This document shows, piece by piece, positions 1 to 64,000 of a stretch of 64,000 nt of DNA. Each line of letters begins with the position of its first letter. The stretch's first letter is position 1. The position numbers and the translations under genes are program-made. Source of the stretch: Comamonas endophytica (GTDB lineage Bacteria; Pseudomonadota; Gammaproteobacteria; Burkholderiales; Burkholderiaceae_C). The stretch is from the NCBI RefSeq assembly GCF_023634805.2, contig NZ_CP106882.1, forward strand, positions 186,001-250,000, in the 5' to 3' direction. Below the pieces are notes generated by a model that was not told where the DNA came from, searched no databases, and saw nothing but the letters and a program-made list of their open reading frames with translations.

Positions 1-123
1 GTCCTGCGCCGCCAGCGCTGCCAGCGCGCGCCAGCGCTCGAGGGTGGCGCCGCCGCCCGGGCGCGGCAGCCGCGGTGAACTCTGCAGGGCCAGGCGAAAC
101 AGTTCGGCGCTGGCCCTGCTCAT
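1..123 (-). CDS. Partial CDS, possibly acyl-CoA dehydrogenase-like
   Basis: Only the first 41 codons are inside the window. The ATG at 123 overlaps the stop of the trehalose synthase gene (ATGA), so the two are translationally coupled. The visible protein begins MSRASAELFRLALQ and continues through a Pro/Gly linker into ATLERWRALAALAAQD. That N-terminus resembles acyl-CoA dehydrogenase-like proteins of Burkholderiales, but this is an impression from a short segment. Function should be treated as unknown. Confidence 0.55.
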   Translation of the reverse strand, partial: MSRASAELFRLALQSSPRLPRPGGGATLERWRALAALAAQD

Positions 124-1535
124 GAGCCGGTTTTCTCCAGCGCCTGTCCCTGGCGCGAGAACAGGTCGGAGAGATAGCGCTGATGCCACCACTGGATGTC
201 ATGGCTGCGCAGCCTCTTGAGCATGGCGCGGTGGCGCTGCACGCGTTCCAGCCGCGGCATCTGCAGCGCGCGCTCGATGGCCTGCGCCACGCTGTCCAGG
301 TCGAAGGGGTTGACCAGCAGCGCCTCGCTCAGCTCATGCGCCGCGCCGGCGAACTCCGACAGGATCAGCACGCCCGGATCGTCCGGGTCCTGCGCCGCCA
401 GGTATTCCTTGGCCACGAGGTTCATGCCGTCCTTCAGCGGGGTGACCAGCGCGGCGCGCGCCAGCCGGTAGAAGCCCGTCAGCAGCCCATGCTCATACAC
501 GGCATTGACATAGCGGATCGGCGCATAGGTGGGCGTGCCGTGGCTGCCATTGATGCGCGAGGCCAGCGACTCGAGCTCGGTGCACAGCTGCTGGTAGCTC
601 GACAGCTCGCTGCGCGACTTGCTGGCGATCTGCAGCAGCACCGGCGGCTCCTCGGAGGGGCTCTGCCTGGCCTGCGCGATATAGCGTTCGAACGCCAGGA
701 ACTTGCGCTTCAGGCCCTTGCTGTAATCCAGCCGGTCCACTCCGATGACCAGCGGGCTGTCGCCCAGCGAGGCCTTGAGCTGCTGCACGGCGGACTCCGC
801 CCGGGCCTGCGGCGCAACGCCTTCGATGCGCGCCGTGTCGATGGAGATCGGGTAGACGCCAAAGCGCGTGGTGCGGCCGTGGTGGCGCACGTTGAACATC
901 TCGCTGCCCGCATGGAAGATCAGCATGTCCGGATGCTTACGTTTGAGCGCCTGGAAATAATCGGCCAGGTTCTTCAGGTCGCCACCGGTCTGCAGGCCCA
1001 CCACGTCATAGCTCAACAGCCCGCCAAACAGTTCCGCATGCTGCGGCACCATGCGCAGCAGGTCCATTGGCGGCACGGGAATGTGATGGAAATATCCCAC
1101 CGTGCCAAGGTGGCCGCGATCGCGCAGTGCCTTCGCCGTCAGCAGCAGGTGGTAGTCGTGCACCCAGACGACGTCATCCTCGTGCGCATGCGCCAGCACC
1201 TCGGCAGCGAATTTTTCATTGACCTGCCGGTAGGTGCGGAAGGCCTCCTCATCCGGATGCAGGTGGTCGGGCCGCAGATGGCATATCGGCCAGAGAACTT
1301 CGTTGGAATATGCGAGATAATAATCCCGATATTCCTTTTCGGTCAGGGAGAAAACCTCGAATTCAATATTCCCCACAGTGCCGGATTTTCTTTTGCAGGA
1401 ATCGCTGACGTCCCCGCTCCATCCGATCCACAGGCCTTGCACCGACGAAAACGTGTCTTGCACCGCGGCTGCCAGCCCGCCCGCCTGGGGTTTTTCATCA
1501 TGGCACACTCGGTTCGAGACAATAATCAGTTTCAT
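120..1535 (-). CDS. otsA: Alpha,alpha-trehalose-phosphate synthase (GT20)
   Basis: Cytoplasmic glycosyltransferase that joins UDP-glucose to glucose-6-phosphate to give trehalose-6-phosphate, the first step of osmoprotectant trehalose synthesis. The 471 residues match the usual OtsA length. Visible GT20 hallmarks are the N-terminal IIVSNR strand with the AGGLAAAV loop, VWVHDYHLL, the GYFHHIPVP segment, GVDRLDYSKGL (donor-binding Arg and Lys) and VTPLKDGMNLVAKEY near the C-terminus. The start is the ATG at 1535. No OtsB phosphatase is visible; it could lie beyond the left edge. The next gene overlaps by four bases. About 257 bases separate it from the divergent SDR gene. Confidence 0.95.
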   Translation of the reverse strand: MKLIIVSNRVCHDEKPQAGGLAAAVQDTFSSVQGLWIGWSGDVSDSCKRKSGTVGNIEFEVFSLTEKEYRDYYLAYSNEVLWPICHLRPDHLHPDEEAFRTYRQVNEKFAAEVLAHAHEDDVVWVHDYHLLLTAKALRDRGHLGTVGYFHHIPVPPMDLLRMVPQHAELFGGLLSYDVVGLQTGGDLKNLADYFQALKRKHPDMLIFHAGSEMFNVRHHGRTTRFGVYPISIDTARIEGVAPQARAESAVQQLKASLGDSPLVIGVDRLDYSKGLKRKFLAFERYIAQARQSPSEEPPVLLQIASKSRSELSSYQQLCTELESLASRINGSHGTPTYAPIRYVNAVYEHGLLTGFYRLARAALVTPLKDGMNLVAKEYLAAQDPDDPGVLILSEFAGAAHELSEALLVNPFDLDSVAQAIERALQMPRLERVQRHRAMLKRLRSHDIQWWHQRYLSDLFSRQGQALEKTGS

Positions 1536-1792
1536 TTTTTATTTCGAGGATGACGGTTGATATTTGCAGGGGTTCCCCATTATTGACGTGGATGGAAATC
1601 CAGATGTAGGAGAGCTCGCCCTGTACCTGTGGGAGATGAAAAAAGCCTATAAAACCTGACGGAAAACTGAATCGAAGCCCCGCCTGCGGATATCGCTGCT
1701 TCTGGGCGAACCCGTCAAATGTCCTGGCGCCAGGGTGCTTGACGCGCCGCCCGAAGGGCTCCACATTGGCAGCTGTCTGCAGGAAACCACCC

Positions 1793-2494
1793 ATGAGCTC
1801 CTCTCCCTCGATCGTGATCACCGGCGGCTTCGGCGCGCTCGGCAGCGCCATCGGCATGGCGGCGGCCGACGCCGGCGCGCGCGTCTGCCTCATCGGCCAC
1901 GGCAACGCGCCGGATACGCCCCTGCCCAGCATCGGCAACATCGACCTCACCGATCCCGACGCTGCGCAGGCCGCGCTGCAGCAGGCCTCGGGCCTGCTGG
2001 GCGGCATCGATGCGCTGGTCAACGTCGCGGGCGGCTTCCAGTGGCAGACCTCGAGCGGCGATGCATTCGATGCCTGGGACCGCATGTATGCCATGAACCT
2101 GAAGACCGCCGTGCTGGCCACGCGTGCCGCGCTGCCCTGGCTGCGCGCGCGGCCGCAGGCGCGCATCGTGAACGTGGGTGCCACGGCGGCACTGTCGGCT
2201 GCGGCCGGCATGGGGGCCTACGCCGCATCCAAGGCCGGCGTCATCAAGCTCACCGAGGCCTTGGCCGCCGAACTTGCAGAGGCCGGCATCAACGTCAACG
2301 CCGTGTTGCCCAGCATCATCGATACCCCGCAAAACCGCCGCGACATGCCCGACGCCGATCCGCGCCAATGGGTGCGCGCCGACGATGTGGCGCGCGTGGT
2401 GCTGTTTTTCCTCGGCCCGGGCGCGGTGGCCGTGACCGGCGCGGCACTGCCCGTGACGCTCGGGCGCGGCGCGCGCTCCGACGAGCGGCTCTAG
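1793..2494 (+). CDS. SDR family oxidoreductase
   Basis: Classical short-chain dehydrogenase of 233 residues. The start chosen is the ATG at 1793, preceded by AGGAAA; the open frame begins 18 codons earlier without a ribosome site. The Rossmann motif GGFGALGSAIG opens the protein, and a catalytic YAASK tetrad segment follows AAAGMGA, so it should be an active NAD(P)(H)-dependent oxidoreductase. The substrate cannot be told from the sequence. It stands alone between otsA (divergent) and a methyltransferase 173 bases downstream. Confidence 0.85.
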   Translation: MSSSPSIVITGGFGALGSAIGMAAADAGARVCLIGHGNAPDTPLPSIGNIDLTDPDAAQAALQQASGLLGGIDALVNVAGGFQWQTSSGDAFDAWDRMYAMNLKTAVLATRAALPWLRARPQARIVNVGATAALSAAAGMGAYAASKAGVIKLTEALAAELAEAGINVNAVLPSIIDTPQNRRDMPDADPRQWVRADDVARVVLFFLGPGAVAVTGAALPVTLGRGARSDERL

Positions 2495-2667
2495 GCAGGG
2501 CGCACCCGGACTCATCCAGGGCGGATCGTTGACCGCATCCCTTGCGCATGGACGCCTACAGGCTTAATAGTCAATGCCTATTTCGCAAATAGCGTGCGTC
2601 ACTTAAGTTGTTGTCGATGGAATGCCTCGTCGTGCGAAGCATTGCGCACCACAGCAACGGAGGATGC

Positions 2668-3480
2668 ATGGACAGCAATCAGGCGTTATGGGAAAAGGGG
2701 GATTTCACGCAAGTCGCCGCTTTCATGCGCGACAGCGGGGAAGCGCTGGTCGAGGGACTGGACATACGGCCGGGCATGCAGGTGCTGGATGTGGGTTGCG
2801 GCGACGGCACCACCGCGCTGCCGGCGGCGCGGCGCGGCGCGCGGGTGCTGGGCATCGACATCGCGCGCAGCCTGGTGGCCGCGGGCAACGCGCGCGCGCA
2901 GGCCGAGGGCCTGGACGATTGCCGCTTCCAGCAGGGGGATGCGGCCCGCCTGGTGGGTGTGGCGGACCACAGCGCGGACCTGGTGCTCAGCATCTTCGGC
3001 GCCATGTTCGCGTCCGACCCGTTGGCCGTCGCGCGCGAACTGGTGCGTGTCACCAGGCGCGGCGGACGCATCGTCATGGGCAACTGGATCAGTGACGATC
3101 CCAGCTTCATCTCGCAGGTGCTCAAGATCAGCGCCCGGTATGCGCCGCCACCGCCCGAGGGCTTCATCAGTCCGCTGGCCTGGGGTTCGGAAATCAACGT
3201 GCGCGGGCGCTTCGCCGCCGCGGGCGTGCTACCGGAGCAGATCCGCTGTTCGCGCGAAACCTATCTGTTCCGGGCGCCGATGGAGCCCACAGCCTTGATC
3301 GAGGTTTTGCGCAAGTTCTACGGCCCGGCCATGAATGCCTTCGAGGCCGCCACGAAAGCCGGTACCCAGGACGTGCTGCAGCGCGAACTCGAGGCGCTGG
3401 CCAGTGCGCACAACACCAGCGCGCGCGCCCACACCACGGTCATTCCCGCCACCTTTCTCAAGGTGATCGTCAATCTCTGA
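2668..3480 (+). CDS. Class I SAM-dependent methyltransferase
   Basis: Soluble 270-residue methyltransferase. Motif I (VLDVGCGDGTTALPAA) binds S-adenosylmethionine, followed by a GIDIARSLV acidic-loop strand and a VRVTRRGGRIVMGNW motif typical of UbiE/methyltransferase-11 proteins. The start at 2668 (MDSNQALW) is supported by GGAGG five bases upstream; a longer frame from 2608 has no such signal. No substrate clue is given by the neighbours. Confidence 0.85.
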   Translation: MDSNQALWEKGDFTQVAAFMRDSGEALVEGLDIRPGMQVLDVGCGDGTTALPAARRGARVLGIDIARSLVAAGNARAQAEGLDDCRFQQGDAARLVGVADHSADLVLSIFGAMFASDPLAVARELVRVTRRGGRIVMGNWISDDPSFISQVLKISARYAPPPPEGFISPLAWGSEINVRGRFAAAGVLPEQIRCSRETYLFRAPMEPTALIEVLRKFYGPAMNAFEAATKAGTQDVLQRELEALASAHNTSARAHTTVIPATFLKVIVNL

Positions 3481-3582
3481 CGCTGCGCCGCGACATTGAG
3501 ACTTCCCCCAGTGCAGGCAATGGGACGGGCGCGCATCGCCCTCCCTAGAATTTGCGCAAGATCCAGCCCGGAGAAGCCTGCC

Positions 3583-4677
3583 ATGTTCCGCATCCGTCTG
3601 CTCTGCGTTCTTTCCTGCCTGCTGTGGGCCACCGCGTGCAAGGCACCGTGCCCATGCCCTGCGCCCCCTGCGGCCATCGGCCCCGGAGCTCCCGCCGCGC
3701 CGCAGGTGCCCGACCAATCCATCGCCCCCGTTGCGCCAGTCAGGCCGCCCGGCGCCTTCGCCACCGGCGCGCAGCCCACGCGGCTGCGCGTGACCAACCA
3801 GTGCACCGAGCCGATATGGCTGCAGTATGCCGTGGGCTCGGGCGCGTCCGACCAGGGCAATGTGCTTGGGCCGCAACAGATCCAGCTGCAGTCGGGCGAA
3901 TCGCATGATTACCCGATTCCTCCCGGCCGCCTGGAGGCCACGCGCTTCTGGCCCAAGACCGGCTGCGACGCGGCCGGTCTGAACTGCAAGATCGGAATGT
4001 CGTCTCCGCCCTGCCCTGCCACCGGCTGCATGCCTCCCATCGAATCGAAGTTCGAGGCGACGTTTGCCGCCACCGACTGCGCCAACGAAGGCTACCGCTG
4101 CATGACCTACTGGAACGCCAGCCAGGTCGACGGCTACACGCTGCCGATCTCGGTGTTTCCCAAGGGACCGGGCGTGCAGCCGCCGGGCACGCCGGGCATC
4201 GAGCAATGCGTGGAGTCGCGCTGTGATGCGCTCGACCTGCTGCAATGCCCGAGCAACGAGCGCATCGGCAAGCGCACCCTGGACCTGCGCGTGTTCGCCC
4301 CCGACGATCGCTCCAAGCTGGTGGGCTGCCTCTCGCCCTGCAAGGCGCACAACTACCCACCGCCCTTCGGGCTGGGCCTGCCGGAAAACGATGAGCATGG
4401 GCTCATGCTGTGCTGCCCCGAGGGAGTTACCCCCGAGGAATGCCGCCAGGTACCGGTCTTGAGCACCCAGTACGTGCAGTACATCAACAAGGTCTGCCCG
4501 AATGTCTATGCATATTCGTATGACGACAGGGTTGGATTGCACAAATGCCCGGCGCAGACCCAGTACGAAGTCGTGTTCTGCGGTGGCACCGGCTCGGGTC
4601 CCACGGCAACGCTGCTGCCCCAATCGGCGCCCAAGCCCAGGCCACGGCCCGCATACCCGACGACTTTCGGCCCCTGA
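3583..4677 (+). CDS. Thaumatin-like secreted protein, probable lipoprotein
   Basis: A 364-residue exported protein. The ATG at 3583 follows GGAGAAG and begins a hydrophobic signal (MFRIRLLCVLSCLLWATAC); the Cys after ATA may be lipidated, although the lipobox is imperfect because the -3 residue is Ala. A Pro/Ala-rich linker leads to a Cys-rich domain of about 280 residues with roughly eighteen cysteines. It begins LRVTNQCTEPIWLQ and ends KVCPNVYAYSYDD...YEVVFC, the pattern of plant and fungal thaumatin-like (PR-5) proteins with their eight disulfides. Family members bind or cleave glucans or act on membranes; the role here is unknown. A terminator follows at 4696. Confidence 0.75.
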   Translation: MFRIRLLCVLSCLLWATACKAPCPCPAPPAAIGPGAPAAPQVPDQSIAPVAPVRPPGAFATGAQPTRLRVTNQCTEPIWLQYAVGSGASDQGNVLGPQQIQLQSGESHDYPIPPGRLEATRFWPKTGCDAAGLNCKIGMSSPPCPATGCMPPIESKFEATFAATDCANEGYRCMTYWNASQVDGYTLPISVFPKGPGVQPPGTPGIEQCVESRCDALDLLQCPSNERIGKRTLDLRVFAPDDRSKLVGCLSPCKAHNYPPPFGLGLPENDEHGLMLCCPEGVTPEECRQVPVLSTQYVQYINKVCPNVYAYSYDDRVGLHKCPAQTQYEVVFCGGTGSGPTATLLPQSAPKPRPRPAYPTTFGP

Positions 4678-4695
4678 TCACCTGCCCGCGCCCTC

Positions 4696-4745
4696 ATGCG
4701 TGCGAGCCCCGCGTCGCCGTGGGGCTCGCGCATGTGCGCTTTTTT
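4696..4745 (+). terminator. Intrinsic terminator after the thaumatin-like gene
   Basis: The 9-bp stem GCGAGCCCC/GGGGCTCGC (4702-4710 and 4721-4729) is extended by ATGC/GCAT around a 2-base bulge. Six T residues follow at 4740-4745. Placed 18 bases after the stop codon at 4677. Confidence 0.75.
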
Positions 4746-4924
4746 AGCCGCTAAAGAATCCGGCTCCCTGAAGGACAAACGGTTGGACTCTATATAGTTT
4801 TTACCTATTGCCTTTATAAACTCAATAGATAGATTTGAGTATGGCTATCCACCATGGACGCCCTGGCCGCGATCCTGCCAGCCCAGGCCTCCACCGTCCT
4901 TCAACCATCATGAAAGAGGCTCCG

Positions 4925-5344
4925 ATGACAAAACCCGTTCGACACCACAAGCAATACAAACTGGTCTCCGACTTCAAGAAGCTGGTCGCCGATGCCAAGC
5001 ACACGTTCAAGGAACTGGCTGACGGCCCGGCCTTCAAGGACTTCCGCGCCGAGCTGCGGCATACCGAACACGAACTTAAGCACAATGCCGCCGAGGTCAA
5101 GGCAGCAGTCAAGGATGCGGCGAGGGAAATCAAGGCAGCGTTCAAGAACACCGATGCGCATCTGAAGCACCTGCCCGCGGAACCGGCCTCGCCGGGGGAA
5201 CTGCACACCACACCGATCGAGCTGGAGCCGGCCCGCATCGTCTGCGACCGCGGCCGCCTGCCCGAGCCCGAGCCGGAGCCGCTCGATGTCACGCTGGTCG
5301 GGCTCCAGTCCTGCGAAACCGCAACGGCACCGGCCCTTGCCTGA
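4925..5344 (+). CDS. Hypothetical helical protein
   Basis: Not recognised. The ATG at 4925 has AGAGG seven bases upstream; an earlier in-frame ATG at 4910 lacks a site. The 139-residue product is rich in Lys, Ala and Glu, with a long amphipathic helical stretch (DFKKLVADAKHTFKELADG to AAFKNTDAHLKHL), then a disordered tail with a PEPEPEP run. No signal peptide or membrane segment is seen. The helical part recalls apolipoprotein- or LEA-like sequences, but that is only a compositional likeness. The upstream gap holds an AT-rich block (4786-4845). Confidence 0.55.
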   Translation: MTKPVRHHKQYKLVSDFKKLVADAKHTFKELADGPAFKDFRAELRHTEHELKHNAAEVKAAVKDAAREIKAAFKNTDAHLKHLPAEPASPGELHTTPIELEPARIVCDRGRLPEPEPEPLDVTLVGLQSCETATAPALA

Positions 5345-5467
5345 TGCATCGGCGTCCACCCCTGGGGCCCACGGCGCCAGATTCGGGCTGGACGCCATTT
5401 CCAGCTTTTCCTAGCCGGCGCGGAGCACCGCCGCTCCAGCCGCGCAGCCTCCTGCGCGCGCGCCGCC

Positions 5468-5956
5468 TCATCCGGGCGGCACGCCCTTCATGCGTGCCTG
5501 CAGGCCGCGCGCGAGCCGCGCATAGTTGTTCACCGCCTGGGCCGAGGGATGGAACTGCGACTGCCCGATGGCCTGCTCATGCAATGCCTCGAGTTGCTGG
5601 TACAGCGCCATGTCCTGTGCCTGAAGCGGCGGCAGGCGCGGCACGGTCTGCGCACGCACCTGCGCCGCATGCTCGAGCGCGTGCCAGGCCACGGCGATCG
5701 CCTCGCGCGGCGGGACGGATGTGCGCATGGCGCTTGCGGCAGTGGCCGGGGAATGCAGGGTTCCGGCTGCAGCCGACTGCGCGACCAGGGTCTGCAGCGT
5801 CTGCTCGAACTCGAATTCCGCAGGTCCGAAACGGCCCTTGTTCATGCGTGTCAGCAGCGCGCGCAATTGCGCCCGGAACATCAGCGCAATGGCCACGGCA
5901 GCCAGCGGCCAGGCCGCGGCCTTGAAGATCTCGGCAGTGAAAGTCAGCCAATCCAT
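5468..5956 (-). CDS. Hypothetical single-pass membrane protein
   Basis: Not recognised. A strong AGGAGG precedes the ATG at 5956, which is preferred over the GTG 34 codons earlier. The 162-residue product starts with a probable membrane helix (FKAAAWPLAAVAIALMFRAQ) followed by basic residues (RALLTRMNKGRF), so the rest should be cytoplasmic. The remainder is an Ala/Gln-rich helical domain. It lies 137 bases downstream of the alanine-rich repeat gene on the same strand and may be co-transcribed with it. Confidence 0.65.
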   Translation of the reverse strand: MDWLTFTAEIFKAAAWPLAAVAIALMFRAQLRALLTRMNKGRFGPAEFEFEQTLQTLVAQSAAAGTLHSPATAASAMRTSVPPREAIAVAWHALEHAAQVRAQTVPRLPPLQAQDMALYQQLEALHEQAIGQSQFHPSAQAVNNYARLARGLQARMKGVPPG

Positions 5957-6093
5957 GGAGTCCTCCTGCAATCCAGATATCAAGCGCCCTTGCACCGCAC
6001 CCGAGCGGCGAAAAAGAGGACCGGCCATTGCCTGGAACGCTCCCCCTTGAATACGCACCTCGCCCGCAAAGCCAGGTGCATGGAGCTTCGCGC

Positions 6094-8358
6094 TTATGCG
6101 TATTGCTCTTGCGCGGTGCCGATGAGCGCCGGCATTTCGTGCAGGTGCTCAGGCTCCGGCGGGGCAACCGGAGCCAGGGCATAGGGATCGGCAGCATCGG
6201 ATGGTGGGATATCGCTGACCAGATCATCAATTCCAGTCACGTATGCATACGTCGAATGCGCCAGCTTGCTCAAGGCCAGGACAGTGGCCGAGGTCGCCAC
6301 GCCGATGACAGCACTCTTGACTGTTTCCTGCAGTGCATCGTGCACGCCGTGCGCCCGCATGGCGGAGAGCAAGGGGTATTTGTCGTACTCCTCGGCCCTC
6401 TGTTCCATCAGGCGCTGCGCGGCCTTCTTGCCCACGTCCTGCAATTTCTCTTGATAGGTGACGGCTACAGTACTGACAAATTGCTCGTACTTGGCGCTCC
6501 CGTCAAGGTAGCCAATACCGGCCGATACCAGTCCCGTGGCGGCAGTGACCACTGTTGCAGTAGCAGGATGGCTGAAATCTCCCGCGCTCTTGACAAAGCT
6601 GTAGACGGAATTCTCACCGTTCTCATAATGCAGTGACCCAATGGCCGCGAGCGTTGTCGCCGCCCCGGCATAGTAGGCGGCCTTCACCGGAACGGGCAGC
6701 AGGGAAGCCGCCGCGCCTGCCGCGGTGGACAGCAGCAGCGTCCCTGCAACGAAATGCTGGTTTTCGCCCAGGCTCTTGATGCTGGCGACCGTGAAACTGC
6801 GGGCCGCGTCCCATGCCTGAGGCGCCTTTTCCATTGCGCTGCCATAGGCCATGGCAGCGAAGTTTTTGATGCCCTCGAGACTTGAGAACGCCGAAGCCTC
6901 GCCTGCTTCGGTGGCATCGGTCTGCAAGGATTTCAGTTTCTCGACCTGCAGGCGCGTTTTGACCACCATCGCCTCTTCGGCTTGCAGCTTTTCCTCGGCG
7001 GCTGCGACTGCGTCGTTCAGCGCCTGCACCTTGAAGGCAGCTGCTGCGCGGGCCTCGGACTGTGCCTTGTCGGCAGCGGCTGCGCCGGCTTCGGCTTGCG
7101 CGATGGCGGCAGCGGCTGCTTCGATTTTCACCTGTATCGTGGCGACATCCGCAGCCTCGGCATCGGCTTGCAGGTTGTCAGCGGCTGCCGCCGCTTTGGC
7201 TTGCGCCTGGCTCTTGGCAGCGGCTTCAGCTTCTGCCTGCGCCTTGGCGGCGGCCGCCGCTTCAGCTTCTGCTTGCGCCTTGGCAGCCGCTGCGGCATCG
7301 GCTTGCGCTTGGGCCTTGGCGGCGGCCGCGGCATCGGCTTCAGCCTGGGCCTGGGCAATGGCAGCTGCTGCTTCGGCATCCGACTGGGCCTTGGCGGCGG
7401 CCGCCGCTTCAGCTTCTGCTTGGGCCTTGGCAGCCGCTGCGGCATCTGCTTCAGCCTGAGCCTTGGCGGCCGCTGCGGCATCGGCTTCAGCCTGGGCCTG
7501 GGCAATGGCAGCTGCTGCTTCGGCATCCGACTGGGCCTTGGCGGCGGCCGCCGCTTCAGCTTCTGCTTGTGCCTTGGCAGCCGCTGCGGCATCGGCTTCA
7601 GCCTGGGCCTGGGCAATGGCAGCTGCTGCTTCGGCATCCGACTGGGCCTTGGCGGCGGCCGCCGCTTCAGCTTCTGCTTGGGCCTTGGCAGCCGCTGCGG
7701 CATCGGCTTCAGCCTGTGCCTGCGCAATGGCAGCCGCTGCCAAGGCATCCGCCTGAGCCTGGGCGGCGGCATCGGCTTGCGCTTGGGCCTCGGCGGCGGC
7801 CGCGGCATCGGCTTCAGCCTGGGCCTGGGCAATGGCAGCTGCTGCTTCGGCATCCGCCTGGGCCTTGGCGGCGGCCGCCGCTTCAGCTTCTGCTTGTGCC
7901 TTGCCAGCCGCTGCGGCATCGGCTTCAGCCTGGGCCTTGGCGGCCGCTGCGGCATCGGCTTCAGCCTGCGCCTGCGCAATGGCAGCCGCTGCCAAGGCAT
8001 CCGCCTGGGTCTGGGCGGCGGCATCGGCTTGCGCTTGAGCCTCGGCGGCAGCTGCGGCATCGGCTCCAGCCTGGGCCTGGGCAATGGCAGCTGCTGCTTC
8101 GGCATCCGACTGGGCCTTGGCGGCGGCCGCCGCTTCTGCTTGCGCCTTGGCAGCCGCTGCGGCATCTGCTTCAGCCTGGGCCTGCGCAATGGCAGCCGCT
8201 GCCAAGGCTTCCGCCTGGGCCTGGGCGGCGGCCGCTGCTCCGGCTTCTGCCTGCGACTTCGCGGCAGCCGCCGCTTCGGCTTCGGCTTCGGCCTTAGCCT
8301 CCAGCTCCGCAATCTGCGTTGGCACAGATGCCGATGCTTCAAGAATGTCATTTGCCAT
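6094..8358 (-). CDS. Large alanine-rich tandem-repeat protein
   Basis: No family recognised. The 754-residue product starts at the ATG at 8358 behind GAGAGGAAAAAGC. Residues about 20-430 are built from 12-residue modules of the type AQAEADAAAAAK, alternating with AQSDAEAAAAI blocks; at DNA level near-identical units repeat at 111- and 147-bp spacing (37 and 49 codons), all in frame. This should form a very long alpha-helix or coiled coil, as in the TolA middle domain. A charged helix follows, then about 280 residues with three hydrophobic Ala/Gly segments (VAGTLLLSTAAGAAASLL, TATVVTAATGLVSAGIGYL, VIGVATSATVLALS). There is no signal peptide. The repeats make length variation between strains likely. 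Confidence 0.7.
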   Translation of the reverse strand: MANDILEASASVPTQIAELEAKAEAEAEAAAAAKSQAEAGAAAAAQAQAEALAAAAIAQAQAEADAAAAAKAQAEAAAAAKAQSDAEAAAAIAQAQAGADAAAAAEAQAQADAAAQTQADALAAAAIAQAQAEADAAAAAKAQAEADAAAAGKAQAEAEAAAAAKAQADAEAAAAIAQAQAEADAAAAAEAQAQADAAAQAQADALAAAAIAQAQAEADAAAAAKAQAEAEAAAAAKAQSDAEAAAAIAQAQAEADAAAAAKAQAEAEAAAAAKAQSDAEAAAAIAQAQAEADAAAAAKAQAEADAAAAAKAQAEAEAAAAAKAQSDAEAAAAIAQAQAEADAAAAAKAQAQADAAAAAKAQAEAEAAAAAKAQAEAEAAAKSQAQAKAAAAADNLQADAEAADVATIQVKIEAAAAAIAQAEAGAAAADKAQSEARAAAAFKVQALNDAVAAAEEKLQAEEAMVVKTRLQVEKLKSLQTDATEAGEASAFSSLEGIKNFAAMAYGSAMEKAPQAWDAARSFTVASIKSLGENQHFVAGTLLLSTAAGAAASLLPVPVKAAYYAGAATTLAAIGSLHYENGENSVYSFVKSAGDFSHPATATVVTAATGLVSAGIGYLDGSAKYEQFVSTVAVTYQEKLQDVGKKAAQRLMEQRAEEYDKYPLLSAMRAHGVHDALQETVKSAVIGVATSATVLALSKLAHSTYAYVTGIDDLVSDIPPSDAADPYALAPVAPPEPEHLHEMPALIGTAQEQYA
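6990..8300. repeat. In-frame coding tandem repeats (36-bp modules)
   Basis: Degenerate 36-bp modules encoding AQAEADAAAAAK-like dodecads are grouped into larger units. The block starting CGACTGGGCCTTGGCGGCGG recurs at 7381, 7528, 7639 and 8107; the first three are 147 and 111 bp apart, both multiples of three. It lies inside the alanine-rich repeat gene. Confidence 0.85.
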
Positions 8359-8436
8359 GCTTTTTCCTCTCGATAGATGGTTTGAAACGTACGGACCGCA
8401 GGAACTCCTTGCCGGGAACTGAACGAATCCACAACC

Positions 8437-8464
8437 AATATACGTATCGATACTAAAATATCAA
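8437..8464 (-). promoter_or_regulatory. Sigma-70-like promoter of the alanine-rich gene
   Basis: On the minus strand TTGATA (8464-8459) and TATATT (8442-8437) are separated by 16 bases, close to both consensus hexamers, in a GC-poor island. The start codon at 8358 lies about 70 bases beyond the expected transcription start. One of the two AT-rich repeats overlaps the -35 element. Confidence 0.6.
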
Positions 8465-8485
8465 TAGCTTTTTACTATTATTTCA
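8462..8485. repeat. AT-rich repeat, copy 1
   Basis: Has the form CAATAGCTT-TTTA-CTATTATTT-CA, matching the copy at 8765 at 19 of 24 positions (all differences lie in the 4-base centre and one base near the end). The core is an imperfect inverted repeat. Confidence 0.55.
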
Positions 8486-8572
8486 ACGATGGTGTCCTTG
8501 TTGTGGAATCAGGTGAGCCCACGCCAAGAGCGCGCGGGGCAAAGCTGCGGGGCATTCCGATTCGAAAAAGCA

Positions 8573-8604
8573 AGGCCGGCCCGTTCCCTGCAACGGGCCG
8601 GCCT
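8573..8604 (-). terminator. Intrinsic terminator hairpin (minus strand)
   Basis: A perfect 13-bp inverted repeat, AGGCCGGCCCGTT and its complement at 8592-8604, closes a 6-base loop. Read on the minus strand it is followed by TGCTTTTTC. It should end transcription arriving from the MFS efflux operon at 8835. Confidence 0.7.
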
Positions 8605-8610
8605 CGAAAA

Positions 8611-8640
8611 CGCACCTTGCCGCCACAAACACAAGGTGCG
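8611..8640 (-). terminator. Second terminator hairpin (minus strand)
   Basis: A 9-bp stem CGCACCTTG/CAAGGTGCG with a 12-base loop, followed on the minus strand by TTTTCG. It lies just ahead of the stronger hairpin at 8573-8604, making a tandem pair. Confidence 0.55.
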
Positions 8641-8764
8641 TGGATGCTTTCAGCACTACCCGCTTTCCTGTCCTCGGTGAACCCGTGTCACAGGTTCTCG
8701 AACATCGAAAGCCGCAGCGGCTTGCCACAACCAAACGCAACTATAACTATTAAAAATAGTCTTG

Positions 8765-8788
8765 CAATAGCTTAAAGCTATTATTTGA
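8765..8788. repeat. AT-rich repeat, copy 2
   Basis: Has the form CAATAGCTT-AAAG-CTATTATTT-GA. It contains the near-perfect palindrome AATAGCTTAAAGCTATT, and lies 303 bp from copy 1. Confidence 0.55.
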
Positions 8789-8834
8789 GAAATCGTTGCC
8801 GGCGCTCAACAGCGGAAGATGCGGCCTTGCAGGC

Positions 8835-10013
8835 CTATCGCGTGGCAGGCGCGCCCTGCAGATGCGCCCGGCGGAAGCTCGCCAGGGCCAGCCCGGTGAT
8901 GCAGATCTGCGTGACGGCACACGACACCACCGGGTCGTCGCCATGGCCGACCAGCAACGTGCCCACCGCACCCATCGCCATCTGGCCGAAGCCATATAGC
9001 CCCGCGGCGGAGCCCGCCAGCGTAGGCATCACCGACAGCGCGCTGCCCAGCGCCGCCGGGCTGGCAAAGCCCGCGCCAAAGGTCATGGTCACGGTGATGG
9101 CAATCAGCCAGGCAGGCGTGAGCCAGCCCAGCGCCTGGAAAGCCAGCAGCGTGCAGGCCATAGCCAACCCGAGTCCCGCGCCCAGGAACAGGAAAGACTC
9201 GGCCGGCCAGCGGCCCGAGAGCCGGCGCGTGAGGAAGGTACCCAGGCTGGCGCCGACGATGGTGCTGGCCGCGAACCAGCCGATGGCGCTGACCGGCAAG
9301 CCCATCTGCCCATGCACGATATAGGGCACCGACGCGAGATAGGGATAGAGCGCCGAGGTGATGCAGGCGCCGCCCAGCGTGTAGCCGGCAAAGCCCGGGT
9401 TGCCCAGCAGCTGGCGGTAATCGCGCGCAATGGCGCCCACCCGCAGCGGCCGCGGATTCAGGTTGGTTTCGGGCAGCAGGCGCCAGGTGAACAGCAGCAT
9501 GGCGCTGCCGATGGCGACCAGGAACACATAGATCGCGCGCCAGCCGAAGTGGTCGGCAAGGTAGGCGCCGACGATGGGTGCCAGGCCCGGGCCGGCCAGC
9601 GTCAACAGGTTCAGCAGCGCAAGTTCCCGCGTCACGCGCGCCGGCTCGGCGGTGTCGCGCACGATCGCCCGGCCCAATGCGATGCCCGCCGCGCCGCCCA
9701 GCGCCTGCAGCAGCCGCGCTACCAGCAGCCACTCGAGCGTGGGCGCGAACAACGCCATCACGCCCGCGCAGAAATAAACCGACAGCCCCAGCAGCAGCGC
9801 CGGGCGCCGGCCCAGCGCATCCGAAACCGGGCCATAGACCAACTGCCCCAGCGCCAGCCCGATCACATACAGCGTGATGGTCTGCTGCATGCTCGCGGGC
9901 GAAGCGCCCAGCGCCGCGCCGGCCACGGGCAGCGCCGGCACGAAGATATGCATCGCCATGGTGCCGCTGAACGTGACCAGCACCAGCAGCCACAGCGGCG
10001 CACGCGCGTTCAT
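8835..10013 (-). CDS. Bcr/CflA-type MFS drug efflux transporter
   Basis: Inner-membrane major facilitator of 392 residues with about 12 membrane helices. It begins MNARAPLWLLVLVTFSGTMAM. The loop 2-3 motif GPVSDALGRRPALL and the TITLYVIGLALGQLVYGP segment are characteristic of the Bcr/CflA drug/H+ antiporters. Its ATG overlaps the stop of the preceding MFS gene (ATGA), so the two transporters are translationally coupled behind a MarR regulator. The substrate is not known. Tandem terminators lie downstream. Confidence 0.88.
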   Translation of the reverse strand: MNARAPLWLLVLVTFSGTMAMHIFVPALPVAGAALGASPASMQQTITLYVIGLALGQLVYGPVSDALGRRPALLLGLSVYFCAGVMALFAPTLEWLLVARLLQALGGAAGIALGRAIVRDTAEPARVTRELALLNLLTLAGPGLAPIVGAYLADHFGWRAIYVFLVAIGSAMLLFTWRLLPETNLNPRPLRVGAIARDYRQLLGNPGFAGYTLGGACITSALYPYLASVPYIVHGQMGLPVSAIGWFAASTIVGASLGTFLTRRLSGRWPAESFLFLGAGLGLAMACTLLAFQALGWLTPAWLIAITVTMTFGAGFASPAALGSALSVMPTLAGSAAGLYGFGQMAMGAVGTLLVGHGDDPVVSCAVTQICITGLALASFRRAHLQGAPATR

Positions 10014-11221
10014 GCGGTGGCCAGCGCCGGCTGCATGCGCGGGTGGCGCTGGAACAGCGCGGCGGCGGCCATTCCCAGCACGATGACGGCGGTGCAGAAG
10101 ATGCGCACTGCCGGCTCCATGCCCCAGTGGTCGGCAATCCAGCCCATGCCCAGCATCGGCACCATCGAGCCGACGTAGCCGATGACCAGATAGGTCGACA
10201 GCAGCCCGGTGCGGTTGGCGGGCGTGGCGATGCGGTTGACCATGCTCATGCCCGCGAGCATGCTCATGCCGTGGCCCGCGGCCGTGCACAGCACGCCCAG
10301 CGCAAACAGCGTGGCCGAGCCGGCCCAGAGGTTGATCATCAGCAGCGCGTTGCTCAGCGCCAGGCTTGCGAGGCCGAGCGCGCCGCACCAATGCGTGGGC
10401 AGGCGGCCCGCAAGGATCTGGGTGCAGGCCGACAGCAGCAGGATCAGCGCGATGGCCGTACCGCTCACCACCGGGCCATGCCAGGGCACGAGCTTGTCGA
10501 GGAACAGCGGCGACATCGAGGCATACAGGCCAAAAACGCCAAAGGCCAGGAAAGGCAGGCTGCTGGTCAGCGCAAAGGCCTTCGAAGCCTCGCCCGCAGG
10601 CCAGGTCAGCCTGGGCAGCACGTCTTTCCATTGCAGCGGCTGCGGATCCTTCGGCACCGCTTCGTCGGGCAGCTCCAGCTTCGCCAGCGCCAGCATGCCC
10701 AGCGCCGCCAGCACCAGCGTCGGCACATAGGTGGTCACCAGCGGATACGGCGCCCATTGGCCGATCAGGCCGCCCACCAGCGGTCCGATGCCAAAGCCGA
10801 AGGCGATCAGGAAACCGCTCATCATCGCCACGCGCTGCGCATTGCCCGGCGGCGAGAGCTTGGCCAGGCCCAGCGTCGCGCTGGTTGTGACCATGCTCGA
10901 GGCGACGCCGACGATCAGCCGTCCCACGCTCAGGCACGCGACGTTCCAGGCGATCAGGCTGATGAAGGTGCCGATGAACGCCATCGCCAGCCCGAACAGC
11001 ATCACCGGTCTGAAGCCCACGCGGTCGGGCAGGCGCCCCAGGAACAGCAGCGTGCACAGCGCGCCGCCCATGTAGATCACATAGATGTGCGAGATATCGC
11101 TGGCCTGCAGGTTCCAGGCCTCCTTGTAGAGCGCATAGAGCGGGCTGATCAGCGCGGTGCCCATCACGCCGACGATCATCGCGAAACTCACCCAGACAAA
11201 GGGCGATGCTTTCAATTTCAT
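10010..11221 (-). CDS. MFS transporter
   Basis: A 403-residue inner-membrane major facilitator with a 12-helix pattern and the loop motif GRLPDRVGFRPVML between helices 2 and 3. It starts MKLKASPFVWVSFAMIVG at 11221 behind a weak GAGAAA. It is the first transporter of a MarR-MFS-MFS operon and lies 33 bases after the regulator gene. With two adjacent, differently related MFS pumps, efflux of a toxic small molecule sensed by the MarR protein is the likely role; substrate unknown. Confidence 0.85.
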   Translation of the reverse strand: MKLKASPFVWVSFAMIVGVMGTALISPLYALYKEAWNLQASDISHIYVIYMGGALCTLLFLGRLPDRVGFRPVMLFGLAMAFIGTFISLIAWNVACLSVGRLIVGVASSMVTTSATLGLAKLSPPGNAQRVAMMSGFLIAFGFGIGPLVGGLIGQWAPYPLVTTYVPTLVLAALGMLALAKLELPDEAVPKDPQPLQWKDVLPRLTWPAGEASKAFALTSSLPFLAFGVFGLYASMSPLFLDKLVPWHGPVVSGTAIALILLLSACTQILAGRLPTHWCGALGLASLALSNALLMINLWAGSATLFALGVLCTAAGHGMSMLAGMSMVNRIATPANRTGLLSTYLVIGYVGSMVPMLGMGWIADHWGMEPAVRIFCTAVIVLGMAAAALFQRHPRMQPALATA

Positions 11222-11254
11222 TTTCTCTACCGTTGGTTTCTCGTTGGAAGCGCG

Positions 11255-11728
11255 TCAGAGCGCCGCAAAGCGTTGCGAAATCTTCTGCAGCACTGCACGC
11301 GTGACCTGCTGCTCCTCGGACGAAAGACCGGCCAGCAGCGTGCGCTCGATCTCCAGGCTCTTGGCAAGGATCAATCCAGCGGTCTCGTGCCCCTTGTCGG
11401 TCAGCGCGATGCACTTGGTGCGCCGGTCGGCAGGGTCGCAATCCCAGTCCACCAGCTGTGCCTGGCGCAACTGCGCCAGCACCCGCACCAGCGAGGAACT
11501 GTCCAGGTACAGCGCATCGGCCAGATCCTTTTGCCGCATCGGCCCGCCGCGCTCGTAGAGCGCCAACAACGGCGTGCGCGTGGCATCCGACAGCCCCAGG
11601 TCCTTGAAGCTCAGGTCCACCTGCCGGCGCCACTGCCGGTAGACGCTGGCAACGAGCAGCCCGAAACGCGAACGCGCCGGGGAGAACCCAGGCGCGTCGG
11701 AAGAATCGACCACGGAATTAGTTTGCAT
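11255..11728 (-). CDS. MarR family transcriptional regulator
   Basis: A 157-residue winged-helix regulator. The DNA-binding region is visible as GPMRQKDLADALYLDSSSLVRVLAQLRQAQLVDW, followed by the wing CDPADRRTKCIALTDKG, the standard MarR DxR signature. It is the first gene of an operon with two MFS pumps and probably represses it until a ligand binds. A perfect palindrome TTTGCATGCAAA overlaps its start codon and is a likely operator. Confidence 0.9.
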   Translation of the reverse strand: MQTNSVVDSSDAPGFSPARSRFGLLVASVYRQWRRQVDLSFKDLGLSDATRTPLLALYERGGPMRQKDLADALYLDSSSLVRVLAQLRQAQLVDWDCDPADRRTKCIALTDKGHETAGLILAKSLEIERTLLAGLSSEEQQVTRAVLQKISQRFAAL

Positions 11729-11733
11729 GCAAA
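11722..11733. promoter_or_regulatory. Candidate MarR operator palindrome
   Basis: Perfect 12-bp palindrome TTTGCATGCAAA covering the ATG of the MarR gene. The position suits autorepression of the MarR-MFS-MFS operon. Assignment is by position only. Confidence 0.4.
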
Positions 11734-11808
11734 GTATTTTGCCACGGGTTTACCCGGAGTGCTGGAGGCTTGCAAAAGACCTTTTCGAAGTCACGCCACC
11801 AGCTGTGC

Positions 11809-12372
11809 TTATGGCACCGGACCAGCTTCTTTGGTTCCGAATGCTCTATACAACACGTGTTCGCGCAGCGGGTGATGCATGGGCAAGGCTGGGTGTTCAA
11901 ACGTTTGCTCGTCACGATGCATGCCCAGCCGTTGCATGACCCGTTCAGAGCGCGTATTGCCCAACGCGGTGAAAGAAACTATTTCGGCCAGGCCCAAGCT
12001 GTCGAATGCAAAGACGAGTGCAGCGCCGGCCCCCTCTGTGGCATAGCCTTTGCCCCAGAATGACCGATTCAGCCGCCAGCCAATTTCCACGCAGGGAGAA
12101 AAGGGCAACTCGGCCGTTGGCACATGCAATCCGGTGAAGCCCACGAATTCTCCGGAGACTTTCTCCTCGACTGCCCAGAAACCCCATCCCCGCTGTGCGA
12201 TGAGTTCGCGGCAGCGCTGCGCCATGGCATTGCTCTCCTGCACCGTCAGCACAGCAGGAAAATGGCGCATCGTCTCCGCATCGGCATTCATCTGTGCAAA
12301 CCGGGCGGAATCGGAGTCGCGCCACTGCCGAAGCAGCAATCTCCGTGTTTCCAGTTCGTGGATTTGGCCCAT
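11809..12372 (-). CDS. GNAT family N-acetyltransferase (RimJ/RimL-like)
   Basis: Soluble 187-residue acetyl-CoA-dependent acyltransferase. The N-terminal ETRRLLLRQWRDSD strand is typical of the RimJ/RimL group, and the acetyl-CoA loop is visible in WGKGYATEGAGAAL, followed by FTALGNTRSERVMQRLGM. The ATG at 12372 is preferred over the TTG one codon earlier because GGGGAG lies seven bases upstream. It precedes the MarR gene on the same strand with an 80-base gap. The acceptor cannot be assigned. Confidence 0.88.
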   Translation of the reverse strand: MGQIHELETRRLLLRQWRDSDSARFAQMNADAETMRHFPAVLTVQESNAMAQRCRELIAQRGWGFWAVEEKVSGEFVGFTGLHVPTAELPFSPCVEIGWRLNRSFWGKGYATEGAGAALVFAFDSLGLAEIVSFTALGNTRSERVMQRLGMHRDEQTFEHPALPMHHPLREHVLYRAFGTKEAGPVP

Positions 12373-12460
12373 CAATTACTCCCCTGAAGAACCCCGCGGT
12401 ACGCAGTAAGTGCAGCACGCTGACTTGGCAGCAGAGTCGTCCGATCGCAAGATTGAAAAG

Positions 12461-13360
12461 TCATTTGGCGTACTGCCTCACATACCTCACCAGCCAGTCG
12501 ACAAATACCCGGGTGCGATGATTAAGGCGCTTGGGCGAGGGATACATCACCGAGATCGGGACCGTCTGCCGGGTCCAGTCCTCCAGCACCGATACCAGCG
12601 CTCCCGACTGGGGCAGTGGGCGCGCGACCAGGGCATGGGTCTGGCCGACTCCCAGGCCGCTGGCCATCATGCCGATCTGGCCCGCGCTGTCGTTGGAATA
12701 GAAGTCGAAGTTCGAGAACACATGGGTGCGCGCCCCCAATTGCAGGCGCAACGGCCAGACCTCCCGGGCAGCCGCGCCGAAGTAGCCGACCAACTGGTGT
12801 TTTTCCTTCAATTCCTCAGGTGTCTTTGGCACCCCATGCAGCTCAAGATACGCAGGGCTGGCGCAGGTCAGCAACCGGTCCTTGAAGAGCGTTTTCGCCA
12901 CCATCGTGCTGTCGGCCAGAGCGCCGGCGCGAATCACGCAGTCGACACCTTCCTCGACCAGGTTGACCGGCCTGTCGCTGATGCCCACAGCCAACTGCAC
13001 ACCTGGAAACTCGGCCTTGAAATAGCCGAGCGCCGGGATCAGCACATGGTTGGCAAAGGACGAGTACACATCGATGCGCAGCCGCCCCTGGGCCGCCGTG
13101 CCCATATGGCGCAGCGTTTCGTCCGCTTCATCGAGGCTGGCAGTCACGCCCGAGACCCGGCGGTAATACTCGGCCCCTTCCACCGTGAGCGTCACCGAGC
13201 GGGTCGTACGGCGCAGCAGCGGGGTACCCAGATGCGCCTCCAGTTCCAGCAAGGCCTTGCTGATTGTCGATCGAGGAATGCCCAGGTGCGCGGCCGCCAG
13301 CGTGAACGAGCCGGCCTCGACGATGCGCTGGAACACACGGATGCTGAGTAGTTGATCCAT
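12461..13360 (-). CDS. LysR family transcriptional regulator
   Basis: A 299-residue LysR protein starting MDQLLSIRVFQRIVEAGSFT at 13360. The helix-turn-helix LAAAHLGIPRSTISKALLELE is followed by an effector-binding domain containing PVNLVEEGVDCVIR, as in the CrgA/DntR-like subgroup common in Burkholderiales. It is divergent from a nitroreductase gene (starts about 100 bases apart) and probably controls it. The open frame extends 95 codons upstream into the nitroreductase gene without support. Confidence 0.9.
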   Translation of the reverse strand: MDQLLSIRVFQRIVEAGSFTLAAAHLGIPRSTISKALLELEAHLGTPLLRRTTRSVTLTVEGAEYYRRVSGVTASLDEADETLRHMGTAAQGRLRIDVYSSFANHVLIPALGYFKAEFPGVQLAVGISDRPVNLVEEGVDCVIRAGALADSTMVAKTLFKDRLLTCASPAYLELHGVPKTPEELKEKHQLVGYFGAAAREVWPLRLQLGARTHVFSNFDFYSNDSAGQIGMMASGLGVGQTHALVARPLPQSGALVSVLEDWTRQTVPISVMYPSPKRLNHRTRVFVDWLVRYVRQYAK

Positions 13361-13458
13361 GCATGCATTGTCCACAACCATGGATAGACATGCCGGCTTT
13401 GGTGACCAATGCAAAAACTTCCGATGCGTACGCTCAAGCCATCGATATGGAACATGCA

Positions 13459-14295
13459 ATGACCGAACACCAAGCCCTACTTGAGCAGCGCTACGGCGCG
13501 CAAACCAAACCGGCACGGATGGCCTGGAACGCGCAGATCGCGGCGCTGCTGCTGCACCGTTCCGTGCGCAACTATCTGCCCGAAGCCTTGCCTGAGGGCG
13601 CCCTCGAAGCGATGGTGGCGGCAGCCCAATCGGCCTCCACCTCATCCAACCTGCACCAGTGGAGCGTGGTGGCCGTCGGCGACCCCGCCCTCAAGGCCCG
13701 GGTGGCCGAACTGGCTTCGGGCCGGAAAAAGGATGCCAACCGGTTCATCAATGATGCGCCCCTGGTGCTGCTCTGGGTGGCAGACCTGTCGCGCAGTCAT
13801 GCCATCACTTGCGACGGCGGTGGCGATGCACAGGTCCATGATTACCTCGATGCGTTTCTTATGGCCAGCATCGATGCGGCGCTGGCGGCGCAAAATGCCG
13901 TCGTCGCTGCCGAATCGATGGGCCTGGGCGTGGTGTATATCGGGGCGATGCGCAACGAGGCCCAGGCGCTGGCAGAACTCATCCATCTGCCGCGGTACAG
14001 CTTCGTGGCCTTCGGGCTGGTGGTGGGCAAGCCCGCCGATCTACCCGGCAAGCCCGAAACGGTGCGGCCGCGCCCGCCGCAATCGGTGGTGCTGCACCAT
14101 GACCGCTATGACTTCCAGCGCTCCATGGCGGGACTCGATGACTACGAAGCCGAGTTCGGCAAGTTCCGCGAGCACATGGGATCGGCGCGGAGGAGCTGGA
14201 AGGAATCCGTGGTCCACTACAACCGGTTCGACTATATGGACGGGCGGGAGAAGCTGCGGCAGGCGATGGTGGAGCGGGGATTCAACTTGCTTTGA
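13459..14295 (+). CDS. NADPH-dependent nitroreductase family oxidoreductase
   Basis: FMN-dependent oxidoreductase of about 278 residues of the NfsA/FRP type, which reduces nitroaromatics, quinones or flavins. Visible are HRSVRNYLPEALPEG (FMN phosphate-binding Arg and Ser), QSASTSSNLHQWSVVAV and the GLGVVYIGAMRN segment. The start is uncertain: ATG at 13459 (MTEHQALLEQRYG) or at 13447; neither has a strong ribosome site. It is divergent from the LysR gene at 13360, the usual arrangement for an inducible reductase. Confidence 0.85.
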   Translation: MTEHQALLEQRYGAQTKPARMAWNAQIAALLLHRSVRNYLPEALPEGALEAMVAAAQSASTSSNLHQWSVVAVGDPALKARVAELASGRKKDANRFINDAPLVLLWVADLSRSHAITCDGGGDAQVHDYLDAFLMASIDAALAAQNAVVAAESMGLGVVYIGAMRNEAQALAELIHLPRYSFVAFGLVVGKPADLPGKPETVRPRPPQSVVLHHDRYDFQRSMAGLDDYEAEFGKFREHMGSARRSWKESVVHYNRFDYMDGREKLRQAMVERGFNLL

Positions 14296-14351
14296 TGCGT
14301 TGTGGCTTGCCCGTCGACAGGCAGAATTCCCGAACATGAAAAGCGCCTTTT

Positions 14352-14491
14352 TCTTGAGGGCAGGCCGTTCATCCTTCGACGGACTCACGACGAACGGTTT
14401 CAGGGCTTGCGCCAGCCTCAATCTTGAGGGCAGGCCGTTCATCCTTCGACGGGCTCACGACGAACGGTTTCAGGGCTTGCGCCAGCCTCAA
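14352..14491. repeat. 70-bp tandem duplication carrying the extragenic repeat
   Basis: Two head-to-tail 70-bp copies (about 14352-14421 and 14422-14491) that differ at very few positions, notably GGACTCACG against GGGCTCACG. Each contains CCGTTCATCCTTCGACGG and CGACGAACGG, the core of the repeat family also seen near 23875, 52287 and 58367. It sits between the converging nitroreductase and SDR genes. Confidence 0.85.
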
Positions 14492-14494
14492 GAC

Positions 14495-15280
14495 TCACAC
14501 ATTCGCCAACAGGCCCCCATCCACCCGCACCACCGACCCGGTCACATACGACGCCCGGCTGCTCGCCAGAAACGCCACCACATCCGCATATTCCTGCGGA
14601 TCGCCATAGCGTCCCACCGGAATCGCCGCAGTGCTCTCGCGCGACACCTCCTCCACCGCCCGGCCCTCGCGCTGCGCCTTCTGTTCGTCGAGGAACTGGA
14701 TGCGCGCCGTGGCCACGCGCCCGGGCAGCACGATGTTGCTGGTGATGCCGTCGCGGCCGACTTCGCGCGCCAGGGTCTTGGACCATCCCAGCAGCGTCAT
14801 GCGCAGCGCGTTGGACAGGCCGAGGTTGGCGATCGGCGCCACCACGCCCGAGGAGGTGCTGGTGACGATGCGGCCGAACCTGCGCTCGCGCATGCCGGGC
14901 AGCACGCGGTCGGTGATGGCGATCACCGACATCACCATGCTCTGGAAGTGCTTGCTCCACAGCGCGCTGCTCTGGCCGGCCACGGGCGTGGGCGGCGGGC
15001 CGCCGGTGTTGTTGACCAGCACGTCGACGGGGCCGAGCTCGCTCTCGATGTGCAGGATATTGGGCTCGATCACCGCCAGGTCGCCCAGATCCCATTGCAG
15101 CGCGATCGCCTTTGCGCCCGAAGCGTTGATCTCATCGGCCACCGCACGCGCCGCGGCCAGGTCGATGTCGGCCAGCGCGACCTGCGCGCCCTCGCGTGCC
15201 AGCGTGCGCGCGATCGCGCCGCCCAGGCCGCCGCCGGCGCCCAGCACCAGCGCGGTCTTTCCATTGAGTCCGAGGTCCAT
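14495..15280 (-). CDS. SDR family protein with atypical active site
   Basis: A 261-residue short-chain dehydrogenase fold. The cofactor motif GAGGGLGGAIA (residues 14-24) and VLVNNTGGPPP are present. Aligned on FabG through RFGRIVT, Ser143 is kept, but the catalytic Tyr and Lys positions read Ser156 and Arg160 (NLGLSNALR). It is the last gene of a minus-strand operon with a racemase and an FAD-linked oxidase. A second SDR with the same substitutions starts the plus-strand operon at 18616. The reaction is unknown; the cofactor site suggests NAD(P) is still bound. Confidence 0.85.
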   Translation of the reverse strand: MDLGLNGKTALVLGAGGGLGGAIARTLAREGAQVALADIDLAAARAVADEINASGAKAIALQWDLGDLAVIEPNILHIESELGPVDVLVNNTGGPPPTPVAGQSSALWSKHFQSMVMSVIAITDRVLPGMRERRFGRIVTSTSSGVVAPIANLGLSNALRMTLLGWSKTLAREVGRDGITSNIVLPGRVATARIQFLDEQKAQREGRAVEEVSRESTAAIPVGRYGDPQEYADVVAFLASSRASYVTGSVVRVDGGLLANV

Positions 15281-15308
15281 GTGTTTTCCTTGTGTTGTGG
15301 CGGCAAGC

Positions 15309-16724
15309 TCAGATCAGCTTGCCGGGATTCATGATCTGGTTCGGGTCGAGCGACTGCTTGATGCGCATCATCAGATCGAACTCGACCTCCGACTTGTAGT
15401 GGCGCAGCTCGTCGCGGCGCAGCTGGCCCACGCCGTGCTCGGCGCTGATCGAGCCATCGGCCTCGGCCACCATGTCGTGCACGATGCGGTTGAACCGCGC
15501 GGTGGCGGCAGCCAGCACCTCGGGCGCGGAATCCAGCGGCAGCAGCACGTTGTAGTGCAGGTTGCCGTCGCCCAGATGCCCGAAATTGATGATGCGCACA
15601 TCGGGGTCGGCGGCACGCAGCGCGGCTTCGGCCCGGTGCGCGAACCCGGCAATGGCCGAGATCGGCAGCGCGATGTCGTGTTTGATGGCCTTGCCCGCGC
15701 GCATCTGCGCCTGCGAGATGCCTTCGCGGATCTTCCAGAAGGCCTGGGTCTGCGCGCCGCTGGCGCTCACCGCCACGTCCTGCACGCTGCCGCTTTCCAG
15801 CGCCTTTTCCAGGCTGCCTTCGAGCAGCGACGCCAGGCCCTCGCCCTGGGTGTCGGCCAGCTCGATCAGCGCGTGGAAGGCATGCTCCTCGCCCAGCGGC
15901 GCGCGCACGTCGGCCACATGCGCCAGGATCAGCGCCAGCGAGGGCGCGGACATCATCTCGAAGGCCACCAGCCGCTCGCCGCAATCGGCGCGCAGCTGCG
16001 CCAGCAATTGCACCAGCGCCTCGATGTCGCGCGCGCCGACCCAGGCGGTGGCGCGCGCCACGGGCCGCGGCGAGAGCTTGAGCACCGCGGCCGTGATCAC
16101 GCCCAGCGTGCCCTCCGAGCCGATGAACAGGTCGCGCAGGTCATAGCCGGTGTTGTCCTTGCGCAGCGCGCGCAGGCCATGCCAGACGCGGCCGTCGGGC
16201 AGCACCACTTCCAGGCCCAGCGCCAGCTCGCGGGTATTGCCGTAGCGCAGCACCGCGATGCCGCCGGCGTTGGTGGCGAGATTGCCGCCGATGGTGCAGC
16301 TGCCCTCCGACCCCAGGCTCAGCGGAAAGAAGCGGTCGACCTCCTGCGCCGCGGCCTGGATATGCGCCAGCAGCACGCCGGCCTCGCAGGTCAAGGTGTT
16401 GTTCAGCGGATCGACCGCGCGGATGGCATTCATGCGCACCGTGCTCAGCACCACCTGCGCGCCGCTGCCGTCGGGCGTGGCGCCGCCGCTCATGCCGGTG
16501 TTGCCGCCCTGCGTCACCACGGGCGTGTGCGTCTCGTGGCAGATGCACATCACCGCGGCGGTCTCGGCCGTGTTGGCCGGGCGCACGACAATGGAGCTGC
16601 TGCCGGTGAATTTCTTCAGCCAGTCGGTTTCATAGGGTGCCTTGCCTTCGCTGTCGATGACCAGGCCCGCGTCGCCGACGGCCGCATGCAGGCGCTTGAG
16701 AAGTTGGGGGTGCAGATTGCTCAT
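15309..16724 (-). CDS. FAD-linked 2-hydroxyacid oxidase/dehydrogenase (GlcD/D2HGDH-like)
   Basis: Flavoprotein of 471 residues in the D-lactate/D-2-hydroxyglutarate dehydrogenase group, which oxidises a D-2-hydroxyacid to a 2-oxoacid. The PCMH-type FAD domain shows VVTQGGNTGMSGG, SLGSEGSCTIGGNLATNAGG and FIGSEGTLGVITA; the C-terminal domain has NFGHLGDGNLHYN (metal-binding His) and ISAEHGVGQLRRDEL, ending DPNQIMNPGKL. It lies three bases after the racemase gene and 28 bases before the atypical SDR gene in one operon. In a ring-amide pathway it could act on a hydroxyacid intermediate, which is inference. Confidence 0.88.
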   Translation of the reverse strand: MSNLHPQLLKRLHAAVGDAGLVIDSEGKAPYETDWLKKFTGSSSIVVRPANTAETAAVMCICHETHTPVVTQGGNTGMSGGATPDGSGAQVVLSTVRMNAIRAVDPLNNTLTCEAGVLLAHIQAAAQEVDRFFPLSLGSEGSCTIGGNLATNAGGIAVLRYGNTRELALGLEVVLPDGRVWHGLRALRKDNTGYDLRDLFIGSEGTLGVITAAVLKLSPRPVARATAWVGARDIEALVQLLAQLRADCGERLVAFEMMSAPSLALILAHVADVRAPLGEEHAFHALIELADTQGEGLASLLEGSLEKALESGSVQDVAVSASGAQTQAFWKIREGISQAQMRAGKAIKHDIALPISAIAGFAHRAEAALRAADPDVRIINFGHLGDGNLHYNVLLPLDSAPEVLAAATARFNRIVHDMVAEADGSISAEHGVGQLRRDELRHYKSEVEFDLMMRIKQSLDPNQIMNPGKLI

Positions 16725-16727
16725 GGT

Positions 16728-17387
16728 TCACCAGTCGAGTTGGATGCGGCCCAGGGCCATCGATGCCGCGGCCTGGGTGGGCTCGACCACCGGCAGGCCG
16801 GTGGCGTCCTGCAGCGGCGCGCGGTAAGCCGCCATGCCGGCGCAGCCCATCACCAGCACATTCGCGCCATGTTCATCGCGCAGCCGCTTTCCGGCCGCGA
16901 TCATGGCGCTCAACGTGGCTTCTCGGTCCGTCAGTTCGGTCACGCCGCGGCCAATGGCCACCTCGCCGGCCACGCGCTGGGTGATACCCATCGCGCCCCA
17001 GGTGCGCCAGTGGCGCCCGATGGATCCCTGCAGGATGGCCACCACGCCAAAGCGCTGCCCCAGCGTCATGGCCGTGAGCGCGCCGCATTCGCTGATGCCC
17101 AGCGACAGCACGCCCGGCAGCTCGCGCAGCATGTGCAGGCCCGGGTCGCTGAAGCAGGCAGTGACGAAACCCGCGGCTTTGTCCTGGTGCTCCTGCGCGA
17201 AGCGCAGCACCGACAGCGCCGCGCGGTCCACGTCCTGCTGGGTCTGCACGCCCGGCGGGCCGTCGGCCAGCGTCACGCACTCGATGCGCGGGCCGCCGGC
17301 GCGGCGAAGCGGCTCCATGGCGGCGTCGATGCCGGCGGTGACGGCCTGGCTGCTGTTGGGATTGATGACATAGAGCGTGTCGCGCAT
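16728..17387 (-). CDS. Asp/Glu/hydantoin racemase family protein
   Basis: A 219-residue cofactor-independent racemase of the HyuE/allantoin racemase type. It starts MRDTLYVINPNSS, the family N-terminus, and has the two catalytic Cys motifs FVTACFSDPGL and LVMGCAGMA. These enzymes racemise 5-substituted hydantoins, allantoin or related carbon acids. It is the first gene of the minus-strand operon divergent from the LysR gene, and the hydantoinase is encoded on the other side of that regulator, which supports a hydantoin-like substrate. Confidence 0.85.
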   Translation of the reverse strand: MRDTLYVINPNSSQAVTAGIDAAMEPLRRAGGPRIECVTLADGPPGVQTQQDVDRAALSVLRFAQEHQDKAAGFVTACFSDPGLHMLRELPGVLSLGISECGALTAMTLGQRFGVVAILQGSIGRHWRTWGAMGITQRVAGEVAIGRGVTELTDREATLSAMIAAGKRLRDEHGANVLVMGCAGMAAYRAPLQDATGLPVVEPTQAAASMALGRIQLDW

Positions 17388-17493
17388 GGGACGGCCTTCC
17401 TGGAATCTGGCTGGAGCCTTTGAAACGGGCTCCGGGGTTTTGCAGTGTAGGAGCGCAACAGGACTTCGACACTTGCCAATTCATGCGTCATGA

Positions 17494-17509
17494 TTAACAC
17501 CTTGTTATT
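17494..17509. promoter_or_regulatory. Candidate LysR site upstream of the racemase operon
   Basis: TTAACACCTTGTTATT shares its TTAACAC half-site with the perfect palindrome at 18440. If TACACT on the minus strand (17449-17444) is the -10 of the racemase operon, the site is centred near -64, the usual LysR activation position. It also lies just ahead of the LysR start and could give autoregulation. Confidence 0.45.
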
Positions 17510-17525
17510 CACAAGCGCATTTCAC

Positions 17526-18443
17526 ATGGCATTCAATCTCCGCCAGATAGAGGTTTTCCGCGCCGTCATGATCACCGGCTCGATCCGCGGCGCGGCGCAG
17601 CTGCTGTTCGTGTCGCAGCCCGCCGTGAGCCGGCTGCTGTCGCATACCGAGGCCCGCGTCGGCTTTCCCCTGTTCGAGCGCATCCGGGGGCGGCTGTTTG
17701 CCACGCCCGAGGCCAAGAAGCTGTTCCATGAGGTGGAGCAGGTCTATGCCGGCGTCAAGCGCGTGAACGAACTGGCGCGCGAGCTCAGCGAGCACCAGGA
17801 GGGCATCCTGAACCTGGTGGCCAGCCCCAGCGTCGGGCAGGCGGTGATCCCGCTGGCCATGGCCGAGTTCCGCCACAGCAACCCGCAGGTCAAGCTCACC
17901 TTCCAGTACCTGGGCCATGCGCCGCTGACCGAGCGGCTGCTCAACCGCCAGGCCGACCTCGCCGTCACCATCCTCCCCGTGAACCACCCGAATCTGGAGA
18001 TGGAGGAGATGGGCAGCGGCCGCCTGGTCTGCATCTGCCCCTACAACCACCCGCTGGCGCGGCGCGCCACGCTCAGCGTCGCCGACCTGCTGCCCTATCC
18101 GCTGATCGGCTATGACCGCGAGTCGCCTTTTGGCGCGATGGTGCATGCGCTGTTTTCCGCCAGCGGGGAGAACGCGCGCGCTGCCATCGAGGCCGGCTCG
18201 CCGCAGAACGCCTGCGCGCTGGTGCAGGCCGGCGCGGGCATCGCGCTGGTCGACGAATTCTCGGCCAGCAGTTGGGCGGCCAGCAAGTTCGTGGTGCGGC
18301 CGGTGCTCAACGCGCCAGTGCTCAAAGCCACCCTGGTGCGGCTGCGCACCGAGCCGATGTCGCAGCCGGCGCAGGCCTTCGTCGAGGTGCTTGCCCGCGT
18401 GATGGAGCGCGAGGGCTTCCGGGTTTCCACTGAAGACCATTAA
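17526..18443 (+). CDS. LysR family regulator of the hydantoinase island
   Basis: A 305-residue LysR protein. The ATG at 17526 gives the typical N-terminus MAFNLRQIEVFRAVMITGSI; the frame extends 12 codons upstream without support. Helix-turn-helix: GAAQLLFVSQPAVSRLLSHTE. The effector domain continues as in the CysB/Cbl-like group (ILNLVASPSVGQAVIP). It lies between two divergent catabolic operons, and TTAACAC-type sites occur on both sides of it. The right-hand site overlaps its own stop codon. Confidence 0.92.
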   Translation: MAFNLRQIEVFRAVMITGSIRGAAQLLFVSQPAVSRLLSHTEARVGFPLFERIRGRLFATPEAKKLFHEVEQVYAGVKRVNELARELSEHQEGILNLVASPSVGQAVIPLAMAEFRHSNPQVKLTFQYLGHAPLTERLLNRQADLAVTILPVNHPNLEMEEMGSGRLVCICPYNHPLARRATLSVADLLPYPLIGYDRESPFGAMVHALFSASGENARAAIEAGSPQNACALVQAGAGIALVDEFSASSWAASKFVVRPVLNAPVLKATLVRLRTEPMSQPAQAFVEVLARVMEREGFRVSTEDH

Positions 18444-18454
18444 CACAGTGTTAA
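18440..18454. promoter_or_regulatory. Perfect palindromic LysR operator candidate
   Basis: TTAACAC-A-GTGTTAA is a perfect 7-bp inverted repeat around one base, with T and A at LysR-type T-N11-A spacing. It is centred about 64 bases ahead of the transcription start predicted from ACGACA-N17-AATAAT at 18476-18504, the classic LysR recognition position. Confidence 0.6.
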
Positions 18455-18475
18455 TGACGACGGTCAAAGTGTCAC

Positions 18476-18504
18476 ACGACATGGCCGAGGGTGCTCGGAA
18501 TAAT
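18476..18504 (+). promoter_or_regulatory. Candidate promoter of the SDR-hydantoinase-ABC operon
   Basis: ACGACA (18476-18481) and AATAAT (18499-18504) are spaced by 17 bases, 4/6 and 5/6 matches to the sigma-70 hexamers. This predicts a leader of about 105 bases before the SDR start at 18616. A weak -35 fits an activator-dependent promoter. Confidence 0.4.
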
Positions 18505-18615
18505 GGTTGCAACTTCCACGCATCCAAGGCCGCGCTCCATGCTTCACCACCGCCCCCACACCGCCTGCCCTGCGCCTGCTCTCACCTCCGTTGAATCGGG
18601 TGCCGGGGTGGCCGC

Positions 18616-19395
18616 ATGAAGCTCGGACTCGAAGGCCGCCACGCCCTGGTCTGCGCCTCCAGCCGCGGCCTGGGCCGGGCCTGCGCCGAATCGCTGGCGG
18701 CAGAAGGCGTGAACCTGACCCTGCTGGCGCGCGGCCGTGAAGCCCTGGAGGAAACCGCCGAGCACATCCGCCGCACGCATCGGGTCACGGTGCATGCGGT
18801 GGTCGCCGACATCACCACTGCCGAAGGCCGCGCCGCCGCGCTGGCCGCGCACCCCGCGCCCGATATCCTGGTGAACAACGCCGGCGGCCCCAAGCCCGGG
18901 CATTTCCGCGACTGGGACCGCGACACCTGGATTGCCGCGCTGGACGCCAACATGCTGGCGCCCATCGAGATGATCCGCGCCACGCTGGACGGCATGGTCG
19001 AGCGGCGCTTCGGCCGCATCGTCAACATCACTTCGGCCGCCGTCAAGGCGCCCATCGACATCCTCGGCCTGTCCAATGGAGCGCGCTCGGGCCTGACCGG
19101 TTTCATCGCCGGCATCGCGCGCCAGAACGTGGCGCACAACGTCACCATCAACAACCTGCTGCCCGGCCCCTTCGAGACCGACCGCCTGCTGGAAACCGCG
19201 CGCCAGTGGGCGAAGGACAACGGCCTGCCCGAGGACGAGGTGCTGGCGCGCCGCCGCGCCGCCAACCCGGCCGGGCGCTTCGGCCTGCCACATGAATTCG
19301 GCGATGCCTGTGCCTTTCTATGCAGCGCGCAGGCCGGCTTCATCACGGCACAGAACCTGCTTCTGGACGGTGGTTCGTACCCCGGCACTTTCTGA
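18616..19395 (+). CDS. SDR family protein with atypical active site
   Basis: A 259-residue SDR protein starting MKLGLEGRHALVCASSRGLG. The cofactor loop (ASSRGLGRA) and VNNAGGPKPG are present. As in the SDR at 14495, the Tyr/Lys pair is replaced: Ser140 is kept, but Ser153 and Arg157 occupy the Tyr and Lys positions in ILGLSNGAR. It is the first gene of the plus-strand operon, ten bases before the hydantoinase. Two members of one unusual subfamily under one regulator suggest consecutive or paired steps in the same pathway. Confidence 0.87.
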   Translation: MKLGLEGRHALVCASSRGLGRACAESLAAEGVNLTLLARGREALEETAEHIRRTHRVTVHAVVADITTAEGRAAALAAHPAPDILVNNAGGPKPGHFRDWDRDTWIAALDANMLAPIEMIRATLDGMVERRFGRIVNITSAAVKAPIDILGLSNGARSGLTGFIAGIARQNVAHNVTINNLLPGPFETDRLLETARQWAKDNGLPEDEVLARRRAANPAGRFGLPHEFGDACAFLCSAQAGFITAQNLLLDGGSYPGTF

Positions 19396-19405
19396 GTTTC
19401 ACGCC

Positions 19406-20881
19406 ATGACTGCTACCCCTTTCGACCTGACGATCCGCAACGGCCGCATCAGCAATGCCGACCGCACTTTCCAAGCCGACATCGGCGTGCGCGACGGCGT
19501 GATCGTGGAGATCGCTCCGAACCTGGCGCCCGGTGCGCAGGACGTGGACGCCGCCGGCCGCTGGGTGCTGCCCGGCGGCATCGACAGCCACTGCCATATC
19601 GAGCAGCTCTCGGGCATGGGCGTGATGTGCGCCGACGACTTCTATTCCGGCACGGTGTCGGCGGCCTTCGGCGGCACCACCACCATCCTGTCGTTCGCGG
19701 CGCAGCACCGCAATGATTCGATCCCCGAGGTGGTGCAGGCCTACTCGAAGCTCGCGGCCGAGAAGGCGGTCATCGACTACGGCTTCCACCTGATCCTCAC
19801 CAACCCGGACGAGACGGCGCTGCGCGAGCACCTGCCGCAGGTGATACGAAACGGCATCACCTCGCTCAAGGTCTACATGACCTACGACAAGCTCAAGCTC
19901 GACGATTACCAGCTGCTGGAAGTCATGTCGGTCGCCGGTGAGGAAGGCGCGCTGATCATGATGCACGCCGAGAACCACGACATGATCCGCTGGATCGCGC
20001 ACCGCCTGCTCGAGCGCGGCCATACCGCGCCGAAGTTCCACGCGGTGGCGCACGACAAGCTGGCCGAGTCCGAAGCCACCAACCGCGCGATCGCGCTGGC
20101 ACGCCTGGCCGATGTGCCGGTGCTGATCGTGCATGTGGCCGGCCGCGAGACCGTGGAGGTGATCCGCAATGCGCGCCGCCTGGGCGCCGCCGTGTACGCC
20201 GAGAGCTGCCCGCAGTACCTGTTTCTCGAAGCTCAGGATAGCGACCTGCCCGGCATGGAAGGCGCGAAGTTCTGCTGCAGCCCGCCGCCGCGCGATGCCG
20301 ATTCGCAGGCAGCCGTCTGGGACGGCCTCAAGGACGGCACGCTGGGTGTCTATTCGTCCGACCACGCGCCCTACCGCTTCGATGCCTCGGGCAAGCTGCC
20401 CAAGGGCGATGCCACCACCTTCAAGGAAATGGCCAATGGCGTGCCCGGCATCGAGCTGCGCCTGCCGCTGCTGTTCTCCGAGGGCGTGATGGCCGGACGC
20501 ATGACGATCGAGGAATTCGTCGCGCTGACTTCCACCAACCATGCGCGCATGTATGGGCTGGCACCGCGCAAGGGCGCGATTGCCGTGGGCGCAGATGCCG
20601 ACATCGTGCTGTGGAATCCCGAGCGCCGGGTCGAGGTCAGCGCCGGCATGCTGCATGACAACGTCGGCTACACCCCCTACGAAGGGCGCGTGCTGCAGGG
20701 CTGGCCCGAGCAGGTGTTCAGCCGCGGCCGCTGCGTCGTACGCGACAACGCGCTGCAGGTCGAGCGCGGCAGCGGCAAGTATCTCGCGCGCGGCCGTCCC
20801 GATCCGCTGAGCAACCGCCCGGCGCAGTCGCTCGAGCGAGGGCGCTTCAGCGAACTCGTCGGCCTGCAGCGCGCCGAATGA
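19406..20881 (+). CDS. Dihydropyrimidinase/hydantoinase-type cyclic amidohydrolase
   Basis: A 491-residue amidohydrolase that opens cyclic amides (hydantoins, dihydropyrimidines) to N-carbamoyl acids. The binuclear metal site is complete: His62 and His64 in GGIDSHCHIEQ, carboxylated Lys155 (SLKVYMTY), His187 (MMHAEN), His243 (IVHVAG) and Asp319 (SSDHAPY). The start at 19406 gives the normal family N-terminus; the longer frame from 19292 overlaps the SDR gene. No N-carbamoylase accompanies it, so the ring-opened product must be processed by another enzyme or encoded elsewhere. The transport genes follow directly. Confidence 0.9.
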   Translation: MTATPFDLTIRNGRISNADRTFQADIGVRDGVIVEIAPNLAPGAQDVDAAGRWVLPGGIDSHCHIEQLSGMGVMCADDFYSGTVSAAFGGTTTILSFAAQHRNDSIPEVVQAYSKLAAEKAVIDYGFHLILTNPDETALREHLPQVIRNGITSLKVYMTYDKLKLDDYQLLEVMSVAGEEGALIMMHAENHDMIRWIAHRLLERGHTAPKFHAVAHDKLAESEATNRAIALARLADVPVLIVHVAGRETVEVIRNARRLGAAVYAESCPQYLFLEAQDSDLPGMEGAKFCCSPPPRDADSQAAVWDGLKDGTLGVYSSDHAPYRFDASGKLPKGDATTFKEMANGVPGIELRLPLLFSEGVMAGRMTIEEFVALTSTNHARMYGLAPRKGAIAVGADADIVLWNPERRVEVSAGMLHDNVGYTPYEGRVLQGWPEQVFSRGRCVVRDNALQVERGSGKYLARGRPDPLSNRPAQSLERGRFSELVGLQRAE

Positions 20882-20937
20882 CCCTCTTTTGTTTCCGGGC
20901 CGCACGGCCCTCTTTAGATCACTCCAGGAGTTGCACC

Positions 20938-21777
20938 ATGAAGTCTTCCGTCTTTGGCCTGTCCCTGCTTGCGCTGCTGGGCCTTGCCTCCACCGCCGCC
21001 ACTGCCCAGGCGCCGCTGCGCAGCGCCGTCGATGCCACCTTTGCGCCGCATGCCATGGCCAAGCTCGGCGGCGGCGTGCAGGGCTTCAACGTCGATCTGG
21101 GCGAGGAACTGGCCAAGCGCCTGGGCCGCAAGATCGAGATCGAGGGCGCGGAGTTCTCGGGCCTGGTTCCAGGCCTCAACAGCAAGCGCTATGACTTCCT
21201 GGTCGCCCCCGTCACCGTGACGCCCGAGCGCGCCAAATCGCTGCTGTTCACCGAAGGCTATCTGGACACGGACTACACCTTCCTCGGCACCAAGGCCGCT
21301 CCCGCCATCGAGAAGCTCGAAGACCTCAAGGGCAAGACCGTGGCCGTGAACAAGGGCTCGAACTACGAGGGCTGGGCGCGCGACAACGCCGCCAAGTACG
21401 GCTTCAAGTACGACGTCTATGGCGCCAATGCCGACGCGGTGCAGGCCGTGCAGTCGGGCCGCGCCGACTACAACCTGGCCGGCACCACGGTGGTCGCCTG
21501 GGCCGCCAAGCAGAACCCCGCGCTCAAAACCAGCTACACCATCAAGACCGGCCTGGTCTGGGCGCTGCCCTTCCGCGCCGACGACAAGGCCGGGCGCGAT
21601 GCCGCATCGAACGCGCTCAAGTGCATGAAGAAGGACGGCACGGTGGCCAAGCTGGCGGTGAAGTGGTTCGGCTTCCAGCCCGGCGCCGACGACGCCGCGG
21701 TGAAGATCGCCCCCGGCACCGGCGTGCCCGGCACCGAAGGCTACGACCCCACCCCCGTCACGCCGAAGTGTGCCTGA
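20938..21777 (+). CDS. Amino acid-type ABC transporter substrate-binding protein
   Basis: Periplasmic receptor of 279 residues (family SBP_bac_3). The signal peptide [25 protein letters not shown] begins at 20938 behind AGGAG. The mature part has the family pattern [31 protein letters not shown] and [18 protein letters not shown]. Its stop overlaps the start of the ATPase gene (TGATG). The importer probably brings in the substrate of the hydantoinase or a related ring compound. Confidence 0.9.
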
Positions 21778-22517
21778 TGCCGATCCTTGAAATCTCCGGG
21801 CTGCACAAGTCCTATGGCGACAACCAGGTGCTGCGCGGCGTCGATCTGAAGGTCAACGCCGGCGAGCTGGTGTGCGTGATCGGGCCCTCGGGCTCGGGCA
21901 AGAGCACCATGCTGCGCTGCTGCAACCTGCTGGAAACTCCGACCGGCGGCACCATCCTGGCCAACGGCCACCAAGTCACCGCACCCACCGTGGACATCAA
22001 CCGCCTGCGCCAGGACGTGGGCATGGTGTTTCAGCAATTCAACCTCTACCCGCACCTCACGGCGCTCGACAACGTGGCGCTGGCGCTGCGCACCGTGCAG
22101 CGCCGCTCGAAAGCCGAGTCGCACATGCTGGCGCAGTCCGCGCTCGAGCAGGTGGGCCTGGGCGCCAAGGCCGGAGCCTATCCCTCCGAGCTCTCGGGTG
22201 GACAGCAGCAGCGCGTGGGCATTGCGCGCGCGGTGGCGCTCAAGCCCAAGGTGATCCTGTTCGACGAGCCGACCAGCGCGCTCGATCCCGAACTGGTGGA
22301 GGATGTGCTCAATGTGATGCGCGACCTGCGCGCCCGTGGCATGACGATGCTGGTGGTAACGCACGAGATGGCGTTCGCGCATGCCGCCGCCGACCGCGTG
22401 GTGTTCATGGACGGCGGCGTGGTCGTCGAGCAGGGCACGGCCGCCGAGATGTTCGAGCATCCGCGCGAGGCGCGCACGCAGAGCTTCCTGGCGCGCTACG
22501 GGAGCCGGCTGACATGA
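21777..22517 (+). CDS. Amino acid-type ABC transporter ATP-binding protein
   Basis: A 246-residue PAAT-family (GlnQ/HisP-like) ATPase. Walker [11 protein letters not shown]-loop [12 protein letters not shown], signature [14 protein letters not shown] and Walker [13 protein letters not shown] are all intact, with the H-loop in VVTHEMAFA. It is coupled by one-base overlap to the receptor gene and by ATGA overlap to the first permease gene. Confidence 0.95.
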
Positions 22518-23194
22518 CAGTCGCAGACAGCGGTTTCTTCTTCACCTTCTTCAACCTCGAGGTGGCGCGCCAGTACTGGCCGGTCATCGCCTCGGGGGCG
22601 CTGGTCACGGTGGGCGTGGGCCTGGCGGTGGTGCTCACTGGAGTCGTGCTCGGGCTGATGCTGGCCATCGTGCGTGCGCTGGGACTGCGCGCGCTATCGC
22701 TGCCGATCATCGCGTTTGCCGACATCATGCGTTCGCTGCCGGCGCTGGTGGTGCTGATCGTGCTGTATTTCGGGCTGCCGGCGCTCGGCCTGCCGCTGTC
22801 GGCCTTTGCCGTGACCTGGCTGTCGCTGTCGCTGGTGCTGGCCGCCTACGCCGAGGAAAGCATCTGGGCCGGCATCTGCGCCGTGCCGGGCGGCCAGCTC
22901 GAGGCCGCGCGCTCCACCGGCATGCGCTGGACGCAGGCCATGCGCCTGGTGGTGCTGCCCCAGGCCCTGCGCCGCGCGCTGCCGCCGCTCACCAACCGCG
23001 TGATCTCGATCACCAAGAACACCGCGCTGGGCTCGGTGGTGGCGCTGGGCGAGATCCTCAACAACGCGCAGGGCGCGAGCAGCCATGCGGGCAATCCGAC
23101 GCCGCTGATGATGGCCGCGGGCGCCTATCTGCTCGTCTTCCTGCCGCTGGTGATCTTCTCGCGCTGGCTCGAACAACACTGGCAGCAGAGGTAG
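22514..23194 (+). CDS. Amino acid-type ABC transporter permease
   Basis: A 226-residue inner-membrane subunit with about five helices and the EAA coupling loop [25 protein letters not shown] that contacts the ATPase. It starts at the ATG at 22514, overlapping the ATPase stop, and begins [22 protein letters not shown]. It pairs with the second permease at 23198, the usual HisQ/HisM-like arrangement. Confidence 0.92.
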
Positions 23195-23197
23195 CAC

Positions 23198-23869
23198 GTG
23201 GAAACGCTGATTCACAACTTCTTCAACCTCGAGGTCTACGCGCAGGTGTTTCCGCATCTGCTGAACGGCCTGTGGACCACGATCTGGCTGGCGGCGCTGG
23301 TCATTCCGCTGGGCGCGGCCGCCGGCCTGGCGCTGGCGCTGGGGCTCACGCAGTCCAGCCGGCGCTGGCTGCGCTGGAGCATCATCGGCTACATCGACTT
23401 CTTCCGTGCCTTTCCGCCGCTGGTGCTGCTGATCCTGATCTATTTCGGCGGTCCGTTCCTGGGCCTGGAGCTGGGCAAGGTGGCCGCCGTGGCGCTGGCC
23501 TTCGTGCTCAACAACGCCAGCTACTACGCCGAAGTGTTTCGCGCCGGGCTCGAAGGCGTGGCCAAAGGGCAGATGGAAGCCGCGCGCTCCACCGGCCTCA
23601 CGCGCGCCCAGGCCATCCGCCATGTGGTGATTCCGCAGGCCGTCAAGAACGTGCTGCCCGACCTGGTCGGCAACAGCATCGAGGTCGTCAAGCTCACCAG
23701 CATTGCCAGCGTCGTCGCCATGCCCGAGCTGCTGCGCGCGGCGCGCGATGCGCAGTCGCTGGTCTACAACCCCTCGCCCGTGATGCTGGCCGCGCTGATG
23801 TACCTGGCGCTGCTGTGGCCGCTGACGCGCTGGCTCGGCCGCCTGGAGCACCGGCGCGTGCGGCGGTAA
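23198..23869 (+). CDS. Amino acid-type ABC transporter permease
   Basis: Second membrane subunit, 223 residues, starting at a GTG codon at 23198 three bases after the first permease. The EAA loop reads QMEAARSTGLTRAQAIRHVVIPQAV. Both permeases begin with an NFFNLEV- or FFNLEV-like segment, showing they are paralogues. A repeat element (23875-23982) follows directly and may attenuate expression of the lyase gene downstream. Confidence 0.92.
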   Translation: METLIHNFFNLEVYAQVFPHLLNGLWTTIWLAALVIPLGAAAGLALALGLTQSSRRWLRWSIIGYIDFFRAFPPLVLLILIYFGGPFLGLELGKVAAVALAFVLNNASYYAEVFRAGLEGVAKGQMEAARSTGLTRAQAIRHVVIPQAVKNVLPDLVGNSIEVVKLTSIASVVAMPELLRAARDAQSLVYNPSPVMLAALMYLALLWPLTRWLGRLEHRRVRR

Positions 23870-23874
23870 ATAAA

Positions 23875-23982
23875 ACCGTTCGTGGTGAGCCTGTCGAACC
23901 ATGGACGGCCAGCTCTCTACTGGAGGGAGGGCCGTCCATCCTTCGACGGGGCCGCCCAGGCAAGCTCAGGACGAACGGTTCG
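23875..23982. repeat. Extragenic inverted repeat inside the operon
   Basis: Begins ACCGTTCGTGGTGAGCCTGT and ends CAGGACGAACGGT, with GGACGGCC/GGCCGTCC near the middle, giving an inverted arrangement about 108 bp long. It is of the same family as 14352, 52287 and 58367, and lies between the second permease and the DapA-like gene. Confidence 0.75.
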
Positions 23983-24014
23983 AGATCCCTCCCCCTTCTT
24001 CCCAAAGGAACCCA

Positions 24015-24956
24015 ATGCAAACCGAAAAGATCAGCGAGACAACCAAGGGCGTCTATATCATTGCCGCCACTCCCTTCACCGACAGCGGCGAGTTGGACCT
24101 CGAGAGCACCGACAGCCTGACCGACTTCTATCTGGAGAAGGGCGTCACCGGCTTCACCATCCTGGGCATGATGGGCGAGGCGCCCAAGCTCACCGAGGAA
24201 GAGACGCTCACGGTGATGGATCGCGTGCTCAAGCGGATCGACGGCCGCGTGCCGGTGGTGGTGGGCGTGAGCCATGCCTCCAACCGCCATGTCGAGCGCC
24301 TGTCGAAGACCGCCATGGACCAGGGCGCGGCCGGGGTGATGGTGGCGCCCGCCGCCAACCTTAAGACCGACGAGCAGGTCTACAACTACTACGCGACGGT
24401 GGCCAGGCTGCTCGGCCCCGACATCCCGATCTGCCTGCAGGACTTCCCCCAGGTGACCGGCGTGCACATGTCGGTGGCGGTGATCCTCAAGCTGATCGAC
24501 GATTTCCCGCAGATCGTCATGCTCAAGCACGAGGATTTCCCTGGCATGCGCAAGCTCAGCGAGGTGCGCGAGCAAAGCACGGCTGCGGCGCGCCGGCGCA
24601 TCAGCATCCTGGTCGGCAACGGCGGCCTGTTCCTGCCCCAGGAAATGCTGCGCGGCGCCGACGGCGCGATGACCGGCTTTGCCTACCCCGAGATGCTGGT
24701 GCAGTCGTGCGCGCTGTTCGACCAGGACCGCGGCGAGGAAGCCGAAGACCTCTTCAACCTCTACCTGCCGCTGCTGCGCCACGAGTTCCAGTACGGCCTG
24801 GGCCTGGCGCTGCGCAAGGAGACCCTCAAGCGCCGCGGCGCGATCCGCTCGGCCTATGTGCGCCGTCCCGGCCCGGTGCTGAACGCCACCGACATGGCCG
24901 AGCTCGGCCGCCTGATCGAGCGCCAGGACAGACTGCTGCGCGAACGCGGCCTCTGA
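24015..24956 (+). CDS. DapA-family lyase with atypical active site
   Basis: A 313-residue class I aldolase/lyase fold of the dihydrodipicolinate synthase family. The Schiff-base Lys171 (IVMLKHEDFPG) is present, but the GTTGE motif reads GMMGE (52-55) and the Tyr of the YNVP motif is replaced by Gln142 (CLQDFPQVTG). The tyrosine usually donated by the dimer partner is also missing (APAANLK). It is therefore unlikely to be a true DapA; a retro-aldol or hydro-lyase step on a different acid is possible. The start at 24015 has AAAGGA upstream. Confidence 0.85.
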   Translation: MQTEKISETTKGVYIIAATPFTDSGELDLESTDSLTDFYLEKGVTGFTILGMMGEAPKLTEEETLTVMDRVLKRIDGRVPVVVGVSHASNRHVERLSKTAMDQGAAGVMVAPAANLKTDEQVYNYYATVARLLGPDIPICLQDFPQVTGVHMSVAVILKLIDDFPQIVMLKHEDFPGMRKLSEVREQSTAAARRRISILVGNGGLFLPQEMLRGADGAMTGFAYPEMLVQSCALFDQDRGEEAEDLFNLYLPLLRHEFQYGLGLALRKETLKRRGAIRSAYVRRPGPVLNATDMAELGRLIERQDRLLRERGL

Positions 24957-25045
24957 GCCCGCATGGGCACGCGACTTGCATACCGCTGCGTGCCCTTTTC
25001 TTCCACCCACCGGCGCCTGCCGGCTGGAGATTCAAGGAGTGCGCC

Positions 25046-26026
25046 ATGCAACGTCGACATTTCCTGCAGGCTTCGAGCGCTGCCCCCTTCGCAGCCGCGC
25101 TGCCGGCACGCGCCCAGTCCTATCCGGCCCGACCCGTCCGCATGGTCGTGCCCTTCCCGCCCGGCGGCCCGGTGGACAGCTTCGCGCGCTTCTACGCCGA
25201 AGCCATGGGCAAGCAGCTGGGCCAGGCGGTCGTGGTGGAGAACAAGGGCGGCGCCTCGGGCGCGCTGGGCAGCCTGGAGGTGAAGAATAGCCCCGCTGAC
25301 GGCTATACGCTGCTGTTTGCCACGGCCTCGACCCATGCCCTGTACAACCTGACCGAGCCCAAGCCGCGCTACAGCGCCGCCGACGACTTCGACTACATCG
25401 GCGTGCTCGGCGGCGCGCCGGTGGCATTTGCCGTGGCTCCGTCCATGCCCAAGACGCTCAAGACACTGGTCATTGCCGCCAAGCACAACCCCGGCAAATA
25501 CAACTATGGCTCCCCCGGTACCGGCACCCTGATGCATGTGGCCGTGGAGCGCTTCAAGCAGCTCACCGGCGCGCCGCTGATGCACATCCCCTACAAGGGC
25601 ACCGGTCCCTCGATGCAGGACCTGATGGGCGGCGCCACCGAAATGGCCGTGGGCACGCTGGGCGTGATGCTGCCCTTTCACCGCAGCGGCCGCATGCATA
25701 TCGTGGGCGTGGCCACCGCCAGGCGCCTGGCGCTGGCGCCGGACATTCCCACCATTGCCGAATCCGCAGACCTCGCTGCCCCGTTCGAGGCCATGCTGTG
25801 GAACGTGCTGGCGGCGCCCCGCGGCACGCCGGCTGCTGTCAAAAAGACGCTCGCGGACGCCACCAGGGCCGTCATGGGCTCGCCGGCCATGGCGGCCACG
25901 CTCGGCGAGCAGGGGATCTTCGCCGATCTGCATATTGGCGATGCCGCGGCCGCGGCCTATGTGAAGGCCGAGACGGCAAAGTGGAAGCCGGTGGTGGCGC
26001 AACTCGGTACCGCGCTGGGCCAGTGA
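25046..26026 (+). CDS. Bug-family (TctC-like) solute-binding receptor
   Basis: A 326-residue tripartite tricarboxylate transporter receptor, a family hugely expanded in Burkholderiales. The N-terminus MQRRHFLQASSAAPFAAALPARAQ has a twin-arginine-like signal. The mature part shows YPARPVRMVVPFPPGGPVDSFAR, VVENKGGASG, YGSPGTGTLMH and MHIPYKGTGPSMQDLMGG. The start at 25046 follows AAGGAG. No TctA or TctB membrane subunits are near, so it is an orphan receptor that would work with a distant permease or as a sensor. It lies 89 bases after the lyase gene and may share its operon. Confidence 0.92.
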   Translation: MQRRHFLQASSAAPFAAALPARAQSYPARPVRMVVPFPPGGPVDSFARFYAEAMGKQLGQAVVVENKGGASGALGSLEVKNSPADGYTLLFATASTHALYNLTEPKPRYSAADDFDYIGVLGGAPVAFAVAPSMPKTLKTLVIAAKHNPGKYNYGSPGTGTLMHVAVERFKQLTGAPLMHIPYKGTGPSMQDLMGGATEMAVGTLGVMLPFHRSGRMHIVGVATARRLALAPDIPTIAESADLAAPFEAMLWNVLAAPRGTPAAVKKTLADATRAVMGSPAMAATLGEQGIFADLHIGDAAAAAYVKAETAKWKPVVAQLGTALGQ

Positions 26027-26364
26027 GGGCCAGGCGCCCGGCTGCGTCCAGTGCCGGGCAGGTGCAACGATGATCTGCATTGCGCGCAATCCCCGGCTGC
26101 GCCTTCCCGGACTTCGGGCGCACCATCAACGACCGGTGCGCACCGAAAAATACAGGCTGCTTTCTTGATTCGCTGCCGTGAATAGGCAGCGCTTCTCCCC
26201 GTGCGCTCTCCTGGCCACATGCCTTTTCCACCTGCGGCCTGCGTTGGGCTGAACTGGTGCAAATGCCGCAAATATCGACCGATATTCAGGAACAAAAGCT
26301 GGCACGTCAATTGCTCCATCGATCCCGGAACGACTGTGAATCTGACGCTAACCCGGGAGAGCAC
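26027..26364. other. 338-bp intergenic region
   Basis: Separates the hydantoinase island from the NitT/TauT-amidase operon. It holds a weak hairpin without a T-tract (GCCCGGC/GCCGGGC at 26036-26059) and an inverted repeat at 26271-26286. I see no convincing gene; a promoter for the downstream operon should lie here but I cannot assign hexamers. Confidence 0.6.
26271..26286. promoter_or_regulatory. Inverted repeat, possible operator of the amidase operon
   Basis: AATATCG-AC-CGATATT is a perfect 7-bp inverted repeat in otherwise GC-rich DNA, 79 bases ahead of the ATPase start. No regulator gene is adjacent. Confidence 0.35.
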
Positions 26365-27177
26365 ATGGAAACTCTGGAAAAGGATTTGGCGGTTGCCGAG
26401 GCGCAGGTTGCCTTTTCATTGAAGAAAGTCCACAAGACTTTCGAAGATGCACAAGGCAACGAGGTCGAAGTGATCAGGGATATCACTTTGGATGTCAAGG
26501 AATCCGAATTCATCAGCATCGTCGGGCCCAGCGGCTGCGGCAAGACGACGATGTTCAATATCATTTCCAATCTTCTGCCACCGAGCAGCGGCGACATAGT
26601 TCACCGCAAGATGAACTACAAGCGCGTGGGCACGAACATCGGCTACATGCTCCAGCGCGATCTGCTCTTTCCCTGGCGCACGATTATCGAGAACGTGGTG
26701 CTGGGGCTGGAAATAGAAGGTATTCCGGCCGATATACGCAAGAAGAAAGCACTGGAGTACCTCGACAAATACGGGCTGGCGGATTTCGCCAATGCCTATC
26801 CGCATACCCTGTCGGGCGGCATGCGCCAGCGCGTGGCGCTGATCCGGACCCTGATCACCGACCCCGACATCATTCTTCTGGACGAGCCCTTTTCCGCGCT
26901 CGACTACCAGACCCGCCTGGTGCTGGAGGAGGAGATCGTTTCCATCCTGCGTGAATCGGGCAAGACCGTGGTGCTCATCACCCACGATATCGGCGAAGCC
27001 ATCGCCATGTCGGACCGGGTGGCCGTCATGACGCAGCGCCCCACTTCGGTCAAGAAGGTCTACGACGTCGGCCTCTCGCGCAAGCACGGCTCCTGCCTCA
27101 AGGCGCGCAACGATCCCATGTATTCGAAATTCTTCGATGCCATCTGGGCCGACCTCGACATTCAGATTGGACGGTGA
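26365..27177 (+). CDS. NitT/TauT-type ABC transporter ATP-binding protein
   Basis: A 270-residue ATPase of the nitrate/sulfonate/taurine importer family. Walker A GPSGCGKTT, Q-loop MLQRDLLFPWRTIIENV, signature LSGGMRQRVALIR and Walker B IILLDEPFSALD are intact. The ATG at 26365 follows GGGAGA; the frame extends 36 codons further upstream without a site. It is the first gene of an importer-amidase operon, four bases before the permease gene. Confidence 0.92.
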   Translation: METLEKDLAVAEAQVAFSLKKVHKTFEDAQGNEVEVIRDITLDVKESEFISIVGPSGCGKTTMFNIISNLLPPSSGDIVHRKMNYKRVGTNIGYMLQRDLLFPWRTIIENVVLGLEIEGIPADIRKKKALEYLDKYGLADFANAYPHTLSGGMRQRVALIRTLITDPDIILLDEPFSALDYQTRLVLEEEIVSILRESGKTVVLITHDIGEAIAMSDRVAVMTQRPTSVKKVYDVGLSRKHGSCLKARNDPMYSKFFDAIWADLDIQIGR

Positions 27178-27181
27178 CTCG

Positions 27182-28057
27182 ATGTCAATTGCCACTCACT
27201 CCGCCGCCATCCCTGCCTCGGCTTCACCCACCAAAGCGGTGGCCTCCACAGCCGCCGCCGTCAAGGCCGCGCCAAGGAAACGCAAGCCGTTCCAATGGAA
27301 AAACAGCTTCTGGATCGCCAACCTGCTGCGCATTGCCATGATTGCCGCCGTGCTGGCGGCCTGGCAGATCGCCGCCGACCAGGGCGCGATCAATCCGTTT
27401 CTGATGGGCTCGCCCGCCGGCATCTACAAGGAGGCCCTGCGCCTGGTGGAAACCGGTCAACTGTGGCAGGACACCTTTGCCACCGTGCACGCGACCATCA
27501 TCGGCTTCCTTGTCGGCAGCCTGTCCGGTGCTTTCTTCGGCTTGCTGCTGTGGTGCTTCCCCTATGTGGCGAGAATTCTCGACCCGTTCTTTGTCGCGCT
27601 CAACGGCCTGCCGAAAATCGCGCTGGCGCCGATGATCATCATCTGGTTCGGCTCTGGCATGCTGTCCAAGGTGGCGCTGGCATTTGTCGCCACCTTCATC
27701 GTTTCACTGCTGTCCGCCTATCAAGGCACGCACCAGATCGACAGCAGCCTGGTGAATCTGATGCGCTCGTTGGGCGCCACCAAAAGGCTGATATTCCTGA
27801 AGCTGGTGATACCCGCCACCTTGCCCTGGATCATCGCCTCCTTCCGCCTGAATATCGGCTTCGCGCTGATTGCCGAAATCGGCGGTGAATTCATTGCCTC
27901 CGACAGGGGCCTGGGCCGAATGATTTTCGTCTCCGGCAACCTGTTCAACCTCAATGCCGTGTGGGTCGGAATCATGATGCTCATGGCCGTGGCCGTGACG
28001 CTCTATGCCATCGTCTCGCGCGTCGAGAAAAACATCCTCCCCTGGAATTCCAAGTAA
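27182..28057 (+). CDS. NitT/TauT-type ABC transporter permease
   Basis: A 291-residue inner-membrane subunit. It starts MSIATHSAAIPASASP, followed by an Ala/Lys-rich cytoplasmic extension of about 40 residues, then about six helices. The coupling loop reads LVNLMRSLGATKRLIFLKLVIPATLPWI, the SsuC/TauC pattern. It lies between the ATPase and receptor genes of the same operon. Confidence 0.92.
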   Translation: MSIATHSAAIPASASPTKAVASTAAAVKAAPRKRKPFQWKNSFWIANLLRIAMIAAVLAAWQIAADQGAINPFLMGSPAGIYKEALRLVETGQLWQDTFATVHATIIGFLVGSLSGAFFGLLLWCFPYVARILDPFFVALNGLPKIALAPMIIIWFGSGMLSKVALAFVATFIVSLLSAYQGTHQIDSSLVNLMRSLGATKRLIFLKLVIPATLPWIIASFRLNIGFALIAEIGGEFIASDRGLGRMIFVSGNLFNLNAVWVGIMMLMAVAVTLYAIVSRVEKNILPWNSK

Positions 28058-28079
28058 ATCTCTCACTGAAAGGTTGATC

Positions 28080-29069
28080 ATGAAAGCTCTTGCGAAGATC
28101 GTTGTCAGCACCTTGATTGCTTTTGGAATATCCCAGTCCGCCCTGGCGCAGGCGGGGAAACCGGTGGACAAGGTGCTTGTGACCGAAGCCTTCCACAGCC
28201 TGCTTTATCTTCCGGTCTATGTCGCCAAGCACGAGGGCATTTTCCAGAAGCACAACATCGACGTGCCGGTCGTGCGCTCGGCAGGCTCCGGTCCCACGGC
28301 GCTGGCCTCGGTGCTGGCTGGCGAAGCCCAGTTCTCCGTGCATGGGCCCGAGCATGTCGGTTTCGCCCAGCAGCGCGGCGGCAAGGCCAAGGCGGTGAGC
28401 GCCGTGGCCAACAGCGCGCCGGTCTGGATCCTGGCGCGCAAGGATGTGGCCTACCAGAAACCGTCGGACATGAAGGGCAAGCGCGTCACCGTGGGCCTCG
28501 CGCCCGGCACCTCCAATACGCTGCTCAAGCGCTTCCTGATCGCCAACAACCTCAAGGACAAGACCGACGTCACCGTCACCGAAGTCCAGAACGGCTCGGA
28601 GCTCGGCCCGGTGCTGGCCGGCCAATCCGACTTCAGCGTCGCCTACCAGCCCCAGGTCGAGCAGGGCCTGGCCCAGGGTATGAAAATGGTCCATGCCTTC
28701 ACCGGCGAATATCCCGAATATGCGTTCTCGACCATCAATACCTCGCAGCAGCTGATTGAAAAGAACCCTGCCCTGGTGGGCCGCTTCGTTCAAGCCATCA
28801 ACGACTCGCTGAAGTACATGCGGGCTAATCCAGACGCAGCCAAGGCCGTGGCACGCAAGGAATTCGCTTCGCTCGACGCGGCGGTCGTCAACTCGGCGGT
28901 GCAGCGCATGCTCGACAGCAATGTCTACCCGGCCAACGTGCAGATCACCGAGAAGGCGTTCAAGACGGCGATCGACATGCAGAAATTCGTCGGCAACATC
29001 AAGACCGACATGCACTATGGCGACATCGTCCAGGGCGCGTTCACGCAAAGCGTGATGGCGGCGAAGTGA
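28080..29069 (+). CDS. NitT/TauT-type ABC transporter substrate-binding protein
   Basis: A 329-residue periplasmic receptor with signal peptide MKALAKIVVSTLIAFGISQSALAQ. The family pattern is visible in SLLYLPVYVAKHEGIFQKHNIDV, SVHGPEHVGFAQQRGG and GKRVTVGLAPGTSNTLLKRF. Such receptors bind nitrate, sulfonates, thiamine precursors or aromatic acids. The adjacent amidase suggests an amide or amide-derived ligand, which is inference. Start at 28080, 22 bases after the permease. Confidence 0.9.
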   Translation: MKALAKIVVSTLIAFGISQSALAQAGKPVDKVLVTEAFHSLLYLPVYVAKHEGIFQKHNIDVPVVRSAGSGPTALASVLAGEAQFSVHGPEHVGFAQQRGGKAKAVSAVANSAPVWILARKDVAYQKPSDMKGKRVTVGLAPGTSNTLLKRFLIANNLKDKTDVTVTEVQNGSELGPVLAGQSDFSVAYQPQVEQGLAQGMKMVHAFTGEYPEYAFSTINTSQQLIEKNPALVGRFVQAINDSLKYMRANPDAAKAVARKEFASLDAAVVNSAVQRMLDSNVYPANVQITEKAFKTAIDMQKFVGNIKTDMHYGDIVQGAFTQSVMAAK

Positions 29070-29096
29070 CGACAGCATTCCGAGGACTAGATACCC

Positions 29097-30449
29097 ATGA
29101 CTTCACCCAGCACGCTCACCGCCGCCCGGGCGTTACTTCAAACCAAAAGCATCAGCCCTTCGGAACTCCTGGAGGAATTCATCCGCAATATCGAGGCCGC
29201 AGAGCCGCAGGTAAAGGCCTGGAAGCTGCTGCGTCTGGAAGAAGCCAGGGCCCAGGCCAGGATCCTGGACCAGAAGCTGTCTACGCTCGATGAGCTTCCG
29301 CTGCTGTTCGGTATTCCCTACGGGGCCAAGGACATCATCTGCACCGCCGGGATTCCCACGGAAGCGGGCTCCAAGCTGTTGAAAGGATATGTCCCCGACG
29401 AGGATGCGACCGTCATCAAGACCTTGAAGGCCCAGCATGCCGTCCTGCTGGGCAAGACCACCACCACCGAGTTCGCCAACCTCGGCAATCCGCCGCCGAC
29501 GACGAATGCCTGGAATCCCGGCCATACCCCGGGCGGCTCGAGCAGCGGTTCGGCCGCCGCCATGGGCGCGCGCATGGCCCTGTTCACGCTGGGCACGCAG
29601 ACCGCGGGCTCGATCTCGCGGCCGGCGGCGTTCAATGGCGTCACGGCCCTGAAAGCCACGTTTGGCCGCATCAGCAAGACCGGGGTGTTTCCCTGCGGCC
29701 GCAGCCTGGACCATGTGGGGGCGTTCACGCACAGCGCCGAAGACGCGGCGCTGGTCTTCAATGCCCTGTCCGGCCCCGACCCGCTGGACGAAAGCACGCA
29801 CCATCTTCCCCACCAGCTCCTGTGCCTTCGCAGCAGCAAGGACTACACCATCGGCATTCTGGAAGATCCCTACTTCGCTGCGGCCGACGCGGTGGCAGTG
29901 GACGCCATGATGCAGGCGCTGGCGCACCTGCAGCAAGCCGGAGTGCGGGTGGTGCGGGTCAAGGCACCCGCCGGCTTCGCGGACTCGGCCAAGGCGCAGC
30001 AGCTCACCATGCAGGCCGAAGTGGCCAGCTACCATGCGCAGAACTTCAAGACCCGGGGAGAACTGTTCGACCCCAGCCTGCAGGCCTTCATCGGGGAGGG
30101 ACTGAAGATCACCGCGGATCAGTATCTGCAGGCGCAATCGGCGCGTAGCAGCTACCGCCTGGAGTTTGCCCGGGCCTTCGCCGAGGCCGACCTGTTGGTC
30201 ACGCCCACGGCGCCGGGCACCGCACCGGCGGGCATCGGCGCCACCGGCTCGCCCGTCTTCAACCTGCCCTTCACCCACCTGGGCGTGCCTACGCTCACGC
30301 TGCCCATCGGCTTCAGCCCAGAAAATGCGCTTCCTCTCGGAATGCAGCTGATCGCGCCGCATCTGCAGGAGCAGCGGCTGATCGACATGGGATGTTTCTA
30401 TCAGCAATCGACCGACTGGCATTTGCAGCGGCCGCCCGTGGCACGATGA
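29097..30449 (+). CDS. Amidase signature family hydrolase
   Basis: A 450-residue enzyme that hydrolyses a carboxamide to acid and ammonia. The Ser-cisSer-Lys triad is present: Lys78 (GIPYGAKD), cis-Ser in PGGSSSGSAAAMG (about 148) and nucleophile Ser172 (GTQTAGSISRPAAF). No signal peptide, so it acts in the cytoplasm on what the importer delivers. It is the last gene of the operon, 27 bases after the receptor gene. The exact amide is not predictable; GatA is excluded by context, since no gatB or gatC is present. Confidence 0.9.
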   Translation: MTSPSTLTAARALLQTKSISPSELLEEFIRNIEAAEPQVKAWKLLRLEEARAQARILDQKLSTLDELPLLFGIPYGAKDIICTAGIPTEAGSKLLKGYVPDEDATVIKTLKAQHAVLLGKTTTTEFANLGNPPPTTNAWNPGHTPGGSSSGSAAAMGARMALFTLGTQTAGSISRPAAFNGVTALKATFGRISKTGVFPCGRSLDHVGAFTHSAEDAALVFNALSGPDPLDESTHHLPHQLLCLRSSKDYTIGILEDPYFAAADAVAVDAMMQALAHLQQAGVRVVRVKAPAGFADSAKAQQLTMQAEVASYHAQNFKTRGELFDPSLQAFIGEGLKITADQYLQAQSARSSYRLEFARAFAEADLLVTPTAPGTAPAGIGATGSPVFNLPFTHLGVPTLTLPIGFSPENALPLGMQLIAPHLQEQRLIDMGCFYQQSTDWHLQRPPVAR

Positions 30450-30477
30450 ACTCGGCGCGCTTGCAAAGCTTTGCAGG

Positions 30478-30987
30478 CTAGCCCCTGCCGGCGCTCAACT
30501 TGGCAGCAAGCACATTGGCTGTACGCCGCAGGAGATCGGCGTCGGCTTCGGCTTTCACGCCCCGGCTGAAACAGCACAGCGTGCCATAGACCGTGCCGTC
30601 GGCCAGCCGCACCGGCGTGCTCAGATGGGTGCCAATCGGAAAACCCGGGTTTGGCGCCTGCCCGGATGCGACGTAAGGCGCGGCATCCCGGATCTCCTCG
30701 GGCAGCCTGCCCTCGACGACACGCTGACACCAGCTTTCTTCCAGCGGATCCGACATGCCGGCTTCGAGATGCGGCGTGAACCCCGGCGCGCTGTCCACTG
30801 CCTTGAAGGTGCGCCGGCCATCGGTGAATTCGGACACGAATGCCACATCCATGTTCAGCTTGCTGCGGATCAGCCTCAACACCTCGGGTACGGCAGACGG
30901 AAGCTCAGGATCCGCCTCGTCACTGGTCGCCACCAGCAGTTCGGAAATCTTGACGTCGATATCGTTGGGGTCGTAGTCCATCATCAT
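30478..30987 (-). CDS. GAF domain protein
   Basis: A 169-residue protein made mainly of one GAF domain: VPEVLRLIRSKLNMDVAFVSEFTDGRRTFKAVD to IGTHLSTPVRLADGTVYGTLCCFS. The conserved Cys of bilin-binding GAFs is not in the expected context, so it is probably a small-ligand or redox sensor. The start is one of three consecutive ATG codons at 30987, 30984 and 30981, without a clear ribosome site. It has no output domain. It lies next to the c-di-GMP enzyme gene at 31119 on the same strand and could modulate it. Confidence 0.8.
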   Translation of the reverse strand: MMMDYDPNDIDVKISELLVATSDEADPELPSAVPEVLRLIRSKLNMDVAFVSEFTDGRRTFKAVDSAPGFTPHLEAGMSDPLEESWCQRVVEGRLPEEIRDAAPYVASGQAPNPGFPIGTHLSTPVRLADGTVYGTLCCFSRGVKAEADADLLRRTANVLAAKLSAGRG

Positions 30988-31118
30988 GCGGTCGAGTCTA
31001 AATGCACCCGCAGGGCAGGTTGGCTACCGGCTTGTGACCATTGGTGACGGGCGGCTCCCCCATTCGGAAGGAATTCCCCAGGGATGCCGCAACGGCTTCC
31101 GCGCCGTCCATCTTCCCT

Positions 31119-33941
31119 TCACGCGTGGACCTGCGGCCCGCCCTGCTGCAGATAGCTCTGGAATTCCGCCTCCGACAGTGGCTTGGCGAAAAGGTAGCCC
31201 TGGAACAGGCTGCAGCCCTTGCCGCGCAGGAACTCCAGCTGGCTCTCGGTTTCCACGCCTTCGGCCAGCACCTTGAGGCCCAGGCTTTCACCCAGGGAGA
31301 TCATTGCCACCACGATGGAGGCATCGAAGCTGTCGGTGATGACATCGCGCACGAACGACTGGTCGATCTTGAGCTGGTCCAGCGGCAGCCGCTTGAGGTA
31401 ATTCAGAGACGAGTATCCCGTGCCGAAATCGTCGAGCGAGAAACACACGCCCAGGGATTTGAGCGCCTGCATCTTCTCGGCGATCTGCTCCACGTCTTGC
31501 GCGAAGATGCTTTCCGTCAGCTCCAGCTCCAGTTTCGCCGGATTGATCCGGCATTCCCGCATCAGGTCCAGGGTCTGCGGCAGGAAATCCGGGTGGTGGA
31601 ACTGCTGGGCGCTCACGTTCACGGCCAGCGTGAGGCGCGCGAGCCTTGGGTCCATGCTCCAGCCGTACAGCGTCCGGCAGGCCTGCTCCAGCACCCACTG
31701 GCCCAGCTGCAGGATGAAACCGCTTTTCTCGGCGATGTCGATGAACACCGCCGGCGAGACCATCCCCTTTTGCGGGTGCTTCCAGCGGCACAGCGCCTCG
31801 GCGCCGATGACCTGGCCGCGCGAGTCGAGCTGCGGCTGGTAGACCAGATAGAACTCGCCGGAATGCAAGCCGGTGCGCATGTCCTGCTCGAGCGCCATGC
31901 GCTCGGCCATGGCGCGCTGCAATTCCCGGTCGAAGAAGCGGTAGGTGCTGCGGCCGTCGTTCTTCGCCTGGTACATGGCGGAGTCGGCGCCGCTGATGAT
32001 CTCGTTCATGGTCCTGCCGTCGCCGTCGAACAGTGCCACGCCGATGCTCACGGACGCGTGGTACTCGCGCGAGTCGAAGGCCACGGGCTCGGCAATGCTG
32101 CCCAGGATGTCCTGGCAGGCCTTTTCGGCGGCATGCTTGGCCTGCTCGAACGCCGGGCCCAGATGGTTCAGCACCACGATCAGCTCGTCGCCGCCAAAAC
32201 GCGCCACCACGTGCCGCGGATCCAGCACCCGGCTGGTGCGCGAGGCCACATGCTTGAGCACCTCGTCGCCGCACTGGTGGCCCCAGTGGTCATTGATCAT
32301 CTTCAGATGGTCGATATCGACCAGCAGCACCGCCCCATAGCCATCGCGCGCGGAGTTGTCCTCGATCAGGCGCGATGCAATGGAAAGGAACTGGCGCCGG
32401 TTGGGCAGGCCCGTCAATACGTCGAAATAGGCCAGCTGCTGCACCTGCTGCTCGGCGCGCGTTCTTTCGGTGATGTCGCGCGACACCACGATGAAGCTGG
32501 GCGGCGTGCCCACCACGCCCTGCTTGCGCGCCACCGAGAGCTCGAAGCAGCGCTGCTCGCCGTGGACCTCGGTTTCAAGGCGGTTGCCGGTGCTGCGTCC
32601 CAGCACATGCGCTTCCCTGATGGCATTGAGCAGCACCTGCGCGGCCTTCGGAGGCAGCACGTCATGGACGGTGCTGTGCAGCACCTGGTCCGCAGGCAGG
32701 TTCAGGCTGGCCTGGTTGCTGGTGCGGATGGCGAGGTAGCGCCCTTCCAGGTCCATCTCGAACAGCAGATCGGGAATCGCATCGAGCGTGCCGTTGAGCT
32801 CGGCCGTGGTCTGGCGCAGGCTCGAGGTCATCTCCAGGGCCAGCGCGCGCGCGCGGTCCCGCGAGGTCAGCAGCAGGAACAGGATCAGTCCCAGCGAGGC
32901 GCTCAGCAAGATGCCGATGGAGGCGATCCAGTGGTGCGTGGACTTGTGCTTGTTCTCCAGATAGGCTTCGGTGGGGATGACCTGGAAATACCAGCGCCTG
33001 CCGGCAAAGGCCAGGTAATCGGTCCTGGAAAACTCCAGTTCCTCGGCACTGGCGTTCGCCGCTGATGCGCCGGGAGGAAAACCATGCGAGAACAGCACGT
33101 TCTTCGAATTCTGCCGTTCGAAGAACACCAGCTGCAAGCCGGGCTCCAGCGTCTTGGCAATCGGCGCCAGCACATCATCGAGCCGGAACGGCAGATCCAC
33201 CCAGCCGCGCAGTTCCTGCAGCTCGGCGACCTGGGCGGGACCGGGAATGAACGCGGCAAGATACAGCACGAATCCCGGCAGCTTGCGCTGGGTCGCGTCC
33301 TGGACCAGCGGAATACTCTCGGTGGAGATCAGGTCGCCGGTCTCGCGTGCGAGTTCGGCGGAAAGCCTGGCTTCCGGGACGGAGAAAATATCGAAACCGA
33401 TGGCATGTTCGTTGCCCTTGACCGGCTCCATGAAAATGATGGGCGCATAGGACGGGCGCTCGCCCGCCGGCCTGATCGAATATGCGCTGCTGCCTTGCTT
33501 GCTGCGCACGAGCTCGAGGGCGCGCGCTGGCGCGTCTTCCCCGGTGACCCAGCGCACGTAGCCCACGCCCTGCAATCCCGGTGAAATCATCTGCAGGTTC
33601 AGGGAATCGATGAAAACGTGGAATTCCTGGGCCGTGACGTTTTCGGAGCCATCGATGAAACCCTTGACGCTGCGCGCGATGAGCTCGAAGCCATTGAACT
33701 GGTTTTGCAGCAGATACTTGATGTTGCTGCTTTGCATGGCGATGCCGCTGCGCAAGTCCTGGTCGGCAAGCTGGTTCCTGGAAATCCAGTAAACCGACGG
33801 CAGCACTGCCGCCACCAGGGTCGCCAGCACCGCGACCGCCAGCGCCTTGACGCTGAATGCCGGCCGCACCTCGAGAAAATCCCCGCGGGCGCGCGCCTTC
33901 CCCCGGGACGGGCTGGCATCGGCTGCGGCGCGAAATATCAC
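31119..33941 (-). CDS. CHASE-PAS-GGDEF-EAL membrane c-di-GMP enzyme
   Basis: A 940-residue inner-membrane signalling protein starting at GTG 33941 with AAGGA upstream (no usable ATG). Order: helix about 30-53, periplasmic CHASE-like sensor (about 75-300), helix about 340-362, PAS (about 390-500), GGDEF (about 505-665), EAL (about 680-930). The cyclase motif reads GGDEL (near 580) and lacks an RxxD I-site at the proper spacing, so cyclase activity is doubtful. The EAL side is complete: EALCRW (near 713), ELTES, DDFGTGYSSL, KIDQSFV and QGYLFAKP. Net role: probably c-di-GMP hydrolysis. Confidence 0.92.
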   Translation of the reverse strand: MIFRAAADASPSRGKARARGDFLEVRPAFSVKALAVAVLATLVAAVLPSVYWISRNQLADQDLRSGIAMQSSNIKYLLQNQFNGFELIARSVKGFIDGSENVTAQEFHVFIDSLNLQMISPGLQGVGYVRWVTGEDAPARALELVRSKQGSSAYSIRPAGERPSYAPIIFMEPVKGNEHAIGFDIFSVPEARLSAELARETGDLISTESIPLVQDATQRKLPGFVLYLAAFIPGPAQVAELQELRGWVDLPFRLDDVLAPIAKTLEPGLQLVFFERQNSKNVLFSHGFPPGASAANASAEELEFSRTDYLAFAGRRWYFQVIPTEAYLENKHKSTHHWIASIGILLSASLGLILFLLLTSRDRARALALEMTSSLRQTTAELNGTLDAIPDLLFEMDLEGRYLAIRTSNQASLNLPADQVLHSTVHDVLPPKAAQVLLNAIREAHVLGRSTGNRLETEVHGEQRCFELSVARKQGVVGTPPSFIVVSRDITERTRAEQQVQQLAYFDVLTGLPNRRQFLSIASRLIEDNSARDGYGAVLLVDIDHLKMINDHWGHQCGDEVLKHVASRTSRVLDPRHVVARFGGDELIVVLNHLGPAFEQAKHAAEKACQDILGSIAEPVAFDSREYHASVSIGVALFDGDGRTMNEIISGADSAMYQAKNDGRSTYRFFDRELQRAMAERMALEQDMRTGLHSGEFYLVYQPQLDSRGQVIGAEALCRWKHPQKGMVSPAVFIDIAEKSGFILQLGQWVLEQACRTLYGWSMDPRLARLTLAVNVSAQQFHHPDFLPQTLDLMRECRINPAKLELELTESIFAQDVEQIAEKMQALKSLGVCFSLDDFGTGYSSLNYLKRLPLDQLKIDQSFVRDVITDSFDASIVVAMISLGESLGLKVLAEGVETESQLEFLRGKGCSLFQGYLFAKPLSEAEFQSYLQQGGPQVHA

Positions 33942-34120
33942 TAATGCATCCTTCTAGACAAGGAGGGATCCAATCCATCCTGGATTTTCTGTCCAGCCCA
34001 ATATTACGGTAAATGCCCACACATGCCATCCATTGTCAATGGCTTGTCGTTATCGTAGAACGCGGTCCATGCAGCCGATGTAATCCAATGCGGACGGTTG
34101 GCGGCCATGGCGCAGGCAGG

Positions 34121-34540
34121 TCAGCGCATGGGCTTGAGGCCGGCCAGCTCCTGGGCCCGCTGCGCCGTCATCTGCAGCTGGCAGGAATTGGCGGCCACGC
34201 GCGCCAGGCTGCCGCCCTCGGGGTCCATGTAGAAGCTGCAATTGGCCTCGCGGTACTGCAGCCACAGCCGCTGCGCCGCCTGCAGCTGCTTCTTGCGTGG
34301 CGGCTCGAGCGCGGCCATCAATGCGGTGTAGACGGTGTTCAGTCGTTTGTCCTGGCGTCCATGCTCGGCGACGATGCACTCCACCATGGACAGCGTGACA
34401 CCGCCGGCCTTGTCCATGCAGGCCGTGTATTGCGCGGACATTTCGCTGTCTTGCGCCAGCGCCGGCAGCACGGCCGCGGCGCCGCACAGCAGCAGGAGGG
34501 AGGAACGCAGGGAACTCGGGAATGGCAGGGGTAAGTGCAT
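34121..34540 (-). CDS. LprI/DUF1311-like periplasmic protein
   Basis: A 139-residue exported protein with signal peptide MHLPLPFPSSLRSSLLLLCGAAAVLPALAQ (start at 34540). The mature domain has the DUF1311 pattern: YTACMDKAGG, ECIVAEHGRQDKRLNTVYTALMA, KQLQAAQRLWLQYREANCSFY, and a last Cys in AANSCQLQMTAQRAQEL. Relatives such as LprI inhibit lysozyme. It lies 42 bases upstream of nothing on its own strand; the diguanylate cyclase at 34583 precedes it, so they may be co-transcribed. Confidence 0.8.
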   Translation of the reverse strand: MHLPLPFPSSLRSSLLLLCGAAAVLPALAQDSEMSAQYTACMDKAGGVTLSMVECIVAEHGRQDKRLNTVYTALMAALEPPRKKQLQAAQRLWLQYREANCSFYMDPEGGSLARVAANSCQLQMTAQRAQELAGLKPMR

Positions 34541-34582
34541 GGTAGGGGCCTCGATTGCCCACATCCTACCCGCGCGCGTGCT

Positions 34583-36169
34583 TCACGATTCGCTGGGCGC
34601 GGCCAGCGCATCCACCTCGATGCGGTTGCGCCCTTCGCGCTTGGCCTGGTAGAGCATTTCGTCGGCGCGCTGCAGCACCTCGGCCATCTTCGCGCCCCTG
34701 CCGGGCCAATGGGCAATGCCGATGGATACCGTCACGCCGGGCACGGGCGACATGTCGGCGCGCTCGACCTGCTGGCGCAGGCGCTCGGCCACCCGCAGCG
34801 CCACCTGAGGTCCGGTGCGCGGCAGCAGCACCAGGAACTCCTCGCCGCCGACGCGGCAGAAGACGTCGTCCTCGCGCGCGCATTCGCGGATGTGCTGCGC
34901 GAGCTGGCGCAGCACGCCATCGCCCACGTGGTGGCCATGGGTGTCGTTGACGCGCTTGAAGAAATCCACGTCCACGCTCATCACCGTGAACGGTGTCTGT
35001 TCGCGCTCCCAGGACTGCAGCGTCTGCTCCAGTGCGCGGCGGTTGCCCAGGCCCGTCAGCGGATCGGTGTGCGCGTCCTGCCGCAGCCGGGTGATGTTCT
35101 TCTGCAGCAGTCCGATGCCCAGGAGCATGGCCTTCTTCAGCTCCGCGGATTCGTAGTACCAGGACTTCACACGCTGGATCTCCTCGGCCGTTGCCGGGTC
35201 GTCCATGGCGCGCGCGCCGCTGGCGAGCTGCTGCAGCGGCCGCGCGATGCGGCATGCGCACCACCAGATGAACAGCAGCGAAGCCAGCGCCAGGGGCAGC
35301 GAGGCGAGCAGGACCCGCAGCATCAGCGCGTCGAGCGCCGCCAGCGTGGCCTGCAGCGGCCGTTGCGAGACGACGCCCCAGCCGGTCGCCGGGATGGTGG
35401 CATAGCCCGCAAGCATGGCAATGCCCTGGCTGTTGACGACCTGCATCCTGCCGGAGATGCCGTCGATGACCTCTTCGATCGCGGCATTGCCTTTGACGGC
35501 CGTGCCCACGCGCTCGTTGTCGGGGTGGTAGATCAGGCGCCGCTGCTGGTCCACCACATAGAGGTAGGTGCCGTCTTGGGAATAATGCGAGGCCAGCAGC
35601 CGGCTGAGGAAGTTCTCGTGCTTGAGGTAGATCGTGCCGGCCACCGCTCCGAGGTAGTTGCCCTGGGCGTCGACCACTGGCTGCGAGATGAAAACCAGCA
35701 GGTTGCCGACGGCGGACAGGAACGGCTGGCTGATCACCGGCTTGCGCCGCGCGTTGGCCTCGACCGGACCCGGCGTGTTGAGCTGCCGGCCCACCAGCTT
35801 GAGGCTTTGCGGCGAACTCGCCAGCACCTGATTGTGGCTGTCGATGATGGCAATCGAGTTGAAGCTGTCGGTCTGCAGGAACAGGCGCTCGGATTCTGCC
35901 GCGAGGAAGCGTGGGTTGTCGAAATCGGTCCCGATGATCTGCGCCGCGTAGCCAAGCTGCTGCATGACCTCGTCGAAGAAGTCATCGGTGCTGGCCGCCA
36001 TCTTGGCGGCATAGGCGTGGTTGCTCTTGAGCTCGGCGTCGATCAGCTGCTGGCGCTGCACCTGGTAGCTGGCATGCAGCGCATTGGCCAGCGAGACCAG
36101 CACGCTGGCAATGGTCAGTGCCAGGATCAGGCGCCCCAGATCCATCTTGGCGATCGACTTCAGGTTCAT
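34583..36169 (-). CDS. dCache-sensor diguanylate cyclase
   Basis: Membrane enzyme of 528 residues that makes c-di-GMP from two GTP. It has an N-terminal helix (LGRLILALTIASVLVSLANAL), a periplasmic dCache sensor of about 240 residues (FNSIAIIDSHNQVLASS, TGWGVVSQRPL), a second helix (LLASLPLALASLLFIWW), a HAMP-like linker, then GGDEF. The active site reads GGEEF (about 438-442) and an RxxD I-site (REDD) lies five residues before it, so it should be active and product-inhibited. ATG at 36169 is chosen; 16 more codons are open upstream. Confidence 0.9.
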   Translation of the reverse strand: MNLKSIAKMDLGRLILALTIASVLVSLANALHASYQVQRQQLIDAELKSNHAYAAKMAASTDDFFDEVMQQLGYAAQIIGTDFDNPRFLAAESERLFLQTDSFNSIAIIDSHNQVLASSPQSLKLVGRQLNTPGPVEANARRKPVISQPFLSAVGNLLVFISQPVVDAQGNYLGAVAGTIYLKHENFLSRLLASHYSQDGTYLYVVDQQRRLIYHPDNERVGTAVKGNAAIEEVIDGISGRMQVVNSQGIAMLAGYATIPATGWGVVSQRPLQATLAALDALMLRVLLASLPLALASLLFIWWCACRIARPLQQLASGARAMDDPATAEEIQRVKSWYYESAELKKAMLLGIGLLQKNITRLRQDAHTDPLTGLGNRRALEQTLQSWEREQTPFTVMSVDVDFFKRVNDTHGHHVGDGVLRQLAQHIRECAREDDVFCRVGGEEFLVLLPRTGPQVALRVAERLRQQVERADMSPVPGVTVSIGIAHWPGRGAKMAEVLQRADEMLYQAKREGRNRIEVDALAAPSES

Positions 36170-36248
36170 GGGCGATATAGGTGGGTCTTGAGGAAGAAGG
36201 GGAAGGGACCGCGGCAACTGCCGGGCATACAGCGTGGGTTACATGATG

Positions 36249-39200
36249 TTACACCACCAGGCGTGAATACCCCACTCCACCTCCCTTTTCCACGCGGATC
36301 TGCGCCGGAATGCGCTGCTTGAGCGCGTCCACATGGCTGATGATGCCGATCATCTTGCCACTGGCGTTGAGCGCATCGAGCGCCGTGAGCGCCACCTCCA
36401 GCGTATCGCCATCGAGCGTGCCGAAGCCTTCGTCGAGGAACAGCGAATCGATGGAGGTCTTGCGGCTGACCAGGTCCGACAGCGCCAGGGCCAGCGCCAG
36501 GCTGACCAGGAACGACTCGCCGCCCGAGAGCGTGCGCGTGTCGCGCGCGATGTCGCCCTGCCAGCCGTCGACGATGTCGAGCTCCAGCGCGCCCGTGGGC
36601 TTGCGCAGCAGCCGGTAGCGGCCATGCAGCCGCAGCAGATGGCGGTTGGCCAGGTGCAGCAGATGGTCGAGCGTCAGCCCCTGGGCGAACTTGCGGAACT
36701 TGTCGCCGCGCGCCGAGCCGATCAGCCCGTCGAGGTGCTGCCACAGCTCGCAGTCGCGCGCCTGCAGCGCCATCTGTGCCAGCAGTTCCTGCTGGCCCGC
36801 GCGGCGCCGGGCATCGTCGGCCAGGCGGGCGCGGGCTTCGCCGCGCTGCGCCGCCAGCTCGGCACGCTGCTCCTCGAGCCGCTGCAGCGCTTCGCTCAGC
36901 CGTTCGGCAGGCGCATCGGTCAGTGCCTGCGCCTGGAGCTCCGCATGGCGCGCATGCGCCGCGGCCTGCAATGCCTGGCGCTGCTGCAGCGCGGTCTGCA
37001 ACTGCTCGTGCAGCGCCGCCAGCCGCGTGCGCTCATGGGGCGCCAGCAGTGCCTGCAGGTAGCCGGGCTCGTCGGTCCAGGGGCTGTCGCGCAGCGCCTG
37101 TTGCCAGGCGGCTTCGGCCTGGGCCGCGCCGGTGTCCTGGGCCTCCTGCATCGCCTGCGCCTGCTGCGCCTGGCCCTGCAGGCCGGCAAGCTGCTGCGCG
37201 CCCTGCTCGATCAGCTGCACACAGGCGTGCAGATCCGCGGCGGGCGTGGGCGCCGGCCCGGTGGCTTGCTCCCGGTGCGCCTGCCAATGTTCGGCCCAGC
37301 GCAGCGCCTCGGCCTGCGCCGCCGCGCATGCGGGCTGCTGCTGCGCGATCTGCGGCGCCAGTTGCTGCAGCTGCGCCTCGCTGCTCTGCCACCGCTGCCA
37401 AGCCTGCTGCCGGGCCTGCAGCCACTGCGCAGCCGTCTCCGGCGCCGGCAGCGCGGCATGACCGGCATCGGCCAGCGATGCCTGCAGCTGCGCGTCAAGC
37501 ACCGCGCCCGCCTCGGCCTGGGCGTGCAGTGCGGCTGCTGCCGCCTGCGCGCGCGTTGCCAGCTCCCGCGCCGCCTGCTGCGCCAGGGCATCGGCGCTGC
37601 GTGCGGCCAGCAGCGCGTTGTCGCTCTGGCCGAAGGCATCCTTGGCGGCGCGCAGGCGCTGCTCGGCGCGCTCGGCCGCCTGCAATGCCTCGCCCAGCGC
37701 ACCCAGCGCCTGCGCGCACTGCGCCTGGGCCTGGCCCAACTGATCGGGCTGCATCCAGGCATCGGCATCGGGCCGCTGATCGGGCGGCAGCTGCTGCAGC
37801 AATGCCGTCCAGGCCGGCAGCCAGCGCGACTGCAGATCGTCCGCCAGCTGCCCGCGCTGCTGCTGCAGTGCGCGCTGGGTGCTCTCGCAGCGCGCCAGCG
37901 CCGTGGCTGCGGCTTCGCCCTGCTGGCGCAGCAGATCGAGCTCGGCGCGGCGCTGCGCCAACTGGGTGCGCGTGGCCGAAGGATCCAGCGCCGCATAGCT
38001 GGCGACGGCCGGGTGCTCGAGCGCGCCGCACAGCGGGCAGGCCTCGCCGGGCTGCAGCGCCTGGCGGTGCTCGGCGAGGCTCTGGATCAGCTGCTCGCGT
38101 TCGAGCAGCTGCTGCTGGCTGGCGACCAGCTCGTTCAGCAGCTTCCACTGGCTGCGCAGCTGCGCGCGCTCGGCGCCATGGGCCTGCAGCGCCTGCGCGG
38201 CTTCGCGCTCCTGCCGTGCCAGGGCCTGCAATTGCTGCGCGATCAGTTGCCGCTCCTGCGTACGTTGTTGCACGTCCTGCCAGATGTGCGCCTGGGCCTG
38301 CAGCTGCTGCCAGCGCGTGCGCAGCAGGCTGCTGTCCTCGGGGGGCACGGCAGCCTGCGCGGCGCGCAGCGCGGAATCGGCATCGGCCTGTGCCTGCGTG
38401 GCGGACGCAATCCTGCCTGCCGCGGCCTGCGCCCGCTGCTGCGCCTGCTCCAGCTGTTGCTGCAGTGCCTGCAAATCCTGCTGCCCTGCCTGGTGTTGCC
38501 GCTGCAGTGCGGCACGCTGCGCGAACTGCTGGCGCCAGCCGCTCAGCTGCTCGCCCAGGCGGGCATCGGCCGCGTGGCTTCGGCAGTAATCCTGCAGCGC
38601 CTGCTGTTCGGCCAGCAGGCGCTGCAGGTGCAGCTGCGCGGCCTCGGCAGCCTGGGCCGAAAGCGCGGCCGCATGGCGGTAATGGTGGGCCTGTGCCATG
38701 CGCTGCGCCTGCTGCGCAGCGGTCAGTTGCTCGAGCCGCACCTGGCCCTCGGCACGCGCCGCCCGGGCACGCTGCCAGGCCTGGTGCATGGGCTGCAGCG
38801 CCTGTGCCGGCGCGTCCAGCGCCAGCCGCTGCAGCTCGGGCGCGGCCGCGGCCAGCGCATCGCCGGCCTGGGCGCAGTCGCTGCCGGCAGCGCGCAGGGC
38901 AGCCTGGGCGTGCGCCAACTGCTGCTGCCACTGCTGCTGCCCCAGGGCTTGCGCATGGGCCTGCTGCACCTGCGCGAGTTCCTGCTGCAGCCGCGCGTCA
39001 TCGGCCTGCAGGGCCGCGCGCTCCTCGTCGGACAGCAGCTGCACGCCATCGGCCTGCGCCTGGTGCTGCTGCAATTGCTGGCGCGCGGCGCGTGCGTTCT
39101 CGAACACGGCAATCGAGATCTCGCCGTAGATTTCCGTGCCCGTGAGCTCCTCGAGCAGTTCCGCGCGCTCGTTGGCGCTGGCCGTGAGAAAGGCGGCGAA

Positions 39201-39668
39201 TCCGCCCTGGGCCAGCAGCATGGACTTGGTGAAGCGCGCGAAGTCCAGCCCGGTGATCTCGGCGATGCGCCGGCGCTTGTCGTTGATCTGGGTGCTCAGG
39301 ATCTGCCCGTCACGCGTCGCCAGCTCCACCTTGGGTGCCTGCAGCGCGCCATCGACGCGGTCGCGCGCGCGCCGCTGGCTCCAGTAGGCGCGGTAGTGCT
39401 GTCCTTTGACCTCGAATTCCACTTCCGCCAGGCAGTCGCTGGTGTGGCGCGTCATCAATTCGTTGGTCAAGGCGCTCAGGGTGTTCAGGCGCGGGGTCTC
39501 GTGGTAGAGCGCCACGCAGATCGCATCGAGCAGCGTGGATTTGCCGGCGCCCGTGGGGCCGGTGATGGCAAACAGGCTGTTGTCGGTGAACGGCGCCCGG
39601 GTGAAGTCGATTTCCCACTCGCCCTTGAGCGAGTTCAGGTTCCTGAAGCGCAGCCGGGTGATTCTCAT
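36249..39668 (-). CDS. sbcC: Exonuclease subunit SbcC
   Basis: Rad50-like ATPase of 1139 residues that works with SbcD to open hairpins and clear protein-blocked DNA ends. Walker A GPTGAGKS is at 37-44; two long Gln/Ala-rich coiled coils flank the zinc hook CPLCG near residue 543; signature LSGGES (about 1047) and Walker [13 protein letters not shown] (about 1075) close the second half-site. It overlaps the sbcD stop by four bases (ATGA). The coiled coil is strongly enriched in Gln and Ala, which produces many long false frames on the opposite strand. Confidence 0.95.
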
Positions 39669-40900
39669 GCGCCCGCTCCCTCGCCGTGCAGGCCGGCCAG
39701 CACGTGCCGGTAGCGTTCGCTGAGCGCGGCATGCAGCTCGGGCGCGAGCGCCTCCTCGGCCAGGCGGCGCGCGAACACCTCCTCGGGGGAGAGCTCGTCC
39801 AGCGATTCGCGCGCCGCGCCGCCGAGCTGCGCCGCCGCAGCGCCGCGCGCGCGCCGGATGCGCAGCAGCTCGAGCGGCAATCCCTGCAGCAGCGCCTCGA
39901 CACGGCTTGCCAGGTCCTTGAGATAGTCATCGCCCTGCACCGTCACTTCGAGCCATACCGGGCGCTCGGCGGTACCCTGCTGCGCCGCGGCTTGCAGCAG
40001 CGCCGGCAGCGCGCCGAAGTCTGCGGCCAGCGCGGCCATGGGCTGGAACACCGGCACCGGCAGCGCCGTGACCGCCTGCAGCCCTTCGGGCCCGACATCC
40101 ACCAGCAGCATCTGCTTGGCCTGGCGGGCTTCGTCGAAGCCTAGCGCGATGGGCGAGCCGCAGTAACGGATGTGCTCGAAGCCGCCCACTTTCTGCGGCT
40201 GGTGGATATGGCCCAGCGCGATGTAGTCGGCCGCGGGAAAGGCGCTGGTGGGAAAGGCCTCGAGCGCACCCACATAGATCTCGCGCACCGATTCGTTGCT
40301 GCTCGCGCCCACGGTGGTGAGATGCCCGGTCGCAAGGATCGGCAGCCGGCGTCCGAGCGAATCCAGCAGCTGCGCCTGCAGCGCCTGCGCCCTGGCGTGG
40401 ACCGCCTGGTAGGTGGCCTGGATCGCGCGCTGCAGCGCCAGCTGCTTGTCCTCGGCGCTCTGGCCCGCCTGGCTCTGCACCACGTCGCGCGCGCGGATGA
40501 AAGGCAGCGCGCAGACGATGCAGCCGGGCTGGCCGCCGCGCTCGGGCAGGGTCACGACATGCGCATTGGCGTCGCCGACGGCCGCGATCATTGTGGTGTT
40601 CAGGCACGCCAGCAGCGCGCGGCTGTCGTCGAGCACGCTGACCGAATCATGGTTGCCGCCCAGCAGCAGCAGTGCCACGCCCGCCGCATGCAGCCGCGCC
40701 ACCAGCTGGCTGTAGAGCGCGCGCGCATAGCTCGGCGGCGCGCCGGTGTCGAAGATGTCGCCGGCAATCAGTACCGCATCGACGGCCTGGGCCTCGACCT
40801 GCACCAGCAGCCAGTCGATCAGCGTCTGGTGCTCGGCCTCGCGGCTCTTGCCCATGAAATGCTGGCCCAGATGCCAGTCGGAGGTGTGGAGGATGCGCAT
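39665..40900 (-). CDS. sbcD: Exonuclease subunit SbcD
   Basis: Mre11-like calcineurin phosphoesterase nuclease, 411 residues, partner of SbcC. Metal-binding motifs are complete: HTSDWHLGQ (start of protein), [23 protein letters not shown] and ALGHIHQPQ. The start is ATG 40900 without a strong ribosome site. It precedes sbcC with a four-base overlap, the standard sbcDC order. Confidence 0.95.
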
Positions 40901-41008
40901 GGAAGGGAAAGAAAAGGCGCCGGCGGGCGCTGCGCCCGGTGCTCGGTGGCCGGGCAGAAAACGCCTATTGTGCCCTGCCCACCCGCGCCAGCCCTCGGCG
41001 CGGTTGGG

Positions 41009-41545
41009 CTATTTGCCGCGCAGCCACCAGCCCATCCAGCGTACCAGCCGCGGCATGACCACATACGACATCAGCGAGACCACCAGCACCGTCACGAGCA
41101 GGATCCGCGCCAGAAAAGGCCATGACTGCAGCAGCGGCGTCAGCAGCCCCAGGCTCACTGCCACCAGCGGAAAGATGCCCATCCAGCTGACCACCGTGAG
41201 CTTCCACTTGGGTGGCACCGCCACCGGCACCGGGGGCGCGGTCCAGACCTGCAGGCCTTCGATCGGGCCTGCATCCACCACCTCGGCCATCTGCTCCAGG
41301 CGCTCGCGCCACTGCGCATGCCCGGCCGACTCCTGCCAGCGCGCAAGATCCTGCAGCGTGGCAAAGCGCTGAACGAACTGATGGGGCTCGCGCTCGGCGG
41401 CCGGTGGAATCAGGCTGGCGAAGACGCAGCCGGGGATCTGGCGCGAGCCCTGGAGCAGGCCTTCCAGCAGCGCCATGCAATCTTCTGCGCGGCCAGGCTT
41501 GGCGTGGCAGCGCAGGATGCGCGCCACGGGGGTTTTCTCGATCAA
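41009..41545 (-). CDS. ABM-domain membrane protein (antibiotic biosynthesis monooxygenase-like)
   Basis: A 178-residue protein. Residues about 5-100 form an ABM ferredoxin-like barrel (ARILRCHAKPGRAEDCMALLEGLL, FVQRFATLQDLARWQES), followed by two membrane helices (LTVVSWMGIFPLVAVSLGLL and LARILLVTVLVVSLMSYVV). The start is TTG at 41545, supported by GGAG eight bases upstream; no better ATG exists. ABM domains with this membrane tail occur widely in Proteobacteria without a proven function. Confidence 0.82.
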   Translation of the reverse strand: MIEKTPVARILRCHAKPGRAEDCMALLEGLLQGSRQIPGCVFASLIPPAAEREPHQFVQRFATLQDLARWQESAGHAQWRERLEQMAEVVDAGPIEGLQVWTAPPVPVAVPPKWKLTVVSWMGIFPLVAVSLGLLTPLLQSWPFLARILLVTVLVVSLMSYVVMPRLVRWMGWWLRGK

Positions 41546-41577
41546 ACTTGCACTCCGTATTCAGCAAGCGCGTGATT

Positions 41578-42054
41578 CTATGCGCCGGTCGGATGCGGCG
41601 TGCTGCCGGCAGCCCGCAGCATATCGACATGCGGGATGCCATCTTCGTCATAAGCTTCGCCCACGGCGTCGAAGCCAAACGACCCATAGAACCTCCGCAG
41701 ATAGACCTGCGCGCCGATCTGTATTGCCGCGCCAGGGTATTGCAGCTCCGTGAAACGGATGGCTTCTGCCATCAACGCCCGGCCCAGCCGGTGGCCTCGG
41801 AACCTTGGCAGCGTCATGACGCGGCCGATGGAAGGCTCGGGATACTTCACCCCCGGGTCCACGACCCGGATATAGGCCGCAAGCTCCCCCTCCAGGCGCA
41901 TGCGCAGATGCCAGGCCTGACGGTCCATGTCGTCCACCTCCTGGTACGGGCAGTTCTGCTCGACGACAAATACCGCGACCCGCGCCATGAGGATCTCATG
42001 CAGCTCGAGGGCGGTGAGCGATTCCAGCCGGGACCAGTGAAACTGTGCTGCCAT
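41578..42054 (-). CDS. ElaA-like GNAT acetyltransferase
   Basis: A 158-residue acetyltransferase. WSRLESLTALELHEILMARVAVFVVEQNCPYQEVDDMD is the ElaA N-terminal signature. The acetyl-CoA loop is seen in IGRVMTLPRFRGHRLGRALM and the C-terminus in QVYLRRFYGSFGFDAVGEAYDEDGIPHVDM. The ATG at 42054 is preferred over the 38-codon longer frame, which has no family support. Its substrate is unknown in all relatives. The EamA transporter gene lies immediately upstream. Confidence 0.9.
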   Translation of the reverse strand: MAAQFHWSRLESLTALELHEILMARVAVFVVEQNCPYQEVDDMDRQAWHLRMRLEGELAAYIRVVDPGVKYPEPSIGRVMTLPRFRGHRLGRALMAEAIRFTELQYPGAAIQIGAQVYLRRFYGSFGFDAVGEAYDEDGIPHVDMLRAAGSTPHPTGA

Positions 42055-42079
42055 GACGACCCCTTCGGCGGTTCGAACT

Positions 42080-43030
42080 TCAGGTGTTTGCCGCCGCGAT
42101 CTGGCGCCGCGGCCAGCCGTAGCGCGCGAAGTGCATGATTGCCATGCCCGCCACCGCAATGCCGCCACCGATCAGCAGCGAAGGATGCAGCGCCTCACCC
42201 AGCCAGAGGCTGGAAAACAGGATGCCGAACACCGGCACCAGCGAGATATAGCCGGCCGCGGCCCCTGCGCCCAGGGTCTTCACGCCGTCGAAGAACCAGG
42301 CGTAGGCCACCGCCGTCGCGCCCAGCGCCAGCGCTGCCAGGCAGGCCCAGGAGGTCCAGGGCGTGGCGGCCAGGCGGCCCCAGCTGGCGGTGCCTTCCAT
42401 GGCCAGGCTCGTGCCGCCCAGCATCGCGGCGCCGATCAGCGAGGTGACGGTGGTCGTGGTCAGCGCGTCCAGCCCCTTGAGCACCACGCGCCCGATCAGG
42501 GTATAGGCCACCCAGCTGGCAACGCAGCCCAGCAGCAGCAGCTCGCCGCGGCCGGAATGCTCCAGCCAGCTGTCCATGGAGACGCCGCCGGCAATGGCGA
42601 TCCAGGCGCCGACCACGGCCAGCACCATGCCCAGCGCGATGCGCGCGTTGAGCCGCTCGCCAAACAGCAGCGCCGCCAGCAGCAGCGTGGCCGCGGGGTT
42701 GAGCGTCACCACGATCGAGGCCTTGCCGGCCGGCACCAGCTGCACGCCCAGCATGAAAAAGGTGGAATACCCCAGCACGCCGAACGCCGCGGCGCAGGCC
42801 AGGCCCAGCCACTGCTTTGAGGTCAGGCGCAGCAAGGGCTGCAGGCCGCCGCGCCAATGCATCCACAGCAGCAGCGCCAGGCTGGCAAGGACGAAACGCA
42901 GGCTGGCGGCGGCCAGTGGCGGCATGGTCTGGGCGATCACCCGGCCCCAGGGCCAGGAGGCGCCCCAGAGCGCGGCCATGCCGAGCAGGCGCAGGTGGGT
43001 GGTGCGGATGGAAGCGGAAGTAGAGGGCAT
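42080..43030 (-). CDS. EamA/DMT family transporter
   Basis: Ten-helix inner-membrane transporter of 316 residues with two EamA repeats ([16 protein letters not shown] and [18 protein letters not shown]), each ending in the usual Gly-rich helix. The family exports amino acids, metabolites or nucleotides; the substrate is not predictable. It lies 25 bases upstream of the ElaA gene and may be co-transcribed with it. Confidence 0.9.
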
Positions 43031-43163
43031 GGTCGGGCTCGAGACAGGCGCCTGCGGGCAATAGCCAGTCTTCGCAGGCAGGGCGCAAGCCTAACCGTTT
43101 CGGGCGCAGGACGAAGCGCTCCCGCGCTTTATCTGACTGCGCCGCTGGCCTGCAGTCGCGGCG

Positions 43164-45719
<2,556 letters not shown>

Positions 45720-45813
45720 GCGGGACCTCCGTTCTGGTCCCAGTATCCACAGCCCGCGGCGCCCTGCGCGTCATCCAATGCCGAAGGTTGACGATCCTCG
45801 CCGGGCGCATGCC

Positions 45814-46578
45814 CTAGCCCGCCGCAAGCCGCGCGGGCGGCGGCGCCCTCTCGCCGAGCGCGATGTAGATCCTGTAGCGTGCGATCTCCAGGTACTCATG
45901 CAGCGCGGCATCGGCCAGCACGAAATTGTGTGGCCGTGGCAGCAGCGACTTCTGCGCGCACAGGTAGTCCGCGCGTACCTGCGTGGCCTCGATGCCGAAA
46001 TGCGCGAAATACAGCTGGCTGCGGCGCAGGTGCACGCCCGAGGACACCAGCACCACATGGTCGGCACAGAAGTGCTGCAGCACGTCACTGGCGTAGCGCG
46101 CATGCTGCCAAGTGCTCATGCTGATGGGCTCGATCAGCACATCGTCGCCCGCCAGGCCGAGCGCCAGCAACGCCTGGCGGTAGACCATGGCCTCGGAGCT
46201 TCCGGTGCGCTGCGCGTCGCCTCCGCTCAAAAGGATCTTGCACTGCCCGCCGCTGCGCACGCATTCGCGCTGCAAGGCGGCAGCCTCGACCAGGCGTGCA
46301 TAGGAGAACAGGCCGGGCTCCAGGCCGCCGGTCGCTGCGACGCGCTCCATGCCTCCGCCCAGCACCACGATGGCATTGCGCTGGCCCCAGGCATGGGATG
46401 GCTTGACCTCGTATGCGCTTTGCAGATCCTGCAACAGCCACGCGGGAACCACGCCGCAGCCCACGGCGAAGAACAGCCCCAGCGCCAGCGCGTACAGCAT
46501 CTGCCCCATCCGCTTGCGGCACCGGGCCATGCAGGCCGCGCCTAGCAGGGCGAGGATGATCAGCAGACTCAGGATCAT
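45814..46578 (-). CDS. YdcF/ElyC-like DUF218 membrane protein
   Basis: A 254-residue protein. ATG 46578 follows GAGG and is preferred over the GTG two codons earlier. Two N-terminal helices (ILSLLIILALLGAACMA, MLYALALGLFFAVGCGVVPAW) precede a DUF218 domain with NAIVVLGGGMERV, CKILLSGGDAQRTGSSEA and VVLVSSGVHLRRSQLYFAHFGI. ElyC relatives affect envelope carrier lipid and peptidoglycan synthesis; the biochemical activity is not established. Confidence 0.85.
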   Translation of the reverse strand: MILSLLIILALLGAACMARCRKRMGQMLYALALGLFFAVGCGVVPAWLLQDLQSAYEVKPSHAWGQRNAIVVLGGGMERVAATGGLEPGLFSYARLVEAAALQRECVRSGGQCKILLSGGDAQRTGSSEAMVYRQALLALGLAGDDVLIEPISMSTWQHARYASDVLQHFCADHVVLVSSGVHLRRSQLYFAHFGIEATQVRADYLCAQKSLLPRPHNFVLADAALHEYLEIARYRIYIALGERAPPPARLAAG

Positions 46579-46660
46579 GGGCACCTCGCGGTCATGGGAA
46601 GGAAAAAGGGGCGGATGGCTCGCATGGGGACTCCTTCGATGGAAGACAGGGAAGCCAGGC

Positions 46661-46990
46661 TCAGGACAACTTGAGCAGCAGCACGCCCAGCACGATCAGC
46701 GCAATGCCCGCCCAGCCGCGGCGCGCCAGTGCCTGCTGGAAGAACAGCCGGCCGGCGGCAGTGGTGAGCACGATGCCGGTGCCGCCCCACAGCGCATAGG
46801 CCACGGACAGGTCGATGCCCTTGACGGCCTGCGACAGCGCGGTGAAGGACGCCAGCACGCAGCCAATGCCCAGCACGCCCCAGACCTTGCGGCGCCAGCC
46901 GGCCGAGCATTTGATGAACACGTTGGCGGCCACTTCCAGCAGCACTGCTAGCCCCATGAAGGCGTAATGGATGAATTGGGCGTTCTGCAT
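46661..46990 (-). CDS. mdtI: SMR-family efflux subunit, MdtI-like
   Basis: A 109-residue, four-helix small multidrug resistance protein. It carries the nearly invariant MdtI stretch ALSQAVKGIDLSVAYALWGG and the LLEVAANVFIK helix with the functional Glu. With MdtJ it forms a heteromeric spermidine exporter in Escherichia coli. It starts three bases after the mdtJ-like gene with its ribosome site AAGGAG inside that gene's end. Confidence 0.88.
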   Translation of the reverse strand: MQNAQFIHYAFMGLAVLLEVAANVFIKCSAGWRRKVWGVLGIGCVLASFTALSQAVKGIDLSVAYALWGGTGIVLTTAAGRLFFQQALARRGWAGIALIVLGVLLLKLS

Positions 46991-46993
46991 GCG

Positions 46994-47332
46994 TCACTCC
47001 TTTGCCGCGTGGCCGCCCGCGTTGACCAGCACCACGCCCGCCATCAGCAGCGCCATGCCCAGCAGCTTCAAAGCTCCCAGGCTTTCGCCAAAGAACTGCC
47101 AGCCGATGAAGGCCACGGCCGCAAGGCCCAGCGTTTCCCAGGTGGCATAGGTCACTGCCATGGGGATATGCTCCATGGCCGTGGCCAGCAGGAAGAACGA
47201 CAGGCCGATCATCAGGTACATGAACAGCAGCGCCGTCCAGGCCGTCTCCTGCGACACCAGCTTCATGACGCTGACACCGACAATCTCGGTGGCGACGGCG
47301 GCCAGCAAAAAGATCCAGGGACGCAAGGTCAT
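46994..47332 (-). CDS. mdtJ: SMR-family efflux subunit, MdtJ-like
   Basis: A 112-residue four-helix SMR protein starting MTLRPWIFLLAAVATEIVG at 47332 behind GGAGG. Helix 1 has the conserved Glu (ATEIVGVSVMK), and YATWETLGLAAVAFI corresponds to the MdtJ central helix. It is the first gene of the pair with MdtI and is divergent from a LysR gene whose start is about 130 bases away. Polyamine or cationic drug export is the expected role. Confidence 0.85.
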   Translation of the reverse strand: MTLRPWIFLLAAVATEIVGVSVMKLVSQETAWTALLFMYLMIGLSFFLLATAMEHIPMAVTYATWETLGLAAVAFIGWQFFGESLGALKLLGMALLMAGVVLVNAGGHAAKE

Positions 47333-47440
47333 GGCAATCCTCCATGTGGAAAAGGGCGCATCGGTCAGTGGGTTGGCACGGGCTTGCAGCGCGTTGAGGG
47401 AATTTTCCAAGCTCCATCGGAATCGAAAAAGTCAACATCC

Positions 47441-47455
47441 ATCTAAAAAATTGAT
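47441..47455. promoter_or_regulatory. ATC-N9-GAT LysR-type motif
   Basis: ATC-TAAAAAATT-GAT lies in the only AT-rich part of the gap between the mdtJ-like and LysR genes, 11 bases before the LysR start. It overlaps a possible promoter for the LysR gene (TCAACA, 17 bases, TATAAC at 47432-47460). Confidence 0.4.
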
Positions 47456-47465
47456 ATAACGCGCC

Positions 47466-48332
47466 ATGCAGTGGACCCTCGACCAGCTTCGACAGTTCGT
47501 GCTGACGGCCGAAAGCGGCTCGTTCAGCGAAGCCGCGCGCCGGCTGGGGCGTGCGCAATCGGCCGTCAGCACGGCCATCGGGCTGCTGGAAGCCGACCTG
47601 GGTGTGGAACTGTTCGACCGCTCGCGGCGCAATGCGCAGCTCACCGATGCCGGCGCATTGCTGCTGCTGGAAGCGCGCGAACTGCTGCGCCAGGGGCAGT
47701 CGCTGGAGCAGCGCGCGCTGTCGCTCAGCGCCGGCGGCGAGGCCAAGCTCACGCTGGCGCTGGACGAGGCCCTGCCCGACACCGCGGTGGGGACGCTGAT
47801 CCGCGAGATCGCGCAGCGTTTTCCCGATCTCGAGCTGACGCTGCTCAACGGCACGGCCACCGAGGTGGCGGAGTACGTCGACCAGCAGCGCGCGCAGATG
47901 GCGATCCACTTCGTGCGCGGCGCCCTCCCCGCACGCTTCGACCAGCGCCACATGGGCACCGTTTCCCAGGGCCTGTTCGTGCCCATGGGCCACCCGCTCA
48001 CCAGGAACGAGACGGTGCAGCGCAGGGACCTGGTGCCCTACCGCCAGCTGATCCTGCATGCCGATGACGTGCACGAGACCGCCTACAGTCCCAAGGTCTG
48101 GCGCGCGGACAGCTTCTACGCGCTGGCGCGGATGGTCGCCTATGACCTGGGCTGGGCTATCCTTCCGGTCAACATCGCGACCCATGACTCCTATCGCCAG
48201 CCGCTGCAGCAGTTGGACTGCCCGTCGCTGGCGCTGCCGCAGCTGTCGGTGCGCGTGCTCTGGTGCCAGGGCTGGCAGCCCGGCCCGGCGGCGAACTGGG
48301 TGCAGGCGCGCTTCACCGAACTGCTGCGCTAG
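47466..48332 (+). CDS. LysR family transcriptional regulator
   Basis: A 288-residue LysR protein starting MQWTLDQLRQFVLTAESGSF. The helix-turn-helix reads SEAARRLGRAQSAVSTAIGLLEADLG. It is divergent from the mdtJI-like pair and probably its activator or repressor. The ATG at 47466 lies only six bases after a TATAAC hexamer and has no Shine-Dalgarno, so the message may be leaderless. Confidence 0.9.
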   Translation: MQWTLDQLRQFVLTAESGSFSEAARRLGRAQSAVSTAIGLLEADLGVELFDRSRRNAQLTDAGALLLLEARELLRQGQSLEQRALSLSAGGEAKLTLALDEALPDTAVGTLIREIAQRFPDLELTLLNGTATEVAEYVDQQRAQMAIHFVRGALPARFDQRHMGTVSQGLFVPMGHPLTRNETVQRRDLVPYRQLILHADDVHETAYSPKVWRADSFYALARMVAYDLGWAILPVNIATHDSYRQPLQQLDCPSLALPQLSVRVLWCQGWQPGPAANWVQARFTELLR

Positions 48333-48462
48333 CCACCGGAAATCGGGCGCAGGACGGGGTGGTTTCTGACGTGATTGGTAAAAACCCGCCTTTAGGATGG
48401 GTTCACAACCATTCCGGCCTTGCGCTTGCAGCAAAGGCCGGCCAGACCAAGGACCCACGCCC

Positions 48463-49119
48463 ATGAATCACCCCGCCGAATTCACCCTGTCGCGGCGCGG
48501 CCTGCTGCAGACCGGTGCCGTCTCGCTGACGGTGCCTGCGCAGCTGGCCGCGTCCGCCGCGCCCGCCTCCGCCCCGGCCGCTCCCGCGGAGAACGGCCGC
48601 CCCGGCGTGCCGATGTCCGTCCATCTCAAGGTCAATGGCAAGGAACAGCGCCTGGCCGTCGACCCGCGCACCACCTTGCTCGATGCACTGCGCGAACACC
48701 TGCACCTCACGGGCACCAAGAAGGGCTGCGACCACGGCCAGTGCGGCGCCTGCACGGTGATCGTCAACGGGCGGCGCATCAATTCCTGCCTGACGCTGGC
48801 CGTCATGCAGGAGGGCTCCGAAGTCACCACCATCGAGGGCCTGGGCCAGCCCGGGCAGATGCACCCGCTGCAGGAAGCCTTCGTCAAGCACGACGGCTAC
48901 CAGTGCGGCTACTGCACGCCCGGGCAGATCTGCTCCGCGGCAGCCGTGCTGCAGGAGGTCAAGCAGGGCATTCCCAGCCATGTCACGGCGGACCTCACGG
49001 CCCAGCCGCTGCTGTCGGCCGCCGAACTGCGCGAGCGCATGAGCGGCAATATCTGCCGCTGCGGCGCCTACAGCAACATCATCGATGCGATCAGCGAAGT
49101 CGGCGGGGTGAAAGCATGA
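48463..49119 (+). CDS. paoA: Aldehyde oxidoreductase, [2Fe-2S] subunit
   Basis: Iron-sulfur subunit of a periplasmic molybdenum aldehyde oxidoreductase, 218 residues. The twin-arginine signal is [17 protein letters not shown]. Plant-type 2Fe-2S ligands are in [21 protein letters not shown] and the second cluster in CGYCTPGQ and [12 protein letters not shown] 48463 follows AAGGA. Its stop overlaps the paoB start. PaoABC oxidises aromatic and aliphatic aldehydes to acids; Tat export of the assembled trimer through this subunit is known for E. coli. Confidence 0.93.
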
Positions 49120-50072
49120 AGGCCTTCACCTATGAACGCGCGGCCTCGCCCGCACAGGCGCTGGCCGCGGCCGCGCGCACGCCCGGCGCCCGCTTCATTG
49201 CCGGCGGCACCAATCTGCTGGACCTGATGAAGCTGGAGATCGAGACGCCCCAGCACCTGATCGACGTCAACGGCCTGGGTCTCGACAAGATCGAAGCCAC
49301 GGCCGAAGGCGGCCTGCGCATCGGCGCGCTGGTGCGCAACACCGATCTCGCGGCCGACGCACGCGTGCGCCGCGACTATGGCGTGCTGTCGCGCGCGCTC
49401 CTGGCCGGTGCCTCGGGCCAGCTGCGCAACCAGGCAACGACGGCCGGCAACCTGCTGCAGCGCACGCGCTGCCCCTATTTCTACGACACCGCCCAGCCCT
49501 GCAACAAGCGCGAGCCGGGCAGCGGCTGCTCGGCCATCGGCGGCATCAGCCGCCAGCACGCCGTGGTGGGTTCGAGCGAGGCCTGCATCGCCACGCACCC
49601 CAGCGACATGGCGGTGGCCATGCGCCTGCTGGACGCGGGCGTCGAGACGCTGCAGCCGAACGGCGCGCGCCGCACCATTCCCATCGCCGACTTCCACCGG
49701 CTGCCGGGCAATACGCCGCATATCGAGACCGCGCTGGCGCCGGGCGAGCTGATCACCGCGGTGACCCTGCCCGCGCCGCTGGGCGGCAAGCACATCTACC
49801 GTAAGGTGCGCGACCGCTCCTCCTATGCGTTCGCGCTGGTGTCCGTGGCCGCGGTGCTGCAGCCCGACGGCTCGGGCCGCGTGGCGCTGGGCGGCGTGGC
49901 GCACAAGCCGTGGCGCGTCGAGGCTGCCGACCAGGCGCTGCCCCAGGGCGCGAAAGCCGCCAGCAGCCTGCTGCTGGCCGGCGCCCGCCCTACCGAGCAC
50001 AACGCCTTCAAGATCACGCTGGTCGAGCGCACGCTGGATGCCGTGCTCGCCACCGCACGGAGCCAAGCATGA
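49116..50072 (+). CDS. paoB: Aldehyde oxidoreductase, FAD/[4Fe-4S] subunit
   Basis: A 318-residue FAD subunit of the xanthine oxidase family. FAD-binding loops are [13 protein letters not shown] and [18 protein letters not shown]. The insert [26 protein letters not shown] carries the cysteines of the extra 4Fe-4S cluster typical of PaoB. Coupled at both ends by start/stop overlaps with paoA and paoC. Confidence 0.93.
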
Positions 50073-52255
50073 AATTCGACACCCCCGCCACCACCAACCC
50101 GATCGACCAGCTCAAGGTCGTCGGCCAGCCCGTGGACCGCATCGACGGGCCGTTCAAGACCACCGGCACCGCGCCCTATGCCTACGAACGCCACGATGTG
50201 GCGCCCGACGCCGCCTATGGCTACGTCGTGGGCGCCACGGTGGCCAAGGGCCGCATCGCCTCCATCGACCAGAGCCGCGCCGAGGCCGCGCCCGGAGTGA
50301 TCGCCATCGTCACCGCCAGGAACGCCGGCAAGCTGGGCAAGGGCGAGAAGAACATCGCCAGGCTGCTGGCCGGACCGAATGTCGAGCATTACCACCAGGC
50401 CGTGGCGCTGGTGGTGGCCGAAACCTTCGAGCAGGCGCGCAGCGCCGCAAAGCTGCTGGAAGTGCGCTACGAAAGCACGGCCGGCAAATACGACCTGGAG
50501 CAGGCGCGCAGCTCTGGCGCCAAGACCATCGACAAGGACAAGAAGGTCGGCGATTTCAACAGCGCCTTCGCGCGCGCCGAGGTGCAGCTGGACCAGACCT
50601 ACTCCACGCCGGACCAGTCGCACGCGATGATGGAGCCGCATGCCACCACGGCGATGTGGCGCGGCGAGCGGCTCACGGTGTGGACCTCCAGCCAGATGGT
50701 GGACTGGTTCGCCAGCGACCTGGCGAAGACGCTGGGCATCCCCAAGGACCGCGTGCACCTGATCTCGCCCTATATCGGCGGCGGCTTCGGCGGCAAGCTG
50801 TTCCTGCGCACCGATGTGCTGCTGGCCGCCCTGGGCGCGCGCATCGCGCAGCGCCCGGTCAAGGTGACGCTGCAGCGCCCGCTGATCGCCAACAACACCA
50901 CGCACCGCCCGGCAACCATCCAGCGCGTGCGCCTGGGCGCGTCCAAAAGCGGCGAGATCACCGCCATCGCGCATGAAAGCTGGTCCGGCAATCTGCCCGG
51001 CGGCGAGCCCGAGGAGGCGACGCAGCAGACGCAGTTCCTCTACGCCGGCGCGCACCGCCTGACCGGCACGCGGCTGGCGGTGCTCGATCTGCCAGAGGGC
51101 AATTCGATGCGCGCGCCGGGCGAGGCGCCGGGCATGATGGTGCTGGAGATCGCCATCGACGAAATGGCCGAGCGCCTTGGCATGGACCCGATCGAGTTCC
51201 GGGTGCGCAACGACACCCAGGTCGACCCGTCCAAGCCCGAGCGCCGCTTTTCGCAGCGCCGCCTGGTGGAATGCCTGCGCACCGGCGCCAAGGAGTTCGG
51301 CTGGTCCGAGCGCAGCGCCAAGCCCGCCAGCCGGCGCGAGGGCGATGCCTGGATCGGCATCGGCATGGCGGCGGCCTTCCGCAACAACCTGGTGATGAAG
51401 TCGGGCGCGCGGGTGCTGCTCGACAACCGCGGCATCGTCACGGTGCAGACCGACATGACCGACATCGGCACCGGCAGCTACACCATCATCGCGCAGACCG
51501 CGGCGGAGATGCTGGGCGTGCCGCTCGATCGCGTGGTGGTCGAACTGGGCGATTCGAGCTTTCCCGTCTCCGCTGGCTCGGGCGGCCAGTGGGGCGCCAA
51601 TAGTTCGACTTCGGGCGTGTACGCGGCCTGCATGAAGTTGCGCGAGGCCATCGCGCAGCGCGCCGGTTTCCCCGCGGATGCAGAGTTCGCCGAGGGCATG
51701 GTGCGCGCCGGCGGACAGAGCCGGACGCTGGCCGAGATCGCGGGCGACAAGGGCTTTTCGGTGGCCGACAGCATCGAGTTTGGCGACCTGGACAAGCGCT
51801 ACCAGCAGTCGACCTTCGGCGCCCACTTCGTCGAGGTGGCCGTCGATGCCTACACCGCCGAGGTGCGCGTGCGCCGCATGCTGTCGGTGTGCGCCGCGGG
51901 CCGCATCCTCAACCCCAAGTCGGCGCGCAGCCAGGTGATCGGCGCCATGACCATGGGCGTGGGCGGTGCGCTGATGGAAGACCTCGCCGTGGACAAGCGC
52001 AAGGGCTTCTTCGTCAACCACGATCTCGCCGCCTATGAAGTGCCGGTGCATGCTGATATCCCGCACATGCAGGTGATCTTCCTCGACGAGACCGACCCGA
52101 TCTCCTCGCCCATGAAGGCCAAGGGCGTGGGCGAGCTGGGCCTATGCGGCGTGGGCGCGGCGGTGGCCAACGCGATCTACAACGCGACCGGGGTGCGCGT
52201 GCGGGACTATCCGGTGACGCTGGACAAGCTGCTGGAGAAGATGCCGAAGGCTTGA
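50069..52255 (+). CDS. paoC: Aldehyde oxidoreductase, molybdenum-binding subunit
   Basis: Catalytic subunit, 728 residues, matching E. coli PaoC in length. Molybdopterin-cytosine-dinucleotide contacts appear in GGGFGGK and [14 protein letters not shown], and the catalytic base is Glu689 in [10 protein letters not shown]. It starts at 50069, overlapping the paoB stop. The paoD maturation gene that normally follows is missing; instead a repeat-rich gap comes next, so the chaperone must be supplied from elsewhere. Confidence 0.93.
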
Positions 52256-52286
52256 GGCTGAGGGACGGGCGGCGGCTGCGTTCTGT

Positions 52287-52347
52287 CTGAGGGCAGGCCG
52301 TCCATCCTTCGACGGGGCCGCCCAGGCAAGCTCGGGACGAACGGTTT
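52287..52347. repeat. Extragenic repeat element
   Basis: GAGGGCAGGCCGTCCATCCT leads into TTCGACGGGGCCGCCCAGG and GGGACGAACGGTT. It nearly matches the right half of the element at 23875-23982, over about 50 bases. Confidence 0.75.
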
Positions 52348-52400
52348 TCTGGCGTGCTTCATTCCAGGCTCCGTCCGCTGATCCTCGCACGCCCCTTTCC

Positions 52401-52525
52401 CCGTTCGCCCTGAGCCTGTCGAAGGGTGTCTCCAGATCCAATATCCAGGACGACGCCCGTAGGCTCAAGAGTACGCCGCCCATCTTTCGATCCTTCGTCG
52501 AGCCCAGGATCAGAACGAACGGTTT
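52401..52525. repeat. Two extragenic repeat fragments
   Basis: CCGTTCGCCCTGAGCCTGTC followed by GAAGG at 52401-52425, and a diverged copy with TTCGTCGAGCCCAGGAT and GAACGAACGGTTTG at 52491-52525. Same family as the other elements in the window. Confidence 0.6.
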
Positions 52526-52659
52526 GTTGAATTCCCGCCCCCGCCAGCGTCCTACAAAGCATCAAGAACTGATCCTGCCCGGGTTTGCCCATGCATGCGC
52601 AGGATAGAGCGCTGTAGCGACCGATACGGCCCTTCAACCCTTTTTACCCTCCGTTTCAT

Positions 52660-53949
52660 ATGACACAACGCCCTCCCACCTCGGACTTCCAACGCCTGCG
52701 GGCCAGCGCCGCTGGCCTGCTTCTCGCGGCAATTGCTGTCTCCGCCAGCGCGCAATTGCAGCCTGGCGATGGCCCGGTCCAGGTCACGGCTGGTGTGGTC
52801 GAACCCACGCCTGTGCCATTCAATGAAAACCTCCTGCCCAACCTGCGCGTGCCCGCAGGCTTCAGCGTCTCGGTGTTTGCCAAGGACCTGAAGAACGTGC
52901 GCTGGCTGGTGGTGGCGCCGAACGGCGATGTCTACGCCAGCCGCCGCGAGCAGGGCGACGTGCTGCTGCTGCGCGACACCAATGGCGACGGCAAGGCCGA
53001 CGAGCAGAAGATCGTGATGCAGAACGTCATGTACGTGAACGGCCTGGCGCTGCGCGAGGGCCGCCTCTATGCCGTGACCGACAAGAAGATCCTGATGGCG
53101 CCGGTGCTGCCCGACGGCACGCTGGGCATGACCACCACGCTGGTGGACGACCTGCCCGATGCCGGCCAGCACCCCAACCGCACGCTGGACTTCGGGCCCG
53201 ACGGCTGGCTCTATGTGACGGTGGGCTCGACCTGCAACAACTGCCGCGAGCCCAACCCCGAATCGGCCACCATGCTGCGCATGCGCCCCGATGGCTCGGC
53301 GCGCGAGATCTACGCCAAGGGCCTGCGCAACACCATCGGCTTCGGCTGGCATCCCACGAGCGGCCAGCTCTACGGCTTCGACCATGGCTCCGACTTCCAG
53401 GGCGACAACGAGCCGCCCGAGGAACTCAACGCCATCAAGCCCAACCAGCACTATGGCTGGCCCTTCTGCTGGGGCGACCGCAAGGTCACGCCGATCCAGT
53501 TCAACGAACCGCCGCAGACCACCAAGGCCGACTTCTGCCCCACCACGACGGCGCCGGCGCTGCACTACACCGCGCATGCCGCGCCCCTAGGCTTCGTGTT
53601 CTACACCGGGCAGCAGTTCCCCAGCGAGTACCGCGGCGATGCCTTCGTGGCCTTCCGCGGTTCCTGGAACCGTTCGCAGCCCAGCGGCTACAAGGTGGTG
53701 CGCGTGCGCTTCGACGCCAATGGCCAGCCGCAAGGCAGCGAGGATTTCGCCACCGGCTGGCTGATGTCGCAGCTGCCCCCGGCGCTGAATCAGCCCGGCG
53801 CGGCCGGCACGCCCGCGGAAAAGGCCAAGTCCCAGCGCCCGGCGCACTTCGGCCGCCTGGCAGGCCTGGTCCAGGCACGTGACGGCTCGCTGCTGCTGGC
53901 CGAAGACCAGAACGGCGTGATCTACCGCATTCGCTACGCGGGCCGGTAA
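52660..53949 (+). CDS. PQQ-dependent sugar dehydrogenase (sorbosone dehydrogenase family)
   Basis: A 429-residue exported beta-propeller enzyme. A signal peptide (LRASAAGLLLAAIAVSASAQ) is followed by the family motifs LPNLRVPAGFSVSVFAKDLKNVRWL, QHPNRTLDFGPDGWLYVTVGSTCNNC, AKGLRNTIGFGWHPTSGQLYGFDHG and NQHYGWPFCWGD. Such enzymes oxidise aldoses or sorbosone with pyrroloquinoline quinone in the periplasm, giving lactones. No PQQ synthesis genes are in the window. The fusion lipoprotein follows after 42 bases and probably shares its transcript. Confidence 0.88.
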   Translation: MTQRPPTSDFQRLRASAAGLLLAAIAVSASAQLQPGDGPVQVTAGVVEPTPVPFNENLLPNLRVPAGFSVSVFAKDLKNVRWLVVAPNGDVYASRREQGDVLLLRDTNGDGKADEQKIVMQNVMYVNGLALREGRLYAVTDKKILMAPVLPDGTLGMTTTLVDDLPDAGQHPNRTLDFGPDGWLYVTVGSTCNNCREPNPESATMLRMRPDGSAREIYAKGLRNTIGFGWHPTSGQLYGFDHGSDFQGDNEPPEELNAIKPNQHYGWPFCWGDRKVTPIQFNEPPQTTKADFCPTTTAPALHYTAHAAPLGFVFYTGQQFPSEYRGDAFVAFRGSWNRSQPSGYKVVRVRFDANGQPQGSEDFATGWLMSQLPPALNQPGAAGTPAEKAKSQRPAHFGRLAGLVQARDGSLLLAEDQNGVIYRIRYAGR

Positions 53950-53991
53950 ATGCCTGTGCCCACCCAACGAACACTCCAGGAATCTGCCGCC

Positions 53992-55533
53992 ATGAAACAA
54001 CGTCCCTTCGTGTCCGCCAGCAGCGTGCTGGTCTCTGCAATCGCCGCCCTTCTCGCCGGCTGCGCCGCCAGCGGCAACTACGACATGCCCGCGGCCGGCA
54101 CGCCGGCGCCGGTGTCCACCACGGCCCCCCTGGGCAGCGCCACGCCACAGACGCCGATGGCCCAGGCCCAGATGCCCCAGGCCCGTGTGGCGCTGATGAC
54201 TCCCGCCGGCCAGCCCGCCGGAAACGCCATGCTGCGCGAGCTGCCCAATGGCGGCGGCGTGGAAATCGCCATCGAAGTGCGCGACATGGCGCCCGGCCCG
54301 CATGGCTTCCACATCCATGCCCATGGCGCCTGCTCCCCCGGCCCCGATGCCGCAACCGGGCAGATCGTTGCCTTTGGCGCCGCCGGCGGGCATTTCGATC
54401 CGCACATGACGCGCAACCACGGCCGCCCCGGCCAGTCCCCGCACGAGGCCCATGCCGGCGAGGCGCCGAACATCTCGGTCGGCGCCAACCGCCAGGGCAC
54501 GCTGCGCTTCACCAATCCGCATGTGACGCTGCAGCCGGGCAAGACCTCGGTCATGGGCCGCACGCTGATCGTGCACGAGCGCGAGGACGACTACGCCAGC
54601 GATCCGGCCGGCAACTCCGGCGGCCGCATTGCCTGCGGCATCATCGAGTCCACCGCACCGGGCATGGTCCAGGGGCGCACGATCTTCGAGGGCGCCAATG
54701 TGTTCCCCGAAGGCATTGCCATCGACAGCCGCGACGGTACCGCCTATGTGGGCTCGAGCACCGAAGGCCATATCTACAAGATCGCCAAGGGCGCCACCAA
54801 GGCCGAGATGCTGCAGATGGGCGGCTCGGCCGGGCGCCTGAACGCCTACGGCATGAAGGTCGATGCCTCGGGACGCCTGTGGGTTGCGGGCGGCCCGTCC
54901 AACGCCGTGGCCATCGTCGATCCTCAGCGCGCCGCCACGCTGGCCGTGGTGAAAGGTCCCAAGGAAGGCCAGCCTTTCCTCAACGACCTGGTGCTGACCT
55001 CGACCCATGCCTATGTGACGGATTCGTTCCGTCCTGTGCTGTGGCGCATCAATGCCGCGCCCGGCGCCGCCATGGTGCTGGAGCCCTGGCTGGACCTGCG
55101 CAACACCCCCGTGCGCTACCAGCCCAACCAGTACAACTTCAACGGCATCGTGGCATCAAGCGACGGCCGCTGGCTGCTCGCAATCCAGCAGGCCACCGGC
55201 CAGCTCTGGCGTATCGACACCGGCAACCGCGCCGTGAGCGAGGTGCGCGTCGAGGGCGGCTCGCTGGTCAACGGCGACGGCCTGGTGCTGAACGGCGCCA
55301 ACGAGCTGTATGTGGTGCGCAATGCCGACGACGAACTGGTGCGCGTGTCGCTGGCCAATGGCTGGGGCAGCGCGCGCGTCGAGCAGCGCCTGCGCGACCA
55401 TCGGCTGAAGTACCCGACGACGGCGGCCATGGCCGACAATGCGCTGATGGTGGTCAATGGCCAGACCGACAAGCAGAAGGACCCGCCGCCCCTGCTGCCC
55501 TTCGACGTGCTGAGCATCGGCCTGCCGCGCTAG
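53992..55533 (+). CDS. Cu/Zn superoxide dismutase fused to SMP-30-like propeller, lipoprotein
   Basis: A 513-residue lipoprotein. The signal ends ALLAGC with lipidated Cys24. Residues about 62-220 are a SodC domain: His107 and His109 (GFHIHAHGAC), bridging His134 (GGHFDP), His143, His154, Glu157 in place of the usual Asp zinc ligand, His195 (IVHEREDDY), the Cys114/Cys215 disulfide and Arg212 (GGRIACG). Residues about 230-513 form an SMP-30/gluconolactonase-type propeller (FPEGIAIDSRDGTAYVGSS, LNDLVLTSTHAYVTDS, NGDGLVLNGANELYVV). The ATG at 53992 follows CCAGGA. A periplasmic superoxide-removing and possible lactonase enzyme is suggested. Confidence 0.88.
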   Translation: MKQRPFVSASSVLVSAIAALLAGCAASGNYDMPAAGTPAPVSTTAPLGSATPQTPMAQAQMPQARVALMTPAGQPAGNAMLRELPNGGGVEIAIEVRDMAPGPHGFHIHAHGACSPGPDAATGQIVAFGAAGGHFDPHMTRNHGRPGQSPHEAHAGEAPNISVGANRQGTLRFTNPHVTLQPGKTSVMGRTLIVHEREDDYASDPAGNSGGRIACGIIESTAPGMVQGRTIFEGANVFPEGIAIDSRDGTAYVGSSTEGHIYKIAKGATKAEMLQMGGSAGRLNAYGMKVDASGRLWVAGGPSNAVAIVDPQRAATLAVVKGPKEGQPFLNDLVLTSTHAYVTDSFRPVLWRINAAPGAAMVLEPWLDLRNTPVRYQPNQYNFNGIVASSDGRWLLAIQQATGQLWRIDTGNRAVSEVRVEGGSLVNGDGLVLNGANELYVVRNADDELVRVSLANGWGSARVEQRLRDHRLKYPTTAAMADNALMVVNGQTDKQKDPPPLLPFDVLSIGLPR

Positions 55534-55853
55534 GCCCCCTCGCCCGACTGCGCATACCACTGCGCATAGGGCGTGTTCTTTGCCAGGAAGCGGTTGAAGT
55601 CCGGCGCGCCATCGGTCCACCATGGCGCGCCGCGCTCGCCCAGGCCCAGCTTGGCCTGATGGACTGCAGCGCGGGCCGCCGCCAGGCGCGGCGCATCTTC
55701 CTGCGCCAGCGCCGCCTTCACTTCCCGGCGCGCGGCGGACAGCGCATGCACCAGCGCCGCGCGCTGCGCTTCATCCAGATGCGGATTGCTGGTGCGCCAC
55801 AGGCGCCCGCGCACCACGATATATCTTCCGTCGGGGGTTTTCAGAGGCGGCAC
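55530..55853 (-). CDS. Small conserved hypothetical protein
   Basis: Function unknown. A 107-residue soluble protein beginning PPLKTPDGRYIVVRGRLWRTSNPHLDE and containing GLGERGAPWWTDGAPDFNRFLAKNTPYAQWYA, a pattern I recognise from short uncharacterised proteobacterial proteins. The start is uncertain: GTG at 55853 fits the family N-terminus, whereas the open frame continues to 56030 with low-quality sequence. It is convergent with the SodC fusion gene, overlapping its stop by three bases. Confidence 0.65.
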   Translation of the reverse strand: MPPLKTPDGRYIVVRGRLWRTSNPHLDEAQRAALVHALSAARREVKAALAQEDAPRLAAARAAVHQAKLGLGERGAPWWTDGAPDFNRFLAKNTPYAQWYAQSGEGA

Positions 55854-56041
55854 GGGGTTCCAGGGGGATGCAAGGGCTTCCTTTATCGCCCATTTCGCAG
55901 AGCACTTCCCGGGTTCTCGCCGCCGTCCTACAGCGCGGCCCCGGCACGGCGCATACAACCTTTGATGAACACCGCAGCGCCAGCAGCCGGGGCATTGGCG
56001 TCCCGGCAGCGTCTCATTTCTCCTTTTCACCGAACCACACC

Positions 56042-57061
56042 ATGACTCAAGCAGAACCCCATTCCGCCGGCCTCGTCGCCGCCCATTCCCCGCTGGTGGT
56101 GGTGATCACCGGCGCCTCCAGCGGCATCGGGCATGCCACCGCGCTGGCCTTTGCCGAGCGCGGCGCGCGCCTGGTGCTGGCGGCGCGCGACGCCGACACG
56201 CTCGAGCCCGTGGCCGAGGCCTGCCGCAGCGCGGGCGCGGCCTCGGCGCTGGTCGTGCCCACCGATGTCACCGATGCCGAGGCCGTGGGAAAACTGGCGC
56301 AGGCGGCGATCACCCAGCACCGGCATATCGATGTCTGGATCAACGGGGTCGGCGTCGGCGCCGTGGGGCTGTTCGATGAAACGCCGCTGGCCGCGCACCG
56401 CCGCGTGGTCGAATCCAACCTCATCGGCCACATGAACGGCGCGCATGCCGCGCTGCGCCACTTCCGCCAGCGCGGGCGCGGCACGCTGATCAATCTGATC
56501 TCCATCGGCGGCTGGGTGCCGGCGCCCTATGCCGCGGCCTACACCGCCAGCAAGTTCGGGCTGCGCGGGCTGTCCGAGGCGCTGCGCGCCGAAGTGTCCG
56601 ACCTGCCCAAGGTGCATGTCTGCGACGTGGCGCCGACCTTCGTCGACTCGCCCGGCCTGCTGCATGGCGCCAACTACACGGGCAGCAACATCCGCCCGCG
56701 CATTCCCATGGTCGACCCGCGCCGCGTGGCGCGTTGCGTGGTGGCGCTGGTGAACCGTCCGCGCGCCCTGACCTGGGTGGGCGCCGCCGCCGCTCCGGGC
56801 CGCCTGGCGCATGCCATTGCCCCGCAGTGGGTGGGCGCCACCATGCACCGCACCATGCGCTGGGCGCTGGGGCGCGCGAATCCGGCCGCGCGCACCGACG
56901 GCAATCTGTTCGAAGCCTCCAAGGGCACGCAGATCGACGGCGGCCAGCGCCAGGCCAACCAGAAGGCGGCAGGCACCGTGGTGGCGCTGGGCGTGCTGGG
57001 AGTGGCCGCGGCGCTGTGGCTGGGCCGGCGCTCGCCGCGCCGCCTGCCGCACGGGGAATAG
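56042..57061 (+). CDS. SDR family oxidoreductase with C-terminal membrane helix
   Basis: A 339-residue SDR. The cofactor motif GASSGIGHATA and catalytic YTASK (AAAYTASKFGLRGLSEAL) are intact. After the catalytic domain, a linker with NPAARTDGNLFEASKGTQIDGGQ leads to a membrane helix (GTVVALGVLGVAAALWLG) and a basic tail. The arrangement occurs in membrane-tethered SDRs of Proteobacteria; the substrate, perhaps a lipid or hydrophobic aldehyde, is unknown. Start at 56042, with no strong ribosome site. Confidence 0.87.
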   Translation: MTQAEPHSAGLVAAHSPLVVVITGASSGIGHATALAFAERGARLVLAARDADTLEPVAEACRSAGAASALVVPTDVTDAEAVGKLAQAAITQHRHIDVWINGVGVGAVGLFDETPLAAHRRVVESNLIGHMNGAHAALRHFRQRGRGTLINLISIGGWVPAPYAAAYTASKFGLRGLSEALRAEVSDLPKVHVCDVAPTFVDSPGLLHGANYTGSNIRPRIPMVDPRRVARCVVALVNRPRALTWVGAAAAPGRLAHAIAPQWVGATMHRTMRWALGRANPAARTDGNLFEASKGTQIDGGQRQANQKAAGTVVALGVLGVAAALWLGRRSPRRLPHGE

Positions 57062-57064
57062 GCT

Positions 57065-57346
57065 TCAGCGCGCGGGCCCGAAGCCAAAGAAGCTGGCTTC
57101 GCCGCCCGCATGGCCCGCCGAGCGCTGTCCGGCGCTTTCGCGCGGCCCCTGGTCCAGATCCTCGGTCATGGCCTGCAGCGCCAGCAGCCCGTCGGCCATG
57201 GCCCCGTGGTAGCTGTCCGCATGGTGGTGGGCGCGCTCGATCTCGCGCCAGGTGTCGGCGTTCTCGCGCTCGATCAGCACCCAGGCGAAGCTGCCCCGCT
57301 TGGGTTCCTCGACATAGACGGCAATGGAGCGCAGCAGCTTGGACAT
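57065..57346 (-). CDS. Hypothetical protein
   Basis: Function unknown. A 93-residue protein starting MSKLLRSIAVYVEEPKRGSFAWVLIERE at 57346, with a helical middle (TWREIERAHHHADSYHGAMADGLLALQAM) and a Gly-rich tail ending FFGFGPAR. No signal or membrane segment. It is convergent with the SDR gene, four bases apart, and divergent from ku. Confidence 0.65.
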   Translation of the reverse strand: MSKLLRSIAVYVEEPKRGSFAWVLIERENADTWREIERAHHHADSYHGAMADGLLALQAMTEDLDQGPRESAGQRSAGHAGGEASFFGFGPAR

Positions 57347-57481
57347 GCCGCCAGCATAGGCCGATCCAGCAAGGACGCGAAGGGCATGCCGCCTACTGGG
57401 CATGCAAGCAAAGGCCTACAGATGCCCCTACAGGCCCGCCGCACACTTTGACCAAACGAAGTCCCAAAGGAGTCGCACCGC

Positions 57482-58357
57482 ATGGCCACTGGAAGCCGCA
57501 TTCTCTGGAAAGGCGCCATCAGCTTCGGCCTGGTGCATATCCCCGTGGGGCTGCACACCGCGGCCACCGAGCAGGGGGTGGACTTCGACTGGCTGGACAA
57601 GCGCTCCATGGACCCGGTCGGCTACAAGCGCATCAACAAGCGCACGGGCCGCGAGATCAACCGCGAGAACATCGTCAAGGGCGTCGAATACGAGGAAGGC
57701 AAGTACGTGCTGATCAGCCCCGAGGAGATCGAGGCGGTCTTCCCCCGCACGACGCAGGTCATCGACATCGAGCGCTTCATCGACGCCCGCGAGATGCCCT
57801 TCATCTTCCTCGAGAAGCCCTACTACGTCGCGCCGATCAACAAGAGCGACAAGGTGTATGCGCTGCTGCGCGAGACCCTGATCGCGACCGGCAAGATCGG
57901 CCTGGCCAAGGTGGTCATCTCCACCAAGCAGCATCTCGCGGCGCTGGTGCCCTCGGGTCCGGCGCTGGTGCTGAACCTGCTGCGCTGGGGCGATGAGGTC
58001 AAGACCCTGGAATCGCTGGACCTGCCTCCCGAGGGCAGCAAGAGCATCAGCGCCGCCGAGCTGAAGATGGCCAAGCAGCTGGTGGCCGAGATGTCCGGGA
58101 AATGGGACCCCGAGGATTTCAAGGATGAATTCCGCCACCAAGTCATGAAGCTGGTGACCAAGAAAGCCAAGGCCGGCGAGGGCCGCACCGTGATTGAGCC
58201 CGAAGAGGAAGCGCCGCAGGGTGGCGAGGTGCTGGATCTGACGGCGCTGCTGCAGCGCAGCCTGCGCGGGGGCAAGGCGCCTGCGAAGGAGCCGGCCAAG
58301 GCGGCGGCGAAGAAGAGCAGTGGACGGGCTTCCGCGACCCAAAAAAAGGCTGCTTGA
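57482..58357 (+). CDS. ku: Non-homologous end joining protein Ku
   Basis: A 291-residue bacterial Ku that forms a homodimeric ring on DNA ends and recruits LigD. It starts MATGSRILWKGAISFGLVHIPV behind AAAGGAG, with the core segments GREINRENIVKGVEYEEGKYVLI and PYYVAPINKSDKVYALLRE. The C-terminal tail is Lys/Ala-rich (KAPAKEPAKAAAKKSS) as in Pseudomonas Ku. A small DUF3606 gene and ligD follow on the same strand, with a repeat element between. Confidence 0.95.
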   Translation: MATGSRILWKGAISFGLVHIPVGLHTAATEQGVDFDWLDKRSMDPVGYKRINKRTGREINRENIVKGVEYEEGKYVLISPEEIEAVFPRTTQVIDIERFIDAREMPFIFLEKPYYVAPINKSDKVYALLRETLIATGKIGLAKVVISTKQHLAALVPSGPALVLNLLRWGDEVKTLESLDLPPEGSKSISAAELKMAKQLVAEMSGKWDPEDFKDEFRHQVMKLVTKKAKAGEGRTVIEPEEEAPQGGEVLDLTALLQRSLRGGKAPAKEPAKAAAKKSSGRASATQKKAA

Positions 58358-58366
58358 GGTTTTTTA

Positions 58367-58499
58367 GGGCAGGACGTCCATGGTTCGACAAGCTCACCAC
58401 GAACGGTCGATTCCGTTCGTCCTGAGCCTGTCGAAGGATGAACGACCTGGCCGACAAAGAGACGTCCGTGGTTCGGCACGGCTCACCATGAACGGTTTG
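58367..58499. repeat. Extragenic repeat cluster between ku and the DUF3606 gene
   Basis: Three adjacent repeat cores: GGTTCGACAAGCTCACCAC with GAACGG, then CCGTTCGTCCTGAGCCTGTC with GAAGGATGAACG, then GGTTCGGCACGGCTCACCAT with GAACGG. The first and second form an inverted pair around GGTCGATTCC. Confidence 0.75.
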
Positions 58500-58537
58500 T
58501 TCAAATTTGCCTTAACTTTCAACCCCAAGGAGCAACC

Positions 58538-58720
58538 ATGGCAGACAACAAATCCCAATCCGGCGGCCAGGATCGTACCCGCATCAGCCTCAGCGAGGAC
58601 TATGAAGTGCGCGACTGGTCGAAGAAGTTCAATGTCTCGGAAGAACAGCTCAAGGCCGCCGTCAAGGCGGTGGGCAACGAGGCCAAGGATGTGGAAGAGC
58701 ATCTGAAGAAGCAGCGCTGA
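58538..58720 (+). CDS. DUF3606 domain protein
   Basis: A 60-residue protein starting MADNKSQSGGQDRTRISLSEDYEVRDWSKKF behind AAGGAG. The DUF3606 pattern is seen: acidic/serine N-terminus, EVRDWSKKFNVSEEQLKAAVKAVG, and a short charged tail. Its function is not known. Its place between ku and ligD, six bases before ligD, suggests it may take part in or be co-regulated with end joining. Confidence 0.88.
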   Translation: MADNKSQSGGQDRTRISLSEDYEVRDWSKKFNVSEEQLKAAVKAVGNEAKDVEEHLKKQR

Positions 58721-58726
58721 CACCCC

Positions 58727-61264
58727 ATGCCCCGCAAGAGCGCTCCCGCGGCCGGGCCGCTGGCCGATTACAACGCCAAGCGCGATTTCGGCAAGACGGC
58801 CGAACCCGCGGGAAAGCTCGCGCGCGGGGCCAGGGATGCGGCGCTCAAATTCGTCATCCAGAAGCACTGGGCCTCGCGCCTGCACTACGACTTCCGTCTC
58901 GAGCTCGATGGCGTCATGCTCAGCTGGGCCGTGCCCAAGGGGCCGTCCTTCGATCCCGCCGTGAAGTCGCTGGCCATCCAGGTCGAGGACCATCCGGTCA
59001 GCTACAACACTTTCGAGGGCGAGATCCCCAAGGGCCAGTACGGCGGCGGCACCGTCATCGTCTGGGACCATGGCACCTGGGAGCCCGTGGGCGACCCGCG
59101 CGCGGGCCTGGCCAAGGGCAAGCTGGTCTTCTCGCTGGACGGGCACAAGCTGGCCGGCCTGTGGGAGCTGGTGCGCATCTCCAGGAAGGGCGACACGAGG
59201 CAGAACCAGTGGCTGCTGTTCAAGAAGCGCGACGAGTGGGCGCGCCTGCGCCATGAATACGAGGTGATCACGGCGCTGCCCGAGAGCGTCATCAAGAACC
59301 CGCTGGGCCTGCTCTCGCAGCGCGAGCCGCGCGCACCGGCAGCGCCCGTGGCCCGCAAGGCCCCCCTGCCCGCCACCCTCGAGCCCCAGCTGGCCACGCT
59401 GGTCTCGGAGATTCCCGAGGGCAACTGGCTGGTGGAGAGCAAATTCGATGGCTACCGCGTGCTGGCGCGCATCGAGGGCGAGGACGTGCGCCTGTTCACG
59501 CGCAACGGCAACGACTGGACGGACAAGCTCAAGCCGCTGGCGCGCACCGTGGCTTCGCTGGGCCTCACCAATGCCTGGCTCGACGGCGAGATCGTGGTGC
59601 TGGAAGACAACGGCGTGCCCAACCTGCACCGTCTGCAGAACGCCATCGACAGCGCCCAGGCCTCGGACATCGTGCTGTTCGCCTTCGACATTCCCTACCT
59701 GGGCGACAGCGACCTGCGCGACCTGCCGCTGCGCGCGCGCCGCGTGGTATTGCAGCAGCTGCTCGAAGGCCGCGAGAGCGCCAATCTGCGGCTGAGCCAG
59801 GTCATCGACGCCACGCCCGACGATCTGCTGAGCGCCGCCTGCAAGCTCGGCCTCGAGGGCGTGATGGTCAAGAACGCCGACGCCCCCTATGTCTCGGGGC
59901 GCACCGAAAGCTGGCTCAAGCTCAAGTGCCAGCTGCGCCAGGAATTCGTGGTGATCGGCTACATGCCGCGCACCGGCGCCGCGCGCGAGATCGGCAGCCT
60001 GCTGCTGGGCTATTACGAGGATGGCGTGCTGCGCAGCGCGGGCGCGGTCGGCACCGGCTGGGATTCGGTGGTCGGCAGGCAGCTGCACGATCTGCTGCAT
60101 CCCTTGGAGATCCCCAAGTCCCCAGCTGGCGTGCAGCATGCCGGCTCCGGGCGCTGGCCGCGGCGCAAGGCCGGCACCGAACGCTGGGTCACTCCATCGA
60201 TAGTGGTCGAAGTCGCCTTTGGCGCCTGGACCCCGGACCACCAGGTGCGCCACGCCGTGTTCCGCGGCCTGCGCACCGACAAGCCGGTGCACGAGATCGT
60301 GCGCGAATATGCAAGAAAAGCCGAGGCCCGCACCGCGCCAGCTCGCACTGCGCCGGCGCCCGCACCGGCCCGGCGCGCAGTGCGCACCGACTCCGGCCCG
60401 GTCACCGTCACCCATGGCCAGCGCATCATCGACCCCAGCACCGGCCTGCGCAAGATCGACTTGGTGCGCTACTACGAAAGCATTGCCCAATGGATGCTGC
60501 CGCACCTCCAGCAGCGCCCGGTCTCGCTGGTGCGCGCGCCCTCGGGCATTGCCAAGGCGCTGTTCTTCCAGAAGCATGCCGAGGGCAAGCTCACCGGCAT
60601 CAAGGAGCTCGATCCCGCGCTGTGGCCCGAGCACGAGCCGCTGCTCGCGGTGGACAGCGCCCAGGCGCTGGCAGGCGCGGCGCAGATGAATGTCGTCGAG
60701 TTCCACACCTGGAATTCCAAGGTCGCGCGCATCGACCGCCCCGACCGCTTCGTGCTGGACCTCGACCCGGGCGAAGGCGTGGACTGGGAAATGCTGGTCG
60801 AAGCCGCCGGACTCACGCGCGTCATGCTGACCGAGCTGGGCCTCGAGAGCTGGCTCAAGACCAGCGGCGGCAAGGGCCTGCATGTGGTCGTGCCGATCAC
60901 GCCGCGCCGCGACTTCCCCCAGGTCAAGGCCTTCACCCAGGCGCTGGTCAAGCACATGGCGCGCGTCATCCCGTCGAAGTTCGTCGCGGTGGCCGGCGAC
61001 AGGAACCGCGTCGGCAAGATCTTCATCGACTACCTGCGCAACGGCCAGGGCCAGACCACGGTGGCCGCCTTCTCGGCGCGCGCGCGCCCGGGCATGGGGG
61101 TGTCGATGCCCATCTCCTGGGAGCAGTTGCCCACCATCACGGGTGGCGCGCACTGGACGGTGCTCACTGCCCTCAATTACCTGCAACAGCGGGAGCAGGA
61201 CCCGTGGAGCGCGTATTGGAAGACGAGGCAGACCATCACTGAAGGGCTGCGCCTGCTCAAGTAA
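58727..61264 (+). CDS. ligD: ATP-dependent DNA ligase D (LigD)
   Basis: An 845-residue NHEJ enzyme with the phosphoesterase-ligase-polymerase order of Pseudomonas LigD. Phosphoesterase (about 35-190): HWASRLHYDFRLEL, EDHPVSYNTFEG, GQYGGGTVIVWD. Ligase (about 215-500): adenylated Lys239 in SKFDGYR, WLDGEIVVL, EGVMVKNADAPY, SWLKLKC. Polymerase (about 560-845): SLVRAPSG, metal-binding Asp678 and Asp680 in LDLDPGEG, and TSGGKGLHVVVPI. It fills, trims and seals ends bound by Ku. The linker before the polymerase is an Ala/Pro-rich run. Confidence 0.95.
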   Translation: MPRKSAPAAGPLADYNAKRDFGKTAEPAGKLARGARDAALKFVIQKHWASRLHYDFRLELDGVMLSWAVPKGPSFDPAVKSLAIQVEDHPVSYNTFEGEIPKGQYGGGTVIVWDHGTWEPVGDPRAGLAKGKLVFSLDGHKLAGLWELVRISRKGDTRQNQWLLFKKRDEWARLRHEYEVITALPESVIKNPLGLLSQREPRAPAAPVARKAPLPATLEPQLATLVSEIPEGNWLVESKFDGYRVLARIEGEDVRLFTRNGNDWTDKLKPLARTVASLGLTNAWLDGEIVVLEDNGVPNLHRLQNAIDSAQASDIVLFAFDIPYLGDSDLRDLPLRARRVVLQQLLEGRESANLRLSQVIDATPDDLLSAACKLGLEGVMVKNADAPYVSGRTESWLKLKCQLRQEFVVIGYMPRTGAAREIGSLLLGYYEDGVLRSAGAVGTGWDSVVGRQLHDLLHPLEIPKSPAGVQHAGSGRWPRRKAGTERWVTPSIVVEVAFGAWTPDHQVRHAVFRGLRTDKPVHEIVREYARKAEARTAPARTAPAPAPARRAVRTDSGPVTVTHGQRIIDPSTGLRKIDLVRYYESIAQWMLPHLQQRPVSLVRAPSGIAKALFFQKHAEGKLTGIKELDPALWPEHEPLLAVDSAQALAGAAQMNVVEFHTWNSKVARIDRPDRFVLDLDPGEGVDWEMLVEAAGLTRVMLTELGLESWLKTSGGKGLHVVVPITPRRDFPQVKAFTQALVKHMARVIPSKFVAVAGDRNRVGKIFIDYLRNGQGQTTVAAFSARARPGMGVSMPISWEQLPTITGGAHWTVLTALNYLQQREQDPWSAYWKTRQTITEGLRLLK

Positions 61265-61281
61265 GCCCTGCTGCCTGGCGC

Positions 61282-61298
61282 CTTAAGACGGCGTTAAG
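61282..61298 (+). promoter_or_regulatory. PmrA/BasR-like box
   Basis: CTTAAG-ACGGC-GTTAAG: two direct TTAAG half-sites with an 11-base repeat distance, the consensus for PmrA/QseB-type response regulators. It lies 24 bases before the PAP2 gene, which opens a lipid A modification operon, the classical PmrA target. Confidence 0.6.
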
Positions 61299-61321
61299 CT
61301 CGGAGTCCAACACTCCAGGGC

Positions 61322-62005
61322 ATGAACAGATACCTGGATCGCCAGCGCCTCGGTGCCTTGGCCGTTTTCTGCCTGATCGCCCTGTGGGATGCCTCGGGCC
61401 TCGATACTTCGCTGGCCCGGCTGGCGGGCTCCTCCGCCGGATTTCCGCTCAGGGACAGCTGGATCCTTTCAGCGGTCTTCCATGACGGGGCAAGGCATCT
61501 GGCCTGGCTGGGCGTCCTGGCCCTGGCGGCATCGACCGTCTGGCCCTGGGGCCCGTTCCGGGATCTCCCCTTTGCGCGCCGGCTCCAGCTGGCCTTTGTC
61601 ACCCTCGCCGCCAGCGGCGTGATCGCGCTGCTCAAGATCGGCAACCACACCAGCTGCCCCTGGGACCTGCAGCAATTCGGCGGGGTCGCCACTCCTGTCT
61701 CGCACTGGGCGGGATGGCTGCGCACGGATGGCGGCGGCGGGCATTGCTTTCCCGCGGGGCATGCCTCCACGGGCTTTGCTTTCATTGCCGGCTATTTTGC
61801 GCTGCGCGCAGACAAGCCCGAGCTGGCAAGGATCTGGCTGGCCTGCTCGATTGCCCTCGGCCTGCTGCTCGGCGGTGCGCAGCAGCTGCGCGGCGCGCAC
61901 TTCATGAGCCATACCCTGTGGACCGGCTGGATCTGCTGGCTGCTCGGCTGGATCACGGACCCGCTCTTTTCACGCCGCATGCAGGCTGCGCCAGGGAGCC
62001 GCTGA
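61322..62005 (+). CDS. PAP2 family membrane phosphatase
   Basis: A 227-residue inner-membrane phosphatase with about five to six helices. Acid phosphatase motifs are recognisable: KIGNHTSCPW (motif 1), CFPAGHAST (motif 2) and RGAHFMSHTLWTGW (motif 3), the Lipid A phosphatase/LpxT-like pattern. It overlaps eptA by one base (TGATG). It probably acts on lipid A phosphates or on the diacylglycerol/undecaprenyl lipids produced beside EptA. Confidence 0.85.
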   Translation: MNRYLDRQRLGALAVFCLIALWDASGLDTSLARLAGSSAGFPLRDSWILSAVFHDGARHLAWLGVLALAASTVWPWGPFRDLPFARRLQLAFVTLAASGVIALLKIGNHTSCPWDLQQFGGVATPVSHWAGWLRTDGGGGHCFPAGHASTGFAFIAGYFALRADKPELARIWLACSIALGLLLGGAQQLRGAHFMSHTLWTGWICWLLGWITDPLFSRRMQAAPGSR

Positions 62006-63600
62006 TGACCAGGCGCAAAATCCATTCCCTGTGGCTTGTCCTTGCCGCCAGCCTGTGGATGACCCTTGCCGGCAACAGCGCCCTGTGGCAGAGGCTCGCC
62101 GCCCTGGGGCTGATGAAAAGCCTCTCCGGCCTGGGCTTCGTTCTGGCGCTGGGCGGTCTGCTGCTGGCATCGCTGGCCGGTATCCTTGCGCTCTTTGCAT
62201 GGAAGCGCTCGCTCAAGCCGGTATTGACCGTGCTCCTTCTGGTGACGGCTTTTGCCAGCCACTTCATGAACAGCTTCGGCATCGTCATCGACCCCAGCAT
62301 GGTGACCAACGCGGTGCAGACCGACGTGCGCGAAACCAGCGCCCTGCTGAACCTGGGCCTGGCGGCAAACGTGCTGTGTCTGGCGCTGATCCCCATCTGG
62401 CTGATCTGGCGCCAGCCGGTCGCCTACGGGACGCTGGGCAGGCAGCTCTGGAAGAACTTCGCCGCCGTGGCGCTGTCACTTGTGGCGATCATGGCCTTGC
62501 TCGCGCTTTCCTACCAGTCGATGGCCTCGACCATGCGCAACCACAAGGACCTGCGCTATCTGCTCAATCCGCTGGCCGGCGTCTATTCCGCGGCCCGCGT
62601 CGCGCTCAAGCCTTGGGAGCTCGACCCCAGCGTGCTGCATCCGATCGGAGAGGATGCCAGGGCGCGCGCCAGCGCCAAACCGCTGACCCTGCTTCTGGTG
62701 GTGGGCGAGACCGCGCGCAGCGACCACTTCAGCCTCAATGGCTACGAGCGCGAGACCAATGCCGAATTGCAGCAGCGCGGCGTGATCAGCCAGCAAAGCG
62801 CCTGGTCCTGCGGCACCAGCACCGCGGAGTCGCTGCCCTGCATGTTCGCTCATCTCGGGCGCGAGGACTTCAACAGCCGGAAGATGAACTACGAAAACCT
62901 GCTGGACCTGCTGCAGAAGGCCGGGTTGAACGTCCTGTGGGCCGAGAACCAGTCGGGTTGCAAGGAGGTCTGCAATCGGGTGCCGGTTGTGAAAGTCACC
63001 GACACCTGCGGGAATGCGGAATGCTTCGACGAAGCGATGCTCGACGCGGTGCAAAAGCGCCTGCAGGCGATGGATGAACGCCAGCGCAGCAAGGGCACGG
63101 TCATCGTGCTGCACCAGATGGGCAGCCATGGGCCGGCCTACTACAAGCGCTCCCCGCAGGACTTCAAGGCTTTCCTGCCGGAATGCACGACCAACGCGCT
63201 GAAGGATTGCAGCCAGGAGTCGGTGCGCAACGCCTACGACAACTCCATCCGCTACACCGATCACTTCCTGGCCAAGTCCATCGACTGGCTCAAGGCCCGC
63301 GGCGGCAACTCGGCCATGATGTATGTCTCCGATCATGGCGAATCCCTGGGCGAGTCCAACGTCTACCTGCATGGGCTGCCATATGCCTTCGCGCCGGCCA
63401 CGCAAAGGAAGGTGCCGTGGATCACCTGGCTGTCGCCGGAATTCGAGCGCGAAAGCAGGCTCTCGTCCGAATGCCTGCGCAGGAAGGCCGGCGAGCAGGT
63501 CACGCATGACAGCTACTTCCATGCCGTGCTGGGCCTGGCGGGGGTCACGGCCAGGGAGTACCAGCCGGCGCTGGACTTCTACCAGCCATGCCGGGGGTAG
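62005..63600 (+). CDS. eptA: Lipid A phosphoethanolamine transferase
   Basis: A 531-residue inner-membrane enzyme with five N-terminal helices and a periplasmic sulfatase-fold domain. It moves phosphoethanolamine from phosphatidylethanolamine to lipid A, lowering polymyxin binding. Catalytic residues are in place: Glu235 (VVGETARSDH), nucleophile Thr273 in CGTSTAESLPC (with the Cys269/Cys279 pair), His375 (QMGSHGPAYY), Asp443 and His444 (VSDHGESLGE). It is of the EptA/MCR family; the local operon and base composition point to an intrinsic chromosomal gene. Confidence 0.93.
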   Translation: MTRRKIHSLWLVLAASLWMTLAGNSALWQRLAALGLMKSLSGLGFVLALGGLLLASLAGILALFAWKRSLKPVLTVLLLVTAFASHFMNSFGIVIDPSMVTNAVQTDVRETSALLNLGLAANVLCLALIPIWLIWRQPVAYGTLGRQLWKNFAAVALSLVAIMALLALSYQSMASTMRNHKDLRYLLNPLAGVYSAARVALKPWELDPSVLHPIGEDARARASAKPLTLLLVVGETARSDHFSLNGYERETNAELQQRGVISQQSAWSCGTSTAESLPCMFAHLGREDFNSRKMNYENLLDLLQKAGLNVLWAENQSGCKEVCNRVPVVKVTDTCGNAECFDEAMLDAVQKRLQAMDERQRSKGTVIVLHQMGSHGPAYYKRSPQDFKAFLPECTTNALKDCSQESVRNAYDNSIRYTDHFLAKSIDWLKARGGNSAMMYVSDHGESLGESNVYLHGLPYAFAPATQRKVPWITWLSPEFERESRLSSECLRRKAGEQVTHDSYFHAVLGLAGVTAREYQPALDFYQPCRG

Positions 63601-63624
63601 AAATCTCTGCCCTGGGGCCCTGGC

Positions 63625-64000
63625 TCAAGCCCCGTGCGAAAGCCCGATGATGCCCCAGGTGGCGCAGGCCATGGCGATCGCCAGCAACACCGCGGCGCTG
63701 CCCAGGTCCTTGGCCGCCTTGGACAGGGGGTGGTATTCGGCACCCACGCGATCGATGGCGGCTTCGATGGCGGTGTTCAGCACTTCGACCACCAGCACGG
63801 CAACGACGGATGCCAGCAGCAGCACCTGCTCGACCGGGCCTTTTCCGACCCAGAACGCTGCGGGCACCAGGACCGCAGCCGTCGCCAGTTCCAGCCTGAC
63901 CGCGGGCTCCTTTGCAGCGATCTGCATGCCGCTGAGCGAATGGTTCAATGCAAACCACAGCCGGGTGAGCCCCTTGCGCTTGGGCGGGACCTGGAGCTTT
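63625..64000 (-). CDS. dgkA: Diacylglycerol kinase, 5' end outside window
   Basis: Trimeric three-helix inner-membrane kinase that phosphorylates diacylglycerol, the by-product of EptA, to phosphatidic acid. The active-site stretch is VVEVLNTAIEAAIDRVGAEYHPLSKAAKD. The reading frame stays open to the window edge and the family N-terminus continues there (KRKGLTRLWFALNHSLSG), so the gene is truncated by the window, not by a stop. It converges on eptA, 24 bases apart. Confidence 0.92.
   Translation of the reverse strand, partial: KLQVPPKRKGLTRLWFALNHSLSGMQIAAKEPAVRLELATAAVLVPAAFWVGKGPVEQVLLLASVVAVLVVEVLNTAIEAAIDRVGAEYHPLSKAAKDLGSAAVLLAIAMACATWGIIGLSHGA

Follow-up and report, generated by a model that had tools for sequence, protein, structure and literature searches.

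D-Hydantoinases are industrial catalysts, and to our knowledge their natural substrates are poorly known. The closest described systems are the hyu clusters of Aminobacter, Bradyrhizobium and Rhodobacter, which, in the part of the source available to us, combine a D-hydantoinase and a D-carbamoylase with, in some clusters, a hydantoin racemase (PMC3546935). According to the same partial source, ABC transporter genes adjoin the dihydropyrimidinase gene in Aminobacter DSM24755 (PMC3546935), as they do in the cluster analyzed here, which lies in a 64,000-nucleotide stretch of a Comamonas endophytica contig (the window). This cluster shares with the hyu hydantoin-to-D-amino-acid systems a core of racemase and D-hydantoinase within one locus, and linked relatives carry the D-carbamoylase family. 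Unlike the hyu clusters as that source presents them, it adds a D-2-hydroxyacid dehydrogenase and a DapA-like enzyme, its polar amino-acid-type importer has an altered amine site, a LysR operator is present, and the carbamoylase of the genome lies at a second locus. Judged from its sequence, the front end of the cluster belongs to a familiar class, the systems for utilization of D-hydantoins (cyclic ureides), and its ring-opening part holds no surprise; the unusual part is the dehydrogenase and DapA-like pair. A literature search for the gene set or its parts, in which subscription papers were thinly covered, found no description of the set. Our main reading, to which we assign a probability of about 0.5, is that the window genome has a D-hydantoin-type utilization system spread over two loci that share one operator type, with the carbamoylase on contig C1.

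The genes, active-site residues, linkage and operator sites reported here were determined by computation. All 12 reading frames are open where the preliminary description had placed them, its family calls were borne out, and all 12 products appear catalytically intact. Intergenic gaps within the two units range from -7 to 56 bp, with the exception of 145 bp upstream of the DapA-like gene and 83 bp upstream of the Bug gene.

Table 1. Genes and predicted operator sites of the cluster (window positions).
Feature	Position	Strand	Basis or remark
SDR_L, short-chain dehydrogenase	14495..15280	-	ORF and family call
FAD-linked, probably Zn-dependent D-2-hydroxyacid dehydrogenase (D2HGDH family)	15309..16724	-	family call
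Hydantoin/allantoin-type racemase (Asp/Glu/hydantoin racemase, PF01177)	16728..17387	-	family call
LysR-type operator ATTAACACCTTGTTATT	17493..17509	.	between racemase and likely LysR start
LysR regulator	17490..18443	+	probable true start codon 17526, as annotated in Comamonas antarctica homologue
Second operator, palindrome ATTAACACAGTGTTAAT	18439..18455	.	overlaps LysR end; upstream of SDR_R-hydantoinase
SDR_R, short-chain dehydrogenase	18616..19395	+	family call
D-hydantoinase/dihydropyrimidinase	19406..20881	+	exceeds curated cut-offs of NF009941 and TIGR02033
Solute-binding protein (SBP)	20938..21777	+	family call, residue alignment
Importer ATPase	21771..22517	+	model match
Importer permease 1	22520..23194	+	family call
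Importer permease 2	23198..23869	+	family call
DapA-superfamily Schiff-base enzyme (DapA-like)	24015..24956	+	fold, lysine, model scores
Bug/TctC-type receptor	25040..26026	+	loosely linked to rest of cluster

The hydantoinase scored 766 against NF009941 (cut-off 647) and 544 against TIGR02033 (cut-off 393), and four histidines, a carbamylated lysine and an aspartate, which we take to form its binuclear metal site, are each present in 80/80 rows. It resembles ErtD, the hydantoin-5-propionate amidohydrolase of the ergothioneine pathway, in being a cyclic ureide amidohydrolase, but reached only 216 and 181 where 650 and 600 are needed. The racemase matched PF01177 with 165 bits against a cut-off of 31 and keeps both presumed catalytic cysteines in 45/45 rows. 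In the solute-binding protein, the arginine that presumably holds the carboxylate is kept in all 46 rows, while the aspartate that we assume binds the alpha-ammonium group is replaced in every one (Asp 0/46); with this aspartate lost, the protein does not show the residue pattern of amino-acid solute-binding proteins (family 3). At the level of sequence, the earlier proposal that a cyclic amide or ureide is imported and its ring opened is supported.

A comparison of neighborhoods across genera upheld the proposed linkage for most genes. The set that recurs in Comamonadaceae, Alcaligenaceae and some Alphaproteobacteria comprises the racemase, LysR, D-hydantoinase, amino-acid-type importer, DapA-like enzyme and D-2-hydroxyacid dehydrogenase. 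In a set of 45 full-flank loci, one of them that of the window, and with membership decided by preset identity cut-offs, we found the SBP in 36, the racemase in 32, a DapA-like gene of type 1 in 25 and of type 2 in seven, the FAD dehydrogenase in 18, SDR_R in 11 and SDR_L in nine.

The FAD dehydrogenase is set apart from glycolate oxidase GlcD by its score against TIGR00387 (260 bits, below the cut-off of 568). The residues that we take to bind substrate in human D-2-hydroxyglutarate dehydrogenase are kept in the cluster enzyme except for one threonine, which is a serine in 19/20 rows. Its histidine and glutamate Zn ligands are those of the P. aeruginosa and human enzymes, with H383, H390 and E429 present in 20/20 rows; such a His, His, Glu site is a feature of the D2HGDH group, according to the part of the source available (PMC10025160). 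In contrast to D-2-hydroxyglutarate dehydrogenase, the cluster enzymes form a hydantoinase-linked tree group of their own, in which 19 cluster rows, window included, separate from four paralogues of the window genome (SH-aLRT 93); the enzyme of locus L040 falls outside it.

The DapA-like enzyme retains the Schiff-base lysine, K171, in 36/36 rows and matches 3dz1 and 7c0d in structure (TM 0.93 and 0.86). It is not DapA (4-hydroxy-tetrahydrodipicolinate synthase) itself, given that it scored 94 bits against the 206 set for TIGR00674 and DapA residues are missing: the places of Thr44 and Tyr133 (which we assume to be the DapA numbering), located by motif, hold Met/Ile and Gln in 36/36 rows. With L-2-keto-3-deoxyarabonate dehydratase (7c0c, 3fkk) it shares the DapA fold, the Schiff-base lysine and a Gln-Asp pair, but just 29% identity. 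By sequence it resembles a 2-keto-acid dehydratase more than DapA. The C-C bond cleavage suggested earlier is therefore not indicated, and a plain aldolase is unsupported, since the closest solved and characterized relative is a dehydratase.

The preliminary description noted that no carbamoylase is present; this is correct for the locus, whereas the genome does have one elsewhere. The D-carbamoylase family is absent from positions 14495-26026 and 9406-30881 of the window and, at E ≤ 0.001, from contig C2; a member 50% identical to the family probe lies at C1:3326178-3327182, accompanied by a gene for a PLP ammonia-lyase. In Variovorax paradoxus 110B, Variovorax sp. CF079, Lampropedia and Verticiella (L015, L018, L038 and L039), a pair of this type lies inside the hydantoinase locus, and locus L036 has such a carbamoylase without the PLP lyase; the five carbamoylases are 87-91% identical to that of the window genome. 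More broadly, 30 of the 45 full-flank loci carry a D-carbamoylase-family gene within 10 kb. The window genome's own type occurs in 9/25 hydantoinase genomes (E ≤ 1e-180) and in 0/398 other genomes of the order (E ≤ 1e-130).

The cluster has two copies of a predicted palindromic operator, TTAAC-N5-GTTA(A), which is present in 26 of 30 LysR-bearing loci, window included. Its position before both units, together with the linkage across genera, supports the view that the locus is one LysR-centered catabolic unit. A whole-genome scan for exact TTAACN5GTTA returned four places, two of them outside the cluster. One of these lies on C1 between a second LysR gene and the carbamoylase, directly upstream of the latter, and the chance of an operator in that gap of ~235 bp is about 1e-4. 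Likewise, the sole out-of-cluster operator in the genome of L001 precedes the carbamoylase. Genome-wide, the operator is no more frequent than a reversed-pattern control (5 vs 9 strand hits), so only the positions of the boxes are informative. The second LysR (38.6% identity) may be the reader of the site before the carbamoylase. Of seven outside sites read from five relatives, two (G003:C7 and G004:C9) adjoin other LysR genes, so the box may mark a LysR subfamily rather than one regulator; two, from two genomes of Variovorax, precede a gene resembling rne, and the rest lie beside genes without plain relation. These neighbors do not support counting other operator-like sites as regulon members. 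The strict box is absent from carbamoylase loci L161-L164 of Achromobacter and Bordetella, genome G021 has 15 operator places outside the cluster, and a site at G000:C3:60375 does not match a stricter pattern.

From these sequences we infer the reactions, their order, the substrate class and shared regulation. The compound that the importer takes up would be anionic and lack a free alpha-amino group; the racemase would equilibrate the ring carbon, and the D-hydantoinase would open the ring to an N-carbamoyl-D-amino acid. The D-carbamoylase of the C1 locus would then yield the D-amino acid and the adjoining PLP ammonia-lyase a 2-oxo acid. Two enzymes encoded in the cluster, the D-2-hydroxyacid dehydrogenase and the DapA homologue that resembles a dehydratase, would process the 2-hydroxy or 2-oxo acid skeleton, with the SDRs as optional partners. 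LysR would control both units through the operator sites. The cluster offers handles for testing, namely the conserved operator, an importer whose binding site no longer has its amine clamp, and a set of named partner enzymes. An inducing compound, if found, would reveal what the hydantoinase-cluster enzymes evolved for and whether the DapA-fold enzyme can replace a carbamoylase.

A route without carbamoylase seems unlikely. After ring opening, the FAD dehydrogenase would here oxidize the ureido acid to a 2-oxo acid and the DapA-like enzyme would eliminate urea or ammonia, by analogy with the loss of water catalyzed by its dehydratase relative, leaving the D-carbamoylase on C1 to another substrate. 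The invariant Zn site and Schiff-base lysine fit such a route, as does the absence of a D-carbamoylase at E ≤ 1e-40 from 7/25 cluster-bearing, possibly incomplete genomes: two MAGs (G002, G006) and five isolates (G003, G004, G008, G013, G021) that possess the dehydrogenase and DapA-like pair. Variovorax sp. YR216 and J2P1-59 are strains in which this search found no D-carbamoylase. However, M20-type carbamoylase/allantoate-amidohydrolase homologues exceeded the cut-off in 12/13 genomes tested, including six of the seven genomes without a D-carbamoylase, so another carbamoylase may act there; with 6/14 control genomes also positive, they are too widespread to discriminate as a substitute. In raw counts, the FAD dehydrogenase and a flanking carbamoylase avoid each other (dehydrogenase present, 7 loci with and 11 without carbamoylase; absent, 23 and 4; Fisher p=0.0029), but over the hydantoinase tree this exclusion vanishes in three independent pairs (median p 1), and we do not claim it. 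Moreover, L019 and L021 hold both sets, L006, the locus of G006, has no FAD dehydrogenase, and ureido acids that come from hydantoins are not as such 2-hydroxy acids. Equally improbable is a version of carbamoylase-free ureide use in which the Zn/FAD dehydrogenase would convert the ring-opened product to a 2-oxo acid, the DapA-fold enzyme would eliminate urea or ammonia from it, and strains with the chromosomal carbamoylase locus would run both branches under one operator.

It is just as doubtful that the two divergent units are unrelated pathways with a common promoter region, in which case the FAD dehydrogenase and the DapA-like enzyme would serve another substrate such as a sugar acid. The best characterized DapA-like relative does act on a sugar acid, and the family occurs without a hydantoinase, none being found at the 20 places read with their flanks among 22 places beyond the window's own in 200 family genomes. 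Yet the hydantoinase linkage survives rearranged gene orders of the window, Bordetella and Ferrovibrio types, the FAD-dehydrogenase and hydantoinase trees are similar in outline by inspection, and the operator precedes both units. Less probable again is purine-ureide salvage, with allantoin or a near relative as substrate, an allantoin racemase, ring opening by the hydantoinase homologue, and a dehydrogenase handling ureidoglycolate or glycolate/glyoxylate. One of five solved racemase relatives found is an allantoin racemase, and the cluster on plasmid CP099604.1 (L206) adjoins an annotated allantoinase PuuE and ureidoglycolate lyase. However, L206 alone among 85 sequences searched has this lyase, PuuE-like matches elsewhere are the window genome's own paralogue locus L086 and weak ones in L056 and L077, and the hydantoinase, far above the D-hydantoinase cut-off, scores 237 bits against allantoinase AllB (TIGR03178), below the cut-off of 358. 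The linked D-carbamoylases, too, argue for hydantoins of alpha-amino acids, as in our main reading.

The preliminary description placed the later steps outside the textbook hydantoin route, which stands, but the SDRs that it included are not a necessary part, since both are missing from L206 and SDR_L from the cluster on NZ_CP054841.1 (L205). SDR_L occurs in the 45 full-flank loci only alongside the FAD dehydrogenase and a type-1 DapA-like gene, and SDR_R of relatives associates with the type-2 gene. An NMT-type importer and amidase at 26257-30449 are taken as neighbors rather than members of the system; across 80 genome loci, at the depth searched, no such block was seen beside the hydantoinase, with only scattered matches of 23-40%, and on the related plasmid NZ_CP054841.1 they trail the cluster.

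Open reading frame and family checks of the cluster around the LysR gene agreed with the gene names that the preliminary description had assigned to it (see table). The genome of Comamonas endophytica (G000) comprises three contigs, C1 (3,710,006 bases), C2 (647,507 bases, carrying the window at 186001-250000) and C3 (131,045 bases). Among plasmid records, the top match was a Comamonas antarctica plasmid of 642,987 bases, with 88% identity over 91% of the cluster, and we infer that C2 is a megaplasmid. The NMT-type importer and amidase block also follows the cluster in NZ_CP054841.1, with a histidine kinase gene in between.

Coordinates and content of the cluster and of associated features (SDR_L and SDR_R, left and right short-chain dehydrogenases; L, locus with flanks)
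Feature	Position	Strand	Content or context
Cluster	window 14495-26026		
Left unit		minus	racemase, FAD-linked 2-hydroxyacid dehydrogenase, SDR_L
Right unit		plus, after LysR	SDR_R, D-hydantoinase, four importer genes, DapA-like gene, Bug receptor
NMT-type ABC importer and amidase	window 26257-30449		directly downstream of the cluster
Repeat-rich ORF	window 6094-8358		754 codons; long Ala/Gln/Glu-rich repeats (AQAQAEA type)
D-carbamoylase	C1:3326178		
L086, second own-genome hydantoinase	G000:C1:3235000-3254900		52% identical
Plasmid CP099604.1 (L206)	942-4754		immediately adjacent to the hydantoinase cluster; genes annotated as allantoinase PuuE and ureidoglycolate lyase, and a further amino-acid-type importer

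Described hydantoin utilisation (hyu) clusters combine a hydantoinase with a carbamoylase and, in some cases, a racemase; ABC transporter genes flanking a dihydropyrimidinase gene are described as well (PMC3546935). In Paraburkholderia phymatum, a hydantoinase operon is reported to have a putative RpoN site (PMC5979394). The literature searched yielded no account of the gene set in the window. On this comparison, we place the cluster within the hyu kind, as an apparently new gene combination.

We mapped the best 80 of 147 confirmed hydantoinase relatives with the window proteins; 45 loci, including the window, had flanks giving at least 21 kb. Among these 45, the solute-binding protein (SBP) was found in 36, the racemase in 32, D-carbamoylase in 30, the type-1 DapA-like gene in 25, LysR in 22, the FAD dehydrogenase in 18, SDR_R in 11, SDR_L in nine, the type-2 DapA-like gene in seven and a PLP ammonia-lyase in four. 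Gene order varies among the Variovorax/Comamonas, Bordetella/Achromobacter, Ferrovibrio and Reyranella groups but membership is largely kept, which speaks for function. Of the conserved linkage that the preliminary description proposed to check, the recurrence of most genes together held, but the SDRs are not core, because the cluster on plasmid CP099604.1 lacks both. SDR_L was confined to loci that also have the FAD dehydrogenase and the type-1 DapA-like gene (9/9 each). SDR_R is present in 6/7 type-2 loci, and five of its 11 loci (the window group) carry type 1 instead. Distribution within the order is patchy: among 399 genomes, a hydantoinase above 72% identity was found in the own genome only, 20 others fell at 58-72%, and the two genomes of the same genus in this sample (G153, G355) had none at E<=1e-170.

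Several loci had individual features. The hydantoinase reading frame of L036 appears interrupted. L001, from a record titled Pantoea sp. 18069, encodes proteins 88-96% identical to the Comamonadaceae-type cluster, and its label is probably wrong. A glutathione S-transferase-like gene adjoins SDR_L in four of its nine full-flank loci (L003, L004, L013, L016). Reyranella-type loci (e.g. L043, L044, L046-L049, L053-L055) carry a TRZ/ATZ-family amidohydrolase, perhaps a deaminase making the cyclic ureide, beside DapA-like, hydantoinase and D-carbamoylase genes. They also have a flavin-reductase-like protein (no model match) and a peptide-type importer, identified by eye in both cases.

The gene adjoining the hydantoinase in many relatives encodes an N-carbamoyl-D-amino acid hydrolase (L044 copy against 8i99, E 1.2e-109), and the own genome has a D-carbamoylase on C1. 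The gene order there, partly read by eye, is a second LysR, carbamoylase, PLP lyase and Bug receptor, a set also present in G001, G007, G009, G010 and G011. The lyase is closest to threo-3-hydroxyaspartate ammonia-lyase, yet below the model cut-off (323 vs 452 bits). At L015, L018, L038 and L039, a carbamoylase 87-91% identical to the own one lies with the lyase inside the hydantoinase locus; L036 has a carbamoylase of this class without the lyase. In 25 hydantoinase genomes hand-picked from the 80 loci, D-carbamoylase was detected at E<=1e-40 in 18, nine of which had the own type (E<=1e-180), and was not detected at E<=1e-40 in seven, two of them MAGs. Among the 399 order genomes, the own type (E<=1e-130) occurred in the own genome only; 9/25 versus 0/398 gives a Fisher p of 1.9e-12, ignoring kinship and the choice of the 25.

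L086 reads like another ureide-type cluster. Its PuuE-like deacetylase is 41% identical to the annotated PuuE of L206, and translation reading alone indicated an amidohydrolase, GntR-like regulator, racemase-like genes and NMT-type importer, with an amidase where the carbamoylase would stand.

Alignment of eleven loci revealed a conserved block with TTAAC-N5-GTTA, a predicted operator, in the racemase-LysR gap. The exact box occurs at four places in the own genome: two lie within the cluster, a third ~160 bases ahead of the carbamoylase and the fourth on C3. In number they do not exceed the reversed-pattern control (5 vs 9 strand hits); box position, not number, is the informative point, and the chance of one of two outside sites landing in the ~235-base carbamoylase gap is ~1e-4. 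Across 81 loci (1.39 Mb) we found 47 boxes against four for the control pattern; 44 lay no more than 3 kb upstream of the hydantoinase and none inside a mapped gene, allowing end margins of 10-20 bases. Boxes occurred in 26/30 loci with a LysR homologue, eleven of the 26 being those where the block was first seen, and in 0/51 without. Ten whole genomes each had two boxes per cluster; outside the clusters, three of these genomes had none, six had one or two, and G021 had boxes at 15 places. The single outside box of G001 precedes its carbamoylase. Against shared control of the two loci, Achromobacter/Bordetella carbamoylase loci had no strict box, and two of the seven outside boxes read adjoin other LysR genes, so that the second LysR may read the same predicted box through kinship.

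In orthologue alignments scored for motif residues, the hydantoinase metal ligands (80/80 rows), racemase cysteines (45/45), DapA-like lysine (36/36) and dehydrogenase Zn site (20/20) were kept, the Zn ligands being those named in PMC10025160. A quick tree separated 19 of the 20 dehydrogenase rows (loci and window), all but L040, from own-genome paralogues (SH-aLRT 93). The substrate residues of the human enzyme were kept in 20/20 except one Thr, which is Ser in 19/20. At the position of the DapA tyrosine, all 36 rows have Gln. An AlphaFold model of the DapA-like protein (pLDDT 92.3) best matched 3dz1 (R. palustris, titled dihydrodipicolinate synthase), then L-2-keto-3-deoxyarabonate dehydratase, also found by sequence.

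The likely front end would be import, racemisation and D-specific ring opening, after which, in this strain, the C1 D-carbamoylase and PLP lyase would yield a 2-oxo acid and ammonia. Enzymes of the dehydrogenase family convert D-2-hydroxy acids to 2-oxo acids, on which the DapA fold acts. Because one makes and the other uses 2-oxo acids, the two enzymes would fit chemically. Their joint occurrence in genomes without detected D-carbamoylase would suit a carbamoylase-free route after ring opening, but we consider this unlikely: the raw dehydrogenase-carbamoylase exclusion (p=0.0029) disappeared once the tree was considered, and M20 carbamoylase-like genes exceeded the cut-off in 12/13 genomes tested, and also in 6/14 control genomes.

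In the importer's SBP, arginine R98 was kept in 46/46 rows. Another position, Asp in three solved relatives (AncQR and two AncCDT-1-type constructs), where it presumably holds the ligand alpha-ammonium, is Gly, Ala or Ser in all 46. These residues would suit a ligand that lacks a free alpha-amine, for example an acidic-side-chain hydantoin or N-carbamoyl acid.
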